Source: a virus. Taken from it: a DNA stretch of 51,124 bases. Numbering within the stretch: position 1 is the stretch's first letter; the number at the start of each line of letters is the position of its first letter. The stretch covers positions 1-51,124 of the IMG/VR virus record IMGVR_UViG_3300022745_000043; one strand, written 5' to 3'. A program made the translations under genes and the position numbers. Below are positions 1 through 51,124 of this stretch, piece after piece. The notes under the pieces are model-generated. The model saw only the letters and a program-made list of their open reading frames with translations. It had not been told where the DNA came from and did not search any database.

Positions 1-485
1 GTTGCTGCCGCCGCCCCCAGCTTGGCGAAGTCGACATCGCCCACGGCCGCGAGCGCGCCCGCGGGGATCACCCAGGTCGTGCCGACGCGCGTGGCCGGGA
101 TGGTGCCGGCGTCGATGCGCTGCTGCACTGCCTGCCGCGACACCCCGAGGGACTGCGCGGCCTCGGTGACCGAGACGAGGTCGGGCATCGGGAGCGGCCG
201 CGCTGCGGTCGACCGCTCGTCGAACTCCTTCGTCGTCATCGCTTCCACGGACACGATGTGGTACTTGTGCCCGACCGCGTTCTGGACGAGCGCCATGCCG
301 GTCGTGACGGCCTGGCGCAGCGACACCGCGGGCACGGTGAGGGTGAGCTCGCAGCGCGCGCGGTCGCTACGGCTCAGGACGGTGCCGTAGTCGGCCATCG
401 GCTCGAGGATCTCGTCGATGCGGTCGTTGCTGAGGCCGGCGACCTTCTCGCTGGTCTCGATGATGAGGTTGTACTCGGTGGTCAT
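1..485 (-). CDS. Excisionase-like helix-turn-helix protein, C-terminus cut by window edge
   Basis: About 161 residues are visible, reading leftward from an ATG at 485 with a good upstream ribosome site (GGAAGGAAG). Residues 1-90 are an unrecognised alpha/beta region. Residues about 102-141 form a MerR/excisionase-type DNA-binding domain (LVSVTEAAQSLGVSRQAV, then RIDAGTIPATRVG and WVIP), as in proteins that bind att or promoter DNA. The gene runs off the left edge, so its C-terminus is unknown. It lies in the cargo region of a phage unit, so it may be a recombination directionality factor or a regulator. The DNA-binding domain is clear; the exact role is inference. Confidence 0.75.
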   Translation of the reverse strand, partial: MTTEYNLIIETSEKVAGLSNDRIDEILEPMADYGTVLSRSDRARCELTLTVPAVSLRQAVTTGMALVQNAVGHKYHIVSVEAMTTKEFDERSTAARPLPMPDLVSVTEAAQSLGVSRQAVQQRIDAGTIPATRVGTTWVIPAGALAAVGDVDFAKLGAAAA

Positions 486-528
486 GGCTTCCTTCCTTGG
501 CTTGATGTGGTGGATGATGTGAGGGCTG

Positions 529-569
529 GCCGGAGCCGGGAGGCGCTTCGATCGCTTCCCGGCTCCGGC
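529..569 (-). terminator. Strong hairpin, likely terminator or attenuator between two leftward genes
   Basis: A perfect 13-bp stem (GCCGGAGCCGGGA at 529-541 with its complement at 557-569) and a 15-nt loop lies between the HicA-like gene (stop at 574) and the HTH gene (start at 485). There is no clear U-tract, which is common for high-GC actinobacterial terminators. Confidence 0.6.
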
Positions 570-573
570 TCTC

Positions 574-768
574 TCATTGCCTCCTGAAGCCATGACGCCG
601 CAGCGCGGCACGGGCGTTCAGCAGGCCTCGCCGGTCACCGAGCCCCGCAGGGATCACCGTGACGAACTCACCATCCTTGGTCACGCGGTAGCGACCGTTG
701 GCGGTGATCGTCACCGTGAAGCCCTGTCGCTCCAGCTCCCGGACGAGTGCCCTCACCTCTCTGTTCAT
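574..768 (-). CDS. HicA-like small RNA-binding-fold protein, no partner
   Basis: 64 residues. The layout VRELERQGFTVTITANGRY, then VTVIPAGLGDRRGLLNARAALRRHGF resembles the dsRBD-like fold of HicA mRNA interferases (helix, beta hairpin, final helix). The histidine in the usual G-S-H motif is replaced (NGRY), so catalysis is doubtful. No HicB-like antitoxin lies next to it. I chose ATG 768 because GTG 780 abuts the AGGAGG ribosome site with no spacing. A consensus promoter with palindromic repeats lies upstream. It could be a relic toxin or a regulatory RNA-binding protein. The fold assignment is moderate and the function unknown. Confidence 0.6.
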   Translation of the reverse strand: MNREVRALVRELERQGFTVTITANGRYRVTKDGEFVTVIPAGLGDRRGLLNARAALRRHGFRRQ

Positions 769-802
769 GGTCTGTTTCACCTCCTCCCTGTCGGCGACTT
801 GC

Positions 803-846
803 TGACAAGTAGAACGATACGCGCGCCCTTGTCACTTGTCAAGTAG
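803..846 (-). promoter_or_regulatory. Sigma-70 promoter with TGACAAGT operator repeats driving the HicA-like gene
   Basis: On the minus strand, -35 TTGACA (842-837), a 17-bp spacer and -10 TATCGT (819-814) make a near-consensus promoter. The palindrome ACTTGTCAAGT (834-844) covers the -35, and TGACAAGTAG recurs at 803-812 near the start point. This suggests repression by a dimeric regulator, possibly an adjacent protein. Confidence 0.65.
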
Positions 847-897
847 CAAGGCGAGGGAATCTCCGAGAACTTCCCACCAGATGTCAGAGGCCCGGCC

Positions 898-910
898 TAC
901 CGTCAGCGCA
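898..910 (+). promoter_or_regulatory. -10 element six bases before the DUF3263 ATG (leaderless start)
   Basis: TACCGT at 898-903 is followed by six bases and then ATG 910, so transcription would begin at or beside the start codon. The second DUF3263 copy has TACCTT at the same six-base distance (44197-44202, ATG 44209). Both also have TGTCAG ten bases upstream of the -10. Conservation of this spacing without a ribosome site supports a leaderless mRNA. Confidence 0.5.
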
Positions 911-1176
911 TGACCACCACCGCGACGCTCACCGAACACGAGCGCGCGATCCTGGACTTCGCGAAGCTGCGCTGGAACGGCGACGGCCCGAAGGAGGCCG
1001 CGATCCGCGTCGAGTTCGACTGCTCCGCGACCTCGTACTACCAGCAGCTCAACGCGCTACTGGACCGACCCGAGGCGCTCGAGGCCGAACCCGTGCTCGT
1101 GAACCGGCTGCGGCGGGTGAGGGAGCACAAGCGGCGCGCGCGCTCTGCAGCCTCGCCCTACGGCCAGACGCGCTGA
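910..1176 (+). CDS. DUF3263 protein, copy 1 with altered C-terminus
   Basis: 88 residues. LTEHERAILDFAKLRWNG, then KEAAIRVEFDCSATSYYQQL and LNALLDRPEALEAEPVLVNR match DUF3263, an actinobacterial helix-turn-helix-like family of unknown function. It is almost identical to the copy at 44209-44466 until residue about 72 (VREH). Beyond that the original end is replaced by RARSAASPYGQTR, because a VapBC45 cassette lies in the 3' end; the native tail survives as a remnant ending at 2346. The gene has no ribosome site and is probably leaderless. The conserved core is intact, so the protein may still work. A DNA-binding or regulatory role is likely but unproven. Confidence 0.85.
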   Translation: MTTTATLTEHERAILDFAKLRWNGDGPKEAAIRVEFDCSATSYYQQLNALLDRPEALEAEPVLVNRLRRVREHKRRARSAASPYGQTR

Positions 1177-1565
1177 AGCGGTCCCGTTCGGTACACGCCG
1201 AAGATGCCGTGGCCGGTCGATGCCGCCGCAACCCGGCCGATCTCGCTGGACAGCCGGTCGAACGCCGCCGCCTGATCGTTGCGTGACATCCGGCCATGCA
1301 TCAGACAGAAGGCCACGACCCCGCCGCGTTCTAGCGCGTCACTCTCAGGTTCGCGCGACCTGAGCTTCTTGTCCTTGGTCAGCACAGACCACCCGCTCAC
1401 CGCAGCCAACTCGATCCACTCGACGTCCAGGGCCTTCATCGCCCCGTCTCTGCCGTACACGTCCTCGAGGGTGTGCACGGTCCAGCCCATCGGCCGCAGA
1501 AGGGCCGCGACCGTGGGAGTCAAAGAGCGGTCGAGAAGGAACTCAGGCTGTGCGCGGGAGGACAC
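1158..1565 (-). CDS. vapC45: VapC45-type PIN-like toxin
   Basis: About 135 residues from GTG 1565, which lies 22 bases upstream of the end of the antitoxin gene, so translation is probably coupled. The N-terminal FLLDRSLTPTVAALLRPMG, the central DVEWIELAAVSGWSVLTKDK and the C-terminal YRTGPLQRVWP match the VapC45 PIN-like family, in which acidic residues bind metal for RNA cleavage. Partner VapB45 lies just upstream, the M. tuberculosis VapB45/VapC45 gene order. The 3' end overlaps the convergent DUF3263 gene by 19 bases. Family assignment is firm; ribonuclease activity is inferred. Confidence 0.8.
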   Translation of the reverse strand: MSSRAQPEFLLDRSLTPTVAALLRPMGWTVHTLEDVYGRDGAMKALDVEWIELAAVSGWSVLTKDKKLRSREPESDALERGGVVAFCLMHGRMSRNDQAAAFDRLSSEIGRVAAASTGHGIFGVYRTGPLQRVWP

Positions 1566-2235
1566 GCTGGTGCGCCCGGAGCGCAGCCTCGACGTCGGCC
1601 GGCTCGATCCGGAACTCCTCGGCAACCACGTTCACGGGCTCTCCGGCGTAGAACAAGTCCAGGACATCCTCGACGGCCGCCTTGGACCCGGCGAACACCG
1701 GCCGACCATAGTTGAACCGTGGGTCCAGAATGACCTCGGCCGAGTCGTAGCCCTTGAGTCGCAGCGTGTCAGCCAGGCCATCACTGCCGTAGCTGATGGC
1801 CTTGAGGTACGGGATCGCGAAGTCGGGCAGATACTGACGGTCTCGCGCCCGCTCCCATGCGCCACCCCGGCGCACCATCAGATCCAGCCCGCTGGCGGCG
1901 AGATCCTGTGACGCGAGGGCGTACTCGCCGCCGGCCTCCTGGCGCAGGGTGCCGACCGCTTCACGGATCTCCCGCAGCGGGATGCCGAAATCCCGGAAGG
2001 CGCGCAGTACGTGAGCCTCGACAACGCCAAGGAACGGCACCACCGGCTCGCCGTAACCGCGGGGAGCGTTGGCGTGCACCAGAGGTGCTCCGCCGGCGTT
2101 CTCGACCGTCCAACGCCTCACGGTGGTCCTGCGGCCACCCGTCGCGATCGCCGTGTGTGCCACCGTCAGCAACGGTGCCAGCTTCCGCCGGTCGATCATC
2201 CACCACACCCCCTCGGTCGCCTGGCTACTGACCAT
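1543..2235 (-). CDS. vapB45: VapB45-type DUF433 antitoxin
   Basis: 230 residues from ATG 2235, preceded by AGGTGG five bases upstream; the open frame further upstream is only antisense to the lipoprotein gene. Residues 50-100 contain VVPFLGVVEAHVLRAFRDFG, a MerR-like helical region. The C-terminal third has DUF433 features (VILDPRFNYGRPVFAGSK, then VVAEEFRIEPADVEAALR), an HTH used in autoregulation. Length and order match VapB45 of mycobacteria. It should bind and neutralise the VapC45 encoded 3' of it. The pair forms a cassette inserted into a DUF3263-lipoprotein locus that is uninterrupted at 44.2-44.9 kb. Confidence 0.8.
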   Translation of the reverse strand: MVSSQATEGVWWMIDRRKLAPLLTVAHTAIATGGRRTTVRRWTVENAGGAPLVHANAPRGYGEPVVPFLGVVEAHVLRAFRDFGIPLREIREAVGTLRQEAGGEYALASQDLAASGLDLMVRRGGAWERARDRQYLPDFAIPYLKAISYGSDGLADTLRLKGYDSAEVILDPRFNYGRPVFAGSKAAVEDVLDLFYAGEPVNVVAEEFRIEPADVEAALRAHQRVLPRTA

Positions 2236-2298
2236 GGTGCCACCTGGCACCCCCGTTGACCCGTTGCGGCCGCGTTCAACGCCTGACGGCGGCGGCTG

Positions 2299-2346
2299 CG
2301 GGAGCAGCGGCGCGCGGCGCGGTCGGGGCGCGTCAGGCCTGCGTGA
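2299..2346 (+). pseudogene. Remnant of the original DUF3263 3' end
   Basis: In frame to the TGA at 2344-2346 this stretch reads REQRRAARSGRVRPA, nearly the same as the intact DUF3263 end at 44415-44466 (REQRRATRSGRVRPA). It overlaps the lipoprotein stop exactly as in the intact copy. It marks the far edge of the inserted VapBC45 cassette. The sequence gggagca(caa)gcggcgcgcg occurs at both edges (about 1118-1140 and 2300-2316), a probable target duplication or recombination seam. Confidence 0.7.
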
Positions 2347-2734
2347 GGATGAGCTCGAGCCCCGAGTCGGGGTGGTAGCGCCAGACGGCCGAGTACGAGC
2401 CCCAGGAAGCCTCCTGCCGCCCGTCAAGAGCACGCGTCTGGTCGATGTCAGCCAACACGGAGTCCGGCGTGCTCAACGCGCGGAGCACGCAGGCGATCTG
2501 CTGGTAGCTCACCCCGTCGACGTCGTCGTTGCCTTTGCTGTCCAGGGTCACGGTCTTGCCGGAGTCCCCGACGGTGAGGCCGGGCTGGCTCCGGTTGAGA
2601 CAGTTCCAGGCCGCGGTTTCGAGGGCGGGCGTGGTGGGACTCGCCTCACTCGAAGAGTCTGTGGCCGGCCCGGCCTGACTCGCGCAACCGGCAAGCAGCC
2701 CCGAAGCCAAAACGACCAGCGCCCAGCGCTTCAC
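2333..2734 (-). CDS. Small lipoprotein, copy 1
   Basis: 133 residues from GTG 2734. It has a lipoprotein signal peptide (MKRWALVVLASGLLAGC, lipobox LAGC with acylated Cys near 17), a Ser/Thr-rich linker and a mature domain with two cysteines (WNCLNRSQPGL and QQIACVLRAL) and an acidic DSKGNDD stretch. It would be anchored outside the cytoplasmic membrane. It is about 97% identical to the lipoprotein at 44453-44854, which ends tail-to-tail with the other DUF3263 gene. Surface exposure of a phage-borne lipoprotein suggests lysogenic conversion or superinfection exclusion, but no domain of known function is visible. Confidence 0.8.
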   Translation of the reverse strand: MKRWALVVLASGLLAGCASQAGPATDSSSEASPTTPALETAAWNCLNRSQPGLTVGDSGKTVTLDSKGNDDVDGVSYQQIACVLRALSTPDSVLADIDQTRALDGRQEASWGSYSAVWRYHPDSGLELILTQA

Positions 2735-2790
2735 GACGAACCCCCGCTTCCCCCGGCCCCCGTGGCCGACGGTCGCAGCCTAGCGGCCGC

Positions 2791-3093
2791 TCAGACCGTG
2801 CGGCGGTAGACCGGGTACACGTGCCGGCCGACGGCGAGCACGCCGACCTGCGGCCAGTAGCGCGACACCCACATGTCCGGGGTGGCGTAGCAACGCTCGC
2901 CGCGCTTGGTCTTCGGCCGGTGCCAGTAGTGCGAGCGCCAGGTCGTCGTCACGCAGGGCTTGATCGAGGGCGCACCGGATGCCTGCGGGATGGCCGGGCC
3001 GGGGCCGTCGATGCTCCTCGACGCCTGAGCGGGGGCGATGACGGCGAGCGACGCGACCAGGGCCGCGAGAAGGACGAGGGCGATGCGCTTCAT
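2791..3093 (-). CDS. Small secreted protein
   Basis: 100 residues. The signal peptide MKRIALVLLAALVASLAVIA ends with a likely AQA-S cleavage near residue 24. The mature part is about 75 residues, basic and aromatic, with two cysteines (KPCVTTTWRSHYWHRP and GERCYATPDMWVSRYW) that could form a disulfide. I recognise no family. It lies 57 bases upstream of the lipoprotein gene on the same strand and next to the attachment site, a usual place for genes expressed in the lysogen. Confidence 0.65.
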   Translation of the reverse strand: MKRIALVLLAALVASLAVIAPAQASRSIDGPGPAIPQASGAPSIKPCVTTTWRSHYWHRPKTKRGERCYATPDMWVSRYWPQVGVLAVGRHVYPVYRRTV

Positions 3094-3115
3094 GGTGGCT
3101 CCGAGGCGTCGGGGC

Positions 3116-3330
3116 GTTGCCTAGGCAACACCCGGAGGCGGATTGGGCGTCGTCGGAGACACCCGGAGCAACCCCCGAAACGCCTCTGACCTGCGGCAAC
3201 GCCGAAACCTGAGCACGTCAGGACACGTCGTCAGCGGGTTCAAGTCCCGCCTTCCGCACCTGTATAGTGCCTGGTCAGAGGCCGTGTCGCAAGCACATCG
3301 GAGAGCCAGGCAACACCGCCAGGCAACACC
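3116..3330. repeat. Integrase arm-type repeats on both sides of the tRNA-derived core
   Basis: AGGCAACACC occurs left of the core at 3123 (AGGCAACACCCGGAGG, with inverted GTTGCCT at 3116-3122) and right of it at 3308-3317 and 3321-3330, the last followed by GGAGG. Short direct repeats flanking a core on both sides are typical of the P and P' arms bound by the N-terminal domain of a tyrosine integrase. A normal prophage end would carry only one arm, so this looks like an undivided attP. Confidence 0.6.
3208..3260 (+). other. attP-type core: 3' fragment of a leucine-type tRNA
   Basis: GCGGGTTCAAGTCCCGC (3234-3250) is a complete T arm with a TTCAAGT loop, followed by CTTCCGC (3251-3257), A and CC: the 3' acceptor strand and end of a tRNA. 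A matching 5' strand GCGGAAG is absent in the preceding 90 bases, so the tRNA is not complete. The acceptor sequence and the possible long variable arm upstream fit tRNA-Leu; a CTGAGCA loop-like stretch at 3209-3215 would be a GAG anticodon. It lies 100 bases upstream of the integrase, as an attachment core should. Confidence 0.65.
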
Positions 3331-3361
3331 GGAGGCCTCCCGGAGAACCCCGGAGGTAACC

Positions 3362-4522
3362 GTGGCGAGCATCCAGGCACGCCCCAGCGGCACCTACCGC
3401 GTCTCATTCCGCCTCGACGGCCGCCAGAAATCCGTGACCGTCGCGAGCATCAGCGACGCCCAAGCCGTCGTCCGACTCATCGACCGGTACGGCCCCGCCG
3501 ACGCCCTCGAGCTGCTCGCCGCACAGTCCACCGCGAGCGCCACCACCCCCACCGTCACCGAGGCCGCGCGCGCCCACGTTGCCCGCCTCACCGACGTGAC
3601 CGACGGAACCCGCCACGACTACGAGCGCATCATCGACCGCGCCCTGGACGGCCAACCCATCGGCGAACTGCCCGTGAACCTCGTCGGCCGCGAAGCCGTC
3701 GTGCGCTGGCACTCCTGGCTCCGCGCAGACCGCGGCCTGTCCAGCAAGACCATCCGCAACCACCACGCCCTGCTGTCCGCGACGTTCGCCACCGCCATCG
3801 CCGACGGCCACGCCACCACCAACCCGTGCCGCGGCGTGCGCGTCCCCCAGGTCGAGCGCGTGAGCGACAAGGTCTTCCTGTCCTCCGGCGAGCTCGCGAT
3901 CCTCACCGCCGCGATCCCCGTGCGCTACCAGCCGCTCATCATCACCCTCGCCGGCACCGGCCTGCGCTGGGGCGAAGCCACCGCGCTCGAGGTCGGCGAC
4001 GTCGACCTGGACGCCGCAGTCCCCCTGCTGCGCATCACGAAGGCGTGGAAGCGCACCGGCACCCAGGCCGCCGTCCTCGGCCCACCCAAGTCACGCGCCG
4101 GCGTGCGCACCGTGTCCCTGCCGCCCGAGGTCGTCGAGGCCCTCGCACCGCTGATGGACGGGCGCGCGACCAGCGACCTGCTGTTCACCGCGCCCGGCGG
4201 CGGACGCCTACGCCACGACCACTTCTTCGACCGCGTCTGGAAGCCCACCCTGGACAAGCTCAACTCCCGCCAGGACGAGCACGGCAACCCCATCACCCCA
4301 GCACTGGCCAAGCGACCCCGCCTGCACGACCTGCGCCACGGGCACGCCTCCGCGCTCATCGCCGCCGGCATCAACCTGCTCGAGGTCAAGGACCGGCTCG
4401 GGCACGAGTCCATCGACACCACCGTGGGCACCTACGGGCACCTCGTCCCGCAGGCCATGGCACGCACCGCCGCCGCCGCGTCCGCGTACCTCGTCCAGGC
4501 CGCCCCACAGATCGAGGCCTAG
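3362..4522 (+). CDS. int: Tyrosine site-specific integrase (tRNA-Leu-type site)
   Basis: 386 residues from GTG 3362, preceded by GGAGGT five bases upstream. An arm-binding domain (residues 1-55, SGTYRVSFRLDGRQKSVTVA) and a SAM-like core-binding domain (65-160) precede the catalytic domain. Visible catalytic residues are R202 (TGLRWGE), a lysine in the KSRAG turn, H322-x-x-R325-H326 (HDLRHGH), the later LGHESIDTT and nucleophile Y358 (TYGHL). It should insert and excise the phage at a tRNA gene matching the core just upstream. It converges with, and overlaps by four bases, the ImmA gene. Confidence 0.93.
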   Translation: MASIQARPSGTYRVSFRLDGRQKSVTVASISDAQAVVRLIDRYGPADALELLAAQSTASATTPTVTEAARAHVARLTDVTDGTRHDYERIIDRALDGQPIGELPVNLVGREAVVRWHSWLRADRGLSSKTIRNHHALLSATFATAIADGHATTNPCRGVRVPQVERVSDKVFLSSGELAILTAAIPVRYQPLIITLAGTGLRWGEATALEVGDVDLDAAVPLLRITKAWKRTGTQAAVLGPPKSRAGVRTVSLPPEVVEALAPLMDGRATSDLLFTAPGGGRLRHDHFFDRVWKPTLDKLNSRQDEHGNPITPALAKRPRLHDLRHGHASALIAAGINLLEVKDRLGHESIDTTVGTYGHLVPQAMARTAAAASAYLVQAAPQIEA

Positions 4523-4935
4523 GCCGCCAGCCGCGCCGCGATCGCGTCCTTCTCCTGGACCGTCAACGACCGGATCCGCCGGCGCACCACATCGACCGTG
4601 ACGTCGAGCTCGTGCGCGACCTCCTCCGGGCACAACGCCCACCGCAGCACATCCGCCAGGCGCTCGAGGTCGACCAGGCGCCGCGCCGCGAGGTCGTCCG
4701 CGTCACGCTCCATCCGACGGTCGAACCACTTCCGGCCCGTCTTCGCGTGGTCCAGGTCGACGTGCGCGATCTCGTGCGCGAGCACCGTGTTCCGCTCCGC
4801 CCGACCCAACGTCCGCTCGAGCAGGATCACCCGCTCGGCAGCGATCCAAGCGCCGCGCGCCGGGCGCAGGTCGACGCGTCCGATATGGATGTGCGGGTAC
4901 CGCTGTGCGGCGTCCTCCCAGGGCGAGTAGCCCAC
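4519..4935 (-). CDS. ImmA/IrrE-family metallopeptidase
   Basis: 138 residues. The zinc-binding motif HEIAH lies at residues 54-58 within NTVLAHEIAHVDLDH, and MERDADDLAARRL downstream supplies the third ligand region typical of ImmA/IrrE proteases. In ICEBs1 and many actinophages such proteins cleave the phage repressor after DNA damage. The gene follows the repressor on the same strand 18 bases downstream. It lacks a fused HTH, unlike IrrE of Deinococcus. Repressor cleavage here is inferred from position. Confidence 0.85.
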   Translation of the reverse strand: MGYSPWEDAAQRYPHIHIGRVDLRPARGAWIAAERVILLERTLGRAERNTVLAHEIAHVDLDHAKTGRKWFDRRMERDADDLAARRLVDLERLADVLRWALCPEEVAHELDVTVDVVRRRIRSLTVQEKDAIAARLAA

Positions 4936-4953
4936 TATGTCCCCCGTCGCTAG

Positions 4954-5289
4954 TCAGCCGCCGCGGATCTCCCGCGCCTTGCTCAGTGCTGCGAGGCGAG
5001 CAGCTGCTCGCACCTCTTCGCGCTCGACGTCGGACAAGCCCGAGAGAGCGTCGTCCGGGAGGTCGAGCATCACCCCGTCCGCATCGTTGTCGGCGGGTGC
5101 GACATCGCGCCCGTCAAGCGCCGCGACAAGGACGGCGGTCAGCGCGGCAATGGTGCGGGGGCGCACGGTGACGCCAGCCTCGGCCTTGCGGACGGTCTCT
5201 TCGCTCAGGCCGGCGCGGCGGCCTAGTTCGGCCTGCGACCAGTCGAGTGCCTTGCGCTGCTCGCGCAGCTCGTCGCCTGTTGTTGTCAC
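4954..5289 (-). CDS. XRE-family phage repressor
   Basis: About 111 residues from GTG 5289; an ATG at 5319 in frame is possible but would place the start inside the operator region. Residues 5-60 form an XRE helix-turn-helix (GDELREQRKALDWSQAELGR, then RRAGLSEETVRKAEAG). The C-terminal half is acidic (LPDDALSGLSDVEREEVR), a likely linker and dimerisation tail. It is transcribed away from the Cro-like gene, with four GGCAAA boxes between them. It is the probable immunity repressor of this unit and shares no operator sequence with the repressor at 48.2-48.7 kb. Confidence 0.8.
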   Translation of the reverse strand: MTTTGDELREQRKALDWSQAELGRRAGLSEETVRKAEAGVTVRPRTIAALTAVLVAALDGRDVAPADNDADGVMLDLPDDALSGLSDVEREEVRAAARLAALSKAREIRGG

Positions 5290-5314
5290 GTCCCGAGGAT
5301 GGCTCCAAACCTTC

Positions 5315-5466
5315 GGCAAAGTCCAATCAACCTAGGCAAATACGCGGCGTGTAGTTCGTTTCCGTTGGCACACATGGGCGATCTCTGTCGGGGGTATCGT
5401 CGCAGGCCAGGCAAACATTTGCCCGACTTCCAGCCTTGGAGACTGGACACACGGCAAACCTTTGCC
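5315..5466. promoter_or_regulatory. Operator set: GGCAAA-NN-TTTGCC palindromes
   Basis: Two perfect 14-bp palindromes, GGCAAACATTTGCC (5410-5423) and GGCAAACCTTTGCC (5453-5466), lie upstream of the Cro-like gene. Two half sites GGCAAA (5315-5320, 5335-5340) lie next to the repressor start. This two-sided arrangement around divergent promoters is the standard layout of a lysis-lysogeny switch. The region is clearly lower in GC than its neighbours. Confidence 0.8.
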
Positions 5467-5481
5467 CTACGTTGTCACCCA
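5444..5481 (+). promoter_or_regulatory. Early rightward promoter with operator in its spacer
   Basis: TGGACA (5444-5449), an 18-bp spacer containing the second palindrome, and TACGTT (5468-5473) form a sigma-70-type promoter ending seven bases before ATG 5481. With no ribosome site in front of that ATG, the transcript is likely leaderless. Repressor bound at 5453-5466 would block RNA polymerase directly. Confidence 0.6.
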
Positions 5482-5768
5482 TGAGCAGGAACTACGACAA
5501 CCAGCGGCCCAAGAGGCAGCCGCCCGTCGTCCCCCTCGCCGCCCTGCGCAAGTCGCACGGGCTCACCCAGCCCGACGTCCTGGCCCGCATCAAGGACGAG
5601 TCCGGCCGTACCTACACCGTCGGCGCGCTGTCCGCTCTCGAGGGCGGTCACCGGGGCGCCAGTGAGCACTTCCTCCAGGACATCGCCGCCGTCTTCGGCC
5701 TTGAGCCCGCAGACCTCTGGACCGACTACACCCCGCGCGCGCAGGCCGGCACCGAGGAGGCAGCGTGA
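5481..5768 (+). CDS. XRE-family Cro-like regulator
   Basis: 95 residues. After a basic N-terminus (RPKRQPP), residues 16-75 form an XRE domain: PLAALRKSHGLTQPDVLARI, then YTVGALSALEGGHRGAS, with helix DIAAVFGLEPADLW. It is the first rightward gene after the operators and so the likely Cro or early activator. It ends in an ATGA overlap with the next gene. The start has no Shine-Dalgarno and sits at the predicted transcription start. Confidence 0.78.
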   Translation: MSRNYDNQRPKRQPPVVPLAALRKSHGLTQPDVLARIKDESGRTYTVGALSALEGGHRGASEHFLQDIAAVFGLEPADLWTDYTPRAQAGTEEAA

Positions 5769-6139
5769 TGGATACGGCTGTCTACCGGCTCTTCGACGAG
5801 AACGGCGCACTCCTCTACGTCGGCATGAGTTCTGACGCCGAGGCGCGCATCCGCGCGCACCGCAGCACCTCGGTGTTCGGGTGGCGCATCCGTTCCACGA
5901 CGGTCAGCGACTTCCCCACCCGCGCGGCGGCCGCCGCTGCAGAGCGGGAGGCGATCCGCGACGAGGCTCCGCTGTTCAACGTCGTCGGCCGCTTCGGCGA
6001 CCGCTCCGCATGGACGTTGGAGCACTACCGGGCCTTCCTTCAGGTGGCCTCACCGCGCAGGTCGTCCAACGTTGTGCGCCGTCGCATCGAGCTGATCGAG
6101 GCCGAGGCCCGCACCCGCTTCGGCGCGGAGGTGGCGTGA
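5768..6139 (+). CDS. GIY-YIG-like nuclease domain protein
   Basis: 123 residues starting in an ATGA overlap. The N-terminus VYRLFDENGALLYVGMS fits the first beta strands of a GIY-YIG domain (VYRL for GIY, LYVG for YIG). It is followed by RIRAHRSTSVFGWRIRSTTV and a helix rich in Ala and Glu (AAAAAEREAI) holding the expected glutamate. The C-terminal 40 residues are basic. It could be a small endonuclease or a DNA-binding protein. Its place between the regulator and the excisionase-like gene suggests an early DNA function. Confidence 0.65.
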   Translation: MDTAVYRLFDENGALLYVGMSSDAEARIRAHRSTSVFGWRIRSTTVSDFPTRAAAAAAEREAIRDEAPLFNVVGRFGDRSAWTLEHYRAFLQVASPRRSSNVVRRRIELIEAEARTRFGAEVA

Positions 6140-6369
6140 TGGACGAGCGCACCGAGCTCTTCGACGCGACCGAGGCCGCCCGCCGCCTGGGCATGACGGA
6201 GGAGTTCGTCAAGATCCGCGCTCGTCGCGGCGAGATCCCGTCCCGCCTCATCGGCCGGTACCGGCGCTTCACCCAGGCCGACCTCGACGAGTACGTCGAC
6301 GCCTGCAAGGTCGGCGGCGACTCCGGTCCGCGCATCACGCGCGTCACCCGCGGCAGGCGATCCGCGTGA
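6139..6369 (+). CDS. xis: Excisionase-like helix-turn-helix protein
   Basis: 76 residues. LFDATEAARRLGMTEEFVKI, then RARRGEIPSRLIGRYRRFTQ and a DLDEYV helix form a compact MerR/Xis-type winged HTH, the excisionase fold common in actinophages. It starts in a TGATG overlap with the GIY-YIG-like gene. The tail (RITRVTRGRRSA) is basic. It is the best candidate recombination directionality factor for the integrase at 3362-4522; a purely regulatory role is the alternative. Confidence 0.75.
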   Translation: MDERTELFDATEAARRLGMTEEFVKIRARRGEIPSRLIGRYRRFTQADLDEYVDACKVGGDSGPRITRVTRGRRSA

Positions 6370-6380
6370 CCCCCGAAGCC

Positions 6381-6459
6381 CCGGTCAGAACTCCCCCGGC
6401 CTGACCGGCCAGGTGCGGGCGCCTCGTGCGCATCCCCCCGTTAGCGGGGCGCCCGCACC
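6381..6459 (+). ncRNA. Tandem C-rich-loop hairpins, 6C-RNA-like
   Basis: Hairpin 1 pairs CCGGTCAG (6381-6388) with CTGACCGG (6401-6408) around the loop AACTCCCCCGGC. Hairpin 2 pairs GGTGCGGGCGCC (6412-6423) with its complement (6448-6459) around a loop containing CATCCCCCCG. Two adjacent stem-loops with runs of C in the loops are the hallmark of actinobacterial 6C small RNA. The second phage carries the same pair at 49405-49488 with compensatory stem changes. There is no U-tract after it. Assignment as RNA is supported by covariation; its role is unknown. Confidence 0.6.
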
Positions 6460-6471
6460 ACCTACGTCCAG

Positions 6472-6538
6472 ACAAGCCAATGGACCGGCTCCCCGCGAAG
6501 AGATCACCGGCCCATCGACAACGAAGGGAGTGTCCCAC
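6472..6538 (+). promoter_or_regulatory. Conserved 53-bp leader upstream of the small-gene operon
   Basis: The 53 bases from ACAAGCCAATGGACCGGCTC onward (6472-6524) are identical to 49501-49553 in the second phage, although the following genes differ. The block contains an ATG (6480) opening a frame MDRLPAKRSPAHRQR that in the second phage stops directly before the next start codon. It also contains CCGG repeats able to pair. It may be a promoter, a leader peptide or an RNA element; identity exceeds that of nearby coding DNA. Confidence 0.55.
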
Positions 6539-6823
6539 ATGGACACCGCCGAGAACGACCGCATCGCCTGGGAGGCGGGCGCCTGGTGCGACCTGCTGAT
6601 GTCCGAGCTTGCCGCGAAGTCGGCGCGTCACACCGTCACCGCCCGCGCTCGCTTGTTCCTCGACGCGGGGCTCCCGCTCGCGAGGGTCCTCGACGCGCTC
6701 AAGATCGCCGAGGACGAGTGGGACGCGCGCATCGCCGACCACGACGCCACCAAGGCCGCGAACCGTGCGTTCCACGCCGAGCGAGAGGCCGCTGCCACGG
6801 CCGTCCCCGAGTTGATCGCATGA
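6539..6823 (+). CDS. Hypothetical helical early protein
   Basis: 94 residues from ATG 6539 with AGGGAG upstream. It is predicted mostly alpha-helical (WEAGAWCDLLMSELAAKSAR, RLFLDAGLPLARVLDALKIA, then a charged Ala-rich helix). I recognise no family. The second phage lacks this gene at the matching place: the conserved leader is followed directly by the counterpart of the next gene, so this one is an insertion or a loss. It overlaps its downstream neighbour by ATGA. Confidence 0.75.
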   Translation: MDTAENDRIAWEAGAWCDLLMSELAAKSARHTVTARARLFLDAGLPLARVLDALKIAEDEWDARIADHDATKAANRAFHAEREAAATAVPELIA

Positions 6824-7152
6824 CCGCCGGCGCCATCACGATGCTGCTGCTGGCCGTGGTGCTCGCGCTCGCCGCGATCCACGTCCGGTCCATGCGCCGG
6901 ATCGACGCCGGCCGCGCCGCGGCCCTCAACTCCGCCCTGGCGATCGTGGAGGACTCGCATCGCCGCCTCTTCTTCGCCCGCGACTTGCGCGACCAGGCCG
7001 TCGTGGAGAACGTCGACCTCTTGCACCAGCTGCAGGAGGCCCGCGCCCGCATCACCGCGCTCGAGGCCGAGCCCACCGCCGCCGAAGTCGCCGTCGTCGA
7101 GCAGCTCGCCGCCACCGCGTTCCGGGGCCCGTTCGGGGGGCAGCAGCTGTGA
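6820..7152 (+). CDS. Small membrane protein with coiled coil
   Basis: 110 residues. One N-terminal transmembrane helix (MLLLAVVLALAAIHV, about 8-22) is followed by a long charged coiled coil (DLLHQLQEARARITALEAE) and the tail FRGPFGGQQL. It is homologous to the protein at 49566-49910, which differs mainly at the N-terminus. It is coupled by ATGA upstream and GTGA downstream. Function unknown; a membrane-attached helical rod resembles spanin-like or exclusion proteins, but the early position argues against lysis. Confidence 0.75.
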   Translation: MTAGAITMLLLAVVLALAAIHVRSMRRIDAGRAAALNSALAIVEDSHRRLFFARDLRDQAVVENVDLLHQLQEARARITALEAEPTAAEVAVVEQLAATAFRGPFGGQQL

Positions 7153-7301
7153 CCGCCACCGTCGCCCTGGTCCGCCCGATCTGGCTGAGGTTCACCGCCT
7201 CCGCGACACCGACCGACGTCGCCGACGTCATCGCCCTCGCCGCCGGCCAGCCCGTCGCGCTCGTCGTCGACGTCATGCCCGCGATGGAGGTGGCGTCGTG
7301 A
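7149..7301 (+). CDS. Conserved 50-residue early protein
   Basis: 50 residues from GTG 7149 (GTGA overlap) to TGA 7301. The sequence is VALVRPIWLRFTASATPTDV, then a short helix and VALVVDVMPAMEVAS. It is virtually identical to the product of 49907-50059 in the second phage, including the coupling at both ends, which supports a real gene despite its size. No family is recognised. Confidence 0.7.
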   Translation: MTATVALVRPIWLRFTASATPTDVADVIALAAGQPVALVVDVMPAMEVAS

Positions 7302-7597
7302 ACGGCTTCCTCGCCCTCGTCGGCTTCGTGACGCTGCTGTTCCTCGCCGTGCTGGGACTCGCCGCGCTCGCGCTGTGGCTACTGCGCGACAACGACCCCG
7401 GCGTCATCGACATCACCGACCGCATCGAGAGCTCTCGCGGCCACGTGAAGGTGGTCGAGCGGCCCGCGCCGGCCGACCCCGACACGGACGCGGGCCACTC
7501 CACCGTCGGCCACGTCCTCGGTGGCGCCCTGGTCCTGGCCGTCGTCGTGGCCCTGCTCGCGCTGTGCGGCGCGGTCGAGACGGGGTGGACGTCGTGA
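7298..7597 (+). CDS. Two-helix membrane protein
   Basis: 99 residues. Transmembrane segments lie at about 3-27 (FLALVGFVTLLFLAVLGLAA) and 74-92 (LVLAVVVALLALCGAV), joined by an acidic soluble loop (DNDPGVIDITDRIESSRGH). Both ends are translationally coupled. The protein at 50056-50355 in the second phage is about 95% identical. Early phage membrane proteins often act in superinfection exclusion or altered host envelope state; that is inference only. Confidence 0.75.
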   Translation: MNGFLALVGFVTLLFLAVLGLAALALWLLRDNDPGVIDITDRIESSRGHVKVVERPAPADPDTDAGHSTVGHVLGGALVLAVVVALLALCGAVETGWTS

Positions 7598-7932
7598 CCA
7601 CCCACCGCATCGACATCGACACCGCCTACGTCGACCACGTCCTGAGCGGCATCAAGCCCTTCGAGGTTCGCCGCAATGACCGCGCCTACGTGGCGGGCGA
7701 CTACCTCCTGATGCGCGAGGTCGGTGACACGGGTATCGAGGACGGCCACTGGGGCGAGCCAGACCAGGCCGACGGCCACTCGTGCTCTCGGTGTCGCACT
7801 CGCCGTTACGTGCGGGCGCGGATCACCTACGTCTACTCGGGCGACCCGCGCTGGACCGACCTGACCCCCGGCGTCGTCGTTCTCGGCCTCGGTGGCGTCG
7901 GGATCCCGCTCCCCGTCGGCGGTGCGTCGTGA
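7594..7932 (+). CDS. DUF3850/ASCH-like RNA-binding-fold protein
   Basis: 112 residues from GTG 7594. HRIDIDTAYVDHVLSGIKPF, then EVRRNDRAYVAGDYLLMRE and the late RARITYVYSGDPRW with VVVLGLG match DUF3850, an ASCH/PUA-like beta barrel common in phages. The usual order of a lysine-containing helix, a charged EVR(K/R)NDR turn and a closing strand is present. An extra Cys pair (CSRCRTRR) interrupts the barrel. The matching place in the second phage holds an unrelated 77-residue gene. ASCH domains bind RNA or modified bases; the target here is unknown. Confidence 0.75.
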   Translation: MTTHRIDIDTAYVDHVLSGIKPFEVRRNDRAYVAGDYLLMREVGDTGIEDGHWGEPDQADGHSCSRCRTRRYVRARITYVYSGDPRWTDLTPGVVVLGLGGVGIPLPVGGAS

Positions 7933-8201
7933 GCCTCGACGAGGCCGCGTTCGCTGAGGCCGTGCAGACGGCGGCTGAGGCGTGGGCTGACCGGGGACTC
8001 GGCGCCGGCGTCCGCGTCGGGCGGGCTGCCGCAACCGCCGCCGTCGCCGCCGCGTGGCCGGTCATCGAGCGGGCCGTCCTCGCGGAGGCCGCCGCGAAGC
8101 TGCGAGAGCTGGCCAACGCGCAGCGTCTGAACTCCGTCACCGGCGTCGCCCGTCTCACAGCGTTCGACTCTGCCGCCCGCATCATCGAGGCCACCCCGTG
8201 A
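7929..8201 (+). CDS. Hypothetical Ala-rich helical protein
   Basis: 90 residues, GTGA-coupled. It is nearly all helix, with the core WPVIERAVLAEAAAKLRELA and end ARIIEATP. The core and end are shared with the protein at 14999-15238 (WPVIERAVLAEAAAEVRALY, DIIEAAS), so the phage carries two copies of this family. The DNA match is strongest over the WPVIERAVLAEAA codons. Function unknown. Confidence 0.7.
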   Translation: MSLDEAAFAEAVQTAAEAWADRGLGAGVRVGRAAATAAVAAAWPVIERAVLAEAAAKLRELANAQRLNSVTGVARLTAFDSAARIIEATP

Positions 8202-8434
8202 CCGCCTTCGCCGCCACCTGGGCGGCCCTATGGGCGGGTGCGGCGTTCCTGTCGGGGACGGCGCTGGGCTACCGGCTCCGTCGTCCCGCCGTCGTCGAGA
8301 CGTGCGGGGACGTGACCACCGTGCACGGACTCGGCCGCGACCTCGTCGCGGAGTGCCAGCGGTCGGCGGGCCACGACGGTCGCCACGTCGGCATGGACGG
8401 CGAGGCCACGGTCGAGTGGCCGGTGACGGCATGA
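8198..8434 (+). CDS. Small membrane protein with Cys pair
   Basis: 78 residues from GTG 8198. One N-terminal transmembrane helix (FAATWAALWAGAAFLSGTAL) is followed by a short domain with two cysteines and histidines (ETCGDVTTVH, ECQRSAGHDGRHVG). The relative at 50582-50836 shares the helix almost exactly and the CxxxAGHxGxHVG motif but differs between them. Coupled at both ends. The Cys/His pattern suggests metal binding or a disulfide outside the membrane; function unknown. Confidence 0.72.
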   Translation: MTAFAATWAALWAGAAFLSGTALGYRLRRPAVVETCGDVTTVHGLGRDLVAECQRSAGHDGRHVGMDGEATVEWPVTA

Positions 8435-8535
8435 ACCGCCCCGTGCCCGTCGTCGGCACCGCCCTCGGCATCGGCCGTGCCGGGGAACGCCTCGCCGGCC
8501 GACTCGGGCGACCGTGCGGGAGATGGTGGCTGTGA
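8431..8535 (+). CDS. Possible 34-residue microprotein
   Basis: ATG 8431 overlaps the previous stop (ATGA), and the frame ends at TGA 8533-8535, overlapping the next GTG. The peptide is basic and Gly-rich (GTALGIGRAGERLAGRLGRP). Support comes only from overlap at both ends; there is no counterpart in the second phage. Confidence 0.4.
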   Translation: MNRPVPVVGTALGIGRAGERLAGRLGRPCGRWWL

Positions 8536-8942
8536 GCAGCCTCCGCCGCGCCCTGCGCACCGTGTGGGACTTCCTCGGCGAGGACTTCACCGAGGTCTGT
8601 CCCTGCCCTGACTGCGAGCGCACCGCTGCGCGCCTCGAGCAGGCCACGCACCAGCCGCATCCCGCTGTCCTGCACGCCGAGCGACGTGCGGCCACCGACC
8701 ACGCCGGGGAGGTGCGCCCCCAGCCGTCGACCTTCCCGGCTGGCGCGAGCGACATGCCCACCTCCCCGGCGTGCCTGCCCTGCGCGGCCAAGGACCGGCG
8801 CATCGCCGACCTCGAGGCCGACCTTCTCGTCGTCCGCGCGCACCGCCACCGCATCGAGGACGACCGCCTTCACCTGATCCACGCGAGCGCCGCCGCTGAT
8901 CCCGGCCCCGCTCCCACGACTGAGGAGACCGCGCATGTCTAG
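8532..8942 (+). CDS. Cys-containing coiled-coil protein
   Basis: 136 residues from GTG 8532. It has an early CPCPDC cluster, a Pro-rich middle and a second pair CLPC followed by a charged helix (KDRRIADLEADLLVVRAHRH). Two CxxC-type pairs suggest a zinc-binding coiled-coil protein. The ATG at 8523 is an alternative start. The gene overlaps parB by eight bases. No family recognised. Confidence 0.65.
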   Translation: MSSLRRALRTVWDFLGEDFTEVCPCPDCERTAARLEQATHQPHPAVLHAERRAATDHAGEVRPQPSTFPAGASDMPTSPACLPCAAKDRRIADLEADLLVVRAHRHRIEDDRLHLIHASAAADPGPAPTTEETAHV

Positions 8943-9648
8943 CGCCCGCGCTGCCGGGGGCCTGGCCCGGATCCCGCTCGAGGAGATCAACCCGAACCCC
9001 GCGAACCCGCGCCGCGATGTCGGTGACGTCTCCGAGCTTGCGGACTCGATCCGGGAGCGCGGCCTGATCCAGCCCCTGGTCGTGCACCCACGCGCCCGTG
9101 GTGGCTACGAGCTGCTGTCCGGGCACCGCCGGTACGCGGCTCTCGTGCACCTGGACGCGGCCACCGCGCTGTGTCTGATCGCGCCGGCGCGGAAGGACGT
9201 CGAGGCGCTGCAGATCATGCTGGTGGAGAACGGCCAGCGTGAAGCCCTGTCCCCGATGGAGGAGGCGCGCGCGTTCGACCGCCTCCTGAAGATGGGCCTG
9301 AGCCAGGCCCAGATCGCCAGGGGGGTGGGCCGCTCTCAGACCCACGTGTCGCACCGCCTCGGCCTCATGCACCTCACGCCCCGGCAGCAGGCCGAGGTAG
9401 ACGCCGGTGAGCTCCGTGTCGTGGACGCCGTGCACGCGTCCCGAGCCGCGCGCGGCCGCGCCGATGACACGCACTTCACCGGATGGCACCTGGGCAAGCA
9501 CCACCCCCTGGCGGAGGACGTGCGTGACGCCTGCGCGACGGCCGGGCATCCGCGGGTCCGCCGCGTCGGCGGCGTCGGGTGTGGTGCCTGCTGGGAGGTC
9601 GCGATCCGCGCCGACGAGCGGCGCCACGCGCGCGGTGGTGCCGCATGA
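8935..9648 (+). CDS. ParB/Spo0J-like nuclease/CTPase-fold protein
   Basis: 237 residues. The ParB/Srx N-domain is clear: IPLEEINPNPANPRRDVGDV, then SIRERGLIQPLVVHPRARGG and the GHRRYAALVHLD motif. A helical region with an HTH follows (LSPMEEARAFDRLL, LSQAQIARGVGRSQTHVSHR). The C-terminal 60 residues hold two cysteines. No ParA gene is next to it, so plasmid-type partition is unlikely; solitary ParB-like proteins in actinophages are thought to act as regulators or nucleases. The gene cut at the right edge (50833-51124) is its close relative. Confidence 0.88.
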   Translation: MSSARAAGGLARIPLEEINPNPANPRRDVGDVSELADSIRERGLIQPLVVHPRARGGYELLSGHRRYAALVHLDAATALCLIAPARKDVEALQIMLVENGQREALSPMEEARAFDRLLKMGLSQAQIARGVGRSQTHVSHRLGLMHLTPRQQAEVDAGELRVVDAVHASRAARGRADDTHFTGWHLGKHHPLAEDVRDACATAGHPRVRRVGGVGCGACWEVAIRADERRHARGGAA

Positions 9649-9980
9649 CCCAGCAGCTCACCCTCGAAGAGGCCATCGTCGAGCGCAACGCGGTCCTGCA
9701 CTTGCTCGCGGTCGACCCGCGCGCGACCAAGACCCAGCAGGCCGTGTGCGCGGCGATCGACAAGGTCACCGCGCCGGGCGGGTTCGTGTCCGCGAACGAC
9801 ATCCGCCCGCACCTGCCGTCGTGGGTGAAGCGCGAGCAGATCGGCCCCACCTTCGGTGTGCTGGTGCGCCGCGGTGTCCTCGCGCGCGTGGACTGGGTGC
9901 CCTCGACCGATCCGGGCACCCACGGCAAGCCCGTCGCCCGCTACCTCGTGAACACCCACGCAGCTGGGGCCGCGGCATGA
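9645..9980 (+). CDS. Winged-helix-like protein
   Basis: 111 residues from ATG 9645 (ATGA). Residues 25-90 look like a winged helix: TQQAVCAAIDKVTAPGGFVS, a recognition region (IRPHLPSWVKREQIGPTFGV) and a hairpin (VRRGVLARVDWVPS). It sits directly after the ParB-like gene and may assist transcription or replication. No named family. Confidence 0.65.
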   Translation: MTQQLTLEEAIVERNAVLHLLAVDPRATKTQQAVCAAIDKVTAPGGFVSANDIRPHLPSWVKREQIGPTFGVLVRRGVLARVDWVPSTDPGTHGKPVARYLVNTHAAGAAA

Positions 9981-10462
9981 CCGCGGCGCGCGCCGGCACG
10001 TGGCGCATGTCCTGGCCGATCACCGACCCCGTCGTCGGTCTCGCGACGCTCATGGGGCAGGCGCAGCACGACCTCGCGGCCGCGCTCGCCGTCGAGGACC
10101 TGCAGCCCGCGGGCAGGGCGACGTGGACGATCGCGCACCAGGGCGGGCCCCGCATGTTCGTCGACCTGCCCGTCATCGCGGTCCCCCGCGAGGACACCGA
10201 GACCACCGGGGCGGTGAGCGTCGCCGTGTCCGCGGAACCGGGATCTACGCCCGAGACCCCCGCCCCGGTGCCCGACAACGACGTCGACCAGGTCGTCGTC
10301 GAGCGCCTCGTGCAGGGCGCGGACTGGCGGGCCTTGCACGCGACCCGCGCCGAGCGTGTCGCCGCCGCGCTGCAGATGCCGTCCCTCGCGCAGGCCGAAC
10401 GCCACCTCGGGCTCCGCGCGGGCCGCGACTTCCCGAACCTCACCGAGCGGGCGGTGTCCTGA
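9977..10462 (+). CDS. Hypothetical early protein
   Basis: 161 residues. The N-terminal half has AQHDLAAALAVEDLQP and a beta region (ATWTIAHQGGPRMFVDLPVI). A Pro/Thr linker follows, and the C-terminal 60 residues are helical and HTH-like (RAERVAAALQMPSLAQAERH, GLRAGRDFPNL). Coupled at both ends. I do not recognise a family; a DNA-binding C-terminus is possible. Confidence 0.65.
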   Translation: MTAARAGTWRMSWPITDPVVGLATLMGQAQHDLAAALAVEDLQPAGRATWTIAHQGGPRMFVDLPVIAVPREDTETTGAVSVAVSAEPGSTPETPAPVPDNDVDQVVVERLVQGADWRALHATRAERVAAALQMPSLAQAERHLGLRAGRDFPNLTERAVS

Positions 10463-10641
10463 TGCCCCCGCTCCCCGCCGCGCGACGCGAGCAGGCCCCG
10501 GCCCCGCCCGCGCAACGGAACCAGTGGTGGTGCCGTGAACGTGGCTGCCACGCCACCGGGTACGGCCAGAACGCCACCGCCGCCCGCGTCGCCGCGCAGG
10601 ACCACTGGGACCGCACCCACAAGGAGGTGCCGGCGCCGTGA
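10462..10641 (+). CDS. Small Cys/His protein
   Basis: 59 residues. After a basic Pro-rich N-terminus comes WWCRERGCHATGYGQNA and AAQDHWDRTHK, a pattern like a single degenerate C2H2-type zinc finger (two Cys, two His, ten-residue helix). Coupled by ATGA and GTGA to its neighbours. Likely a nucleic-acid-binding microprotein, inferred from the motif only. Confidence 0.62.
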   Translation: MPPLPAARREQAPAPPAQRNQWWCRERGCHATGYGQNATAARVAAQDHWDRTHKEVPAP

Positions 10642-10808
10642 TCCGCACCGACTACGACGTCATGTCCCGCACCTTCTACGCCTGGTGTGACGCCTGCCAG
10701 ACCGGCCTGACCCAGTCACCGACCATCGCCGACGTCCTGCTCTGGAAGAACGAGCACCAGTGCACGCCGGCGCCCGCCACGACCGCCGCAACGGAGGGCA
10801 CCCCGTGA
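10638..10808 (+). CDS. Small CxxC/HxC zinc-finger-like protein
   Basis: 56 residues from GTG 10638 to TGA 10808. FYAWCDACQTGLTQSPTIAD, then LWKNEHQC shows two CxxC-type cysteines and a following His-x-Cys, which together can bind one zinc ion. It is one of several tiny metal-finger genes packed with overlapping starts and stops in this early operon. Confidence 0.6.
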   Translation: MIRTDYDVMSRTFYAWCDACQTGLTQSPTIADVLLWKNEHQCTPAPATTAATEGTP

Positions 10809-10957
10809 ACCGACCCGACCTGCTCATGCACCCCGCGGCTCACGCCCCCGCGTGCGTCGTCCCCGACGTCGTGCGCTACCGGGCGGGCTCGTTCGTCGTG
10901 ACCCGCTGCCTGGACAACGACTGCCGCCAGGTGTTCCTGCGCCCCGCGCACCACTGA
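10805..10957 (+). CDS. Small Cys-containing protein
   Basis: 50 residues from GTG 10805 (GTGA overlap). Motifs HAPACVV and VTRCLDNDCRQVFLRP give three cysteines, two in a CLDNDC pair, resembling half of a treble-clef finger. It is the last member of the tightly coupled string before a 36-base gap. Function unknown. Confidence 0.55.
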   Translation: MNRPDLLMHPAAHAPACVVPDVVRYRAGSFVVTRCLDNDCRQVFLRPAHH

Positions 10958-10993
10958 CCCGACATCACACCCATCACAGGAAGGCACGCACCG

Positions 10994-11383
10994 ATGCCCA
11001 AGCCCTCGGCAACCGACGACGACACCGACGTCGTCATCAGGCCGTTCGCGGACGCGCTCATCGAGCTGTCCGGCGGCCGCACCCACACCGAACTGTCCGA
11101 GCAGCTCCACGAACTGATCGCCCGCGTCCGAGACACCGGCAAGAAGGGCACCCTCACCCTCACGATCACGGTGTCGCGGATGAAGAACGCGTCGGAGAAC
11201 ACCCTCACGGTCACCGACGACGTCAAGGCCAAGCTGCCCGCCCACGACCGCAACGTGTCGGTGTTCTACGCCGACGCGCACGGCAACCTGACCCGCCGCG
11301 ACCCCAACCAGCTCGAGTTCGGGTCCCTGCGCGAGGTCCCCGAGAAGGCCACCTCCACCCCGAAGGAGTCCGCACGCGCATGA
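10994..11383 (+). CDS. Conserved actinophage hypothetical protein
   Basis: 129 residues from ATG 10994 with AGGAAG upstream. The region IRPFADALIELSGGRTHTEL, then LHELIARVRDTGKKGTLTLT resembles a small conserved protein often found directly before DUF2303 genes in phages. The C-terminus is charged (DAHGNLTRRDPNQLEF). It overlaps the DUF2303 gene by ATGA, so the two products may work together. Role unknown. Confidence 0.72.
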   Translation: MPKPSATDDDTDVVIRPFADALIELSGGRTHTELSEQLHELIARVRDTGKKGTLTLTITVSRMKNASENTLTVTDDVKAKLPAHDRNVSVFYADAHGNLTRRDPNQLEFGSLREVPEKATSTPKESARA

Positions 11384-12231
11384 GCGACCTCGAAGCAGTC
11401 CTGACCACCGGCACAGACGACGTCCGCGCCATCATCGACATCGCCGCCGCCTCGGTCGGCCCGGTCGAGCTCGAACCCGGCTCGATCCACGTCGTCACCG
11501 TCCCCGCGGGCGCCAAGGCCGAGCTCATCGACCTCGACCGCGACGTCTACCGCGCGCATCCGCGCCGACCCACGGGCTTGTTCACCGTCCGCACCGCGCA
11601 GTCGCTCATCGACTACGTCACCAAGCACGGCATGGACGAGACCGAGGCATGGGCCGACGTCGACGGCATCCGCCTGACCGCGGTCATCAACGCCCACCAG
11701 GGGTACGACCTGCCGGCCGGGTGGGGAGACCACCAGGCTGTCCTGCAGCTGCAGCACTCCGATGAGTGGACGCGCTGGACCAGCATCGACGGCGACCTCG
11801 TGCCCCAGACCGAGTTCGCCGAGTTCATCGAGCAGCGCACCGTCGACTTCTTCGAGCCCGCCGGCGCGGACATCCTCGAGCTCGCCCAGTCGTTCCAGGC
11901 CTCCCGCTCGGGACGGTTCGAGTCCTCGCAGCGCCTCACCTCCGGTGAGACCACGCTGGTGTGGAAGGACGACGTCGCCGCGACCGCCGGGCGCTCGGGC
12001 CAGATCGCGATCCCCGACGTCGTCGAGCTCGTCCTGCGACCGTTCACCGGCGCCGACGCGTTCAAGGTCCGCGCCCGGTTCCGGTACCGCATCAGCGACG
12101 GGCGACTCCTGCTCGGCTTCGCCCTCGAACGGCCCGCCGACGTCATCGCGACCGCGTTCGACGACGTCGTCGAGAAGGTCCGCGAGGGCCTGCCGAACGT
12201 CCCGGTCTACCTGGGACCCCAGCCCCGATGA
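11380..12231 (+). CDS. DUF2303 (YfdQ-like) protein
   Basis: 283 residues. ELEPGSIHVVTVPAGAKAEL, TGLFTVRTAQSLIDYVTKHG, the aromatic stretch GWGDHQAVLQLQHSDEWTRW, and EFAEFIEQRTVDFFEPAGAD followed by a SGETTLVWKDD segment match DUF2303, widespread in phages and next to replication or recombination genes. It is full length for the family. The biochemical role is not established; position suggests phage DNA metabolism. Confidence 0.82.
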   Translation: MSDLEAVLTTGTDDVRAIIDIAAASVGPVELEPGSIHVVTVPAGAKAELIDLDRDVYRAHPRRPTGLFTVRTAQSLIDYVTKHGMDETEAWADVDGIRLTAVINAHQGYDLPAGWGDHQAVLQLQHSDEWTRWTSIDGDLVPQTEFAEFIEQRTVDFFEPAGADILELAQSFQASRSGRFESSQRLTSGETTLVWKDDVAATAGRSGQIAIPDVVELVLRPFTGADAFKVRARFRYRISDGRLLLGFALERPADVIATAFDDVVEKVREGLPNVPVYLGPQPR

Positions 12232-12235
12232 GACC

Positions 12236-12281
12236 AGCCCGGGGCCGGCCGCGAGTGGGGAAGCTCGCCCGGCCCCGGGCT
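12236..12281 (+). terminator. Long GC hairpin after the DUF2303 gene
   Basis: AGCCCGGGGCCGG (12236-12248) pairs perfectly with 12269-12281 across a 20-nt loop, in the only gap of this stretch (12232-12307). It may terminate part of the early transcript or stabilise the upstream mRNA; no U-tract follows. Confidence 0.55.
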
Positions 12282-12307
12282 ACCACCAGCGACGAACGGA
12301 GCACCAC

Positions 12308-12541
12308 GTGAACATCGGCGAAGCCACCGCGACCATGCGCGTCCTGGACTTCCTCGCGGGCGACGTCGACCACTGCGACGAGACCACGCGCCGCGCGCTC
12401 GCCCGCGACCTGGTCTGGCTCCAGACCAGGGCCCGCGCCGCCGTCCACGCCGGCCGTACCTACGACGAGGACGCCTGGGACCTGGCCCTGGCCCAGGTCA
12501 CGTTCGAGCCTGAGCCCTCGTTCGCCCGGGGGGACGCGTGA
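12308..12541 (+). CDS. Hypothetical small acidic protein
   Basis: 77 residues from GTG 12308 with CGGAG upstream. Mostly helical (TMRVLDFLAGDVDHCDETTR, RDLVWLQTRARAAVHAGRTY). No family recognised. It opens a four-gene coupled block that ends in the replication initiator. Confidence 0.62.
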   Translation: MNIGEATATMRVLDFLAGDVDHCDETTRRALARDLVWLQTRARAAVHAGRTYDEDAWDLALAQVTFEPEPSFARGDA

Positions 12542-12816
12542 CCCACATCGTCGTTACCCCGAACCTCGAGATCGACCCGTGGCACGACCTGGACCCGACC
12601 ACGTTCCTTGGCTACGACCCGACCGTCGGGCAGTCCGCGCGCATCACCCGCGTCGGCATGGTCCCCAACGGCACCACGCAGGGCCGCGCCACCGTCGCCC
12701 TCGTCATCACCCTCCCGGACGGGCGCACCGTCCTGGCCGAGACCACGTGGCGCCTGTTCCAGGGCATCGCGCTCGCGCTCGCATCCACGCCCGTCGCACT
12801 CATGGAGGGCCTGTGA
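12538..12816 (+). CDS. Hypothetical small protein
   Basis: 92 residues from GTG 12538. The N-terminus is IVVTPNLEIDPWHDLDPTTF, followed by a beta-rich region (TRVGMVPNGTTQGRATVALV, ITLPDGRTVLAETTWRLF) and a C-terminal helix. No family recognised. Coupled at both ends (GTGA). Confidence 0.62.
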   Translation: MTHIVVTPNLEIDPWHDLDPTTFLGYDPTVGQSARITRVGMVPNGTTQGRATVALVITLPDGRTVLAETTWRLFQGIALALASTPVALMEGL

Positions 12817-13193
12817 GCAGCCACGTGATCCGCCTGCCGTGGACCAAGCCGCCGCTGTCGCTGAACGATCGCTCCGACTGGCGTGCCCGCGCACGCGCGG
12901 TCAAGGACGTCCGCCGTGTCGCCGCGGCCTACGTGCGGGCCGCCCACATCGCCCGCACCGACCGGATCCGTGTCGTCCTGACGTACCACCCGCGCGACGC
13001 CCGCCGCCGCGACTCGGACAACCTCACCGCGACCCTCAAGGCCGTGTGCGACGGCATCGTCGACGCCGGCGTCGTCACCGACGACACCCCCGAGCTCATG
13101 GTCAAGGACATGCCCGTCATCGCGGCCCCGATGCCCCGCGACCCGCACCTCACCCTCACCATCACGATCCTGGACGCCGAGGTGCCCGCGTGA
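12813..13193 (+). CDS. rusA: RusA-like Holliday junction resolvase
   Basis: 126 residues from GTG 12813. RLPWTKPPLSLNDRSDWRAR matches the N-terminal PxSxNxxxxxH-type region of RusA. The catalytic core RRRDSDNLTATLKAVCDGIV, then DAGVVTDDTPEL carries the Asp residues (D in DSDN, D in CDGIVDAG, DD) that bind magnesium. RusA enzymes resolve four-way junctions as dimers during phage recombination and before packaging. It overlaps the replication initiator gene, consistent with a replication-recombination block. Length is typical. Confidence 0.82.
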   Translation: MSSHVIRLPWTKPPLSLNDRSDWRARARAVKDVRRVAAAYVRAAHIARTDRIRVVLTYHPRDARRRDSDNLTATLKAVCDGIVDAGVVTDDTPELMVKDMPVIAAPMPRDPHLTLTITILDAEVPA

Positions 13194-13825
13194 GCATCGC
13201 CGCGATCGCGACCGTGTTCGAGGCCGCACCCACCGACTGGCCGTCCGGGATGCGCCTGGTCGCGCTCGCCCTCGCCGACCGCGTCAACGACACCGGCCTG
13301 GCCTGGCCCAAGCTCGGCACCCTCGCCGCGATGACGGGCCTGTCCGCCCGCAACGTGTCCCGGCATCTGGCCGCGCTCGAGGACGCCGGCTGGATCACCC
13401 GCGAGACCCGCACCGGTGACACCGGCCGCCAGACCTCGAACCTCTACCGGTTCGTGGGCCCGATCCGCGCATCCATCCCCACAGGGGTGACACCCACGTC
13501 ACCCCTGACGCCCACGTCGGGGACGACACCCACGACCGGGAGGGATGACGCCCACGTCATGGGGCCCATGACACCCACGTCAGGGACGGGGATGACACCC
13601 ACGTCGTCCCTTGAACCATCAGAAGAACCCCCAGCCGAATCTGACACTGAACCGTCACTCACTCAGGCCCGCCACTTGCATGACGCCGGCCCCGCGATCG
13701 CGACACGAGACCTCACCAGCTGCCCGAAACACCCCAAGGGCCACGGGACGTGCGCCGCGTGCCACCGCCGCGTCAAGGCCCGCGCCAGCCCCACCGCGCC
13801 CCCGGCCACCGCCCGCACCGCCTGA
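13190..13825 (+). CDS. Winged-helix replication initiator, lambda O-like
   Basis: 211 residues from GTG 13190. Residues 15-90 form an HTH_36-type winged helix (MRLVALALADRVNDTGLAWP, LAAMTGLSARNVSRHLAALE, DAGWITRETRT), the N-terminal domain used by phage initiators to bind origin repeats. A Pro/Thr linker (residues 100-140) is encoded by six DNA iterons. The C-terminus has a small Cys/His cluster (LTSCPKHPKGHGTCAACHRR). As in lambda O, the origin appears to lie inside the gene. No helicase or loader follows that I can recognise, so host DnaB recruitment is an inference. Confidence 0.78.
   Translation: MSIAAIATVFEAAPTDWPSGMRLVALALADRVNDTGLAWPKLGTLAAMTGLSARNVSRHLAALEDAGWITRETRTGDTGRQTSNLYRFVGPIRASIPTGVTPTSPLTPTSGTTPTTGRDDAHVMGPMTPTSGTGMTPTSSLEPSEEPPAESDTEPSLTQARHLHDAGPAIATRDLTSCPKHPKGHGTCAACHRRVKARASPTAPPATARTA
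13487..13606 (+). repeat. Six TGAC(A/G)CCCACGTC iterons, candidate replication origin
   Basis: 14-bp units start at 13488, 13506, 13524 (degenerate: CGACACCCACGACC), 13546, 13569 and 13593, spaced 18, 18, 22, 23 and 24 bases. Each has TGAC...GTCA partial dyad symmetry. Five units share one reading frame but the 13546 unit is in another, so the DNA repeat and not the peptide is conserved. A stretch of lower GC (13607-13670) follows at once, like the AT-rich unwinding region after the lambda O iterons. Confidence 0.7.
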
Positions 13826-13840
13826 ACCGACGGAGACCCC

Positions 13841-13903
13841 ATGCAGCCCCCCGCCAATGCCGCCCACGCACGGCTCCACGCCGATGCAGAGCGTCGCGCG
13901 TGA
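13841..13903 (+). CDS. Possible 20-residue leader peptide gene
   Basis: ATG 13841, with CGGAGA upstream, reads MQPPANAAHARLHADAERRA and stops at TGA 13901-13903, overlapping the GTG start of the next gene. It may only serve to couple translation of that gene. Confidence 0.4.
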   Translation: MQPPANAAHARLHADAERRA

Positions 13904-14754
13904 GCGACGTCTGCGCACACCAGCAGCCCCACACCACGTGCCGGCGCTGCCACCGCGCCCGCCTCGCCCAGGACATCGCGGTCGTCGTCGACGAACTCGC
14001 CGTCGCCGTCCACACCCACGCCCTGGTCGACCCGCACGCCATCCCCGGCTGGAAAGCACCCACCGACGGACGACCCACCCCCAGCAAGGTCCGCTACGAG
14101 ACCACCGACCTCGGCCTCATTGCCCAACTCGCCGCCGCCGCCGGCATCCGACCCACCCGCGGCATCCACCCCGAACCCACCGACACACCCCAACTCGTCG
14201 AGGCCTCCTGGATCCGCGGCCCCCGCTACGGCGCCGACACCACCAGCCACCCCAAGCCCGGATCACGACCCCCCGGCAGCCTCGACGCCATCGACGCCTT
14301 CGCCCGCATCACCACCGGCATCCGCGCCCTGCGCTGCGACGCCCACACCGACGCCGGCCGACGCACCATCACCCGCCCCGCACCCATCGCCCGCGAGCTC
14401 GAGCACCTCGCCTGGATCACCGCCTACCACCACACCGATGGCCGCCCCGCCATCGGCGACGACCTCGCACGCCGCATCCGCCGCGACCTGCGCGCCTACG
14501 CCTCCGAAGCCCGCATCGTCCTGTCCTACGAAGCCCCCGTCGTCGCCCTACGCGTCCGCTGCCCCGACTGCGGCGGCGAGATGCGCGTCCGCGAAGACGC
14601 CACCAGCGACGTCTGGTGCACCGGCCACCTCCCCGTCGAAGGACCCGCCAGACGCGGCAAACCCATGCCCGTCACCTACCCCTGCGCCGCCCGCTGGTCC
14701 CGCTTCACCTGGATCCAGCTCCTCGACCAAACCACCCAGGAGGCCAACGCATGA
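13900..14754 (+). CDS. Hypothetical zinc-ribbon protein
   Basis: 284 residues from GTG 13900. It starts with a Cys/His cluster (CAHQQPHTTCRRCHRARLAQ), has a long helical middle (DAIDAFARITTGIRALRCDA, RELEHLAWITAYHHTDGRPA) and ends with a zinc ribbon (RVRCPDCGGEM...WCTGHL...YPC). The C-terminus may contain an HTH (RWSRFTWIQLLDQ). It follows the initiator, where lambda encodes its helicase loader, but I see no AAA motif. Similar proteins occur in actinophages without known function. Very strong G/C third-position bias supports the frame. Confidence 0.72.
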   Translation: MSDVCAHQQPHTTCRRCHRARLAQDIAVVVDELAVAVHTHALVDPHAIPGWKAPTDGRPTPSKVRYETTDLGLIAQLAAAAGIRPTRGIHPEPTDTPQLVEASWIRGPRYGADTTSHPKPGSRPPGSLDAIDAFARITTGIRALRCDAHTDAGRRTITRPAPIARELEHLAWITAYHHTDGRPAIGDDLARRIRRDLRAYASEARIVLSYEAPVVALRVRCPDCGGEMRVREDATSDVWCTGHLPVEGPARRGKPMPVTYPCAARWSRFTWIQLLDQTTQEANA

Positions 14755-15002
14755 CCACGCCCCCGCTCGACCTTGAGACACTGCTCGGCCAGGGCGCGTC
14801 GTGCGAGTCCAGCACCGCCGAGTGCCCGGACGAGCGCAGAGGCGGAGTCATGTGCTCGACGCACGCCGTCGTCGCCGAGGTGCGCCGCCTGCGCGCCCAG
14901 GTCGCGGCGGTGGAGGCGTTGGTGGAGGGCTCGATCTACGCCGACACCATCCTCGCGGGGATGACCCGCCTCGCCCTCCGTGCCGCTGGCGGTGCGTCGT
15001 GA
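14751..15002 (+). CDS. Hypothetical small protein
   Basis: 83 residues, ATGA-coupled. Three cysteines lie in the N-terminal half (GASCESSTAECPDERRGGVM, CSTHAVVAEV), followed by a helix (RRLRAQVAAVEALVEG) and LAGMTRLALRAAGGAS. The Cys/His set may bind zinc. Function unknown. Confidence 0.65.
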   Translation: MTTPPLDLETLLGQGASCESSTAECPDERRGGVMCSTHAVVAEVRRLRAQVAAVEALVEGSIYADTILAGMTRLALRAAGGAS

Positions 15003-15238
15003 GCCGCGAGGAGGCGGCGCAGGCGCTGGCAGACGCTCGCACGGGAAGGCCGGGATGGGACGTGCCCACACCGGGCGAGCGCGCGGCGGTCGAGGTGCTG
15101 TGGCCGGTCATCGAGCGGGCCGTGCTCGCGGAGGCCGCGGCGGAAGTCCGTGCGCTGTACTCCGAGTCGGACGGCCCCGCCGCTCCCGTGTGGGTTGACC
15201 GCGGCGACGTCCTCGACATCATCGAGGCCGCGTCGTGA
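14999..15238 (+). CDS. Second copy of the WPVIERAVLAEAA family
   Basis: 79 residues from GTG 14999. The central WPVIERAVLAEAAAEVRALY and the end DIIEAAS repeat those of the 7929-8201 product, while the N-terminus differs. The shared DNA suggests duplication within the phage or capture from a relative. Function unknown. Confidence 0.68.
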   Translation: MSREEAAQALADARTGRPGWDVPTPGERAAVEVLWPVIERAVLAEAAAEVRALYSESDGPAAPVWVDRGDVLDIIEAAS

Positions 15239-15411
15239 CGACGACCAGCTGCCCGCGCTGCGGCGACGCCGCGACCTTCACCGGCGACCGCCGCATGGCC
15301 GACGTGTCCGCGCGCGAATGGCAGCGCGACCACGCACGCACGTGCCCGAAGGGTCCTGTCGGATCCCGCCGGGACACTGGCCCAACCCAGCCAGGACGGA
15401 GCACCTCGTGA
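15235..15411 (+). CDS. Small zinc-ribbon-like protein
   Basis: 58 residues from GTG 15235 to TGA 15411. SCPRCGDAATFTGDRRMADV, then REWQRDHARTCPKG gives CxxC plus H-x4-C spacing, as in single zinc fingers. Coupled on both sides by GTGA. Confidence 0.6.
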   Translation: MTTTSCPRCGDAATFTGDRRMADVSAREWQRDHARTCPKGPVGSRRDTGPTQPGRSTS

Positions 15412-15551
15412 TCACCTGCCGCTACCTGCGCCGCAACGACGTCCAGTGCACCGCGGAAGCGGTCGACCCGGAGGCTGACATCCTCCTGTGCACCAGGCAC
15501 CTCGCTCGAGCAATGACACTGCTGCGCACGGCCGGCATCCCCCGGACGTGA
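15408..15551 (+). CDS. Small Cys/His protein
   Basis: 47 residues from GTG 15408: ITCRYLRRNDVQCTAEAVDP, then ILLCTRHLARAM. The C-x10-C...C-x2-H pattern is a recurrent zinc-binding micro-domain in actinophages. Function unknown. Confidence 0.6.
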   Translation: MITCRYLRRNDVQCTAEAVDPEADILLCTRHLARAMTLLRTAGIPRT

Positions 15552-15799
15552 AGCAGCGCATCCACCGCTGGTGGCACCACTACCAGCACAACCTGCGACC
15601 GATCTGGGTCGCCGCCCAAGGCACAGGGCGACCCGAACGAACCATCCGCACCTGGGCCGCCCGTGGCCGCGTCACCAGCGCATGCGACCTACGCACCCGC
15701 GAGCTCCTCGTCGACATCGTCCAGGTCGCGAAGCTCGCCAACGCGACACTCGCAAGGCGCGAAGAACTTGAACACCAAGCCGAGTTGAGTCACGATTGA
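15548..15799 (+). CDS. Possible DNA-binding protein at end of early operon
   Basis: 83 residues from GTG 15548. RPIWVAAQGTGRPERTIRTW, then AARGRVTSACDLRTRELLVD resembles a MerR-like or resolvase-like HTH (helix, turn, recognition helix starting RPERTIRTW). A terminator follows, so it is the last gene of the early transcript and may influence the early-to-late switch. Confidence 0.6.
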   Translation: MKQRIHRWWHHYQHNLRPIWVAAQGTGRPERTIRTWAARGRVTSACDLRTRELLVDIVQVAKLANATLARREELEHQAELSHD

Positions 15800-15823
15800 C
15801 CCGGCGGAGCTCTGCCCGCCCGC

Positions 15824-15856
15824 AAGGACCCGAGACGCTACGGCGGCCGGGTCCTT
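15824..15856 (+). terminator. Terminator at end of the early region
   Basis: AAGGACCCG (15824-15832) pairs with CGGGTCCTT (15848-15856). The stem ends in TT followed by CGTC. It separates the early genes from the HNH gene, which has its own GGAGG site downstream. Confidence 0.7.
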
Positions 15857-15876
15857 CGTCATGAACGGAGGCGACC

Positions 15877-16254
15877 GTGCCTCAAGCACTCAAGGTCTGC
15901 CCGGTCCCTGGGTGTCCGAACCTCACCGCCCGCGGACGCTGCGACATCCACCGACGCGAGTCGGACCGAGCTCGCGGTACCGCCGCGCAGCGCGGCTACA
16001 CCAGTCGTGGACATCGCGCGTTCCGAGCGGCAGTTCTCGAACGCGACTCGCTTTGCGTGCTGTGCATCGCCGAAGGCCGGCCGCCGACCATCGCGACGGT
16101 CGCTGACCATCACCCGATGAGTCGCAGCGAGCTCATCGCCGCCGGCCTCGACCCAGACGATCCCGAGCGCGGACGAGGCCTGTGCAAGCCGCACCACGAC
16201 AGGGAGACGGCGCGGAACCAGCCCGGCGGGTGGAACGCGAGGGGTGGGGGGTGA
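15877..16254 (+). CDS. HNH endonuclease (packaging-associated)
   Basis: 125 residues from GTG 15877 with GGAGG upstream. N-terminal cysteines (CPVPGCPNLTARGRCDIHRR) and the nuclease core DSLCVLCIAEGRPPTIATVA, then DHHPMSRSEL and GRGLCKPHHDRET form a zinc-stabilised HNH beta-beta-alpha site with catalytic His in ADHH. HNH proteins beside the terminases are needed for cos cleavage and packaging in HK97-type phages. It begins the late region. Confidence 0.88.
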   Translation: MPQALKVCPVPGCPNLTARGRCDIHRRESDRARGTAAQRGYTSRGHRAFRAAVLERDSLCVLCIAEGRPPTIATVADHHPMSRSELIAAGLDPDDPERGRGLCKPHHDRETARNQPGGWNARGGG

Positions 16255-16414
16255 CCCCCACCGGCCGGCGCCCGGAGTACCGCCGGGGAGGGGGATTCCG
16301 CCGTGTACGGGTTCCCAGGATCTCGGGGCCGCGGCTCCCGCCGCTCGAACCGCCGCCGGCGCAAGGCTGGCCGCTGACCGATGCCGCGCAAGGCGGTGAC
16401 GGAGGTACACCGCC
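16255..16414. other. 160-base gene-free gap between HNH and terminase, candidate cos region
   Basis: No convincing gene. It is very GC-rich with partial repeats (CGCCCGGAGTACCGCCGGGG and GCCGCGGCTCCCGCCGCTCG) and a GGAGG site for the small terminase. Its place between HNH and terminase genes fits a cos or pac site, but I cannot identify the ends. Confidence 0.3.
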
Positions 16415-16879
16415 ATGCCAGGACCAGCCCCGAAGCACGCATCGACGCGAGCGCGGCGCAACAAGACTGCGACGCACGCGGTGCTCAAGGCTGACGCGGC
16501 GATCGTCGCTCCGGAGCTGCCGGGCACCGACTGGCACCCGCTGACGATCATCTGGTGGCGGGACATCTGGGCCTCGCCGATGGCTCCCGAGTACGACGAG
16601 TCGGACCGGCACGGGCTCTACGTTCTCGCTGCCCTGGTCAACGACTTCTGGACGGCGCCCACCGCGCGCGACCGCAAGGACCTCGCCGCCGAGCTGCGCC
16701 AGCAGGGTGCGCGGTTCGGACTGTCGCCGATCGACCGCCGCCGCCTGCAGTGGGAGGTCGAGAAGGTCGAGCAGGCGCAGCACGAAACCACTCGACGGAA
16801 GGCCTCGGCCGCGAAGTCGACGGCGACCAGGCGCAAGAAGGCCGCTGCGGATCCGCGCGACCTTCTGCGGAGCGTGTAG
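16415..16879 (+). CDS. terS: Terminase small subunit
   Basis: 154 residues. The N-terminus is basic (MPGPAPKHASTRARRNKTAT), followed by LPGTDWHPLTIIWWRDIWAS, a motif usual in actinophage small terminases. A helical oligomerisation core follows (HGLYVLAALVNDFWTAPTAR, LAAELRQQGARFGLSPIDRR) with a Lys/Arg-rich tail. It recognises the packaging site and directs the large subunit, which starts four bases downstream. Confidence 0.88.
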   Translation: MPGPAPKHASTRARRNKTATHAVLKADAAIVAPELPGTDWHPLTIIWWRDIWASPMAPEYDESDRHGLYVLAALVNDFWTAPTARDRKDLAAELRQQGARFGLSPIDRRRLQWEVEKVEQAQHETTRRKASAAKSTATRRKKAAADPRDLLRSV

Positions 16880-16882
16880 TCG

Positions 16883-18514
16883 ATGACGACGTTCGTCGTC
16901 CCGGGTCACGACCGACGGCGCTGGCCCACTCTGGGTCCGCAGGTGTGCGACTTCATCGAGGAACGCGCTGTGTTCGGGCCGGGTTCGCTCAAGGGGCAGC
17001 CGGCCGTCCTCGACGACGAGAAGCGGGCCGCGATCTACAAGGCCTACGAGCTGTACCCACGCCGGTCCAAGACCGGGCGTCCCGGGTCGAGGCGGTTCCG
17101 GCGCGTGCGGTTCTCCTGGCGCAAGGGAACGGCCAAGACCGAGCTCATGGCCTGGATCGCGTTCGCTGAGCTCCACCCCGAGGGTCCGGTGCGGTTCGCG
17201 GGATGGGACTCGCGTGGCCAGCCGGTCGGTCGACCGGTGCGAGACCCGTACATCCCGCTGCTGGCGTATACGTCAGAGCAGGTGCAGGAGCTCGCCTATG
17301 GGGCGCTGTTGGTGGTGTGCCAAGAGGGCCCGGACGGTGACCTGTTCGACGCGGGCCTCGAGCGGATCATCCGGCTCGACGACCGCGGCCGCGCGGACGG
17401 CAAGGCCGTGCCGCTCTCGCAGTCACCGAACGCGCGCGATGGTGCGCGCACGACGTTCCAGGGCTACGACGAGACGCACCGGCTCGTGCTGCCGCGGACG
17501 CTGGCGGCCTACGAGACCATGGAAGCCAACCTCCCCAAGCGTCCCCTGGACGATCCCTGGTCGCTGGGCATCACCACCGCCGGCGTGCCCGGTGAGGGGT
17601 CTGTCGCGGAGAAGGACAAGGACGAGGCTGAGGCGATCGCCCGTGGCGAGGTCGACGAGCCCGAGCTGTTCTACTTCCACCGCGAGGCGGGACCCAACCA
17701 CGACCTGTCCACGCTCGAGGGCCGTATCGAGGCCGTGCGTGAGGCGTCCGGGCCCGCGGTGGCGGCGTGGTCTGACCTGCGGGGCATCGCTCGTCAGTGG
17801 GACCGGCCGGGGGCGGACAAGAAGTACCTCGAGCGCACGTGGCTGAACCGGTGGACCCAGTCCGAGGCCCAGGCGTTCGACGCACAGAAGTGGCGCACCG
17901 AGCTCGTGCGCGAGCACCTGTCGATCGCGGACGGTCGCGACGTCTCGGTCGGGTTCGACGGGTCGAAGTGGAAGGACGCCACCGGGGTGGTCGTGACCGA
18001 CCTCGAGACGGGACACCAGATCCGTGCGGGGCTGTGGTTGCCCACCGACGACGAGCCGGTTGATTCCGGCGAGGTCGACGCGGTCGTGGACGCCATCTTC
18101 GAGCGATGGAACGTCCACCGGCTCTACGGCGACCCCGCCCAAGGCTGGGACGACAACCTGTCGCGCTGGTCGGGTAGGTACGGACCCAAGCGCGTCGCCA
18201 TGTTCTACACGGACTCCAGGAACCTGCGCCGGACCGCGACGATGTGCCGCTCCTACGCTGGCGCGATCCGCAACGGCCTGGTCACCAACGACGGCGACGA
18301 GGCCTTCGCCCGGCACATCGGTGCCGCCCAGAAGCGCGACATCCGCATGGCCGACGAGGACGGCACCCCGCTGTGGGTCATGCAGAAGGAACGCCACGAC
18401 TCGCCGAACAAGATCGACCTCGCGATGGCCGGTGGCCTGTCCTGGGCCGCGCGCCTGGACGCGATCGCCGCCGGCGCCCAGGCGACCGAACCCGAGTACG
18501 CCTACGTCTACTGA
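16883..18514 (+). CDS. terL: Terminase large subunit
   Basis: 543 residues. The ATPase carries a variant Walker A (SWRKGTAKTE, residues 78-87) and Walker B with catalytic Glu (TTFQGYDETH, about 190-199). The RNase H-like nuclease shows VGFDGSKWKDATGVVVTD, a second acidic site LYGDPAQGWDD and KIDLAMAG near the C-terminus. It packages DNA into the prohead and cuts it. The length is normal for HK97-type phages with full ATPase and nuclease domains. Confidence 0.95.
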   Translation: MTTFVVPGHDRRRWPTLGPQVCDFIEERAVFGPGSLKGQPAVLDDEKRAAIYKAYELYPRRSKTGRPGSRRFRRVRFSWRKGTAKTELMAWIAFAELHPEGPVRFAGWDSRGQPVGRPVRDPYIPLLAYTSEQVQELAYGALLVVCQEGPDGDLFDAGLERIIRLDDRGRADGKAVPLSQSPNARDGARTTFQGYDETHRLVLPRTLAAYETMEANLPKRPLDDPWSLGITTAGVPGEGSVAEKDKDEAEAIARGEVDEPELFYFHREAGPNHDLSTLEGRIEAVREASGPAVAAWSDLRGIARQWDRPGADKKYLERTWLNRWTQSEAQAFDAQKWRTELVREHLSIADGRDVSVGFDGSKWKDATGVVVTDLETGHQIRAGLWLPTDDEPVDSGEVDAVVDAIFERWNVHRLYGDPAQGWDDNLSRWSGRYGPKRVAMFYTDSRNLRRTATMCRSYAGAIRNGLVTNDGDEAFARHIGAAQKRDIRMADEDGTPLWVMQKERHDSPNKIDLAMAGGLSWAARLDAIAAGAQATEPEYAYVY

Positions 18515-18528
18515 CCTGAGGAGGGCCC

Positions 18529-19959
18529 GTGGTCACACGCCCCGACGCCCTCGCTCGAGCCGAGCAGCTGCTGACGCGGCTGCTGCGCCGGCGCAAGGAG
18601 ATCACCGAGCGGGACGAGTACTACGGCGGCTGCCAGCCGCTGCGGTTCGCCACCCGCGAGTGGGCCGACGAGCACGCCAAACGGTACGAGGGGTTCTCGG
18701 ACAACTGGTGCGGTGTTGTTGCGGACTCCACGGTGGAGCGGATCCACGTCAGCGGGTTCCGGCTGGACCAGGACGGTGCGCAGAGCGACGCCGAACGTGA
18801 GCTGTGGCGCTCGGTGTGGCTGGACAACGACATGGACGCCCAGGCCACCCAGGGTGTCCTGGAGACCGTGATCGCTGGCCGTTCCGCGGTCCTGGTGTGG
18901 GGTGACCCGGACACCGAGGCGCCGGTGGTCACGTGGGAGCACCCGAGCCACGTGTTCGTCGACTACGACGCGGAGAACCCGCGCCGGCGCGCGGCGGCGA
19001 TCAAGTGGTGGCTCGACGACGACCACGAGTACCTGAACCTGTACCTGCCGGACGAGGTGTGGAAGTTCCAGCGCAACCGGGCCAGCACTTCGGGTCTGAT
19101 CCTGCCCGAGTCGATGGGCGGGGATTGGCTCGACCGCGCTGGTGAGGCAGCTCAGCCGCTGGAAAACCCGCTCGGCGTCGTGCCGATCGTGGAGTTCATG
19201 AACCGGCCCCGCCTGGCGCAGGACCCGTTGAGCGACATCGCGGGCACGATGGCGATGCAGGACGCGATCAACCTGCTGTGGGCGTACCTGTTCAACGCGG
19301 CGGACTACGCGTCGATGCCCGCCCGGGTGATCATGGGGCAGTCCCCGCCCAAGGTGCCGATCCTGGACGACGCTGGCCAGAAGATCGGCGAGCGGGAGAT
19401 CGAGCCCAGGGAGCTGGCGAACGGTCGCCTGCTGTGGCTGACGGGGCAGCACGCGAACATCGGCACGTTCCCCGCCGCCGAGCTCAGCGGGTTCTCCGAG
19501 GTCGTCGAGGTCGCTGTGGGCCATGTGGCGGCGCAGACCCGCACGCCGCAGCACTACCTGATCGGGAAGATGGCGAACCTGTCCGGTGATGCGCTCAAGG
19601 CGGCCGAGACCGGGCAAGCGCTCAAGTCCGCGGAGTTCAACATCAGCAACACCTTCCCGGTCCGCGAGGTGTTCCGTCTCGGGGCTCTCGTGCAGGGACG
19701 TCAGGATCTGGCGGTTGCGGCTGCGCGTGGCACCGTGAAGTGGAAGGACACCGAGTCCCGGTCCGAGTCGCAGCTCGTGGACGCGTTGCAGAAGTTGAAG
19801 GACACCGGGTTCCCGTTCGAGTTCCTCGCCGAGCGCTATGGCTTGGACGACACTGAGCTCGACCGGGTCATGGCCATGCGCGAGCAGGAGCGGTCCGATC
19901 CCACTCTGATGGCGATCGCCGGCAAGCTCGGTGGCACCGGTGCTTCAGTCGGCGGCTGA
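18529..19959 (+). CDS. Portal protein
   Basis: 476 residues from GTG 18529 (GAGGAGG upstream). N-terminal ERDEYYGGCQPLRFATREW, then NWCGVVADSTVERIHVSGF are typical of SPP1 gp6-like portals. LNLLWAYLFNAADYASMPAR and the later region TRTPQHYLIGKMANLSGDAL support this. The 12-subunit portal forms the DNA entry vertex and motor dock. Its 3' end overlaps the MuF-type gene by 29 bases. Confidence 0.93.
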   Translation: MVTRPDALARAEQLLTRLLRRRKEITERDEYYGGCQPLRFATREWADEHAKRYEGFSDNWCGVVADSTVERIHVSGFRLDQDGAQSDAERELWRSVWLDNDMDAQATQGVLETVIAGRSAVLVWGDPDTEAPVVTWEHPSHVFVDYDAENPRRRAAAIKWWLDDDHEYLNLYLPDEVWKFQRNRASTSGLILPESMGGDWLDRAGEAAQPLENPLGVVPIVEFMNRPRLAQDPLSDIAGTMAMQDAINLLWAYLFNAADYASMPARVIMGQSPPKVPILDDAGQKIGEREIEPRELANGRLLWLTGQHANIGTFPAAELSGFSEVVEVAVGHVAAQTRTPQHYLIGKMANLSGDALKAAETGQALKSAEFNISNTFPVREVFRLGALVQGRQDLAVAAARGTVKWKDTESRSESQLVDALQKLKDTGFPFEFLAERYGLDDTELDRVMAMREQERSDPTLMAIAGKLGGTGASVGG

Positions 19960-21739
19960 TCACTACCGCCAGCAGCAGACTCTCACCGCGGTCACGATCG
20001 CGGCGGCGGTACGCCTGTGGTCTCGGCTGGGGCCTGGTGATTTCGACGAGGCATGGCGGGTTCTTGGCCCGCAGCTGCAGGCGCTGCTGATGGCTGCGCA
20101 GATCCGGGCGGCTGATGACGCCGCCAGGTACGTGGCGGCCGCGGCCCTCGAGCAGGGGCTGGACCCGCTAGCCGTCGGCGAGCTGGTGCCGGCGGCCTTC
20201 GGATCGGGATACGCGTCGGATGGGCGACCGTTGGCGACGCTGCTGTACCAGCCGCTGGTCGCCACGCGCACAAGCCTCGGTCAGGGCAGCAGCCTCGCGG
20301 ACGCGCTCAGCGTCGGGCAGCAGGCGTTGAGCCTGATCGTTGGAACGCAGACCGCGGACGCGGGTCGCGCCGCCGAGTCGGTGGCCATCGCCTCGACGCC
20401 GTCGGTGGGCGGGTGGGTCCGCATGCTGAACCCGCCGTCGTGCTCGAGGTGCGTGATCCTGGCCGGGAAGTGGTTCCGTTGGAACCAGGGCTTCGCTCGC
20501 CATCCTCGGTGCGACTGCCGGCACATCCCGGCCAGCGAGAACCACGCCGGTGACCTGACCACCGACCCCTACGAGTACTTCCAGGGCCTGTCCCGGCCGC
20601 GACAGGACGCGGCGTTCGGGGCCGCGAACGCTCAGGCCATCCGTGACGGCGCGGACATCTACCAGGTCGTGAATGCCTCACGCACCAGCGCCGGCCTCAC
20701 CACCCTGGAAGGGGTGCGGTCGCGGCGCGGCTATGCCGCCCGTGAGCTCCTGGGGCCGATCCCGCGAGCCGCGGTGCCGCGGGTCACCCGGTTGACGCCG
20801 CAGGGAATCTACGACCAGGCGAGCAGCCGTGAGGAAGCCCTCGCGCTGCTGCGCCGCAACGGCTACATCACCGGCAAAGGTCAGCTGCCCGGCGGCGCGA
20901 TTCAGGGGCCGATCCGTCCGGGTCGGGAGGGCTTCGGCCAGATGGGTCGCGGCGGGACCCGCGTGGCCGCACGCGATTCCGTCGAGCGGGCCCGCCGCAC
21001 CGGGGTCCGCGACCCGAACAACCGAGCCACCATGACCGCCGCCGAACGCCGCGCGTTCGACGACACCACCGGTCGTGCGCGGATGACCACGGCACAGCGC
21101 GCCGAGTTCGACCGAGCCGTGCGCGCTGGCGTCGACCCGGGCCTGGCCTCGCGACGGGTCCTCGGGGAGCAGACTGCGCACGAGGCAGCGCAGTCCGCCG
21201 TCGCGCAGGCGCGCAAGGTGGAGCCGAGCCTGACCCGCTCGATCAACCGCCTGGCCGAGCGCCACGGTGCACGGGTGGAAGGTCTGGACTTCCGGATCAA
21301 GGGTGTCGACAGCCTCGCCCGCAAGATCCAGGACGACATGGATCGGTTCCGCGTCACCGCGGGCCAGGCGGCAGCAGACGTGTCGGACATCAACCGGTAC
21401 ACGCTCGTGCTGCCGGCGTCGCGCTACTCCGCCGGCGCGCAGGCCGCGATCGACGACCTGCGGGCCTCTGGTGCGACTGTCCGCGTCAAGAACTACTGGG
21501 CCGTCCCGTCCAACCCGTACCAGGGCGTCAACTGCGTCGTGACCTTGCGCGATGGCACGAGGTACGAGCTGCAGTTCCACACGCCCGATTCGCTGCGCAT
21601 CAAGGAACACGAACTGCACGGCCTCTACGAGCAGCGTCGAGCGTCACGGGATGCAGCGCTGCGGGCCCGGCTCAACCAGGAGATGTTCCAGGTGGCAGCC
21701 GGGATCCCGGTGCCGGCGTCAGTTGACCGAATTCACTGA
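19931..21739 (+). CDS. MuF-type minor head protein with C-terminal RelA/SpoT-like toxin domain
   Basis: 602 residues from GTG 19931. Residues 1-230 are a portal-associated MuF domain: PSCSRCVILAGKW near 168-180 and RHPRCDCRHIP near 190-200 give the CxxC...HPxCxC signature. Residues 230-430 are a linker. Residues about 440-580 match the RelA/SpoT nucleotidyltransferase fold: R455-I-K457-x3-S461-x3-K465 (RIKGVDSLARKI), D486-I-N-R-Y (DINRYTLVL), NYWAVPSNPYQGVNCVVTL and E546-x-Q548 (YELQFHT), then EHELHGLYEQ. These correspond to substrate and catalytic residues of ppGpp synthetases and toxSAS enzymes. MuF proteins with C-terminal toxin domains are known in temperate phages. A convergent small gene at its 3' end is the candidate immunity gene. 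Confidence 0.85.
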   Translation: MAPVLQSAADHYRQQQTLTAVTIAAAVRLWSRLGPGDFDEAWRVLGPQLQALLMAAQIRAADDAARYVAAAALEQGLDPLAVGELVPAAFGSGYASDGRPLATLLYQPLVATRTSLGQGSSLADALSVGQQALSLIVGTQTADAGRAAESVAIASTPSVGGWVRMLNPPSCSRCVILAGKWFRWNQGFARHPRCDCRHIPASENHAGDLTTDPYEYFQGLSRPRQDAAFGAANAQAIRDGADIYQVVNASRTSAGLTTLEGVRSRRGYAARELLGPIPRAAVPRVTRLTPQGIYDQASSREEALALLRRNGYITGKGQLPGGAIQGPIRPGREGFGQMGRGGTRVAARDSVERARRTGVRDPNNRATMTAAERRAFDDTTGRARMTTAQRAEFDRAVRAGVDPGLASRRVLGEQTAHEAAQSAVAQARKVEPSLTRSINRLAERHGARVEGLDFRIKGVDSLARKIQDDMDRFRVTAGQAAADVSDINRYTLVLPASRYSAGAQAAIDDLRASGATVRVKNYWAVPSNPYQGVNCVVTLRDGTRYELQFHTPDSLRIKEHELHGLYEQRRASRDAALRARLNQEMFQVAAGIPVPASVDRIH

Positions 21740-21937
21740 CGCTGCGAACACGTCAGGGAACGCGGCACGCGCCCGTGGCTCGTCGATCTCGTCGACATCG
21801 TCGTTCCTGCCGAACTCCCACTCGACGATCTCGAGCGTCGGCTCCCAGACGCCGTCCCAGAAGCGCTCGTCGACGAAGTCGACACGGCGCAGCAGGACCT
21901 GGCGCCCGAACTTCGAGACCACGAACCACCGCGTCAC
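21719..21937 (-). CDS. Candidate immunity protein for the MuF-Rel toxin (antisense gene)
   Basis: 72 residues from GTG 21937, with a strong AAGGAGG site (21951-21945) eight bases upstream. It is the only leftward gene inside the 23-kb rightward late operon. The protein is acidic and aromatic: TRWFVVSKFGRQVLLRRVDF, VWEPTLEIVEWEFGRNDDVD, EIDEPRARAAFP. I recognise no family. It ends 21 bases inside the 3' end of the toxin gene, tail to tail. Being on the other strand lets it be made in a lysogen while late genes are silent, which is what an immunity gene needs. Function is inferred from position and expression logic. Confidence 0.7.
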   Translation of the reverse strand: MTRWFVVSKFGRQVLLRRVDFVDERFWDGVWEPTLEIVEWEFGRNDDVDEIDEPRARAAFPDVFAASVNSVN

Positions 21938-21965
21938 AGCGCTCACCTCCTTGGGCCGTGTCTCC

Positions 21966-21971
21966 ACGGTA
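21966..21971 (-). promoter_or_regulatory. -10 box for the antisense immunity gene
   Basis: TACCGT on the minus strand (21971-21966) fits the TAnnnT -10 consensus and lies 28 bases upstream of GTG 21937, leaving a short leader containing the AAGGAGG site. The -35 region is GC-rich and weak. Confidence 0.45.
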
Positions 21972-22036
21972 GCAGCGCCGCCCACAGTCCCCCGGTCGCC
22001 GCAAGGGCGCCGGCCGCACCCGCAACGGGAGCCAGC

Positions 22037-22789
22037 ATGACCAAGAACCACGCCCGCCTCACCCACCCGCACACGGGTGCGCGGATCGTCCCGCTCGGGT
22101 TCCGCCGCAACGGCGCGCCCATCTGGCCGATCCTCGGTGCCTCCGAGGACGACGGGGACGGCGACGGTGACGGTGACGACCCCGACGCTGGCGACGATGC
22201 CGCCGGCGCTGGCGAGGGCGACGGCGACAGGGACGGGGAGGCAGCCCCCGAGGCGCTCGGAGACGCCGGCAAGCAGGCCCTGGACCGGATGAAGTCCGAA
22301 CGCAACGAGGCTCGGCGCGAGAACCGGCGGCTCAAGGCCGAACTCGAAGCCGCCACCACACCCAAGGCGCCTGACGGCGACGCGCCCGATCCCGAGGCCC
22401 TCAAGGCTGAAGGGCGTCGCGAGGCGATCGCCGAGGCGAACCAGCGCGTCATCCGGTCCGAGGTCAAGGCAGCGGCGGTCACCGCCCAGTTCAACGACCC
22501 GGCCGACGCGCTCCAGTACATCGACCTCACCCAGTTCGAGGTCGACGACGACGGAAACGTCGACCCGGAGGAGATCGCGGACGCGATCAGTGACCTCCTG
22601 AGCAAGAAGCCCTACCTGGCCGCGCAAGGCGGGAAGAGGTTCCAGGGCAGCGCCGACGGGGGCACCCGCAACGGGACCAAGCCGCCGACGCTCGACGAGC
22701 AGATCGCAGCCGCGACAGCCGAGGGCCGTGTCCGCGACGTGATCTCTCTGCAGAACCAGCGCCTGTCAGAGGTCGCTGGCAAGTCCTGA
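22037..22789 (+). CDS. Capsid scaffold protein
   Basis: 250 residues. After an N-terminal GFRRNGAPIWPILGASE segment common in actinophage scaffolds comes a strongly acidic stretch, then a coiled coil (MKSERNEARRENRRLKAELE) and a helical C-terminal part ending QNQRLSEVAGKS, expected to bind the capsid. Position directly before the major capsid gene supports the call. No protease motif is visible. Confidence 0.82.
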   Translation: MTKNHARLTHPHTGARIVPLGFRRNGAPIWPILGASEDDGDGDGDGDDPDAGDDAAGAGEGDGDRDGEAAPEALGDAGKQALDRMKSERNEARRENRRLKAELEAATTPKAPDGDAPDPEALKAEGRREAIAEANQRVIRSEVKAAAVTAQFNDPADALQYIDLTQFEVDDDGNVDPEEIADAISDLLSKKPYLAAQGGKRFQGSADGGTRNGTKPPTLDEQIAAATAEGRVRDVISLQNQRLSEVAGKS

Positions 22790-22848
22790 TCACCCCCTGC
22801 AGGCAGCGAGGCCGATGTGCCTGGGCCTGATACGAAAGGAGCACCACC

Positions 22849-24039
22849 ATGTCCGGTATCACCGGTCTGGGCACCACCTACAACCTCCCCAACTACACGG
22901 GGATCCTGTTCCAGCTGACGCCGTCGGAGACCAAGTTCTTCTCGGCCATCGGCGGACTCACCGGCGGCGGGCAGTCCACGTCGTCCGAGTTCGAGTGGGA
23001 GACGTTCGACCTGCGAAACGCGGGCCAGAACACCGCGCTCGAGGGCGCCACGGCACCCACCGCTCAGCAGCGCGTGCGCGGCAACGTGACCAACGTCTGC
23101 CAGATCCACCAGGAGAAGGTGTCGGTCTCGTACACCAAGCTCGCGGCCGTCGGCGCCAAGGCGGGCAGCAACAACGACCGGGCCAACCCCGTCACCAACG
23201 AGGTCGACTGGCAGGTCACCCAGATGCTCAAGCAGATGGTGCGCGACGCCAACTACTCGTTCATCAACGGGCAGTATGTCAAGCCGGGCAACAACTCCTC
23301 GGCCCGCAAGACCCGCGGACTGCTCCAGGCGATCAGCACCAACGTGATCGCCAAGGCCACCTCCACCATCACCGGTCTGTCCGCCGCGACCGACACCGTC
23401 ACCGAGACCTCGACCGCGCTCGCGAACGGCGACAAGGTCATCGTCACGGCGGACTCCGTGCTGTCCTCGGACAGCGAGGTCGTGGTGGGCCGCGTGTACT
23501 ACGTGGTGAGCAAGTCCACGAACGCGTTCAAGCTGGCCACCACCTCCGGCGGCACCGCGATCACGATCGGCACCTCGACGATCTCCTACCGCAAGCCGTG
23601 GACCACCGCACTGGACGTCGACCTGCTCAACAGCCTGTTCGCGATGGTGTACGACAACGGCGGCATCGCCGAGGGCGCCACCGCGGGCATCATGATGAAC
23701 TCCGCCCAGAAGCTCGCGTTCAGCAAGGCGTTCGCGAGCGCCTACGGCAAGTTCAACGAGCTGAGCCGCAACATCGCCGGCGTCAACGTCACCACGGTCG
23801 AGACCGACTTCGGCACCCTGAACATCCTGCTCGAGCGGCAGATGCCCCAGGACGCCATCGCCGTGGTCTCGCTCGAGCAGTGCATCCCGGTCTTCCAGGA
23901 GATCCCCGACAAGGGGCACTTCTTCGCCGAGCCGCTGGCCAAGACCGGTGCCTCGGACGACGTCCAGCTGTACGGCGAGGTCGGCCTGGCCTACGGCAAC
24001 GAGAAGGCCCACGGCCTCATCACCGGCCTCGCGGTCTAG
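22849..24039 (+). CDS. Major capsid protein (HK97 fold) with inserted beta domain
   Basis: 396 residues from ATG 22849 with AAAGGAG upstream. The N-terminus GLGTTYNLPNYTGILFQLTP and ETKFFSAIGGLTGGGQSTSS match the SU10/DUF5309-like capsid family. The region after residue 165 (STITGLSAATDTVTETSTAL to GTSTISYRKP, near 245) is a beta-rich insertion like an Ig-type or other surface domain. The core resumes at WTTALDVDLLNSLFAMVYDN and ends with the usual TDFGTLNILLERQMPQDAIA P-domain region. No pro-peptide cleavage site is evident. Confidence 0.9.
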   Translation: MSGITGLGTTYNLPNYTGILFQLTPSETKFFSAIGGLTGGGQSTSSEFEWETFDLRNAGQNTALEGATAPTAQQRVRGNVTNVCQIHQEKVSVSYTKLAAVGAKAGSNNDRANPVTNEVDWQVTQMLKQMVRDANYSFINGQYVKPGNNSSARKTRGLLQAISTNVIAKATSTITGLSAATDTVTETSTALANGDKVIVTADSVLSSDSEVVVGRVYYVVSKSTNAFKLATTSGGTAITIGTSTISYRKPWTTALDVDLLNSLFAMVYDNGGIAEGATAGIMMNSAQKLAFSKAFASAYGKFNELSRNIAGVNVTTVETDFGTLNILLERQMPQDAIAVVSLEQCIPVFQEIPDKGHFFAEPLAKTGASDDVQLYGEVGLAYGNEKAHGLITGLAV

Positions 24040-24053
24040 CACCAGCCCAGCGT

Positions 24054-24090
24054 CACCGGCCCGGTCGCCCTTGGTGGCACCGGGCCGGTG
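24054..24090 (+). terminator. Hairpin after the major capsid gene
   Basis: CACCGGCCCGGT (24054-24065) pairs perfectly with ACCGGGCCGGTG (24079-24090) over a 13-nt loop. Such a partial terminator would raise capsid expression relative to genes downstream. Confidence 0.65.
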
Positions 24091-24126
24091 GTGCCCCACG
24101 ACCCGCACTGACTCAGGAGATCCCTC

Positions 24127-24495
24127 ATGGCTGGTTTCACGATCGCGGAGTGCCAGGCGATCCTCGATGCCCGCTTCCCGACCTCGGGCGGCGGGGACTA
24201 CGTCGCATACAGCGAGAACGGAACGTCGGAGTCGTCGAACCTCGCTCGCACGCCGGTTGGCGCGACCGGGTGGGCGGCCGCGACGAACGCGGACCCGTCG
24301 GTGAAGGCGAACGGCTCCGTGCTGACTTCGGCGGCGGCGTCGGGCGCGGCGACGATCTCGCACTTCGCCATCTACTCGGCGTCGTCGGGTGGGACTCAGC
24401 GTTCGGACTGGACCGCGCTGTCGGCGTCCAAGACGCTCGCCGTCGGCGACAAGGTCGAGTGGGCCGTCGGGCAGCTCGCTCTGACGCTGACCTGA
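24127..24495 (+). CDS. Small virion protein, likely head decoration or fibre-like
   Basis: 122 residues. FTIAECQAILDARFPTSGGG, then DYVAYSENGTSESSNLARTP and ISHFAIYSASSGGTQRSDWT with ASKTLAVGDKVEWAVGQLAL resemble a family of small phage proteins often labelled tail fibre and frequently encoded beside the capsid gene. The compact beta fold and position favour a capsid decoration role. It has its own CAGGAG site. Confidence 0.65.
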   Translation: MAGFTIAECQAILDARFPTSGGGDYVAYSENGTSESSNLARTPVGATGWAAATNADPSVKANGSVLTSAAASGAATISHFAIYSASSGGTQRSDWTALSASKTLAVGDKVEWAVGQLALTLT

Positions 24496-24524
24496 TCGTT
24501 CGTCCCCGGAACGGGTGACCCCCG

Positions 24525-25967
24525 GTGACGACCATCAGCAAGTTCTACCTGCATGCAGGCGCGTCCCCGGTCGCCGGGACGCTCCCCGGCACGACCAAGT
24601 ACACCGACGGGAACACCCCTTCGTTCCTGGCGACAGGGGGCGGCACCAACCGTGCCATGAACGCCACGGCTGGGACGTCTCAGACCTCGTTGCAGGGCAC
24701 CACCGCTGCCTCCATCTCGGCCCAGCACGCCCTCATGGGGCGCTGGGTCTCCGCACCGATCGCCGCGCAGACCATCACCAGCCAGTCGATCTCGGTTGTC
24801 GTCGCCGGCGCAGAGCAGAACGGCAACTCCAACTTCCAGTTCACCTTCGCGGTCTACGTGTGGCGCCCGTCCACGGGGGCGATCGTGGGCACCATCTCGG
24901 GGGTCGGTGCTGGGGCCACCGAGTACAACACCACCGAGGTGTCGCGCTCCCTGAGCCGGACGAGCGTTTCGGTCACCGCAGCGGACGGTGACGTGCTGGT
25001 GATCGACATCCGGCGCACCTCGGTCGCGCAGGTGACCGCCACTGCGTACACGAACACGATCTACTACGACGGCACAACCGACGGCTCATCGACGAGTAAC
25101 GCGGCGTACCTGTCATTCACCAACGCCATCACGATGTCCGGCACCACCAACCAGGTGTCCGGGACGGCCGCCGCCGCGTCCGGTGCGGCAACAGGATCGG
25201 TGCCCCGGCTGAAATCGGCCGCGGGGACCGCGACGGGAGCCGGGACAGCGTCCGGTGCCGTCACCCGACTCCAGCCCGCCAGGGGCACCGCGACCGCGAC
25301 CGCGACCGGCTCTGGCGCCGCCACCGTTTGCCTCGCAGCGGTCGGCACCGCCGGCGCCACGGGCGCAGCCTCAGGGGCCGTCACTGCCCGGCTCGCGGCC
25401 GCAGGCACCACAGCAGGCACCGGGGCGAGCCCGGGCACCGTCGCCCGCGTCACGCCCGTCACGGGCACCGCGACGGGCACCGGAGGCGCGTCCGGCACCG
25501 TCACCCGCATCCCCGGCGGCAGGGCCACCACATACCAGGTCGCCGGGACCGTCACCGCCGCCGGAGGCGCGACCGGCACAATCGCGCGCCTGGTCCCGCT
25601 CACGGGCTCGGCCGCCTCCACCGGCGCGACGCAGGGCGCCTCAGCGACCATCGCAGCCCTCCACGGCGCCGTAGCAGCGGCCGGGGCACCCTCCGGGTCG
25701 TCGTCCCTACTCGCCGCCGTCGGTGGCTCCGTGGCGGCGAGTGGGAGCGCGCAAGGCCACACGGCGGCGGGCCTACACGTTGCCGGAACCGCGGCCGCGC
25801 AGTCGGGCGCCGTCGGCGTCGCCTACACCCGGATCACGCGACGACCCCGCGGCGGCACCAATGCCCGCGCCGCCGGCACAACGCCGAGACCGGCCACCGG
25901 CGTTACGACGCGATCCACGGCGGGGACTACGTCCCGGCCGTACACCGGCGTCACCACAAGGCCCTGA
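24525..25967 (+). CDS. Repeat-rich virion protein (about eleven 20-residue Ala/Gly/Thr repeats)
   Basis: 480 residues from GTG 24525. Residues 1-195 look like a jelly-roll domain (FYLHAGASPVAGTLPGTTKY, FQFTFAVYVWRPSTGAIVGT, GDVLVIDIRRTSVAQVTATA). Residues about 205-430 are tandem 20-residue repeats of the form GTAxATGAASGAVTRLxPxx, with a change to GTTPRPATGVTTR-type units at the end. It lies between capsid and connector genes, so it is probably a head fibre or decoration protein. DNA repeats of 60 bases make it prone to copy-number change. No family recognised. Confidence 0.75.
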   Translation: MTTISKFYLHAGASPVAGTLPGTTKYTDGNTPSFLATGGGTNRAMNATAGTSQTSLQGTTAASISAQHALMGRWVSAPIAAQTITSQSISVVVAGAEQNGNSNFQFTFAVYVWRPSTGAIVGTISGVGAGATEYNTTEVSRSLSRTSVSVTAADGDVLVIDIRRTSVAQVTATAYTNTIYYDGTTDGSSTSNAAYLSFTNAITMSGTTNQVSGTAAAASGAATGSVPRLKSAAGTATGAGTASGAVTRLQPARGTATATATGSGAATVCLAAVGTAGATGAASGAVTARLAAAGTTAGTGASPGTVARVTPVTGTATGTGGASGTVTRIPGGRATTYQVAGTVTAAGGATGTIARLVPLTGSAASTGATQGASATIAALHGAVAAAGAPSGSSSLLAAVGGSVAASGSAQGHTAAGLHVAGTAAAQSGAVGVAYTRITRRPRGGTNARAAGTTPRPATGVTTRSTAGTTSRPYTGVTTRP

Positions 25968-25978
25968 GAGGAGCGACA

Positions 25979-26545
25979 GTGCCGGACCTGTATACGATCG
26001 ACGAGTTCGCGTCGCTCTACCAGAGCGACGTCGACACCGCCTCGGCGACGCTTGCGCGCGAGCTGGCCATGGGTCTGATCGAGGACGAGATCGGTCCGGT
26101 GTTCTCCACCACCTCGACCGTCACCCTCGCGATCGAGCGCGACGGCACGATCCGGCTGCCCTCCCTCGTGGTCACCGACGTCGCGTCCGTCAACGCTGAC
26201 GACACCGGCGCCACGTTCGAGTGGGAGCGCCCCTACCCGGTCATCCGGCTCCTGTCCTGGACACCGCTCGTCACCCTCACGCACCTCTGGCACACCGCCG
26301 AGGTCACCTACACCCACGGCTGGCCCAGTCCACCCGCGATCCTGAAGGCGATCGCCCTGTCGGTCGCCCAGCGGATCTACGACAACCCCCACGGCGTGCG
26401 CACCGAGTCCTCGGCCCTGGACGACCACCAGGAGTCGGCCACGCGCGCTGGCTCGGACGACGACCTGGCCGGGATCACGCTGACCGCGGCCGAGCTGACG
26501 CGCCTCGAACGGTTCCGTAGCACCAGTTACGTGACGGGCCGCTGA
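25979..26545 (+). CDS. Head-tail connector (adaptor)
   Basis: 188 residues from GTG 25979 with AGAGGAG upstream. YTIDEFASLYQSDVDTASAT, then RLPSLVVTDVASVNADD, VTYTHGWPSPPAILKAIALS and AQRIYDNPHGV fit the HK97 gp6-like adaptor family in actinophages, with the characteristic Y-T-H-G-W/Y-x-x-P-P motif. It binds the portal and extends the DNA channel. Confidence 0.85.
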   Translation: MPDLYTIDEFASLYQSDVDTASATLARELAMGLIEDEIGPVFSTTSTVTLAIERDGTIRLPSLVVTDVASVNADDTGATFEWERPYPVIRLLSWTPLVTLTHLWHTAEVTYTHGWPSPPAILKAIALSVAQRIYDNPHGVRTESSALDDHQESATRAGSDDDLAGITLTAAELTRLERFRSTSYVTGR

Positions 26546-26546
26546 C

Positions 26547-26942
26547 ATGGCCGACCTGTCGAGGACCCTGTCCCGCGGGCGCATCCACGCTGAACGGCTC
26601 ATGACCGACACGTGCACCATCGAGGTCGAGTCAGGGGAGACGTTCGACGCCGGCACCCTCACCCGGACCCCCACGTACTCGACCCTGTACCAGGGGAAGT
26701 GCCGGGTCCGTCCCCGGGACACTCAGGACCGGATCATCGACTCCGCCGGCGCTGACTCCGGCGTCGCTGACGTGACCCTGTCGATCCCCGTGTCCGACGT
26801 CGTGATCCCCCCGCGCGCGCGGGTCACGATCACCGCGTCGGGTCAGGACGCGTCGCAGGTCGGGCGGGTTCTGACCACGCTCGGCGCGATCCACGGGTCG
26901 CAGATCACCGCGCGGCGCATCGCCTGCCAGGAGGTGTCGTGA
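26547..26942 (+). CDS. Head closure protein (DUF6093-like)
   Basis: 131 residues. RIHAERLMTDTCTIEVESGE, then YSTLYQGKCRVRPRDTQDRI and ADVTLSIPVSDVVIPPRARV match the beta-barrel stopper family (DUF6093) of actinophage neck proteins. It sits between adaptor and gp10-like genes, the expected slot, and overlaps the next start by GTGA. Confidence 0.8.
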   Translation: MADLSRTLSRGRIHAERLMTDTCTIEVESGETFDAGTLTRTPTYSTLYQGKCRVRPRDTQDRIIDSAGADSGVADVTLSIPVSDVVIPPRARVTITASGQDASQVGRVLTTLGAIHGSQITARRIACQEVS

Positions 26943-27331
26943 ACGTCACCGTGGACGCTTCCGAGCTCAACGCGCTCGCCGCCACCCTGGAGGGCAAGGC
27001 CGGCGGCATCGGGGCGGAGGCCGCCGCTGTGGTGCGCAGGGGCGCCCTGAACGTGAAGACCGACGCGCGCCGTTTCGCCTCGGGCCTGCGTCACGCGCCC
27101 CTGTACCCGCGGTCGATCACCTACGACATCCACGGGGACGGCCGCTTCGGCGCCGTCGAGGCCGTGATCGGCCCGGACAAGGACCTCCCGCAGGGAGCGC
27201 TGGGGAACATCCTGGAGTACGGCACCAGCAACAACCCGCCGCACACCCACCTGGGGCCGGCGCTGGACCGTGAGGGCCCCAACTTCGAGAAGGCGCTCCT
27301 GGACGCGGCACTCAAGGACCTGGGCCGGTGA
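26939..27331 (+). CDS. HK97 gp10-like neck/tail completion protein
   Basis: 130 residues from GTG 26939. The pattern LNVKTDARRFASGLRHAPLY, PRSITYDIHGDGRFGAVEAV and ILEYGTSNNPPHTHLGPALD is typical of the HK97 gp10 family (long helix, then GP-x-x-x-x-ILEYGT motif). It takes part in joining head to tail. Coupled to both neighbours. Confidence 0.85.
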   Translation: MNVTVDASELNALAATLEGKAGGIGAEAAAVVRRGALNVKTDARRFASGLRHAPLYPRSITYDIHGDGRFGAVEAVIGPDKDLPQGALGNILEYGTSNNPPHTHLGPALDREGPNFEKALLDAALKDLGR

Positions 27332-27759
27332 CCGAGTACCCCGTCGAGGCCCCCGTCGCCACTGCCGTCCTCGACGCCCTGACCGCCGCCATCGGCTCCG
27401 GACGAGTCGGCTACGGCGAGAAGCCCACCGGGGGTGGCGCGAACGGCTCGGGCGCCTTCGCCGCCTACGCGATCGTGTACCCGGGGACCACGACGCCGGG
27501 CGAGGGCACGGCCGCCGCCCCGGCCGCCGACGGTCAGCACGTCGTGCAGGTCACCTACGTCGCGGACCGCGCGCAGGACGCCGACACCGTGCGGGACACC
27601 GGCCGCGGCGCCTTGCTCGGCGTGCACCTGACCGTCGCAGGCAGGCACTGCGAGCCGGTACAGCTTGCGGACTCCACGCTCGTCGCGCGCGACGTCGACC
27701 CCCAGCCCTCGACGTGGTTCGCCGTCGACCGGTACCTGATCGCCACCACGCCCGCCTGA
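27328..27759 (+). CDS. Tail terminator protein
   Basis: 143 residues from GTG 27328. APVATAVLDALTAAIGSGRV, then GAFAAYAIVYPGTTTPGEGT, HVVQVTYVADRAQDADTVRD and WFAVDRYLIAT show the alpha/beta layout of lambda gpU-like terminators. It caps the tail tube at fixed length. Position before the major tail protein agrees. Confidence 0.82.
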   Translation: MTEYPVEAPVATAVLDALTAAIGSGRVGYGEKPTGGGANGSGAFAAYAIVYPGTTTPGEGTAAAPAADGQHVVQVTYVADRAQDADTVRDTGRGALLGVHLTVAGRHCEPVQLADSTLVARDVDPQPSTWFAVDRYLIATTPA

Positions 27760-27772
27760 CCCCGTCCACCGC

Positions 27773-27803
27773 AAGGGCCCGCCGCTCGCCAGTGGCGGGC
27801 CTT
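27773..27803 (+). terminator. Terminator-like hairpin after the tail terminator gene
   Basis: AAGGGCCCGCC (27773-27783) pairs with GGCGGGCCTT (27794-27803) with one bulged base, ending in TTCCT. It probably tunes expression of the tail genes. Confidence 0.6.
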
Positions 27804-27824
27804 CCTCATGCCAGGAGGCTCCCC

Positions 27825-28037
27825 GTGCCCGTTCTCCGCCACCCGGACCTGCCGCCCGAGCAGGTCGTCGAGGTCGATGAGTCCCGCGTGGACGTGATGG
27901 CCAAGTCCGGCTGGGTCCCGATCGACGAGACCCCCACCCCCGAACCCGAGTCCCGCACCAGGCGCGGCTCGACCCCGGCACCGGACCCGGTGCCGGACCC
28001 CGCTGACCCGGCGTCCGCCGGCACCCACGAGGAGTAG
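27825..28037 (+). CDS. Small tail-region protein
   Basis: 70 residues from GTG 27825 with CAGGAGG upstream. LRHPDLPPEQVVEVDESRVD, then VMAKSGWVPIDE resembles short phage proteins that carry a GWxP(I/V) motif and often precede the major tail protein. The C-terminal half is Pro/Glu-rich and probably unstructured. Role unknown. Confidence 0.65.
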   Translation: MPVLRHPDLPPEQVVEVDESRVDVMAKSGWVPIDETPTPEPESRTRRGSTPAPDPVPDPADPASAGTHEE

Positions 28038-28039
28038 TC

Positions 28040-28519
28040 ATGTCCCGTAAGGGCACCACGGGCGAGTCCCGGTTCTGGTACGTCCCCACCATCGCCTCGG
28101 GCACCGGCGCACCCACCGTCGCGGAGGTCGGCGCCGGCACCGAGCTCACCCCGTTCGCCACGCGCGACGGCTTCGACGCCCCGCAGTCCGCGTCCCAGAT
28201 CGACGCGTCGGACGCGTCCTCGCGGCGCAACAAGTCGATCCCCGGGAACATCGACGCCAGCACCGTCACGATGCGCCTGTTCCGCGACTCGGTCTCCGCC
28301 GACGACGACGCCTGGACGACCCTGCCGCTGGACACCGCCGGGTACATCGTCGAGCGCGAGTTCGGTGGCACCGCGGCGGTCGCGGCCGCGCAGAAGGTCA
28401 ACGTCTACAAGGGCTCGGTGTCCTCGCGGTCCCCGCAGCCCTGGGGTGACGAGGCCCGCAAGTTCGTCGTCGAGTGGGCGGTCGAGCAGCTCTACGAGGG
28501 CGTCGCCGTCCTCGCGTAA
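28040..28519 (+). CDS. Major tail tube protein
   Basis: 159 residues. TRDGFDAPQSASQIDASDAS, RRNKSIPGNIDASTVTMRLF and DTAGYIVEREFGG show the beta-sandwich tail tube pattern of actinophages, followed by VNVYKGSVSSRSPQPWG and VVEWAVEQLYEGVAVLA. A 14-bp terminator follows, as expected for a highly expressed tail gene. Confidence 0.87.
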   Translation: MSRKGTTGESRFWYVPTIASGTGAPTVAEVGAGTELTPFATRDGFDAPQSASQIDASDASSRRNKSIPGNIDASTVTMRLFRDSVSADDDAWTTLPLDTAGYIVEREFGGTAAVAAAQKVNVYKGSVSSRSPQPWGDEARKFVVEWAVEQLYEGVAVLA

Positions 28520-28526
28520 GCCCATC

Positions 28527-28571
28527 CGCCAGCAGCCCGCACCTCACGCCCGAGGTCGCGGGCTGCTGGCG
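28527..28571 (+). terminator. Strong terminator after the major tail gene
   Basis: CGCCAGCAGCCCGC (28527-28540) pairs perfectly (14 bp) with 28558-28571 over a 17-nt loop. It would cause high tail protein yield compared with the assembly genes downstream. Confidence 0.8.
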
Positions 28572-28603
28572 TCCTCGCGCCGCCCACACCCTCGGAGACC
28601 GCC

Positions 28604-29143
28604 GTGGCGACAGCCAACGACATCGACCAGAAGTACCAGCCCACTCTCGTGCGGACCTCGATCTGCCTGGACTCCGAGCTCGTCCTGGAGATCGACCGGC
28701 TTACCGAGCAGTTCGAGCGTGAGAAGACCCTCGACGAGCAGATGAACCGCACGCCCGTGGCCCCCGGTCTCGCGGAACGCATCGTGCAACTGCGCGGGCA
28801 GGCCAAGGACGCCGAGGTCGAGTTCGTCTTCGCGTCCATCGGGCGCAAGGCATACACCGACCTGCGGCTCGCGCACCCCGCCAGCAAGGAGCAGGAGGAC
28901 AACGCCAGCGCCACTCTCGGGTGGGACCCCGACACGTTCCCGCCCGCCCTGCTGGCCCTGTCCGTCGTCGAACCGACCGGCACCACCGCGGCGTGGTGGG
29001 CCCGCAAGTACGACGAGTGGGGCACGGGGCAGATCACGCGACTGTGGGGCGCCTGCATGGCCGCGCAGGGCGGAGTGGTCGAGGTCCCAAAAGCGATCGA
29101 CGCGTCCGTGATGACGAGCGACTCGCCGCCGAGCTCGAGCTAG
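28604..29143 (+). CDS. Tail assembly chaperone G
   Basis: 179 residues from GTG 28604. DIDQKYQPTLVRTSICLDSE and LVLEIDRLTEQFEREK are followed by FVFASIGRKAYTDLRLAHPA, which is typical of actinophage gpG-type chaperones, and LSVVEPTGTTAAWWARKYDE. It coats the tape measure protein during tail assembly. A canonical slippery sequence near residue 161 allows a -1 shift into the T extension. The short G-only end is VMTSDSPPSSS. Confidence 0.85.
   Translation: MATANDIDQKYQPTLVRTSICLDSELVLEIDRLTEQFEREKTLDEQMNRTPVAPGLAERIVQLRGQAKDAEVEFVFASIGRKAYTDLRLAHPASKEQEDNASATLGWDPDTFPPALLALSVVEPTGTTAAWWARKYDEWGTGQITRLWGACMAAQGGVVEVPKAIDASVMTSDSPPSSS
29086..29092 (+). promoter_or_regulatory. -1 programmed frameshift site CCCAAAA
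   Basis: In the G frame the codons read gtC CCA AAA gcg, so CCCAAAA fits X-XXY-YYZ exactly. A -1 shift continues as PKSDRRVRDDERLAAE into an open frame up to 29481 that has no start of its own. This is the conserved position and type of shift in lambda-like tail chaperone genes. Confidence 0.85.
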
Positions 29144-29481
29144 CGCACCACTACCGCGAACCACGCTCGATCGTCCTGGGGCGCGTGTGGCCCAACCCGA
29201 CGGACCCCTACGAGCCCAAGTGGCTCCCGCAGGACGTCGAGGACGCCCTGGCCTGGCAGGCCGAGCTGCGGCTGCGCTGCACCGGGTGCGGGCACCCGAT
29301 CGACGAGACCACCGCCCTGGATGAGCACCAGCGGCCCCTGCACGACTGGGAAGCCCGCTCCACGGTGTGCCAGGCCTGCGAAGCGATCCGCGTCGACGAG
29401 CGCCGGTTCACGACCAACCACGACGCCTCCGTGATGGACGGGCGCCGGTTCTACGCACTCAGGCAGGAGGGACGTTCGTGA
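29092..29481 (+). CDS. T extension of the tail assembly chaperone GT (by -1 frameshift)
   Basis: About 129 residues translated only after the -1 shift, giving a GT protein of about 292 residues. It reads VRDDERLAAELELAHHYREP, RSIVLGRVWPNPTDPYEPKW, then a Cys cluster: RCTGCGHPIDETTA and STVCQACEAIRVDERRF (two CxxC pairs about 37 residues apart), a likely zinc site. The T part normally contacts the tail tube protein. It overlaps the tape measure start by GTGA. Confidence 0.82.
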   Translation, partial: SDRRVRDDERLAAELELAHHYREPRSIVLGRVWPNPTDPYEPKWLPQDVEDALAWQAELRLRCTGCGHPIDETTALDEHQRPLHDWEARSTVCQACEAIRVDERRFTTNHDASVMDGRRFYALRQEGRS

Positions 29482-32195
29482 GCGACAGAACCGTCTCGGT
29501 CCGCCTGCGGGCCGTGACCTCCGAGTACACCGCGGCGATGGCCAAGGCCGGCCAGTCGACCAAGGCGTTCGCCAAGGACGCTGTGCAGCACGTCGAGGGC
29601 ACCGCCCGGTCCCTGCAGGGTGTCTCGACGGAGGCGACGATCGCCGGAGGCGCCCTCCTGGGACTGGGTGTCGCCGCGGTCGCGTCCACCGCGAGGTTCG
29701 ACAAGCAGATGTCGGCCGTCCAGGCCGCCACGAAGGCATCCGCGGCCACGATGGAGCAGCTGCGGGCCTCTGCACTCAAGGCGGGCGCTGACACGGTCTT
29801 CTCCGCGACCGAGGCCGCCGCCGGGCAGGAAGCGTTGTCCAAGGCCGGCGTGTCCACCGCTGACATCCTGCGGGGAGGCTTGCGAGGTGCCCTGGACCTG
29901 GCGGCCGCCGGCGGTATCGAGGTTGCCGACGCAGCCGACACGGCCGCGACCGCGCTAACCGTGTTCGGGCTGCGCGGGTCCGACGTCGAGCACGTCGCAG
30001 ACCTCCTGGCCGCCGGTGCCGGCAAGGCCCAGGGCGGCGTCGACGACCTCGGCATGGCCCTCAAGCAGTCCGCCCTGGTCGCCAAGCAGACCGGCCTCTC
30101 GGTGGAGGACACCACCGGAGCGCTGGCGGAGTTCGCCTCCGCAGGCCTGATCGGCTCGGACGCGGGCACCTCGTTCAAGACCATGCTGCAGCGCCTCACC
30201 CCGCAGTCCGCGCAAGCAGCCGACCTCATGGACCAGCTGGGACTCAACGCCTACGACGCATCTGGGCAGTTCATCGGCCTTGAGGCCTACGCCGGCAAGC
30301 TCCGGGCGGGACTGTCCAAGCTCACCCCCGAAGCCCGCAACGCCGCCCTGGCCACCCTGTTCGGCTCCGACGCCGTTCGCGCGGCCGCGGTGCTGTACAA
30401 CGACGGCGCCGAGGGCGTGAAGAAGTGGCGCGACAACGTCAACGACGCCGGCTACGCCACCGAGCAGGCCGCGACCCGGCTGGACAACCTCGCCGGTGAC
30501 GTCGAGCAGCTACGAGGCTCGCTCGAGACCACCTTCATCAAGACCGGTTCCGACGCCAACGGCGTCATGCGTGGGTCGGTCAAGATTGCCACCGACCTGG
30601 TCAACGAGATCGGCGACCTTCCGGGACCGGTACTCGCCGCAGGGCTCGCCGTGACCACCCTGTCAGGCGGATTCCTCCTTCTCGCCCCTCGCATCGTGGG
30701 CACCATGGACGCGATCACAGTCCTCGGAGAGCGTTCCCCCCGCACGACCCGGGTACTCGGCGGCCTAACCAAGGCGGTCGGCGCCTACGCTTCCGCTGCG
30801 GCGATCGCCACCATCGCGACACAGCCGATGCGCGACGAGATCGACAAGCTTCAGCCCGGCGTCGAGCAGCTCGAGTCCGTGATGCGCTCTTATGCCGAAG
30901 GCGGAGCCAGGTGGTTCACCTCCGCCACTTTCGACGGAGCCAACGCCCTCAACCAGTTCAACGAGGTTCTGGCGACACCGGGCATGGATCGCCACCTTGA
31001 CAACATCACGAACTTCTTCACGTTCGGAGCCGTAGACAACCCGCGTCTCGCTGCCGCAGGGGACTTCATCAACAACTTCGACCAGGCCCTCTCCAACCTG
31101 GTCAGCAGCGGCCACGCCGACATCGCACGCAAGCAGCTCGACGGCCTCTCAGACTCCCTCAAGAGGCAGGCGATCGCCCAAGGCACGGTCGCTCCCTCCA
31201 TGGACGCCATCCTCGGGCAACTGCCGCAGTACAAGGACGCGCTGGCCGGGGTCGGCAACGCGGCCAAGGACGCGGCTGGCGCGAACAGCGATCTCAGCGG
31301 CGCTGTCACCCTCGCGGACCTGGCCGCGAGCAAGGCCGAGGACGCCGTGAAGAACCTCGACGACGCGCTCAAGGCACTTCGCGGCCAGACCGCCGATGCC
31401 GACACGGCGACCGCCAACCTCGAGCAGTCGTTCGCCGACGCCACCGAGGCGGTCAAGAAGAACGGCCAGGCGGTCACCGCCCAGCGCACGAAACTGGACC
31501 TCACGACCCAGGCCGGCCGAGACAACCAGGCCGCCCTCAAGGGCATCAGCGACGCCCTGTTCGACGCGGTCCCGGCATGGCAGGCCGCCGGCGCATCCAC
31601 GACTGAGATCGAGAAGCGCACGAAGGACGCCCGCGACGAGTTCGTCGCCGCCGCCATCAAGATGGGTCTGACCAAGGCCGCGGCCAAGGAGCTCGCGGAC
31701 AAGTACGGCCTCATCCCGACGAAGGTGGCGACAGCCGTCACCACGTCCGGGTTCAACGCCGCGCAGAACGCCGCCGACGAGCTCAAGCGCCACCTGGACA
31801 ACCTGCAGGGCACCTACGTGGTCGAGGTACGCGGGTCGGCGCTGCGCGCGACCCGCCGCGACTCGGACACGTCGAGTCCCGGCCACGCCACGGGCGGCTT
31901 CGTCTACGGTCCCGGCCCGTCATGGCAGGACTCGTTCGACACGCGGGCAGCGGACGGCGAGTTCATCACCCGCGCTGCCGTGGCGCAGGCGAACAAGCCG
32001 CTGATGACCGCCGTCAACGCCAACAACCTCCCCGCCGCCTACGCCTACCTCGCAGCCCGCGTCGGTGCCTCACCGGCCGGCGGCATCACGATCGGCCAGA
32101 TCACCGCGATCAGCGCCCCCGGGGAGCAGGCCGCGACCTCCGTGCCGCGCGCCCTGCGCAACGAGGCATTCCTGCTGGGGATGGGTGGGCGATGA
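29478..32195 (+). CDS. tmp: Tape measure protein
   Basis: 905 residues from GTG 29478. The N-terminus (VRLRAVTSEYTAAMAKAGQS, GVSTEATIAGGALLGLGVAA) and the TP901-type phage tail tape measure core (AVQAATKASAATMEQLRASA, ADTVFSATEAAAGQEALSKA, ALTVFGLRG) are clear. Hydrophobic segments lie near residues 50-70 and 390-440, and long helices fill the rest. At 905 residues the tail would be roughly 135 nm by the usual 1.5 Angstrom per residue. No lysozyme or peptidase domain is evident. Confidence 0.93.
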   Translation: MSDRTVSVRLRAVTSEYTAAMAKAGQSTKAFAKDAVQHVEGTARSLQGVSTEATIAGGALLGLGVAAVASTARFDKQMSAVQAATKASAATMEQLRASALKAGADTVFSATEAAAGQEALSKAGVSTADILRGGLRGALDLAAAGGIEVADAADTAATALTVFGLRGSDVEHVADLLAAGAGKAQGGVDDLGMALKQSALVAKQTGLSVEDTTGALAEFASAGLIGSDAGTSFKTMLQRLTPQSAQAADLMDQLGLNAYDASGQFIGLEAYAGKLRAGLSKLTPEARNAALATLFGSDAVRAAAVLYNDGAEGVKKWRDNVNDAGYATEQAATRLDNLAGDVEQLRGSLETTFIKTGSDANGVMRGSVKIATDLVNEIGDLPGPVLAAGLAVTTLSGGFLLLAPRIVGTMDAITVLGERSPRTTRVLGGLTKAVGAYASAAAIATIATQPMRDEIDKLQPGVEQLESVMRSYAEGGARWFTSATFDGANALNQFNEVLATPGMDRHLDNITNFFTFGAVDNPRLAAAGDFINNFDQALSNLVSSGHADIARKQLDGLSDSLKRQAIAQGTVAPSMDAILGQLPQYKDALAGVGNAAKDAAGANSDLSGAVTLADLAASKAEDAVKNLDDALKALRGQTADADTATANLEQSFADATEAVKKNGQAVTAQRTKLDLTTQAGRDNQAALKGISDALFDAVPAWQAAGASTTEIEKRTKDARDEFVAAAIKMGLTKAAAKELADKYGLIPTKVATAVTTSGFNAAQNAADELKRHLDNLQGTYVVEVRGSALRATRRDSDTSSPGHATGGFVYGPGPSWQDSFDTRAADGEFITRAAVAQANKPLMTAVNANNLPAAYAYLAARVGASPAGGITIGQITAISAPGEQAATSVPRALRNEAFLLGMGGR

Positions 32196-32980
32196 GCGAG
32201 TCCCTGACGGTCAACGGCACCGACCTGGCGACGCTGCTCTACTCGATCCAGGCCACGCCCGGATCCGTAGGAGCACCCCCGATGCGGGGCGGCGACTACG
32301 AGACCCCACGCCGGGCCGGCGCTTCTGCTGGAGCGTTCTGGGCCGGTCCCCGGGTCATGACCGTGCAGGGGCTGCTCTACGGCAACAACGGCGCGGACTT
32401 GGTTCCCACTGACGCGCGAGCCCGCTACCTGGACAACGCGCGCGCACTCGCGGCTCTGCTGTTCAACGGTGGCCGCACGTTCACCGTGACCAGGGTGATC
32501 CCACGCACGAGCGGGGGCGACCTCACTGTCTCCGCGGCCGGCCGCTACCTGGGCGGCTTGGACCGCATCGAGCAGGTGGCCGCCCACGCGGGTCGGGTGG
32601 CCATCGACATCGAGATCCTCGACGGCCTCTGGTACGCGACGAGCGACTCCACGCTGACCGTCACCGGGACCTCCACGCCATCGGTGATCGGCGACACCGA
32701 CACCCGGCGGATCACCCTGACGTTCTCGGGCGTGACCGCGACGCAGCGGCTCACGAACTCGACCACCGGCGAATGGGTCCAGGTCCCCGGGCTGTCATCG
32801 GCGTCCACCGTGCTGGACTGCGAGGCCTTCACCGCGACACGCTCGGCCGCCTCGGTGGCCGGGTCCGTCACCCACAACGGGTCCTTCGTCGACTGGCTGA
32901 CTCTACGGCCGGGGAGCAACAGCCTCGTCCTGACTGGTGGCGGCAGCTGCGCGGTCGCCTACCGGGGCGCGTACCTGTGA
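32192..32980 (+). CDS. dit: Distal tail protein
   Basis: 262 residues from ATG 32192. SLTVNGTDLATLLYSIQATP, then PPMRGGDYETPRRAGASAGA and FWAGPRVMTVQGLLYGNNGA are typical of actinophage distal tail proteins (Dit). The C-terminal half is a beta-sandwich (ITLTFSGVTATQRLTNSTTG, NSLVLTGGGSCAVAYRGAYL). It forms the hub at the tail tip just after the tape measure. Confidence 0.87.
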   Translation: MSESLTVNGTDLATLLYSIQATPGSVGAPPMRGGDYETPRRAGASAGAFWAGPRVMTVQGLLYGNNGADLVPTDARARYLDNARALAALLFNGGRTFTVTRVIPRTSGGDLTVSAAGRYLGGLDRIEQVAAHAGRVAIDIEILDGLWYATSDSTLTVTGTSTPSVIGDTDTRRITLTFSGVTATQRLTNSTTGEWVQVPGLSSASTVLDCEAFTATRSAASVAGSVTHNGSFVDWLTLRPGSNSLVLTGGGSCAVAYRGAYL

Positions 32981-34557
32981 GCGCCCCCGCGATCGAGGTC
33001 CGCCTCTACGGTGGGGACGGCTCGACGTTCATCCGCGTCCTGTCGCGCCGCCGTGGCCTGCAGGTGCTCGAGGAGTTCAACGGAGTGGGCTCCGGCACCG
33101 TGACCGTCCCCAGCGATGACGCCGCCGGTGTGTCCCGTGACCGCATCATCAAGGTCGCCTACGACGGCACCGAGGTGGCGGCGTTCATCATCGAGAAGAT
33201 CGAGCGCGCGCAGGTGTCCGCGGATGGCCTGGTGTGGCTGACCCTGTCCGGGCGCGGGATGCTCGCGTGGCTCGAGGACGCGGTCACCTACCCGCAGGGC
33301 TCGACACTGGCGCAGTACAGCCCGAGCGATCGGCCGTTCAACTTCGCCGGCACGGGCGGCGGCTTCGACGCGCGCACGTCCTGGTACAGCCCACTGGGGT
33401 TTCGTCAGAAGGACGCCACCGATCATCGCGCCGGCTACCCCAAGGGGTGGCCGGACCGCAACGCGTACTGGATCTGGCGCACCAACCCTGCGTCGTCGAC
33501 TTCGGCCAACGCACGGAACTGGTTCAAGGCGACGCTGACCACGACCACGACCAAGCGGGTTCGCCTCTACGCCTCGTGCGACGGCGGCGGGTTCCAGTTC
33601 TTCATCGACGGCGCTCTGATGGTGCAGACCTCGGACCTGCAGAAGGACGGCCCGACGTGGCGGCGAATGGCGACCCGAGTCCTGTCCCTGCCTGCAGGGA
33701 CGCACAAGCTGGCCGCCTACGCCACCAACGGGGTGAACGGGTCCCCGTCGGGCAAGGCGGGCTTCATGGCGTGCATCGCGGAGATCGACACCACGGGCAA
33801 GCCGACCCAGGTGCTGCGCCACACTGACCTGACCAACTGGAGCGTCGCGTCCAGCGAGCCCAAGTGGTACCCCTCGGAGATCGCCCGGGCGCTCATCGAC
33901 GACGCCACCGCCCGTGGGGTGTCCCGGGTCGGCTACCTGACGGTTGACTGGTCAGCGACCCTGGACTCCTCGTCGCGGGCTTGGTCGACGCTGATCGCAA
34001 CGACGATCCGCTGCGGCACGAACCTGCTCGACGTCATCGCCACGCTCGTCGACCACGGCGTGGACTTTTGGGCGGACCCGGCCACGAACCGGCTCAAGGC
34101 GTATGAGACCCGCGGGTCGGACAAGTCCGCGACGGTCCTGCTCAAGGGCGGGAAGAACCTGACCGCGTATGAGACTGCCGCGACCTCGACCGGCAAGACC
34201 GCAGCGCTGGTGCGCTCGGCGGACGGGTGGACCGAGGCGTCGAACTCGACCGGGGTCTCGACCTACGGTCGACGCGAGACGTACTACGAGTTCGGGAACA
34301 CCGCGTCGGAGGCGACGGCCGCTGCCGCCGCGTCACGGATCCTGTCGCGCACCGCTCGCACGACGATCGACGTGCAGTCCTGTACGACGGTGCCGACCGC
34401 GGATACTCGACCGTTTCTGGACTACAGCCCAGGTGACCGGGTCTCCGCGTACTCCTCGACGGGCACCCTGTCCTCCGCCCGCGTGCTGTCCCTCGCCCTG
34501 GTCGAGGCCGAGGACGGGACGCTGACCTGCGAGCACGACCTGGAGGTGTTGGTCTAG
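32977..34557 (+). CDS. Minor tail (tail hub) protein with inserted binding module
   Basis: 526 residues from GTG 32977. The N-terminal IEVRLYGGDGSTFIRVLSRR, then GSGTVTVPSDDAA, VAAFIIEKIERAQVSADGLV and LSGRGMLAWLEDAVTYPQG match Gp37-like tail hub proteins. Residues about 150-275 (YWIWRTNPASSTSANARNWF, RVRLYASCDGGGFQFFIDGA, GTHKLAAYATNG) are an inserted PA14- or carbohydrate-binding-like beta sandwich. The hub resumes with IRCGTNLLDVIATLVDHGVD. It likely contacts the cell wall glycans. Confidence 0.82.
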   Translation: MSAPAIEVRLYGGDGSTFIRVLSRRRGLQVLEEFNGVGSGTVTVPSDDAAGVSRDRIIKVAYDGTEVAAFIIEKIERAQVSADGLVWLTLSGRGMLAWLEDAVTYPQGSTLAQYSPSDRPFNFAGTGGGFDARTSWYSPLGFRQKDATDHRAGYPKGWPDRNAYWIWRTNPASSTSANARNWFKATLTTTTTKRVRLYASCDGGGFQFFIDGALMVQTSDLQKDGPTWRRMATRVLSLPAGTHKLAAYATNGVNGSPSGKAGFMACIAEIDTTGKPTQVLRHTDLTNWSVASSEPKWYPSEIARALIDDATARGVSRVGYLTVDWSATLDSSSRAWSTLIATTIRCGTNLLDVIATLVDHGVDFWADPATNRLKAYETRGSDKSATVLLKGGKNLTAYETAATSTGKTAALVRSADGWTEASNSTGVSTYGRRETYYEFGNTASEATAAAAASRILSRTARTTIDVQSCTTVPTADTRPFLDYSPGDRVSAYSSTGTLSSARVLSLALVEAEDGTLTCEHDLEVLV

Positions 34558-35612
34558 TGGTCGACTCCGAGCTCGGCGAGCTGCGCCGGCCCCCACGTCC
34601 GATCGGTCAGCGCGTCGAACGACTGGCCCGCTGGCGTGCCCAGGGCCTGGCGTTGGGTGAGAGCGACACCCCGTTCCCCGCCGACGACGACACCACCCTG
34701 CTTCAGGGCGGGGATGCGTCCGCGAGCGAGTCCATGGCCACCCCGCAGTGGCATCTCGACCAGTTCGACCTGACATACGCGACGACCTCCCCGCTGACCC
34801 TGACGTACATCCCCGAGGCGTCCAGCGAGGTCGTGAGCCTCAACGGGATCCGTCTTGACCCCGCCGTGGACTACTCGATCGCGGGCGCGAGTCTGACACT
34901 CACCGACCTCGCGTCACTTCGGCTGGGCATCGGCGCTGACACATGGGACCTGGTCGCGTCCTACGCCTACTACGACCAGGCCACCAGCGACCCCGCCCCG
35001 GTCCAGACCTTCGGCGGCTTGGAGACCTCGACGGTGACGCTCGCTGCCGCCCCAACCGACGGGTTCGCGGTCCTGGTCACCTCTGGAGGCGTGACTGCGG
35101 TCAGCGGCGCGTATGCGACGTGGACGCTGCTGTTCTCGGGCTCACCCGGGCCCGGCGGCGCGGACAGCTACATGAAGCTGTGGGTCGGGCTCGGCCCGAC
35201 CGGTGGCACGTCGATCAGTCTGACGACCAGCGACAACCGCTACTGCGCAGGTGTCGTGTTCGAGGGCGACTACAGCACCGTCACCCTGCGGAACTCGGCG
35301 AGCACCGACCTGCACGACGTCCTGGGTGCGGTCAGCGCGGCGTCGGTGGCCGCCGTCGTCGGCGATGTGGCGATCGGCGCGGTCCTGTGCGGGCCCGACT
35401 TCCTGTCCGGCCGGTACCCCGACAGCACGAGCCTGTGGTCCGAGACCGGCTACACGGGCACGCGCGCGGAGGTCCACGGCGGAGCCGTCGCATCCGGCGC
35501 CGGCATCACCGCCGGCATCGCCACCGCGACCTCCATCGACTCGACGCTGTACGTCACCGGCAACACCACCGGCTACACGCAGGTCGCGAACTTCTCCCTG
35601 GATGTCGCCTGA
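34557..35612 (+). CDS. Minor tail protein
   Basis: 351 residues from GTG 34557. The N-terminal 60 residues (LGELRRPPRPIGQRVERLAR, GLALGESDTPFPADDDTTLL) are an attachment segment often seen in actinophage tip proteins. The next 60 residues (LTYIPEASSEVVSLNGIRLD, DYSIAGASLTLTD) form a small beta domain, followed by an Ala/Gly/Thr-rich beta domain to the end. It probably forms a fibre or receptor-binding part. ATG-overlapped by the next gene. Confidence 0.72.
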   Translation: MVDSELGELRRPPRPIGQRVERLARWRAQGLALGESDTPFPADDDTTLLQGGDASASESMATPQWHLDQFDLTYATTSPLTLTYIPEASSEVVSLNGIRLDPAVDYSIAGASLTLTDLASLRLGIGADTWDLVASYAYYDQATSDPAPVQTFGGLETSTVTLAAAPTDGFAVLVTSGGVTAVSGAYATWTLLFSGSPGPGGADSYMKLWVGLGPTGGTSISLTTSDNRYCAGVVFEGDYSTVTLRNSASTDLHDVLGAVSAASVAAVVGDVAIGAVLCGPDFLSGRYPDSTSLWSETGYTGTRAEVHGGAVASGAGITAGIATATSIDSTLYVTGNTTGYTQVANFSLDVA

Positions 35613-36034
35613 TGGGCGCCACCCGACCCCGCATCCAGCAATGGCATCCGTCCGGCGCCACAGACGGGCAGGTCCCCACCTACCGCACCGCGACGGGCGT
35701 CTACGCTCCCGAGACGCCATCGCCGGTCACCGTGTGCCGGGGCTACATCGTCGCCGTCGGCGGTGAGCTGGCCGTCTACCTCGGTGCCACGCCGATCACC
35801 TCGAGCGACGAGCTGTTCGTCAACGGGCTCCGCAAGGCGTGGGGGGGCGTGGACTACACGCTCTCGGGTTCTGTGATGCTCCTGACCACTGCGCTCTCCG
35901 CGGCCGACAAGGTCATCGTCACCTATCTCACGTCGGCCTCGTGCGGCATCCCAGCCCTCGGCCCGCTGCCCACTGGGTTCACCCGACCCGTCGCGGTCAC
36001 CCGACTCCCCAACCGTCTCCACCGAGTCCGCTAG
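35612..36034 (+). CDS. Small tail-tip protein
   Basis: 140 residues. The N-terminus IQQWHPSGATDGQVPTYRTA, then a beta domain (ITSSDELFVNGLRKAWGGVD, YTLSGSVMLLTTALSAADKV) shares the ELFVNGLRxxxGxDYTLSG pattern with the beta domain of the upstream protein (EVVSLNGIRLDPAVDYSIAG). Both are likely head or knob modules of the baseplate. Confidence 0.7.
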   Translation: MGATRPRIQQWHPSGATDGQVPTYRTATGVYAPETPSPVTVCRGYIVAVGGELAVYLGATPITSSDELFVNGLRKAWGGVDYTLSGSVMLLTTALSAADKVIVTYLTSASCGIPALGPLPTGFTRPVAVTRLPNRLHRVR

Positions 36035-36042
36035 GAGCCCGC

Positions 36043-36507
36043 ATGTCCAAGCCCCTGTACGTCGCCCGCGTGTCCGCCGTCGCGTGCGCGTCGAACGGCG
36101 CCAAGACGATGATCCAGGTCGTCACGCCCTCCACCGTGGGCCTGCGGGTCAAGGAGGTGGGGTTCTCCTTCGACGGCACAGACGCCACGAAGACTCCGGT
36201 CCTGGTGGAGCTGCTGCTGCAGACCACCGCTGGCACGTCCTCCGCTCTGACGCTGGTCAAGGGTGGCGGTCAGGGCGCCCGGACGGCCCTGTGCTCGGCG
36301 CTGCAGACGTTCACCGCGGAGCCCACCGCGAGCGACGTGCTCCTGTCCGAGTACGTGAGCCCCGCAGGCGGCTTCGACCGGATCCAGTGGCCGCTGGACG
36401 ACGAGCCCGAGCTTGTCGTGTCCACCCGCCTGGGTCTGAGGGTCACGACCGTGACAGGCTCGGGGACGCCGAACTTCACCGGCTACATCCGGTTCGAGGA
36501 AGTCTGA
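36043..36507 (+). CDS. Small tail-associated protein
   Basis: 154 residues from ATG 36043 with AGGAG upstream. VARVSAVACASNGAKTMIQV, LRVKEVGFSFDGTDATKTPV, LVELLLQTTAGTSSALTLVK and PELVVSTRLGLRVTTVTG describe a jelly-roll-like small protein found next to tail-tip genes in actinophages. Possibly a fibre or decoration protein. Confidence 0.68.
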   Translation: MSKPLYVARVSAVACASNGAKTMIQVVTPSTVGLRVKEVGFSFDGTDATKTPVLVELLLQTTAGTSSALTLVKGGGQGARTALCSALQTFTAEPTASDVLLSEYVSPAGGFDRIQWPLDDEPELVVSTRLGLRVTTVTGSGTPNFTGYIRFEEV

Positions 36508-36510
36508 CCC

Positions 36511-37260
36511 GTGACCAGCCTGCTCGGTTGGTGGAAGTGCGACGAGACCGCCGGGACAACACTGGCCGACTCGTCCGGGCACGCCCGCACCGTGAACCTC
36601 AACAGTTCCTACAGCGTCGGCGTCGCGGGGATCTCCACCAACAGCGTCGGGACGAACAAGGCCGTCGACTTCACCAGCGGCTACGGCTCGCGCGCTGGTG
36701 ACACGACCCTGCGGAACCTGACCAACTGGACGCTCGGGGCCTGGATCAACCTGGACACGTTCGCCGCCGGGAACAGCAACGCCGTGGTCGGGATGACCCG
36801 CACGGGCAGTGCGAAGCTCAACTTCGCGATGGGTCACAACCTCGACAACCTCTGGGGCTCGGGTCAGTTCGGGTGCGGCTTCTACGACAACACCGCGTGG
36901 CGCACCGCGCACTGGTCCACGCCGTTGAGCACCGGGACGACGTACTTCCTCGCCGCGTCCTACGACGGCACGACCATGAAGTTCTACGTCGACGGCTCCC
37001 TGAAGAGCACCACGACCCCTGGCGGCACGAACGGCGCATCGGACGGCTCGCTGATCCTCGGCCGCTATTGGGGTTCCGACACGGCCTACCTGGACGGGCG
37101 CCTCGACGACGTCGTCATCTTCGACGGAGCCCTCTCCGATGGCGACGTCTCGGCCCTGTTCGCCGACATGAACTACGCGGCCTCGTTCGTCCCTCGGCCG
37201 CCGATCCGCCCGATCGCCGTCAGGAACCGCCAGGCCGGGATCCGCGCCGCGTCGCTGTGA
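36511..37260 (+). CDS. LamG-like lectin domain tail protein
   Basis: 249 residues from GTG 36511. LLGWWKCDETAGTTLADSSG, TNWTLGAWINLDTFAAGNSN, TTYFLAASYDGTTMKFYVDG and GRLDDVVIFDGALSDGDVSA form a complete LamG/concanavalin A-like domain, the fold used for glycan binding. Coming last among the tail genes, it is the best candidate receptor-binding or accessory adhesin. The short C-terminus (RPIAVRNRQAGIRAASL) is basic. Confidence 0.82.
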   Translation: MTSLLGWWKCDETAGTTLADSSGHARTVNLNSSYSVGVAGISTNSVGTNKAVDFTSGYGSRAGDTTLRNLTNWTLGAWINLDTFAAGNSNAVVGMTRTGSAKLNFAMGHNLDNLWGSGQFGCGFYDNTAWRTAHWSTPLSTGTTYFLAASYDGTTMKFYVDGSLKSTTTPGGTNGASDGSLILGRYWGSDTAYLDGRLDDVVIFDGALSDGDVSALFADMNYAASFVPRPPIRPIAVRNRQAGIRAASL

Positions 37261-37300
37261 GAACCACATGGCACCCATCACGACGGGAGGACGCGAGGAG

Positions 37301-37615
37301 ATGAGCGAGCCCATGGGGGAGGACTTCCCGCCCGTCACGCGAGGGAACCGGACCGACACCATCCTGGTCGAGCTCGGGTCGGTGAAGACGTCGGCGGCGA
37401 TGGCGGCCGACGCCGCCCGCCGGACCGAAGCGGCCGTGTCATCCCTCGCGGTGCGCGTGAACCGGCTCGAGGTCGACCTGGCCGCGCTCAAGGCCAGCAC
37501 CGAGGCCGAGCGCGCCGACCGACCGCCCCGCACCCCCATCGCGACGTGGGTGTCCCTCGGGATCTCGGTCCTGCTCGCCCTGTACGTCGTCCTGGACCAC
37601 ACCCCCAGCCCCTGA
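37301..37615 (+). CDS. Membrane-anchored coiled-coil protein, lysis cassette
   Basis: 104 residues from ATG 37301, chosen because GGGAGG lies ten bases upstream; ATG 37268 has no ribosome site. A helix (TDTILVELGSVKTSAAMAAD) and coiled coil (VNRLEVDLAALKASTEAERA) precede one C-terminal transmembrane segment (WVSLGISVLLALYVVLD). This layout is like XhlA-type holin partners, and it sits immediately before the holin. Confidence 0.7.
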   Translation: MSEPMGEDFPPVTRGNRTDTILVELGSVKTSAAMAADAARRTEAAVSSLAVRVNRLEVDLAALKASTEAERADRPPRTPIATWVSLGISVLLALYVVLDHTPSP

Positions 37616-37631
37616 TCCGCGCTCGCCCCTG

Positions 37632-37657
37632 ACGCCCTCGGCAACCGCCGGGGGCGT
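37632..37657 (+). terminator. Small terminator in the lysis cassette
   Basis: ACGCCCTCGG (37632-37641) pairs with CCGGGGGCGT (37648-37657) with one wobble pair and a six-base loop, followed by TCC. It lies between the coiled-coil gene and the holin gene. Confidence 0.55.
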
Positions 37658-37679
37658 TCCTCGTGAAGGGACCCAACCG

Positions 37680-37997
37680 ATGAACGACTCGACCCGGCGG
37701 TCGCTGCGAACCCTGTACCAGGGCATCGTCGCGCTGCTCACGATCGTCCCCGTCCTGCTGTCGATCGTGCTCCCGCTCCTGCCACCGGGCACCGACCTGA
37801 CGGTGAAGGTGGGCGCGATCGCCGCGTCGGTCCTGGCCGGACTCGCTGTCGTCACCAAGGTCATCAACGCGCTCGAGGACCGCGGCCTGATCCCCGCGTG
37901 GCTCAAGGGCGACACCCCCATCGACGCCACCACCCCGTCCGCCGGCGCTCACGTCATCACCGACGTGCCCCCGGCCGAGCCGGGGGTCGACCAGTGA
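37680..37997 (+). CDS. Holin
   Basis: 105 residues. Two transmembrane helices (GIVALLTIVPVLLSIVLPLL and VKVGAIAASVLAGLAVVTKV) with a short N-terminus and an acidic C-terminal tail match two-helix actinophage holins. It should form the membrane lesion that releases the endolysin encoded directly after it (four-base overlap). Confidence 0.85.
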   Translation: MNDSTRRSLRTLYQGIVALLTIVPVLLSIVLPLLPPGTDLTVKVGAIAASVLAGLAVVTKVINALEDRGLIPAWLKGDTPIDATTPSAGAHVITDVPPAEPGVDQ

Positions 37998-38743
37998 CCA
38001 CCGCCCCCGACACCAAGGTCACCCGCAACGGCTGCACCCTCACCCAGCGCGTCTGGGACCTGATCGCAGACGTCAGCCGGGTCACCGGCCACACCCTGGT
38101 CGTCATCCAGGGTGGCTTCCGCGACCCCGACGGCGCGGGCCCGCTGCCCTCGGCCGGCGCGACCGCGTCCGTCGGCGCCCACGACATCGGCGACGTGTTC
38201 GACATCGAGCGTGGCACCTTCACCGACGCCGAGCTCACGACGATCGCCGTCGAGCTGCGCCGCCGCAACGTGGCCTTCTGGTGGCGACTGCGCCGCTACG
38301 GGTGGACCTCCACGGGCGAGCACGGCCACGGCGTCGTCCGCGACTCCGTCTACGGCCTGTCCGCCCTGGCCCGCTCCCAGGTCGTCGACTACGACCGCGG
38401 GCTCGACGGCCTCGCCCACGCCACCGCCGCCGCCCGCCCCTACAAGGGGAAGGACTACCACCCCCGCCCCACGCAGCAGCATTGGCCGTTCCCCGGTCGC
38501 GTCGTCGTCTACGCGGACCTGACCTCGCCGCTGCGCTGGATCCGCCGCACGGCGTCGGTCGCGATCTGGCAGCAGGCGCTCCAGGCGGAGAAGTTCATGA
38601 ACGACCCGGCCTCCGTGACGGGGCGCTGGAACCGGGCGACGGCCATCGCACACGCCCGTGCGGTCGCCGCGAACGGCGGGTCCGCGTCGAGTGCCCTCAC
38701 GACGCTGGGCCGCAAGCACGGCTTCACCTGGCGCAGCCGGTAG
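37994..38743 (+). CDS. Endolysin, M15-type zinc peptidase
   Basis: 249 residues from GTG 37994. The peptidase core has VGAHDIGDVFDIERG (S/A-x-H-x2-G-x3-D) near residues 60-74 and EHGHGVV near 108-114, matching the zinc ligands (His, Asp, His) of the D-Ala-D-Ala carboxypeptidase/M15 fold. An RDP motif (GGFRDPDGAG) precedes them. The C-terminal 70 residues (RRTASVAIWQQALQAEKFMN, AIAHARAVAANGGSASSALT) are helical and could bind the cell wall. No signal peptide, so export depends on the holin. Confidence 0.82.
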   Translation: MTTAPDTKVTRNGCTLTQRVWDLIADVSRVTGHTLVVIQGGFRDPDGAGPLPSAGATASVGAHDIGDVFDIERGTFTDAELTTIAVELRRRNVAFWWRLRRYGWTSTGEHGHGVVRDSVYGLSALARSQVVDYDRGLDGLAHATAAARPYKGKDYHPRPTQQHWPFPGRVVVYADLTSPLRWIRRTASVAIWQQALQAEKFMNDPASVTGRWNRATAIAHARAVAANGGSASSALTTLGRKHGFTWRSR

Positions 38744-38797
38744 CCCCCTGACGTCGGGTCGGGTCCGTCGCCGAGGGGCGGGCCTGGCCCGACACTG

Positions 38798-38845
38798 CAC
38801 GACGAAGCCCCCGCTCTCCTCCGGGAGGGCGGGGGCTTCGTCGTG
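38798..38845. terminator. Very strong bidirectional terminator closing the late operon
   Basis: A perfect 17-bp stem (38798-38814 with 38829-38845, CACGACGAAGCCCCCGC) and 14-nt loop separates the endolysin gene from the leftward cargo operon, which ends eight bases away. It has A-rich and T-rich parts on both sides, so it can act in both directions. Confidence 0.85.
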
Positions 38846-38852
38846 CGTGAGG

Positions 38853-39182
38853 TCAGGCTGACTGATGCGAAGCGGAATGATCGCCGACCGCTTCCCGCAT
38901 CGACGTCTCGCCAGTGCGCGCCGTGAAACTGCCGACACTCGGACGGACCAGTCGAAGCAGATCAACAACCCCGGAGTGCACGTGGAACTCGTCGATGAGC
39001 CTCTGGAAGGGCATGACAGCATCGAGCGAGAGCACTTCGACGCCCACGACAACGTTCATCTCATCCAGGTCAACCAGGACGTCGGGCTGCAACTCGACGG
39101 TCCGAACTACACGCTTGTCACTCATGGTGATGTACGCAACGTCGTCCAGCCTGTCGATGGTGATCTCAAGCAAGACAGTCAC
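38853..39182 (-). CDS. DUF2283 protein
   Basis: 109 residues. LLEITIDRLDDVAYITMSDK, then RVVRTVELQPDVLVDLDEMN and VVVGVEVLSLD match DUF2283, a short all-beta domain (three-strand with DxxxxxVGVE signature) often paired with DUF4258 as the presumed antitoxin half. The C-terminal 45 residues are an extension. It overlaps the DUF4258 gene by ATGA and is the last gene of a three-gene operon. Confidence 0.82.
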   Translation of the reverse strand: MTVLLEITIDRLDDVAYITMSDKRVVRTVELQPDVLVDLDEMNVVVGVEVLSLDAVMPFQRLIDEFHVHSGVVDLLRLVRPSVGSFTARTGETSMREAVGDHSASHQSA

Positions 39183-39430
39183 TCCCCATCATCGACCCCG
39201 TCCCATGCCACCGACTTGACGAGGCGGTAGTCCACATCACTGTAACCGTCGTCCGGGTAGACCCACACCTTGAGGGTGTCACCATTCACTCCAGGGCCAC
39301 GGTAGCGGGTTGAGTTCTTCGGCGTCCCGACTCGCTCGAAGTGTTCATCGAGCGCTCGCTGTATGTCCTCTTCTGAGACGCTCCGCTCGGCCATTCGCTG
39401 CCGCGCGTGCGGCTTCACGCTGAACCTCAC
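39179..39430 (-). CDS. DUF4258 protein (RelE-like fold, candidate toxin)
   Basis: 83 residues. FSVKPHARQRMAERSVSEED, IQRALDEHFERVGTPKNSTR and the closing strand DVDYRLVKSVAWDG fit DUF4258, a small RelE/ParE-like family in which the H-A-x-x-R-M-x-E-R motif is diagnostic. Together with the overlapping DUF2283 gene it forms a widely seen but little-studied toxin-antitoxin-like pair. Confidence 0.8.
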   Translation of the reverse strand: MRFSVKPHARQRMAERSVSEEDIQRALDEHFERVGTPKNSTRYRGPGVNGDTLKVWVYPDDGYSDVDYRLVKSVAWDGVDDGE

Positions 39431-39831
39431 GGCTCAACCGGCACGACCTCGAAGAAGAGCGCCTGGGCCATCTCGTCCCCCAGCCACACTTCGACGTCGT
39501 ACATGCCGTACCTCGGTACCGGCACGATCTGCGTCGATACGAAGCTCACAGAGACCAACCCATCGACCGTCGCTGCGTGCGGCTGAGGGCTCAGCAGGCC
39601 CTCCGAGGCAATCCGTAGTTGACCCGCCCGGTCCGAGAACACCACGCGCATGGGGATGTTCGAATCGGCGGGGTCGCACCACAGCCGCCCGACGACAGAG
39701 AACAGCTGCTGAGCAGGAATGGCGGAGGCCGCGATCCGCACGAAGCCAGCCCCGATTATGTTCATCGAGCCCGCAGCGTCCAGCTTCGCGAACTCGGCCA
39801 GCAATGCGTAGTCAAGTTTGGCCACTGTCAT
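39427..39831 (-). CDS. DUF6941 protein
   Basis: 134 residues. KLDYALLAEFAKLDAAGSMN, then IIGAGFVRIAASAIPAQQLF and a C-terminal beta domain (YGMYDVEVWLGDEMAQALFF) match DUF6941, an uncharacterised actinobacterial and phage family. It overlaps DUF4258 by ATGA, making a three-gene operon. It may be unrelated cargo sharing the promoter. Confidence 0.72.
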   Translation of the reverse strand: MTVAKLDYALLAEFAKLDAAGSMNIIGAGFVRIAASAIPAQQLFSVVGRLWCDPADSNIPMRVVFSDRAGQLRIASEGLLSPQPHAATVDGLVSVSFVSTQIVPVPRYGMYDVEVWLGDEMAQALFFEVVPVEP

Positions 39832-40077
39832 CCCCTGATCGCGTCGGCGGCTAGCACCGCGGACCCTACCTGCCGGGTGTTCTCCGCGTCGATGTCAGCA
39901 CGCCAGCCCACTGGAGCGATGCCGCTCTGCCGACCCCGCCAGCTCACACGGTTCGGCGGGGCGCTCTTCGTCGTCTCGGCCGTGCCCCTGCGAGCGAGTT
40001 CCTGAACGGGCTTCGCTCGTACTCGTGCCTGGCTAGGGTCGGAGCCGTCTCATCAACTCACGGGGGAAGGACTCTGT
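39832..40077. promoter_or_regulatory. Divergent 246-base intergenic region
   Basis: No gene. It separates the leftward DUF6941 operon from the rightward secreted-nuclease gene and should carry both promoters. It contains a hairpin CCCCGCC (39934-39940) with GGCGGGG (39955-39961), a TAGGGT box (40034-40039) that could be the -10 for the rightward gene, and GGGGGAAGGA as its ribosome site. I see no clear operator. Confidence 0.45.
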
Positions 40078-41265
40078 ATGAGCAAGCGCGTGATAGCCAT
40101 GTCCACCGCTGTCGTCATGGCGACGGCCTGGGCGATCGCGACACAGACATCAGCTGACGCCGTCACCAATCCGCTGCCTCTGTCGCCCAGCGGGAAGGTC
40201 GCGATCGTCGAGGCCAACATCGAGGAACTCTTCAACGACACCGACATCAACGACAACTGGGACATGAAGCACCTCTCCTACCGGGTGCAGAACATCCTCA
40301 ACACGATGAAGGCGTCCGATCCCTACATCTACGCCCCGGACATCGTTCTGCTGTCGGAGACGACCAAGGAGTCGTCCGAGTCCTTGGCCACTCAGCTCAC
40401 TGCCTACACCGGTTACACCTATATCCCGGTCGCGAACGCAGCGACCAGCAATCAGACGCTGCACAACGCTATGGAGTCGGAGTCCACGACACAGGCCGAC
40501 GTGCAGCGCGAGACCGCGATCTTGGTCAACACCTCCACCATGGACCTGGTGACCACATCGACGAGCCCCGCATCCTCGCCCCTCACAATGCCGTCCTCCG
40601 AGGTATACGGCGGCACGCTCGACGCTGCCTGGGTGACCCTCCGTCAGTCGACGGCGCTTGTGCAGGAGAGGAGCTCCGGGGCACTGTTCCGCGTCTACAG
40701 CGCCCACTTCCGGCCCGAAAGTGTCGTCTGGCCCCACGAGGAGCGCACCGCCGAGTGGGCGCGGTTCCTGAAGACGCGCTCCGACGACGCCGACATGCTC
40801 CCCGCCGGCGCGAAGATCATCATCGGCGGCGACTTCAACCGCAGGCCCTGCACCGTCTCCTACTACCGAACAGACGGCGACGACAACGTCAACGACAACG
40901 GGGTGAGTTGCTCGACTAGTGGCAGCACCGCGTCGGGGTACTGGACCAGGTTCACGGGCAGCCAGACAGACACCCCGTACACCCTGACGCCCGCGCTCGA
41001 CGCGTCGAGCAGCCGGGTCGGCGTGGACAACGTCTTCGCCAACATGACGCTGCTTACCGGTACTGACGACTACGACTACAAGACGTACTACAACGACGAC
41101 AGCCACCCGACCTACTTCAAGACGTCCACCGATCTGACGAAGTGCCAAACGGAGTTCTACGACAAGGGGCTCTCGTCGTCCGCTGGCGCAGACGCCATCG
41201 CGGGCTGCTACGAGCGGTACTACTCCGACCACGAGTTCGTGTACGCCGCCTACAGCACCACCTGA
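40078..41265 (+). CDS. Secreted endonuclease/exonuclease/phosphatase-family protein
   Basis: 395 residues. A Sec signal peptide (KRVIAMSTAVVMATAWAIAT, cleavage near residue 28) precedes an EEP fold with its landmarks in order: VEANIEEL (Asn), LLSETTKES (metal-binding Glu), YSAHFRPES (His), GGDFNRRP near 250 (Asp, Asn), VDNVFA near 315 and YSDHEFVYA at 382-390 (Asp-His pair). EEP proteins cleave DNA, RNA, lipid phosphates or inositol phosphates; substrate cannot be told. Third-position GC is lower than in the phage core, suggesting recent capture. As phage cargo it could alter host surroundings or degrade extracellular DNA. Confidence 0.82.
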   Translation: MSKRVIAMSTAVVMATAWAIATQTSADAVTNPLPLSPSGKVAIVEANIEELFNDTDINDNWDMKHLSYRVQNILNTMKASDPYIYAPDIVLLSETTKESSESLATQLTAYTGYTYIPVANAATSNQTLHNAMESESTTQADVQRETAILVNTSTMDLVTTSTSPASSPLTMPSSEVYGGTLDAAWVTLRQSTALVQERSSGALFRVYSAHFRPESVVWPHEERTAEWARFLKTRSDDADMLPAGAKIIIGGDFNRRPCTVSYYRTDGDDNVNDNGVSCSTSGSTASGYWTRFTGSQTDTPYTLTPALDASSSRVGVDNVFANMTLLTGTDDYDYKTYYNDDSHPTYFKTSTDLTKCQTEFYDKGLSSSAGADAIAGCYERYYSDHEFVYAAYSTT

Positions 41266-41280
41266 CACACCCCGCACGCC

Positions 41281-41321
41281 AGGGCGCCCCGCCACCTCAC
41301 ACGAGGTCGGCGGGGCGCCCT
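41281..41321. terminator. Strong terminator after the secreted nuclease gene
   Basis: AGGGCGCCCCGCC (41281-41293) pairs perfectly with 41309-41321 over a 15-nt loop. It closes the rightward gene and may also serve the small leftward frame that ends in its loop. Confidence 0.8.
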
Positions 41322-41482
41322 GCGTCGTCCGGGCCAGCCACCGAGGCCAGCACGATCTCGGGCAAGCGCAGGGCGGCCTCGGCCTTGGGTGGCTCGACGG
41401 CGAGCTGCGGCGGATCCGCGAATCGATCAGCCCAGAGCCATTCCGGCATCATCCGCGCGGCGCTAGGTTGCCCGTGTGCCAC
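41297..41482 (-). CDS. Possible small hypothetical protein
   Basis: Up to 61 residues from GTG 41482; ATG 41449 would give 50. The part MPEWLWADRFADPPQLAVEP, then EAALRLPEIVLASVAGPDDA has strong G/C third-position bias. No ribosome site is visible, and the 3' end lies in a terminator loop, which lowers confidence. No family recognised. Confidence 0.38.
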   Translation of the reverse strand: MAHGQPSAARMMPEWLWADRFADPPQLAVEPPKAEAALRLPEIVLASVAGPDDAGRPADLV

Positions 41483-41721
41483 AGCGGGTCATCAGCGCCC
41501 TCGACGCCTACATCGAGGCCGAGCACGCCTACCGTGACGAACTGGCGCAGTTCATCGCCACCGACCCCGAAGGCCGCACAGGGCCGCGCCGTGACCCGGA
41601 GCAGTGCGACTTCGAGCAGCTCGCGGCGCGTCGGCGCACCATGCTCGAGCGCTGGGAGGCGTTCAACGACGTCGTTGACCTGCGCGACCGCGAGCTCGAG
41701 GTGACCTCTCTCACGGACTGA
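41476..41721 (+). CDS. Small helical hypothetical protein
   Basis: 81 residues from GTG 41476. It is charged and helical (ISALDAYIEAEHAYRDELAQ, CDFEQLAARRRTMLERWEAF, NDVVDLRDRELEV). Codon usage is strongly typical of the genome. No family recognised. It starts seven bases inside the divergent small frame, so only one of these starts may be right. Confidence 0.65.
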   Translation: MPQRVISALDAYIEAEHAYRDELAQFIATDPEGRTGPRRDPEQCDFEQLAARRRTMLERWEAFNDVVDLRDRELEVTSLTD

Positions 41722-41949
41722 CCGGGACGGGATGTGCCGGATGGCACTGGCCCGGGCCCGGGCAGGCGGTCACACTCGTGCTGCGCGGGGCGGCGAGTAC
41801 GCCTGCGCACCGCCGGAGGCAGCATCTCGAGTCAGGTTGTCACAAGCTCCTCGAGAGGCCGGGTCCCGGAGGCTGAGGTCGGCGACGCCACGTCGCCTGG
41901 ACCGGCCTGGGTGCGCGCGCTCGCCGCCGCCGCGCACCACCCGCGCACC
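41722..41949. other. 228-base gap, no gene seen
   Basis: I see no gene, terminator or repeat that I can support. It lies between a rightward and a leftward gene end (convergent), so a terminator would be expected; short GC-rich inverted repeats near 41745-41765 (GGCCCGGGCCCGGGC) may serve. Confidence 0.4.
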
Positions 41950-42186
41950 TCAGTCCCCCGTGATCGGCTCGTCGGGGTCACGTGTCACGTGGTCGATCTC
42001 GTCGCGCAGGAGCCGTTCGACCTCGGCCACGAGCTGGTTCACCCGGGCCTCCCGCCACCGGCTCGGGTGGGCCCGACGGCAGTCGTTGGGGCAGTCCATC
42101 TCGGCGTGCCCCACACCGGCGGCGTCGACCAGGGTCACCGGCTTCCCGCACAGGGGGCACCGGACCCCTGAGGTCGAACCACCCAT
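41950..42186 (-). CDS. Small zinc-finger-like protein
   Basis: 78 residues from ATG 42186; an in-frame ATG at 42222 would add a low-complexity start. GVRCPLCGKPVTLVDAAGVG, then HAEMDCPNDCRRAHPSRW holds CxxC and CxxxC pairs, a treble-clef-like zinc site. The C-terminus is a charged helix (VNQLVAEVERLLRDEIDHVT). Likely nucleic-acid or protein binding. First gene downstream of the 42.3-42.8 kb operon. Confidence 0.6.
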   Translation of the reverse strand: MGGSTSGVRCPLCGKPVTLVDAAGVGHAEMDCPNDCRRAHPSRWREARVNQLVAEVERLLRDEIDHVTRDPDEPITGD

Positions 42187-42261
42187 CACCGTGCTCCCAC
42201 CCGCCGAACCCCGCCCGGGCATGGTGCCACCAGCGCGGTCAGGAGTCAGCAGGCGGCCGGG

Positions 42262-42468
42262 TCACCGGGAGAGCTCACGCAGCAGTTCGAGCAGGTCGAT
42301 CGCCGTCTGCAGGTCCAACTCGTCCGTGGTGAACACGTAGGTCGTCTCCCGCAGGGCCACCTCCGCCGACGCCACACGCAGCAGCGGAAGCCGGGTGATC
42401 TCGGTCAACTCGGTCGGGATCCCCGTCACCTGGATCGCCAACGCGACCTGGACCTGGTGCGCGCTCAC
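42262..42468 (-). CDS. Small hypothetical protein
   Basis: 68 residues from GTG 42468, overlapping the previous stop (GTGA). VALAIQVTGIPTELTEITRL, then LLRVASAEVALRETTYVFTT and LQTAIDLLELLRELSR suggest a small alpha/beta protein. No family recognised. Confidence 0.6.
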   Translation of the reverse strand: MSAHQVQVALAIQVTGIPTELTEITRLPLLRVASAEVALRETTYVFTTDELDLQTAIDLLELLRELSR

Positions 42469-42653
42469 CGGGCGCCGGCCCAGGCCGCCAGGCACTCGGG
42501 GCACCGCGGTGCCCGCTCGGCCGCGAACGACTTGTGCACGATGAACTCCACCGCCTGCCCGCACGCGGCCAGTCGCGCGGTCAGGGCCGCCGCGTGGGCG
42601 ACGCTCAACGCCCGCGCGTCGCCTCGGGCGTAGGCCACCGCCAAGCCGCTCAC
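42465..42653 (-). CDS. Small hypothetical protein with Cys pair
   Basis: 62 residues from GTG 42653. Helical (VAHAAALTARLAACGQAVEF) with APRCPECLAAW near the C-terminus, a CxxC pair that with upstream His/Cys may bind metal. GTGA overlap on both sides places it in a three-gene leftward operon. Confidence 0.58.
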   Translation of the reverse strand: MSGLAVAYARGDARALSVAHAAALTARLAACGQAVEFIVHKSFAAERAPRCPECLAAWAGAR

Positions 42654-42778
42654 GTCGACGACCGCTCGTCCGGGGCGTCGCCCCGTTCAACGGTGGCGTC
42701 CAGGATCAGCGCCAGCACGCAGCTCACGAGAAGAGTCGAGCTCGATGCGCTGTTGTTCTCGATCAGACCTCGGTGCAT
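42650..42778 (-). CDS. Possible 42-residue membrane peptide
   Basis: From ATG 42778 with AAGGGG upstream. It has one hydrophobic segment (TLLVSCVLALILDATV) and a charged tail (ERGDAPDERSST). It overlaps the next gene start. The size and single-helix design resemble small exclusion or toxin peptides, but nothing more supports that. Confidence 0.45.
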   Translation of the reverse strand: MHRGLIENNSASSSTLLVSCVLALILDATVERGDAPDERSST

Positions 42779-42856
42779 GTCGACCCCTTTGACGACGGTT
42801 ACCAGTCGTCCCCCCTGAATCCGGTCATCGGTCGGCCAGGCGAGTGAGTTGAACAC

Positions 42857-43252
42857 CAGAGCGTGATGAAACGTCCGTTCAGCATCAGCCGGACGGCCAC
42901 CGCCGCCCTAGCCTCCTCGACTCCGGCGGATGCAACCATGCCCGTGGCCAGGCCCGCCGGGACGTTCACGGTTCCGGGGGGTGGCCGTGTGCGGGCGGCG
43001 CCCCTCGCCTGCCAGTGAAGGGCGCCGCCACCCACGTCACGCCAGCGAGCGAATCTCCCGGCGCCGCCGTAGGCTCACAGCGCCGGCGCGAGCCCCTCTC
43101 CCCCGTGGGTAGCTCGCGCCGGCATCTGCATGTCCGATCCGCAGAACTGGGCCGATCAGGGGACACGCACGACGCCGACCGGGGGCCGGCGGTCGGTTTC
43201 CCCGGCTAGAGTGACGCTAGGCCTAGGCACGCATAGGGGTGGTGTAGGAGCG
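42857..43252. promoter_or_regulatory. 396-base intergenic region with tandem hairpins and promoter for the Panacea pair
   Basis: No confident gene. It holds the hairpin GGCGGCGCCC (42994-43003) with 43020-43029. A perfect 12-bp hairpin GCCGGCGCGAGC (43082-43093) with 43112-43123 follows, whose loop CCCTCTCCCCCGTGGGTA has the same C-rich core as the 6C-like hairpins. A TAGAGT box lies near 43206, and a CTAGGCCTAG palindrome near 43217 could be the operator of the Panacea operon. Confidence 0.5.
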
Positions 43253-43693
43253 ATGGCCTCAGTGCTCGACGTGGCGGCGTACATCCTGGCCAAGCAGGAC
43301 CAGATGACTGCGATGAAGCTGCAGAAGCTCAGCTACTACTCGCAGGCCTGGCACCTGGTCTGGGAAGAGCGGCCTTTGTTCCCGGACCGGATCGAAGCCT
43401 GGGCGAACGGTCCGGTCGCACCCGCGCTCTATCAGGCCCACCGCGGCCAACTGATCGTGTCGACGATCCCCACGGGCCGACCCGCGAACCTTACGCCGAG
43501 TGAGCAGGAAACCGTTGACGTCGTCCTGCGCGGCTATGGCAGCCTCACTGCTGCGCAACTGAGCGACCTCACCCACCGAGAGTCACCTTGGCTCGACGCG
43601 CGCGCAGGCCTCGCACCCGGGCAGCGCAGCAGCACCGTGATCGAACACTCCGCAATGCGCGAGTACTACGAGGGACTTCTCGGCGACAGCTGA
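43253..43693 (+). CDS. Panacea-domain (SocA-like, DUF4065) antitoxin
   Basis: 146 residues from ATG 43253 with TAGGAG upstream. The DUF4065/Panacea pattern is clear: SVLDVAAYILAKQDQMTAMK, LQKLSYYSQAWHLVWEERPL, FPDRIEAWANGPVAPALYQA, and the late THRESPWLDAR with REYYEGLLGD. Panacea proteins are antitoxins able to neutralise many unrelated toxins, with the toxin usually encoded beside them. Here the next gene starts within its stop codon (TGATG), the standard pair layout. Confidence 0.87.
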   Translation: MASVLDVAAYILAKQDQMTAMKLQKLSYYSQAWHLVWEERPLFPDRIEAWANGPVAPALYQAHRGQLIVSTIPTGRPANLTPSEQETVDVVLRGYGSLTAAQLSDLTHRESPWLDARAGLAPGQRSSTVIEHSAMREYYEGLLGDS

Positions 43694-44154
43694 TGCAGAA
43701 ACGGGGGAACAAGGGCGGGCGCAAGCTGCCGGCCATCAAGATGCCATCGACGAAGAAGGCCGTGCCCGTCGCAGCAACACAGGCCCCGCCTCCCGTCGTG
43801 GGTCTCATCCGATTCCGGTTTCACATGCTCGACATCGGTGGTCCCTACTGCCTGTCGTCCATCACTGCGCACGACCACGCCGAACTGCTGACGTTTCTCA
43901 AGGCCGTCGAGAAGATGACGGTCCATGAACTCTTCGCCCAGCAGGCAGGCAAGCCCAAGGACTACCCACTCGACGAGATCCCGACTCGGCGGGCAGTCGA
44001 ACGGTTGCACGAACTCGGATACGACGAGTACGACCAGATCAGCAACCTCCGAGTCACTGGCGCCAAGCGGCTCTATGGCTTTCGCCAGGACAACGAGTTC
44101 GCCATCCTCTGGTGGGACCCCGAGCACGAGATCTGGCCCTCGACCAAGAAGTAG
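43693..44154 (+). CDS. Candidate toxin paired with the Panacea antitoxin
   Basis: 153 residues from ATG 43693. A basic N-terminus (QKRGNKGGRKLPAIKMPSTK) precedes an alpha/beta domain: GLIRFRFHMLDIGGPYCLSS, AELLTFLKAVEKMTVHELFA, RRAVERLHELGYDEYDQISN and a closing beta hairpin RLYGFRQDNEFAILWWDPEH. The final G-x-x-x-x-N-x-F-x-x-L/V-W-x-D-P-x-H motif recurs in small proteins next to antitoxins and looks like the last strands of a RelE- or MqsR-type fold. I cannot assign a known toxin family. Third-position GC is lower than in the phage genes. Confidence 0.7.
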   Translation: MQKRGNKGGRKLPAIKMPSTKKAVPVAATQAPPPVVGLIRFRFHMLDIGGPYCLSSITAHDHAELLTFLKAVEKMTVHELFAQQAGKPKDYPLDEIPTRRAVERLHELGYDEYDQISNLRVTGAKRLYGFRQDNEFAILWWDPEHEIWPSTKK

Positions 44155-44208
44155 TCGCCCGTCCCTCACGACAGGGTCTGTGTCAGACGCTCGCCCTACC
44201 TTCACCGT

Positions 44209-44466
44209 ATGACCACCACCGCGACGCTCACCGAACGCGAGCGCGCGATCCTGGACTTCGCGAAGCTGCGCTGGAACGGCGACGGCCCGAAGGAGGCCGC
44301 GATCCGCGTCGAGTTCGACCTCTCCGCGACCTCGTACTACCAGCAGCTCAATGCGCTCCTGGACCGGCCCGAAGCGCTCGAGGTCGAACCTGTCCTCGTG
44401 AACCGGCTGCGACGGGTGAGGGAGCAGCGGCGGGCGACGCGGTCGGGGCGCGTCAGGCCTGCGTGA
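44209..44466 (+). CDS. DUF3263 protein, copy 2 (intact)
   Basis: 85 residues from ATG 44209, with -10 TACCTT six bases upstream and no ribosome site (likely leaderless). LTERERAILDFAKLRWNGDG, KEAAIRVEFDLSATSYYQQL and LNALLDRPEALEVEPVLVNR are DUF3263. The C-terminus REQRRATRSGRVRPA is the native end that is displaced by VapBC45 in copy 1. It ends tail to tail with the lipoprotein gene, with 14 bases of overlap. Confidence 0.87.
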   Translation: MTTTATLTERERAILDFAKLRWNGDGPKEAAIRVEFDLSATSYYQQLNALLDRPEALEVEPVLVNRLRRVREQRRATRSGRVRPA

Positions 44467-44854
44467 GGATGAGCTCGAGCCCCGAGTCGGGGTGGTACCG
44501 CCAGACGGCCGAGTACGAGCCCCAGGAAGCCTCCTGCCGCCCGTCAAGAGCGCGCGTCTGGTCGATGTCAGCCAACACGGAGTCCGGCGTGCTCAACGCA
44601 CGGAGCACGCAGGCGATCTGCTCGTAGCTCACCCCGTCGGCGTCGTCGTTGCCTTTGCTGTCCAGGGTCACGGTCTTGCCGGAGTCCCCGACGGTGAGGC
44701 CGGGCTGGCTCCGGTTGAGACAGTTCCAGGCCGCGGTTGCGAGGGCGGGCGTGGTGGGACTCGCCTCACTCGACGAGTCTGTGGCAAGCCCGGCCTGACT
44801 CGTGCAACCGGCAAGCAGTCCCGCAGCCACCACGACCAGTGCCCAGCGCTTCAC
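44453..44854 (-). CDS. Small lipoprotein, copy 2
   Basis: 133 residues from GTG 44854. Lipobox LLAGC in KRWALVVVAAGLLAGCTSQA, then the same mature domain as copy 1 with scattered substitutions (DADGVSYEQIACVLRAL). The pair DUF3263 plus lipoprotein is a shared cargo unit of two adjacent phage genomes. Membrane-anchored; function unknown. Confidence 0.82.
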   Translation of the reverse strand: MKRWALVVVAAGLLAGCTSQAGLATDSSSEASPTTPALATAAWNCLNRSQPGLTVGDSGKTVTLDSKGNDDADGVSYEQIACVLRALSTPDSVLADIDQTRALDGRQEASWGSYSAVWRYHPDSGLELILTQA

Positions 44855-44934
44855 GTTCGACCCCCGTTCCCCCGACCCCCGTGGCCGGCGGTCGCAGCGT
44901 AGCGAGCGGTGGGCGGGGTGGGTAGGGCGTGCCC

Positions 44935-45528
44935 CTAGGCCTTCCATGACGCGCTATACCCCGCCTCGTTGACGTAGGTCACCGACGTGATGTTGGCCTC
45001 ACGCGACACATCGAAGACGATCCATCCGCGCTTGCACGCACCCGGCTTCAATGTGCCATCTGAGAACGGGTACTCCGGTACCGGGAAGGCCTGGTACGTG
45101 ACGCTCGACGACGGGTATTGGCCGTTTGAGGAGTCGACCAGGGTCCAGGGCTGCCAGGAGATCGTTGCCTCAGGAGCCCGCTTGTCGTTACACGATTCGA
45201 CCAGCACGGAGGCCCAGCGCCCCCCGCTTGCCTCGCTTGCTACGGCGGCCGCCACCGAAGATCTGAACTGCAGAGCACGTGTGTTGAAGCCATCGGGGAA
45301 GTTGGCCCATTCCCCCAGGCGCAGACCCTCCGTCGATGCAGTAGTGGGGGCTGGGGGGGTAGAGGTGGGGACCGCAGGAGTGGTGGTGCTGACTTCCACC
45401 GGGACTGGTGAAGTTGTGGGGGTATCGGACACCGTCGAGGGCGTCTCAGCGGTACCGGTGTCTTCCGCGGGCGACCCGCACGAGGCAAGGCTCAGAGCGA
45501 GCAGCAGGGTCGGCAAGAGTCGCTTCAT
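44935..45528 (-). CDS. Lipoprotein with DUF4352-like domain
   Basis: 197 residues. Signal peptide and lipobox (KRLLPTLLLALSLASCGSPA), a long Thr/Pro/Ser linker (about 20-60) and a beta-sandwich domain: SVAAAVASEASGGRWASVLV, ESCNDKRAPEATISWQPWTL, GTLKPGACKRGWIVFDVSRE and ITSVTYVNEAGYSASWKA. The conserved L-x-P-G-x-x-x-x-G-W-I/V-x-F-x-V pattern is that of DUF4352/telokin-like lipoproteins. It starts two bases after the integrase stop, so it may be co-transcribed with it. Confidence 0.8.
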   Translation of the reverse strand: MKRLLPTLLLALSLASCGSPAEDTGTAETPSTVSDTPTTSPVPVEVSTTTPAVPTSTPPAPTTASTEGLRLGEWANFPDGFNTRALQFRSSVAAAVASEASGGRWASVLVESCNDKRAPEATISWQPWTLVDSSNGQYPSSSVTYQAFPVPEYPFSDGTLKPGACKRGWIVFDVSREANITSVTYVNEAGYSASWKA

Positions 45529-45530
45529 CG

Positions 45531-46808
45531 TCACCCCGTTCCGCCGACCCCCGTGGCCGATGCCGGGAGCGTAGCGCCGCCGGACCCGGTCAGGCTGCGT
45601 TCCAAGCCCTCGAGCGCTGCCCGGGTGAGGGTGGTGTCGACGTGCTGGTAGTTCCGGGTCGTGACGACGTCGGAATGGCCGAGGATGTCCTGGATGACCT
45701 TCGTGTCGACGCCTCCCTCCATGAGCAGCGTCGCAGTGGTGTGGCGCGCGGCGTGGAGCTCGACGCGCGGCGCACCGGCCCGCTCGAGCGCGGCGTACCA
45801 CCGGTCGCGGTCGCCCTTCGGGTCCAGCGGCCGGCCGTCGTCGTCGTGCCACACCAGACCGTGCGGGTTCGGCTGACCGAATGTGGCAAGCCGGCGTCGC
45901 TCGAGCAGGTCGCGCATGACGTCCAGCAGCGGGATAACGCGCCGGCTGCGCGCGGACTTCGGCCGCGTCAGGCACAGTCCGCCGTCGAGTGGACGGACCT
46001 CGAAGCCCGGCGGCGTGCCGAGGTTGCGCCGCGGGCACTCCGCTCCTCGCTTGCGTCCGCAGGGCGACGCCCCGCACCCGTGGCGCCAGGTGAGGCGCTG
46101 CAGCTGCCACGCCAGGTCGATGGTGCGCCGCTCGAGGTCGACGCACTCCCACGTCAGGCCCAGCGCCTCGCCCTGGCGCTCGCCGTACAGCAGAGCGAGC
46201 GCCCATCGTGCCGCGAACGGGTCCTCCGCTGCCGCGGTGAGGACCGCGCGCGCCTGGCCCGTGGTGAGCGCCCCGCGGCTGTTCACGGCCCGACGTGGTG
46301 CATCGACGAGGGTGGCGACGTTGCGGGTGACCAGGCCCTCGCGCTCGGCGTCCTTGAGCGCCTTGGCCAGGATGCGGTGCGCTTGCAGCGCCGTGGTGGA
46401 CTCCAAGCCCTTCGTCTCGATGATGTACGCGTGGACGGCCCGCACGTGCGCGGGCGTCAGCTTGTCCAGCCGCGCGCGCCCCGCAGCCTCCTTGATCAGT
46501 CGGACCTTGTGCCGGTAGGTGTCCAGGGTGCGCGGGCGGACCCGCTTGGCGGCGATGTCGACGAGCCAGCGGTCGAGCCAGTCGGCCAGCGTCGTCGAGC
46601 GCGTCGGCACGTCGCCGTGGATGCCCACCTGTCGCCGGACCTCGCGGAGCTTCTCGAGGGCACCGGCCTGGGTGGAGTGCACGACCACCTTGCGCCGGCG
46701 CTTGCCCGAAGGCGTCGAGCCGAGGTCGACGGCACCGACCCACATGCCGTCCTTCTTGCGCTGGTACAGCGCGCCGTCCCCCGGCTGCCGTCGCGCTGTC
46801 TTCGTCAT
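45531..46808 (-). CDS. int: Tyrosine site-specific integrase (tRNA-Lys-type site)
   Basis: 425 residues from ATG 46808, preceded by GAAGGTG. It has an arm-binding AP2-like N-terminus (GALYQRKKDGMWVGAVDLG), a core-binding domain (STTLADWLDRWLVDIAAKRV) and a catalytic domain with R211 (GERQGEALGL), H352-x2-R355-H356 (LHAARHTTA), H378 (LGHSD) and Y387 (RNYQHV). A Cys-bearing insertion (GCGASPCGRKRGAEC, 244-258) is unusual. It is unrelated in detail to the integrase at 3362-4522. Its start lies beside the tRNA-Lys site and direct repeats. Confidence 0.93.
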   Translation of the reverse strand: MTKTARRQPGDGALYQRKKDGMWVGAVDLGSTPSGKRRRKVVVHSTQAGALEKLREVRRQVGIHGDVPTRSTTLADWLDRWLVDIAAKRVRPRTLDTYRHKVRLIKEAAGRARLDKLTPAHVRAVHAYIIETKGLESTTALQAHRILAKALKDAEREGLVTRNVATLVDAPRRAVNSRGALTTGQARAVLTAAAEDPFAARWALALLYGERQGEALGLTWECVDLERRTIDLAWQLQRLTWRHGCGASPCGRKRGAECPRRNLGTPPGFEVRPLDGGLCLTRPKSARSRRVIPLLDVMRDLLERRRLATFGQPNPHGLVWHDDDGRPLDPKGDRDRWYAALERAGAPRVELHAARHTTATLLMEGGVDTKVIQDILGHSDVVTTRNYQHVDTTLTRAALEGLERSLTGSGGATLPASATGVGGTG

Positions 46809-46850
46809 CGTCGCACCTTCTCGTCCACCACTGACACGGAGCCGATCTAC

Positions 46851-47092
46851 GTTAGCCAAACGTTAGCCAGGAGCGTACCGGAACCTGCCGGACCCTGCCC
46901 ACGAGACCCCTTGCACGAGAAGGCTTTTCGGTGCTGCTCGCACGCTAAGACTACCGGAAACACGGACTTTTAATCCGCGGGTTCTGGGTTCGATCCCCAG
47001 GCGGCCCACCCGCCAGAACGCCCGTAGTTCTTGGGAACCAGCGCGACGAGCCTTCGCTCCTCCGAGGACCGCGTTAGCCAGCACGTTAGCCA
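46851..47092 (+). repeat. GTTAGCCA arm-type repeats on both sides of the tRNA-Lys core
   Basis: GTTAGCCA occurs at 46851-46858 and 46862-46869, and again at 47073-47080 and 47085-47092, all in the same orientation, the two pairs spaced 11 and 12 bases. They flank the core at 46964-47010. Paired direct repeats next to an integrase gene are expected arm-binding sites. Presence on both sides indicates an undivided attP. Confidence 0.7.
46964..47010 (+). other. attP-type core: 3' fragment of tRNA-Lys(TTT)
   Basis: From the anticodon stem onward the tRNA-Lys is intact: CGGACTTTTAATCCG (anticodon TTT at 46970-46972 region), T arm CTGGGTTCGATCCCCAG (46984-47000), acceptor strand GCGGCCC (47001-47007), A and CC. 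The expected 5' strand GGGCCGC and D arm are missing in the preceding 100 bases. A 46-bp tRNA 3' half is the usual identity block between attP and attB for tRNA-targeting integrases. Confidence 0.75.
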
Positions 47093-47823
47093 AGGTCCTC
47101 GGCCGCCTCGGCCGCCCTCATCTGCGCGACCTCGGCCCGAAGGGCGCGGATCTCAGCGGCCAGCACCGCAGTGTCGTCGTCCTGGTGCCCGCGCACCTGC
47201 TCGACGAACCACGCCGCCACCGTCGCGGTGATCACCCCGAGCATCGACACTCCGACGACCATCAGGGCCACGCCGACGAACCGGCCGGCCGTGGTCACGG
47301 GGAACAGGTCGCCGTACCCCACCGTCGACATCGTCGTCGCAGCCCACCAAAGGCCGTCCCCGAGTGTCTCGATGTGCGCGCCCGGAGCGCCGCGCTCGGC
47401 GTCCAGGACCGCGAGCGCGCCCAGACAAGCGACCGTGAAGGCGCTCACTGCGATGGCGGCCATCGTCTTGCCCACCGCGACGCGAGCCCCGCGCCGCAGG
47501 AGCCACTGGCCCGCGGTGAAGACGCGCAGGACCCTGAGGCTCCGGAATGCCGGGATGACGACCGCGATCACGTCGATCGGGTGCCGGAGCAGGTACCGGC
47601 CGCGCTGCGGCGCGAGCCAGACCCGGATGCCCAGGTCAACGGCGAACACGCCCCAGATCACCCCGCTCGCGATCGACAGAACGCGCGAGACGAGGGGCGG
47701 AGGCGCGATCACCAGGACGTCGTAGGCGTACAGGGCGATGAAGGCGAACGCCAGCACGACCATCAACCGTGCCGTGCGGTCCTCGTAGGCGACGAGCCTC
47801 TCGACGGTGCGCTCGCGGCTCAC
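47086..47823 (-). CDS. Voltage-gated-like potassium channel
   Basis: 245 residues from GTG 47823. Six transmembrane segments are visible (21-41, 47-70, 82-92, 95-112 as a reduced S4 with RSLRVLRV, 119-140, 178-205). A complete selectivity filter TVGYGD at 167-172 lies in the pore loop, followed by a C-terminal coiled coil (AAEIRALRAEVAQMRAAEAA). This is an entire Kv-type channel subunit. It is transcribed together with the ImmA and repressor genes (nine bases apart), so it may be made in the lysogen. Its stop codon overlaps an attP arm repeat. Host origin is possible; phage cargo is more likely by position. Confidence 0.85.
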   Translation of the reverse strand: MSRERTVERLVAYEDRTARLMVVLAFAFIALYAYDVLVIAPPPLVSRVLSIASGVIWGVFAVDLGIRVWLAPQRGRYLLRHPIDVIAVVIPAFRSLRVLRVFTAGQWLLRRGARVAVGKTMAAIAVSAFTVACLGALAVLDAERGAPGAHIETLGDGLWWAATTMSTVGYGDLFPVTTAGRFVGVALMVVGVSMLGVITATVAAWFVEQVRGHQDDDTAVLAAEIRALRAEVAQMRAAEAAEDLG

Positions 47824-47832
47824 GACGAGGCC

Positions 47833-48270
47833 TCACGAAGCGCGCAGGGCCTCCTCGAGCAAGGACCGCTCGTGGGAGGTGAGACCGGCAAGCCGCACGC
47901 GGACAGTGTGGACGTCGACCCACAGCTCATCGGCGAGCTCGCGCTCGTTGCCGGTCCAGCACAGTGCAGCCGCCAGACAGGCCAGCGGGATGAGACGCCG
48001 CGCCGCGGCCGCGTCTGTGGCCCGTTCGCGCCTGGCGTGCAGGATGGCGTCGAGTAGCGGCCGGTCATCGTTGCTCGCGTGCTCGAGCTCGTGCGCCAGG
48101 ACGGCACGGCGCTGGCGCTGCGTGAGTCCGCGAGCCAGCGTGATGGTCCTGCTGTCGGAGTCCCAGTGGCCCAGGCAGTCTTCGGTTTCGTCGAAGACCA
48201 CGTGCACGCCGAGTGCTTCGGCATGGCGCCATGGGTGGTACTCATCTCGACCCGGAATCGTCCGGATCAC
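47833..48270 (-). CDS. ImmA/IrrE-family metallopeptidase, second phage
   Basis: About 145 residues from GTG 48270; a TTG at 48288 is possible. HELEH at 60-64 within AVLAHELEHASNDDRPLLDA binds zinc, and RRERATDAAAARRLI supplies the third-ligand helix. The C-terminal WVDVHTVRVRLAGLTSHERS resembles that of the 4519-4935 protein (LDVTVDVVRRRIRSLTVQEK). It overlaps the end of the repressor gene, its likely substrate. Confidence 0.82.
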   Translation of the reverse strand: MIRTIPGRDEYHPWRHAEALGVHVVFDETEDCLGHWDSDSRTITLARGLTQRQRRAVLAHELEHASNDDRPLLDAILHARRERATDAAAARRLIPLACLAAALCWTGNERELADELWVDVHTVRVRLAGLTSHERSLLEEALRAS

Positions 48271-48670
48271 GCTTTCGCTTGGCCGCAACCTTCAGCCCCC
48301 GTCTGTCCCCCGCGGGATTCCTACCCGGGAGGTGCGACACAGTGGCTGGCGCAGTGTCAGCCAGGAGCCGGACGAGTTCCACGACGGCGGCGCGTTGCCG
48401 GCGGTCGAGGCGGTTCGCCTCTGGCGGGAGGATGAACGGCTCGTTCTCGCCGGCCGGGAGGCCGGCCATCGCGCGGATCGTCGAGGGCGTCACACCCAGG
48501 GCGAAGGCCACGCTGACAACTACGTCCTCCGTCGGCTCGCCGTCGCCGTGCATGAGCCGGAGCACGGCCTGGACCGAGACATCGGCCTTGGACGCGAGCG
48601 CGCGAGCGGACCCGATCCCCCGAGGGTCCATCAGAGCCCTCCACTCGGGAGGCGTCTCTCGCTGCGCCAT
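48242..48670 (-). CDS. XRE-family repressor, second phage
   Basis: 142 residues from ATG 48670. Residues 18-70 form an HTH (GSARALASKADVSVQAVLRL, EPTEDVVVSVAFALGVTPST), the rest a helical tail (RLDRRQRAAVVELVRLLADT). It lies opposite a Cro-like gene with CGTAGACA operators between them. The sequence and operators differ from those of the first phage, so the two should be heteroimmune. Confidence 0.8.
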   Translation of the reverse strand: MAQRETPPEWRALMDPRGIGSARALASKADVSVQAVLRLMHGDGEPTEDVVVSVAFALGVTPSTIRAMAGLPAGENEPFILPPEANRLDRRQRAAVVELVRLLADTAPATVSHLPGRNPAGDRRGLKVAAKRKRDPDDSGSR

Positions 48671-48713
48671 GTCTCCCACTCTCGCGCGACACGCCGAGTG
48701 GTGTCCACGAAAT

Positions 48714-48851
48714 GTGTAGACACCGCGTGTGCAGATTACACGGCCGTAATTCGCTGACCTGCACGTCAGCGGCCGTTCCTCCTCCCCACAGACGTAGACA
48801 AACCTGTCTACGTCTGCGAACCTGTTGCGCGTTGCACGAGACACGTCTACG
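48714..48851. promoter_or_regulatory. Operator set: CAGACGTAGACA inverted repeat and half sites
   Basis: CAGACGTAGACA (48789-48800) and its exact complement TGTCTACGTCTG (48805-48816) form a 12-bp palindrome with a 4-base centre. Half sites occur at 48716-48722 (GTAGACA) and 48845-48851 (GTCTACG). The region is lower in GC and lies between repressor and Cro-like starts. Confidence 0.78.
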
Positions 48852-48853
48852 GT
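48825..48853 (+). promoter_or_regulatory. Early rightward promoter of the second phage
   Basis: TTGCGC (48825-48830), a 17-bp spacer and TACGGT (48848-48853), which overlaps the right operator half site, point to the Cro-like gene starting at 48867. Placement matches the operator-in-promoter design of the first phage. Confidence 0.5.
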
Positions 48854-48866
48854 TTGCGAGGTCAGC

Positions 48867-49145
48867 ATGGATCACGACCACAGGGACACCGGGAGGTTCT
48901 GGGTGAGACTCATCAGCGCCCGCGTCCTGGCCGACTACATGACGCACCGCGAGGAGACCGTCCGGTCGCTGGCGACGAAGGTCGGCTGCTCGCCCTCCAC
49001 CGTCGGACACCTCCGCTCGGGCAAGCGGAACACGTGCAAGCCGGCCGTCGCCAAGGCCATCGAGAAGCAGCTCAACGCACCCCCCGGTTCTCTCTTCGTC
49101 GCGCAGGTGTCTCGCGTCGCGAGCAACACGGGTCGTGCGGCATGA
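48867..49145 (+). CDS. XRE-family Cro-like regulator, second phage
   Basis: 92 residues from ATG 48867; GTG 48903 is an alternative with GGGAGG upstream. The HTH reads SARVLADYMTHREETVRSLA, then TKVGCSPSTVGHLRSGKRNT, with a supporting helix AIEKQLNAPPGSLF, a form common in actinophages. First rightward gene after the operator. It overlaps the next start by ATGA. Confidence 0.8.
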   Translation: MDHDHRDTGRFWVRLISARVLADYMTHREETVRSLATKVGCSPSTVGHLRSGKRNTCKPAVAKAIEKQLNAPPGSLFVAQVSRVASNTGRAA

Positions 49146-49336
49146 CCGTCACGACTATCAGCTACACACTGGCGACCGCGTCGGCCGCGACAGGCCTGTC
49201 CGAGCGGAGCATCGCCGACGCGATCCGCCGCGGCGACCTCATCGCCCACTACGTGACAGACCGGCCGTCGATCCTCGCCGGCGACCTCGCCGCATGGATC
49301 GAATCCGGCCCGACCGAGAAGAGGCGGTCGGCATGA
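49142..49336 (+). CDS. xis: Excisionase-like HTH protein, second phage
   Basis: 64 residues. ISYTLATASAATGLSERSIA, then DAIRRGDLIAHYVTDRPSIL and DLAAWIES form a MerR/Xis-type domain. It occupies the same place as the 6139-6369 gene, just before the C-rich hairpins, and is the likely partner of the tRNA-Lys integrase. Confidence 0.75.
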   Translation: MTVTTISYTLATASAATGLSERSIADAIRRGDLIAHYVTDRPSILAGDLAAWIESGPTEKRRSA

Positions 49337-49395
49337 CGCGACTCGTCGCGGCTGTCGCGCGCGCACTCGGGTGGTCCCCCCGTCGGCTCACGTAG
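49333..49395 (+). CDS. Possible 20-residue peptide
   Basis: ATG 49333 overlaps the previous stop, and the frame reads MTRLVAAVARALGWSPRRLT. Only the overlap supports it; it may be a chance frame. Confidence 0.3.
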   Translation: MTRLVAAVARALGWSPRRLT

Positions 49396-49404
49396 CCACC
49401 GACC

Positions 49405-49488
49405 CCGGTCGGTGCGTGTCTCCCCCGTCGCGCAATCGACCGGCCAGGTGCGGCGTCCCATGTCTCCCCCGTCGTGGGGCGCCGCACC
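49405..49488 (+). ncRNA. Tandem C-rich-loop hairpins, 6C-RNA-like, second phage
   Basis: Hairpin 1: CCGGTCG (49405-49411) with CGACCGG (49437-49443), extended by GTGCG/CGCGC, exposes TGTCTCCCCCGT. Hairpin 2: GGTGCGGCG (49447-49455) with CGCCGCACC (49480-49488), extended by CCC/GGG past one bulged T, exposes ATGTCTCCCCCGTCGT. Compared with 6381-6459 both arms of each stem have changed while pairing is kept, and the spacer CCA between hairpins is the same. Confidence 0.62.
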
Positions 49489-49500
49489 AACTACCGCCAC

Positions 49501-49565
49501 ACAAGCCAATGGACCGGCTCCCCGCGAAGAGATCACCGGCCCATCGACAACGACAGGGAGTCTAG
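49501..49565 (+). promoter_or_regulatory. Conserved leader, second phage
   Basis: 49501-49553 is identical over 53 bases to 6472-6524. The short frame from ATG 49509 (MDRLPAKRSPAHRQRQGV) stops at TAG 49563-49565, directly before ATG 49566, which would allow translational coupling. Confidence 0.55.
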
Positions 49566-49910
49566 ATGACTCGGGAGACGCTCGAGGTCGCCTTCGTCCT
49601 CGTGTTCCTGGCCGTAGTGCTCGCGCTCGCCGCGATCCACGACCGGTCCATGCGCCGCCGCGACGCCGGTCGCACCGCGCCCCTCAACACCCTGCGCGCG
49701 ATCGCGAAGGACTCGCACCACCGCCTCTCGGTCGCCCGCGACATGCGCGACCAGGCCGTCGTGGAGAACATCGGCCTCCTGCATCAGCTGCACGAAGCCC
49801 GAGCCCGCATCACCAGCCTCGAGGCCGAGCCCTCCGCCGCCGAAGTCGCCGCAGTCGAGCAGTTCGCCGCCACCGCGTTCCGGGGCCCGTTCGGGGGGCA
49901 GCAGCTGTGA
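49566..49910 (+). CDS. Small membrane protein with coiled coil, second phage
   Basis: 114 residues. The transmembrane helix (AFVLVFLAVVLALAAIHDRS) and coiled coil (LLHQLHEARARITSLEAEPS) match the 6820-7152 protein, ending in the same FRGPFGGQQL. It follows the conserved leader directly, without the 94-residue gene present in the first phage. Confidence 0.75.
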   Translation: MTRETLEVAFVLVFLAVVLALAAIHDRSMRRRDAGRTAPLNTLRAIAKDSHHRLSVARDMRDQAVVENIGLLHQLHEARARITSLEAEPSAAEVAAVEQFAATAFRGPFGGQQL

Positions 49911-50059
49911 GCGCCACCGTCGCCCTGGTCCGCCCGATCTGGCTGAGGTTCACCGCCTCCGCGACACCGACCGACGTCGCCGACGTCATCGCCCTCGCCG
50001 CCGGCCAGCCCGTTGCGCTCGTCGTCGACGTCATGCCCGCCATGGAGGTGGCGTCGTGA
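49907..50059 (+). CDS. Conserved 50-residue early protein, second phage
   Basis: From GTG 49907 to TGA 50059. VALVRPIWLRFTASATPTDV onward is the same as the 7149-7301 product except near the start (SATV for TATV). Conservation of coupling on both sides confirms the gene. Confidence 0.72.
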   Translation: MSATVALVRPIWLRFTASATPTDVADVIALAAGQPVALVVDVMPAMEVAS

Positions 50060-50355
50060 ACGGCTTCCTCGCCCTCGTCGGCTTCGTGACGCTGCTGTTC
50101 CTCGCCGTGCTGGGACTCGCCGCGATTGCGCTGTGGCTGCTGCGCGACAACGACCCCGGCGTCATCGACATCACTGACCGCATCGAGAGCGCGCGCGGCC
50201 ACGTGAAGGTCGTCGACGGGCCCGCGCCGGCCGACCCGGACACGGACGCCGGTCACACGACCGTCGGCCAGGTCCTCGGTGTCGCCCTGGTCCTGGCCGT
50301 CGTCGTGGCCCTGCTCGCGCTGTGCGGCGCGGTGGAGACGGGGTGGACGTCGTGA
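50056..50355 (+). CDS. Two-helix membrane protein, second phage
   Basis: 99 residues, about 95% identical to the 7298-7597 product. Helices FLALVGFVTLLFLAVLGLAA and LVLAVVVALLALCGAV flank the same acidic loop. The differences are few (VDGPAPADPD for VERPAPADPD, for example). Confidence 0.75.
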   Translation: MNGFLALVGFVTLLFLAVLGLAAIALWLLRDNDPGVIDITDRIESARGHVKVVDGPAPADPDTDAGHTTVGQVLGVALVLAVVVALLALCGAVETGWTS

Positions 50356-50585
50356 CGCGCCGCGTCATCGTCGTGGAGCGCGCCTACCGCCACCCCGACC
50401 GGCCGTTGGAGTGGAGCGTTTGGGGCGTCTGGGACTCCATCGGCGCGGTCCGCCGCGAGTTTGTCGAGCGCCGGATCGACGTGCCCACGTCGCACAACCG
50501 GTGGCGGCGGTACCCGTGGCAGTGGGCGGACGAGCACGCCGACTACCGGGCCGACCAGACCCCGCTGCGAAACGGGTCGTGGTGA
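50352..50585 (+). CDS. Hypothetical protein at the variable position
   Basis: 77 residues from GTG 50352. RRVIVVERAYRHPDRPLEWS, VWGVWDSIGAVRREFVERRI and a Trp-rich end (NRWRRYPWQWADEHADYRAD). It stands where the first phage has DUF3850 plus a helical protein, so this is a swap site. No family recognised. Confidence 0.68.
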   Translation: MTRRVIVVERAYRHPDRPLEWSVWGVWDSIGAVRREFVERRIDVPTSHNRWRRYPWQWADEHADYRADQTPLRNGSW

Positions 50586-50836
50586 CCGCCTTCGCCGCCA
50601 CGTGGGCGGCCCTATGGGCAGGTGCGGCGTTCCTGTCGGGGACGGCGCTGGGCTACCGACTGCGACGTCACGCAGCTGACACGTGTGGGGACTTCACCGC
50701 CTGCACGACAGCCATCGGGAAGGGCATGCGCCGCGACTACGTCGCCCGCTGCTCGCGCGCGGCGGGTCACCGCGGGCTGCACGTCGGCAAGGCCAGCGGC
50801 GTGAAGCTTCGGTGGGCGCGCGGGGAGTCGTCATGA
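50582..50836 (+). CDS. Small membrane protein with Cys pair, second phage
   Basis: 84 residues from GTG 50582. The transmembrane part (FAATWAALWAGAAFLSGTAL) equals that of the 8198-8434 protein. The soluble part diverges (DTCGDFTACTTAIGKGMRRD) but keeps CSRAAGHRGLHVG. It directly precedes the ParB-like gene; two small genes present in the first phage are absent here. Confidence 0.72.
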   Translation: MTAFAATWAALWAGAAFLSGTALGYRLRRHAADTCGDFTACTTAIGKGMRRDYVARCSRAAGHRGLHVGKASGVKLRWARGESS

Positions 50837-51124
50837 CCGGTCCTCGTGCCGCTGGTGGTCTGGCGCGGATCCAACTCGAGGAGATCCACCCGAACCCCGC
50901 GAACCCGCGCCAGTACGTCGGTGACGTCTCCGAGCTCGCGGACTCGATCCGGGAGCGCGGCCTGATCCAGCCCCTGGTCGTGCACCCGCGCACCCGCGGT
51001 GGCTACGAGCTGCTGTCCGGGCACCGCCGGTACGCGGCTCTCGTGCACCTGGACGCGGCCACCGCGCTGTGTCTGATCGCGCCGGCGCGGAAGGACGTCG
51101 AGGCGCTGCAGATCATGCTGGTGG
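50833..51124 (+). CDS. ParB-like protein, second phage, cut by window edge
   Basis: 97 residues visible from ATG 50833 (ATGA overlap). LARIQLEEIHPNPANPRQYV, SIRERGLIQPLVVHPRTRGG and GHRRYAALVHLDAATALCLI are almost the same as residues 10-97 of the 8935-9648 protein. DNA identity rises to nearly complete after about 50930, a good region for homologous recombination between the two phages. Confidence 0.88.
   Translation, partial: MTGPRAAGGLARIQLEEIHPNPANPRQYVGDVSELADSIRERGLIQPLVVHPRTRGGYELLSGHRRYAALVHLDAATALCLIAPARKDVEALQIMLV

Follow-up and report, generated by a model that had tools for sequence, protein, structure and literature searches.

A 6C-like tandem hairpin element with C-rich loops at the head of the early operon in two tandem prophages

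Introduction

Cis-acting RNA hairpins such as lambda nut and HK022 put are found early in phage operons, and C runs are not their signature. The closest described RNA with open C runs is the 6C RNA (RF01066; B11 of mycobacteria), in which two neighbouring hairpins expose them. One C-rich loop of this RNA, whichever of the two, is enough in M. abscessus for repression of a messenger that has six G in its 5′-UTR (PMC10470900). Linkage of 6C to Ms1 has been described (PMC6582537), and extra 6C genes, which do not have this linkage, occur on mycobacterial plasmids and chromosomes (PMC9569102). C-rich loops are also used to target messengers by S. aureus RNAIII and similar regulators (PMC3765725). 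No phage-encoded 6C-like RNA was found in the literature that we searched.

The window analysed here is the whole of a 51,124-nt virus record, which holds two related prophages in tandem (882-9226 and 44181-51124), the second being incomplete as the record end truncates it. We describe a tandem hairpin element with C-rich loops that is present once in each prophage, and weigh what it might do.

Results

The paired prophages and their early operons

The homologous DNA blocks of the two prophages are given with the other features in Table 1. In both, the integrase and an M78 (ImmA-like) metallopeptidase lie to the left of a cro-like gene, which is followed by an excisionase-like gene, the tandem hairpins, a leader and the early genes, which extend to a ParB-like gene. 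Between the prophages, the modules for immunity (repressor, cro, xis and the orientation of the integrase) are swapped and the early operon is retained; the genes upstream of the two copies of the element, including the excisionase-like ones, have no homology at the DNA level. Only the first prophage has a GIY-YIG endonuclease gene (5765-6139) between its cro-like and excisionase-like genes; about 55 bp of it are 87.5% identical to Arthrobacter phage Tbone. The second prophage has an ion-channel gene (47086-47823; Ion_trans_2, 3.9e-15) in its immunity region, where it adjoins the M78 peptidase gene. The nearest relative of the terminase is that of Gordonia phage GAL1 (54.6%), which makes an actinobacterial host likely; the phage is a temperate one, most probably infecting actinobacteria.

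Table 1. Coordinates of the two copies of the element, their neighbours and the homologous blocks, in positions of the window.
Feature	Position	Strand	Details
Excisionase-like HTH_17 gene upstream of copy A	6139..6369	+	Pfam HTH_17 3.8e-9; PHROG excisionase 1.5e-8
Copy A, hairpin 1	6381..6408	+	8-bp stem, loop AACUCCCCCGGC (C5)
Copy A, hairpin 2	6412..6459	+	16-bp stem, loop GCGCAUCCCCCCGUUA (C6)
Copy A, conserved leader	6460..6530	+	Ends in ribosome-binding site GGGAG
Copy A, weak hairpin 3 within the leader	6480-6515	+	CUCCCC in loop
Copy A, start-codon hairpin (predicted)	6530..6546	+	GUGUCC(CACAU)GGACAC over ATG 6539
First gene after copy A	6539..6823	+	94 aa; no known family; missing behind copy B
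Possible loop target CGGGGGG	7135..7140	+	8 nt before a GTG start, same operon; kept at 49893-49898; putative
Excisionase-like gene upstream of copy B	49142..49336	+	PHROG excisionase/regulator 0.002
Copy B, hairpin 1	49405..49443	+	About 14 pairs, one bulge, loop UGUCUCCCCCGU (C5)
Copy B, hairpin 2	49447..49488	+	16-bp stem, loop UCUCCCCCGU (C5)
Copy B, conserved leader	49489..49560	+	With ribosome-binding site GGGAG
Copy B, start-codon hairpin (predicted)	49556..49572	+	GAGUC(UAGAU)GACUC over ATG 49566
Homologous blocks, prophage 1 = prophage 2	882-1140 = 44181-44436; 2289-2785 = 44409-44904; 6403-6531 = 49438-49561		DNA comparison
Further homologous blocks, prophage 1 = prophage 2	6850-7642 = 49608-50400; 8198-8402 = 50582-50798; 8947-9226 = 50845-51124		DNA comparison

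Two tandem hairpins in each copy

The first-pass annotation of this DNA had reported two adjacent C-loop stems at 6381-6459, right after a xis-like gene, and both observations held. In this copy (copy A), stem 1 begins about 11 nt past the stop of the excisionase-like ORF, pairs perfectly at 8 of 8 positions (CCGGTCAG/CTGACCGG, 6381-6388/6401-6408) and closes a 12-nt loop with five C (AACTCCCCCGGC). After a spacer of 3 nt, stem 2 (6412-6427/6444-6459) forms 16 pairs, 12 of them Watson-Crick followed by four that include two G-U, around a 16-nt loop with six C (GCGCATCCCCCCGTTA). The MFE predicted for the hairpin pair is -54.3 kcal/mol (z = -5.2), with no shuffled sequence equally good, and the predicted ensemble leaves the C runs about 96-100% unpaired, except for the last C of loop 2. 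Lone C5-loop hairpins are ordinary by chance in this GC-rich window (7 observed vs. 3.9 expected). As a tandem pair, perfect 7-bp C5-loop hairpins occur once in the window and in none of 60 Markov-shuffled windows, and such a pair is also absent from the other phage and bacterial loci retrieved for comparison. Another lone C-loop hairpin (43082-43123; 12 bp), with loop letters identical to those of copy B (UCUCCCCCGU), sits about 130 nt upstream of a SocA-like Panacea antitoxin gene (43253-43693).

A second, diverged copy (copy B) lies at 49405-49488 in the second prophage. Missed at first reading, as was the conserved leader, it was spotted through a listing of all C-loop hairpins, in which the one at 49447-49488 has the flanks of copy A. 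A covariance model built from copy A only retrieves the whole of copy B (41.0 bits, E 7e-7), its remaining matches being copy A itself, the reverse strand of copy A (E 0.014) and one match at chance level. Immediately 5′ of copy B there is an extra C6 run (GGTGGTCCCCCCG...CCACC, 49375-49403), which may make an additional weak hairpin.

Covariation and strand

Covariation, which had been named as a test of the element, is present between the two copies, and these two copies are the only ones known, so that it rests on a single pair: the stems differ by two double changes and by three that are one-sided, and a further pair is gone from both arms. In the model alignment, every lettered pair holds in both copies, and sliding the partners lowers the paired share to 33-48% of cells. 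Stem 2, compared ungapped from its base, has 13 changes with all 16 pairs intact, an outcome that was reached in 1 of 200,000 trials when the changes were placed at random and in 1,132 of 200,000 (0.6%) when the changed positions were kept fixed. In a column-shuffle control, which with two rows has little power, 129 of 500 shuffles reach the observed value.

The G-U pairs give the + strand better folding in three of the four hairpins (for hairpin 2 of copy A, -37.5 kcal/mol vs. -31.0 kcal/mol on the - strand), which favours an RNA over a DNA site. A DNA element, be it an operator, a ParB site or a recombination site, whose inverted repeats are read as duplex, would suit the ParB-like gene downstream, the excisionase gene upstream and the island of conservation; however, the G-U stem pairs would be mismatches in a DNA palindrome and, given this together with the strand preference, we consider it very improbable. 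A + strand RNA is the best reading of the covariance model, the kept pairs and the strand preference, and the predicted structure of the tandem element is well supported.

Comparison with 6C RNA

The 6C likeness proposed in the first-pass annotation stands insofar as 6C is the top-scoring of 4227 Rfam families for both copies, with an alignment from end to end, and both have its two adjacent hairpins. The scores, 24.0 bits for copy A and 25.8 bits for copy B, are far under the gathering score of 47, and the covariance-model check that had been suggested thus gave no match at this threshold. Presumed chance matches to RF01066 reach 29.6 bits in unrelated genomes, in a genome search that is coarse at its first pass, omits both copies and serves only as a gauge of chance scores; a relaxed Rfam scan of the whole window, whose filters are stricter on long input, also omits both. 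The 6C pattern of six or more C in each loop is found in neither copy, copy A having C5 and C6 and copy B having C5 and C5. With scores so far below 47 bits, the element should not be filed as 6C: as far as its sequence goes, it is 6C-like, not a proven member.

Upstream and downstream signals were scanned as well. The stretches 6200-6545 and 49250-49570 contain no -10 motif (sigma-70-like TANNNT), and scans of 5300-6560 and 48650-49600 gave neither a U-tract nor a terminator-like site; hairpin 2 of copy A is followed by ACCTACGTCC, not by the U-tract that, with a G+C-rich hairpin, makes an intrinsic terminator. This bears on the possibility that the element is a trans-acting 6C mimic or a true 6C relative, excised from the early transcript or made from its own promoter, that pairs with G-rich ribosome-binding sites on phage or host messengers. 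The Rfam ranking, in which the C-loop sRNA Scr3202 is the runner-up for copy B when + strand bacterial models are compared, would agree with such an RNA, as would the strong loop-complementary sites before several starts, e.g., ACGGGGGA at an M78 peptidase gene, and the precedent of additional 6C genes in mycobacteria, plasmid-borne as well as chromosomal (PMC9569102). Nevertheless, it seems unlikely to us, since its scores lie within the range of presumed chance matches, the scanned regions hold neither a -10 motif nor a U-tract, and the conserved 72-nt leader would be left without a role.

The same scans speak to the possibility that the early operon opens with an element for transcription attenuation or antitermination, comparable to lambda tR1/nut or HK022 put and acting on RNA polymerase. 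Two adjacent, strong-stemmed hairpins located after cro and xis and before the delayed genes are what such an element would look like. The missing U-tract and terminator-like site, together with C runs whose conservation it does not explain, make this quite unlikely. Where the first-pass annotation had offered either a 6C mimic or a gate for the following operon, position and conservation favour gating over a mimic acting in trans.

The conserved leader

The homology island at the element (6403-6531 = 49438-49561) is 85.4% identical between the prophages, and the flanking sequence is non-homologous on both sides, which implies that the element was retained while its neighbours were exchanged. 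Retention of hairpins and leader amid swapped neighbours suggests that the element itself has been under selection. The leader past the hairpins is better conserved than the stems: a 72-nt stretch (6453-6524 in copy A) is 94% identical between the copies and ends in the ribosome-binding site that serves the early gene behind it. Intercistronic stability hairpins are common, and strong stems right behind a stop codon and ahead of a ribosome-binding site could be of this kind, protecting the downstream messenger or setting the ratio between xis and the genes after it, with C loops that are incidental. We find this decidedly improbable, as C runs are kept in four of four loops despite altered loop lengths and flanks, and conservation is higher in the leader downstream than in the stems.

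Behind each leader, the start codon is covered by a predicted hairpin. The two hairpins are unrelated in sequence, and a comparison of 35 starts puts the genes behind the leaders in first and joint second place for the strength of this hairpin.

Loop complementarity and a proposed mechanism

Loop 1 of copy A includes ACUCCC, which matches as a complement the GGGAGU found at the ribosome-binding site some 70 nt past the hairpins, and CUCCC in copy B is complementary to the GGGAG of its leader. The strong site ACGGGGGA precedes the first prophage's M78 peptidase gene, in the opposite operon, and the gene at 40078; the latter (40078-41265) is of the endonuclease/exonuclease/phosphatase family (Exo_endo_phos) and has this sequence at its ribosome-binding site. 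The idea of one loop target common to the two M78 peptidase genes was given up, as the start of the second gene is unsure, and a fold in which a C loop holds the ribosome-binding site of copy B was rejected, being lost once more downstream sequence is included. In the predicted ensemble, the ribosome-binding site has mainly local partners and not the C loops, and G-rich sites that fit a C run are many; both points count against the pairing proposed below.

Taken with the top-ranked start-codon hairpins, the complementary sites suggest a leader that sets the translation of the early operon. We tentatively lean towards a structured cis RNA leader in the rightward early transcript, 6C-like and directing its C loops to G-rich ribosome-binding sites. 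The two tandem hairpins would hold runs of C5-C6 open in their loops, with the leader of about 70 nt and the ribosome-binding site behind them, and the loops could pair with G-rich ribosome-binding sites. The first of these targets would be in cis, the GGGAG of the next gene and the CGGGGGG of a gene in this operon, and such pairing may keep down or adjust translation of the early genes behind the element in relation to cro and xis. Contact between C loops and ribosome-binding sites is a putative step, which the predicted folds do not favour over local pairing. The principle would be that of 6C RNA, built into the messenger.

Searches for further copies

Searches of viral contigs, genomes, phages and plasmids turned up no third copy. 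Searching viral contigs with the excisionase, integrase, first-gene and early-operon proteins gave no homologue; the ParB search returned only relatives of 37-46%, which do not carry the element. As an exact DNA pattern, the leader has no match in viral or genome contigs, and blastn gave weak chance pieces only in phages and nothing in plasmids. The loop pair TCTCCCCCGT...TCTCCCCCGT occurs in four viral contigs, which fold differently and look like chance, and the best match of the copy A model in other phage records, Mycobacterium phage Ageofdapage (24 bits), has no C loops; both were rejected.

Discussion

A broader and, in our estimation, unlikely proposal is that the two copies belong to a new phage-borne family of 6C-like tandem C-loop RNAs, which would time phage genes by the actinobacterial pairing of C loops with G-rich sites. 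Such RNAs would act on the early operon in cis and, after release, on host messengers and on lysogeny genes like the M78 peptidase in trans. If phages do use C-loop elements as operon switches, an abundant and poorly understood actinobacterial RNA principle would be tied to the decision between lysis and lysogeny. Copies A and B are natural variants with intact stems and differing loops, ready for a reporter comparison.

With the 6C RNA, the phage element shares the two neighbouring hairpins that expose C runs. It differs in being embedded between phage genes, an excisionase-like gene on one side and the prophage early operon on the other, in having a conserved leader behind it and no promoter or terminator seen, and in carrying C5 in three of the four loops. 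Scr3202 (RF02833), a Streptomyces sRNA, is likewise built of tandem hairpins with C-rich loops; copy B matches it at 20.6 bits against a cut-off of 52, and copy A is not listed. RNAIII of S. aureus is an unrelated trans-acting RNA of Firmicutes. HK022 put and lambda nut resemble the element as RNA hairpins of an early operon, whereas the C runs belong to the phage element described here.

What the first reader, a model, noticed from the sequence alone, without database searches (positions are those of the whole stretch)
19931..21971. Virion MuF protein ending in a RelA/SpoT-like toxin, with a convergent antisense immunity gene
Seen: a MuF head protein whose last 150 residues carry the ordered RelA/SpoT signature (RIKGVDSLARKI, DINRYT, ELQFHT), and on the opposite strand a 72-residue gene with an AAGGAGG site and a TACCGT -10, the only leftward gene inside the late operon. 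Known: MuF proteins of temperate phages can carry C-terminal toxin domains, and Rel-like toxins (toxSAS) make alarmones or pyrophosphorylate tRNA. Inference: the toxin is packaged with the head and may be delivered to the cell, while the lysogen is protected by an antitoxin expressed independently of late genes. I recognise no family for the antitoxin.
Basis: partly seen in the sequence, partly recalled or inferred. Interest (0 to 1): 0.88.

Follow-up and report, generated by a model that had tools for sequence, protein, structure and literature searches.

The report
Phage head toxin with reversed immunity gene
A temperate phage carries, on the end of a head protein, an enzyme that should poison bacteria by turning ATP into an alarmone; the matching protective gene belongs to a known family but runs in the opposite direction, a layout shared by several related phages that may let a lysogen make the protector while its virus genes are silent.

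Summary
The MuF gene (19931-21739 +) ends in a RelA/SpoT-type synthetase domain, and a 72-codon gene lies tail-to-tail on the other strand (21719-21937 -). The pair belongs to a described family: Apk2, a MuF polymorphic toxin with an adenosine 3'-pyrophosphokinase domain, and its small immunity protein IapK. The toxin domain carries the Apk signature (RYT, GxN, FHT), folds with high confidence and best matches the alarmone synthetase SaEAS (8vx3). The new part is the layout. Of 65 Apk2 loci with an identifiable immunity gene, 56 have it co-directional; nine have it convergent, all in one clade. In the other eight a ribbon-helix-helix gene lies directly upstream of iapK; the window has none. 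Nearly identical convergent cassettes sit on unrelated MuF N-termini. Related phages whose MuF lacks the domain have no gene at this place. The window has no recognisable Aph1 hydrolase. Best reading: a new Apk2/IapK member whose immunity gene is uncoupled from the late operon. Toxicity, delivery and independent expression are untested.

The parts
19931..21739 (+). MuF head protein with C-terminal toxin domain (apk2-like gene), 602 aa
   Evidence: PHROG 1522 head maturation/MuF-like 2.2e-87 over residues 2-413, PHROG 7625 head morphogenesis 4.7e-25 over 423-601
19931..21169 (+). MuF N-terminal part (head protein proper), related at 39-49% identity to MuF proteins of Arthrobacter and Brevibacterium phages
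21218..21739 (+). Toxin domain: SYNTH fold alarmone synthetase (Apk2tox-like) with RIKGVDSLARKI, DINRYT, YQGVN, ELQFHT
   Evidence: profile to 8vx3 3.6e-31 / 1.4e-34; AF2 pLDDT 93.6; Foldseek TM 0.85-0.88 to 8vx3
21719..21937 (-). iapK-like immunity gene, 72 aa, GTG start, convergent with and overlapping the toxin 3' end by 21 nt
21938..22036 (-). 99-nt intergenic region that must hold the leftward promoter and ribosome site (AAGGAGG) of iapK if it has its own; no consensus promoter found
18529..19959 (+). Portal protein gene (upstream context)
   Evidence: PHROG 104 1e-100
22037..22789 (+). Scaffold protein gene (downstream context)
   Evidence: Pfam Phage_scaffold 9.9e-9

Best explanation
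This is an Apk2/IapK toxin-immunity cassette of a temperate phage of actinobacterial type. The MuF head protein carries a C-terminal SYNTH domain predicted to move pyrophosphate from ATP to the 3'-OH of ATP/ADP, and perhaps GTP/GDP, making toxic (p)ppApp (and perhaps (p)ppGpp) and draining ATP. The antisense 72-aa protein is an IapK homolog predicted to neutralise the domain by binding over its active site. Because it is read from the other strand, outside the late transcript, it can be made when late genes are off; the likely use is to protect lysogens from the toxin that arrives with, or is made by, phages carrying the same cassette. Shown here: homology, fold, active-site signature, conserved convergent layout, cassette mobility. 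Inferred: enzymatic product, neutralisation, expression in lysogens, packaging and delivery.
For: Toxin: whole-domain homologs in known Apk2 phages; profile match to SaEAS 1.4e-34 and Tas1 2e-6; confident model superposing on 8vx3 at TM 0.85-0.88; invariant SYNTH residues; RYT/GxN/[YF]HT Apk signature (PMC12226406). Immunity: profile from 3 convergent ORFs gives 29 hits, all beside Apk toxins; profile from 37 co-directional ones gives the window ORF as the only hit of 845; confident fold. Layout: 9 convergent of 65 loci, one clade needing one change on the tree; RHH gene directly upstream of iapK in the eight other convergent loci. Module nature: MuF relatives without the domain have no gene there; L055 and L018 carry near-identical cassettes on unrelated MuF N-termini.
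Against: No experiment. Match to the characterised Streptococcus/Pasteurellaceae IapK proteins alone is weak (hhalign probability 80%), so the family link runs through intermediates. No promoter recognised for iapK. No expression or virion data. SaEAS with the same signature also makes (p)ppGpp, so the product is not settled.
Confidence: 0.75

Rival explanations
1. An ordinary Apk2/IapK pair in which the reversed gene direction is a neutral accident of one ancestral inversion; immunity is still made only around late expression and has no special role in lysogens.
For: A single origin of the convergent layout on the tree; no promoter found; the window lacks the RHH gene.
Against: The layout is kept over toxin divergence of about 46% identity and across different MuF heads; in the other eight convergent loci iapK is coupled to an RHH gene, which suggests control of its own.
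Confidence: 0.3
2. The domain is a tRNA-pyrophosphorylating toxSAS (like FaRel2, PhRel, CapRel) rather than an alarmone synthetase.
For: Same SYNTH fold class; CapRel and FaRel2 appear among structural matches.
Against: Their TM scores are 0.38-0.49 against 0.85-0.88 for SaEAS; RYT/GxN/FHT signature of (p)ppApp makers; the immunity family is one reported to act at the acceptor site, which goes with (pp)pApp makers.
Confidence: 0.07
3. The C-terminal domain is a dead toxin relic kept as part of the head protein, and the small gene is a passenger.
For: No experiment; Pfam RelA_SpoT score is below its cut-off; no Aph1 hydrolase in the window.
Against: All motif residues that are invariant in the family are kept; the immunity homolog is retained beside it; MuF relatives do without the domain.
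Confidence: 0.06

Closest known systems
Apk2 MuF toxins with IapK and Aph1 (S. pneumoniae, M. haemolytica, P. multocida, B. caccae prophages; PMC12226406 and works cited there)
   Same: MuF N-terminus, C-terminal SYNTH domain with RYT/GxN/[YF]HT, small IapK-type immunity gene beside the toxin gene, head-module position
   Different: Immunity gene on the opposite strand, convergent; no recognisable Aph1; FHT instead of YHT; phage of actinobacterial type
SaEAS, exported alarmone synthetase of Streptomyces albidoflavus (8vx3, PMC12691689)
   Same: Closest solved structure; same fold and RYT/GxN/FHT motifs
   Different: Secreted by a signal peptide, no immunity gene, not on a phage head protein
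Tas1/Tis1 (Apk1, type VI effector, 6ox6)
   Same: SYNTH toxin making (p)ppApp, neutralised by a small protein at the acceptor site
   Different: PAAR-type delivery; weak sequence similarity (2e-6); the 72-aa model had no PDB match at all, so no structural match to the 6ox6 immunity chain was found
MuF polymorphic toxins (Jamet 2017, PMC5576092)
   Same: Head-module MuF protein with C-terminal toxin, RelA-like ones among them, and a small neighbouring ORF as proposed immunity
   Different: There the small ORF follows the toxin gene; a convergent layout was not found in the passages read

Membership tests
Apk2 (MuF-adenosine 3'-pyrophosphokinase) | N-terminal MuF head-protein domain | tested here: met
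   PHROG 1522 at 2.2e-87; 39-49% identity to annotated MuF-like/capsid maturation proteins of Arthrobacter and Brevibacterium phages
Apk2 (MuF-adenosine 3'-pyrophosphokinase) | C-terminal SYNTH domain with conserved active site | tested here: met
Apk2 (MuF-adenosine 3'-pyrophosphokinase) | Apk-specific syn2-4 signature (RYT, GxN, YH) | tested here: met
   RYT and GVN exact; FH in place of YH, as in SaEAS
Apk2 (MuF-adenosine 3'-pyrophosphokinase) | Gene within the phage head module | tested here: met
   Between portal and scaffold/major capsid
Apk2 (MuF-adenosine 3'-pyrophosphokinase) | (p)ppApp synthesis and toxicity | not testable with these tools
   Needs enzymology and growth assays
IapK immunity protein | Sequence homology to IapK-type genes beside Apk2 toxins | tested here: met
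   E 1.2e-5 as sole hit of 845 window ORFs with a profile of co-directional members; weak against the characterised members alone
IapK immunity protein | Gene directly beside the toxin gene | tested here: met
   21-nt overlap
IapK immunity protein | Co-directional with, and following, the toxin gene, as in described systems | tested here: not met
   Convergent here and in 8 other contigs, co-directional in 56
IapK immunity protein | Binds and neutralises the toxin | not testable with these tools
   Complex prediction and assays not available
Apk2-IapK-Aph1 three-gene locus | Aph1-type HD hydrolase gene | tested here: not met
   None in the window by an Aph1 profile or HD_4
Type II toxin-antitoxin operon | Toxin and antitoxin in one operon with DNA-binding autoregulation | tested here: not met
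   Genes are convergent; an RHH gene is coupled to iapK in relatives but none was found in the window

The most novel reading that the evidence does not exclude
In one actinophage-type clade the toxin-immunity cassette has been rebuilt so that immunity is made from its own leftward, often RHH-linked unit in the lysogen, while the toxin is made only late and packaged. Virions would then deliver a toxin that spares lysogens carrying the same cassette and harms other cells, making head-packaged MuF toxins a kin-discrimination or superinfection weapon.
Probability: 0.3. Interest if true: 0.75.

Novelty: new variant of a known kind. Interest (0 to 1): 0.5.

Why it matters
The papers that characterised Apk2 state that the physiological role of MuF toxins is unknown. 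A layout that separates immunity from the late operon is a natural experiment: if iapK is on in the lysogen and the toxin sits in the virion, the system protects lysogens, and this can be measured by strand-specific RNA-seq, virion proteomics and a superinfection assay. It also extends Apk2/IapK to phages of actinobacterial type: none of the 42 GenBank phage records matched by the toxin domain infects an actinobacterium.

Tried and rejected
Pfam alone misses the antitoxin and sees the toxin only below cut-off. tblastn of the 72-aa protein in GenBank phages found nothing. Foldseek of the 72-aa model gave no credible PDB match. The sigma-70 promoter scan gave nothing. dN/dS for L055/L018 was uninformative (about 0.74) while L013/L020 was clear. 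The tRNA-modifying reading was considered and set low. Two-chain structure prediction of toxin with immunity protein was not available. A first attempt to hand in this report was malformed.

Full report
What is there. The MuF-type gene at 19931-21739 (+) encodes 602 residues. Residues 2-413 match PHROG 1522 (head maturation/MuF-like) at 2.2e-87 and residues 423-601 match the C-terminus of PHROG 7625, a head-morphogenesis family, at 4.7e-25. Portal lies before, scaffold and major capsid after. On the other strand a GTG-started 72-codon ORF runs from 21937 to 21719, with AAGGAGG 8 nt before the start and third-position GC of 0.88, and overlaps the last 21 nt of the toxin gene tail-to-tail.

What the C-terminal domain is. 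Pfam sees RelA_SpoT only weakly (E 0.01), but relatives are plain: MuF/minor head proteins of Streptococcus, Pasteurella, Mannheimia and Aggregatibacter/Haemophilus phages at 30-35% identity over the whole domain, and 379 relatives among viral contigs. A 12-sequence profile hits the solved alarmone synthetase SaEAS (8vx3) at 3.6e-31; a 44-sequence profile hits it at 1.4e-34 and Tas1 at 2e-6. AlphaFold2 gives mean pLDDT 93.6 and the model superposes on 8vx3 with TM 0.85-0.88 for its best three chains; CapRel and FaRel2, which modify tRNA, score 0.38-0.49. The elements RxKxxxSxxxK, DxxRYT, YxGxN and ExQ[FY]HT are kept across the family. RYT, GxN and YH are the published syn2-4 signature of adenosine 3'-pyrophosphokinases (PMC12226406). 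The window has RYT, GVN and FH; SaEAS, which makes both pppApp and pppGpp (PMC12691689), has RYT, GLN and FH. The likely product is (p)ppApp, possibly with (p)ppGpp. This is the Apk2 family.

What the antisense gene is. In the annotated Apk2 phages the toxin gene is followed on the same strand by a gene of about 70 codons and, in all but Aaphi23, by an HD hydrolase gene; the literature names them IapK and Aph1 and reports that IapK occludes the acceptor site. A profile made from three convergent ORFs (window, L055, L018) gave 29 hits at E<0.01, all beside an Apk toxin, co-directional ones included; about 4% of the 16,967 ORFs lie at such a place. With a profile trained on 37 co-directional sequences only, the window ORF is the single hit among 845 window ORFs (E 1.2e-5), and the other convergent ORFs score 1e-11 to 1e-7. 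The caveat is that those 37 were recruited by iteration from the convergent seeds, though their position is independent evidence. Against the Streptococcus/Pasteurellaceae/L001-L002 proteins alone the match is weak (hhalign probability 80%). The 72-aa protein is predicted to fold well (pLDDT 92.9), has no credible match in the PDB, and is acidic (pI 4.4) against a basic toxin domain (pI 9.5).

The layout. Of 65 Apk2 loci with a detected immunity gene, 56 have it co-directional and 9 convergent. The convergent ones fall into four sub-lineages (window; L055/L017/L018; L014/L015; L012/L013/L020). Their toxin domains form one clade together with the truncated contigs L016 and L019, whose immunity genes could not be scored (support 94/77), and the tree needs one change of orientation. 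In the other convergent loci examined (L055, L018, L014, L013, L020, L012, and L017 by its near-identity to L018) a ribbon-helix-helix gene ends at the start of iapK (Pfam RHH_1 at 8.5e-5, 0.0036 and 4.2e-5 for three representatives), so there iapK is the distal gene of a leftward unit. The window has no RHH_1 match and only 99 nt between iapK and the scaffold gene, with no consensus promoter. L055 and L018 share a closely similar cassette on unrelated MuF N-termini (PHROG 4611 against PHROG 1522), so the convergent cassette moves as a unit. The convergent frame is under purifying selection in L013/L020 (dN/dS about 0.06).

Controls. MuF relatives of the window that end without the domain (Arthrobacter, Brevibacterium, and a more distant Rhodococcus phage) go straight from MuF to scaffold. 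A Gordonia phage with another C-terminal extension has a co-directional 86-codon gene at the same place. A scan for relatives of the 72-aa protein gave only loci with the toxin beside it, and GenBank phages hold none.

Mechanism and limits. Best reading: late in infection the MuF-toxin is made and presumably enters the head; IapK, read from the other strand, can be made separately and neutralises the toxin. The phage is temperate by its integrases. That IapK is on in the lysogen, that the toxin is packaged and delivered, and what it makes are inferences. Without a recognisable Aph1 the cell would depend on IapK alone.

Verdict. A new variant of a known kind: an Apk2/IapK pair with convergent, mobile immunity in a clade of actinophage-type viruses. 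It is interesting because it makes the open question of what MuF toxins are for directly testable.

Noticed in passing
window 882-9226 and 44181-51124: Imperfect long-range direct repeats (87-97%) with changing spacing, and two different tyrosine integrases (3143-4522 + and 45531-46859 -): looks like two related prophage early regions, so tandem prophages or a chimeric contig.
   Followed up: partly
L003:4813-7365: One MuF protein carries at least three tandem Apk-like synthetase domains and runs off the contig end.
   Followed up: no
L013:5191-8016 and L020:5191-8016: The synthetase domain is internal and followed by about 500 residues with a HELGHS metallopeptidase-like motif; possibly a second warhead. 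L016 and L012 begin the same way.
   Followed up: no
L044:6565-7248, L045:2305-2988, L048:6565-7248, L071:733-1392: The IapK-like domain forms the N-terminus of a longer ORF that looks like the next head/protease protein, i.e. immunity fused to a structural gene.
   Followed up: no
L102:2004-4006 (Gordonia phage Nyceirae gp8-gp9): MuF protein with a different C-terminal extension followed by an 86-codon co-directional gene: probably another toxin-immunity pair.
   Followed up: no
window 4519-4935 (-) and 47833-48288 (-): Two metalloprotease genes near the integrases, the first of ImmA/IrrE type, as in lysogeny modules.
   Followed up: no
window 21719-21937 (-): The predicted IapK fold (four strands, helix, strand, helices; pLDDT 92.9) has no credible match among solved structures.
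   Followed up: partly
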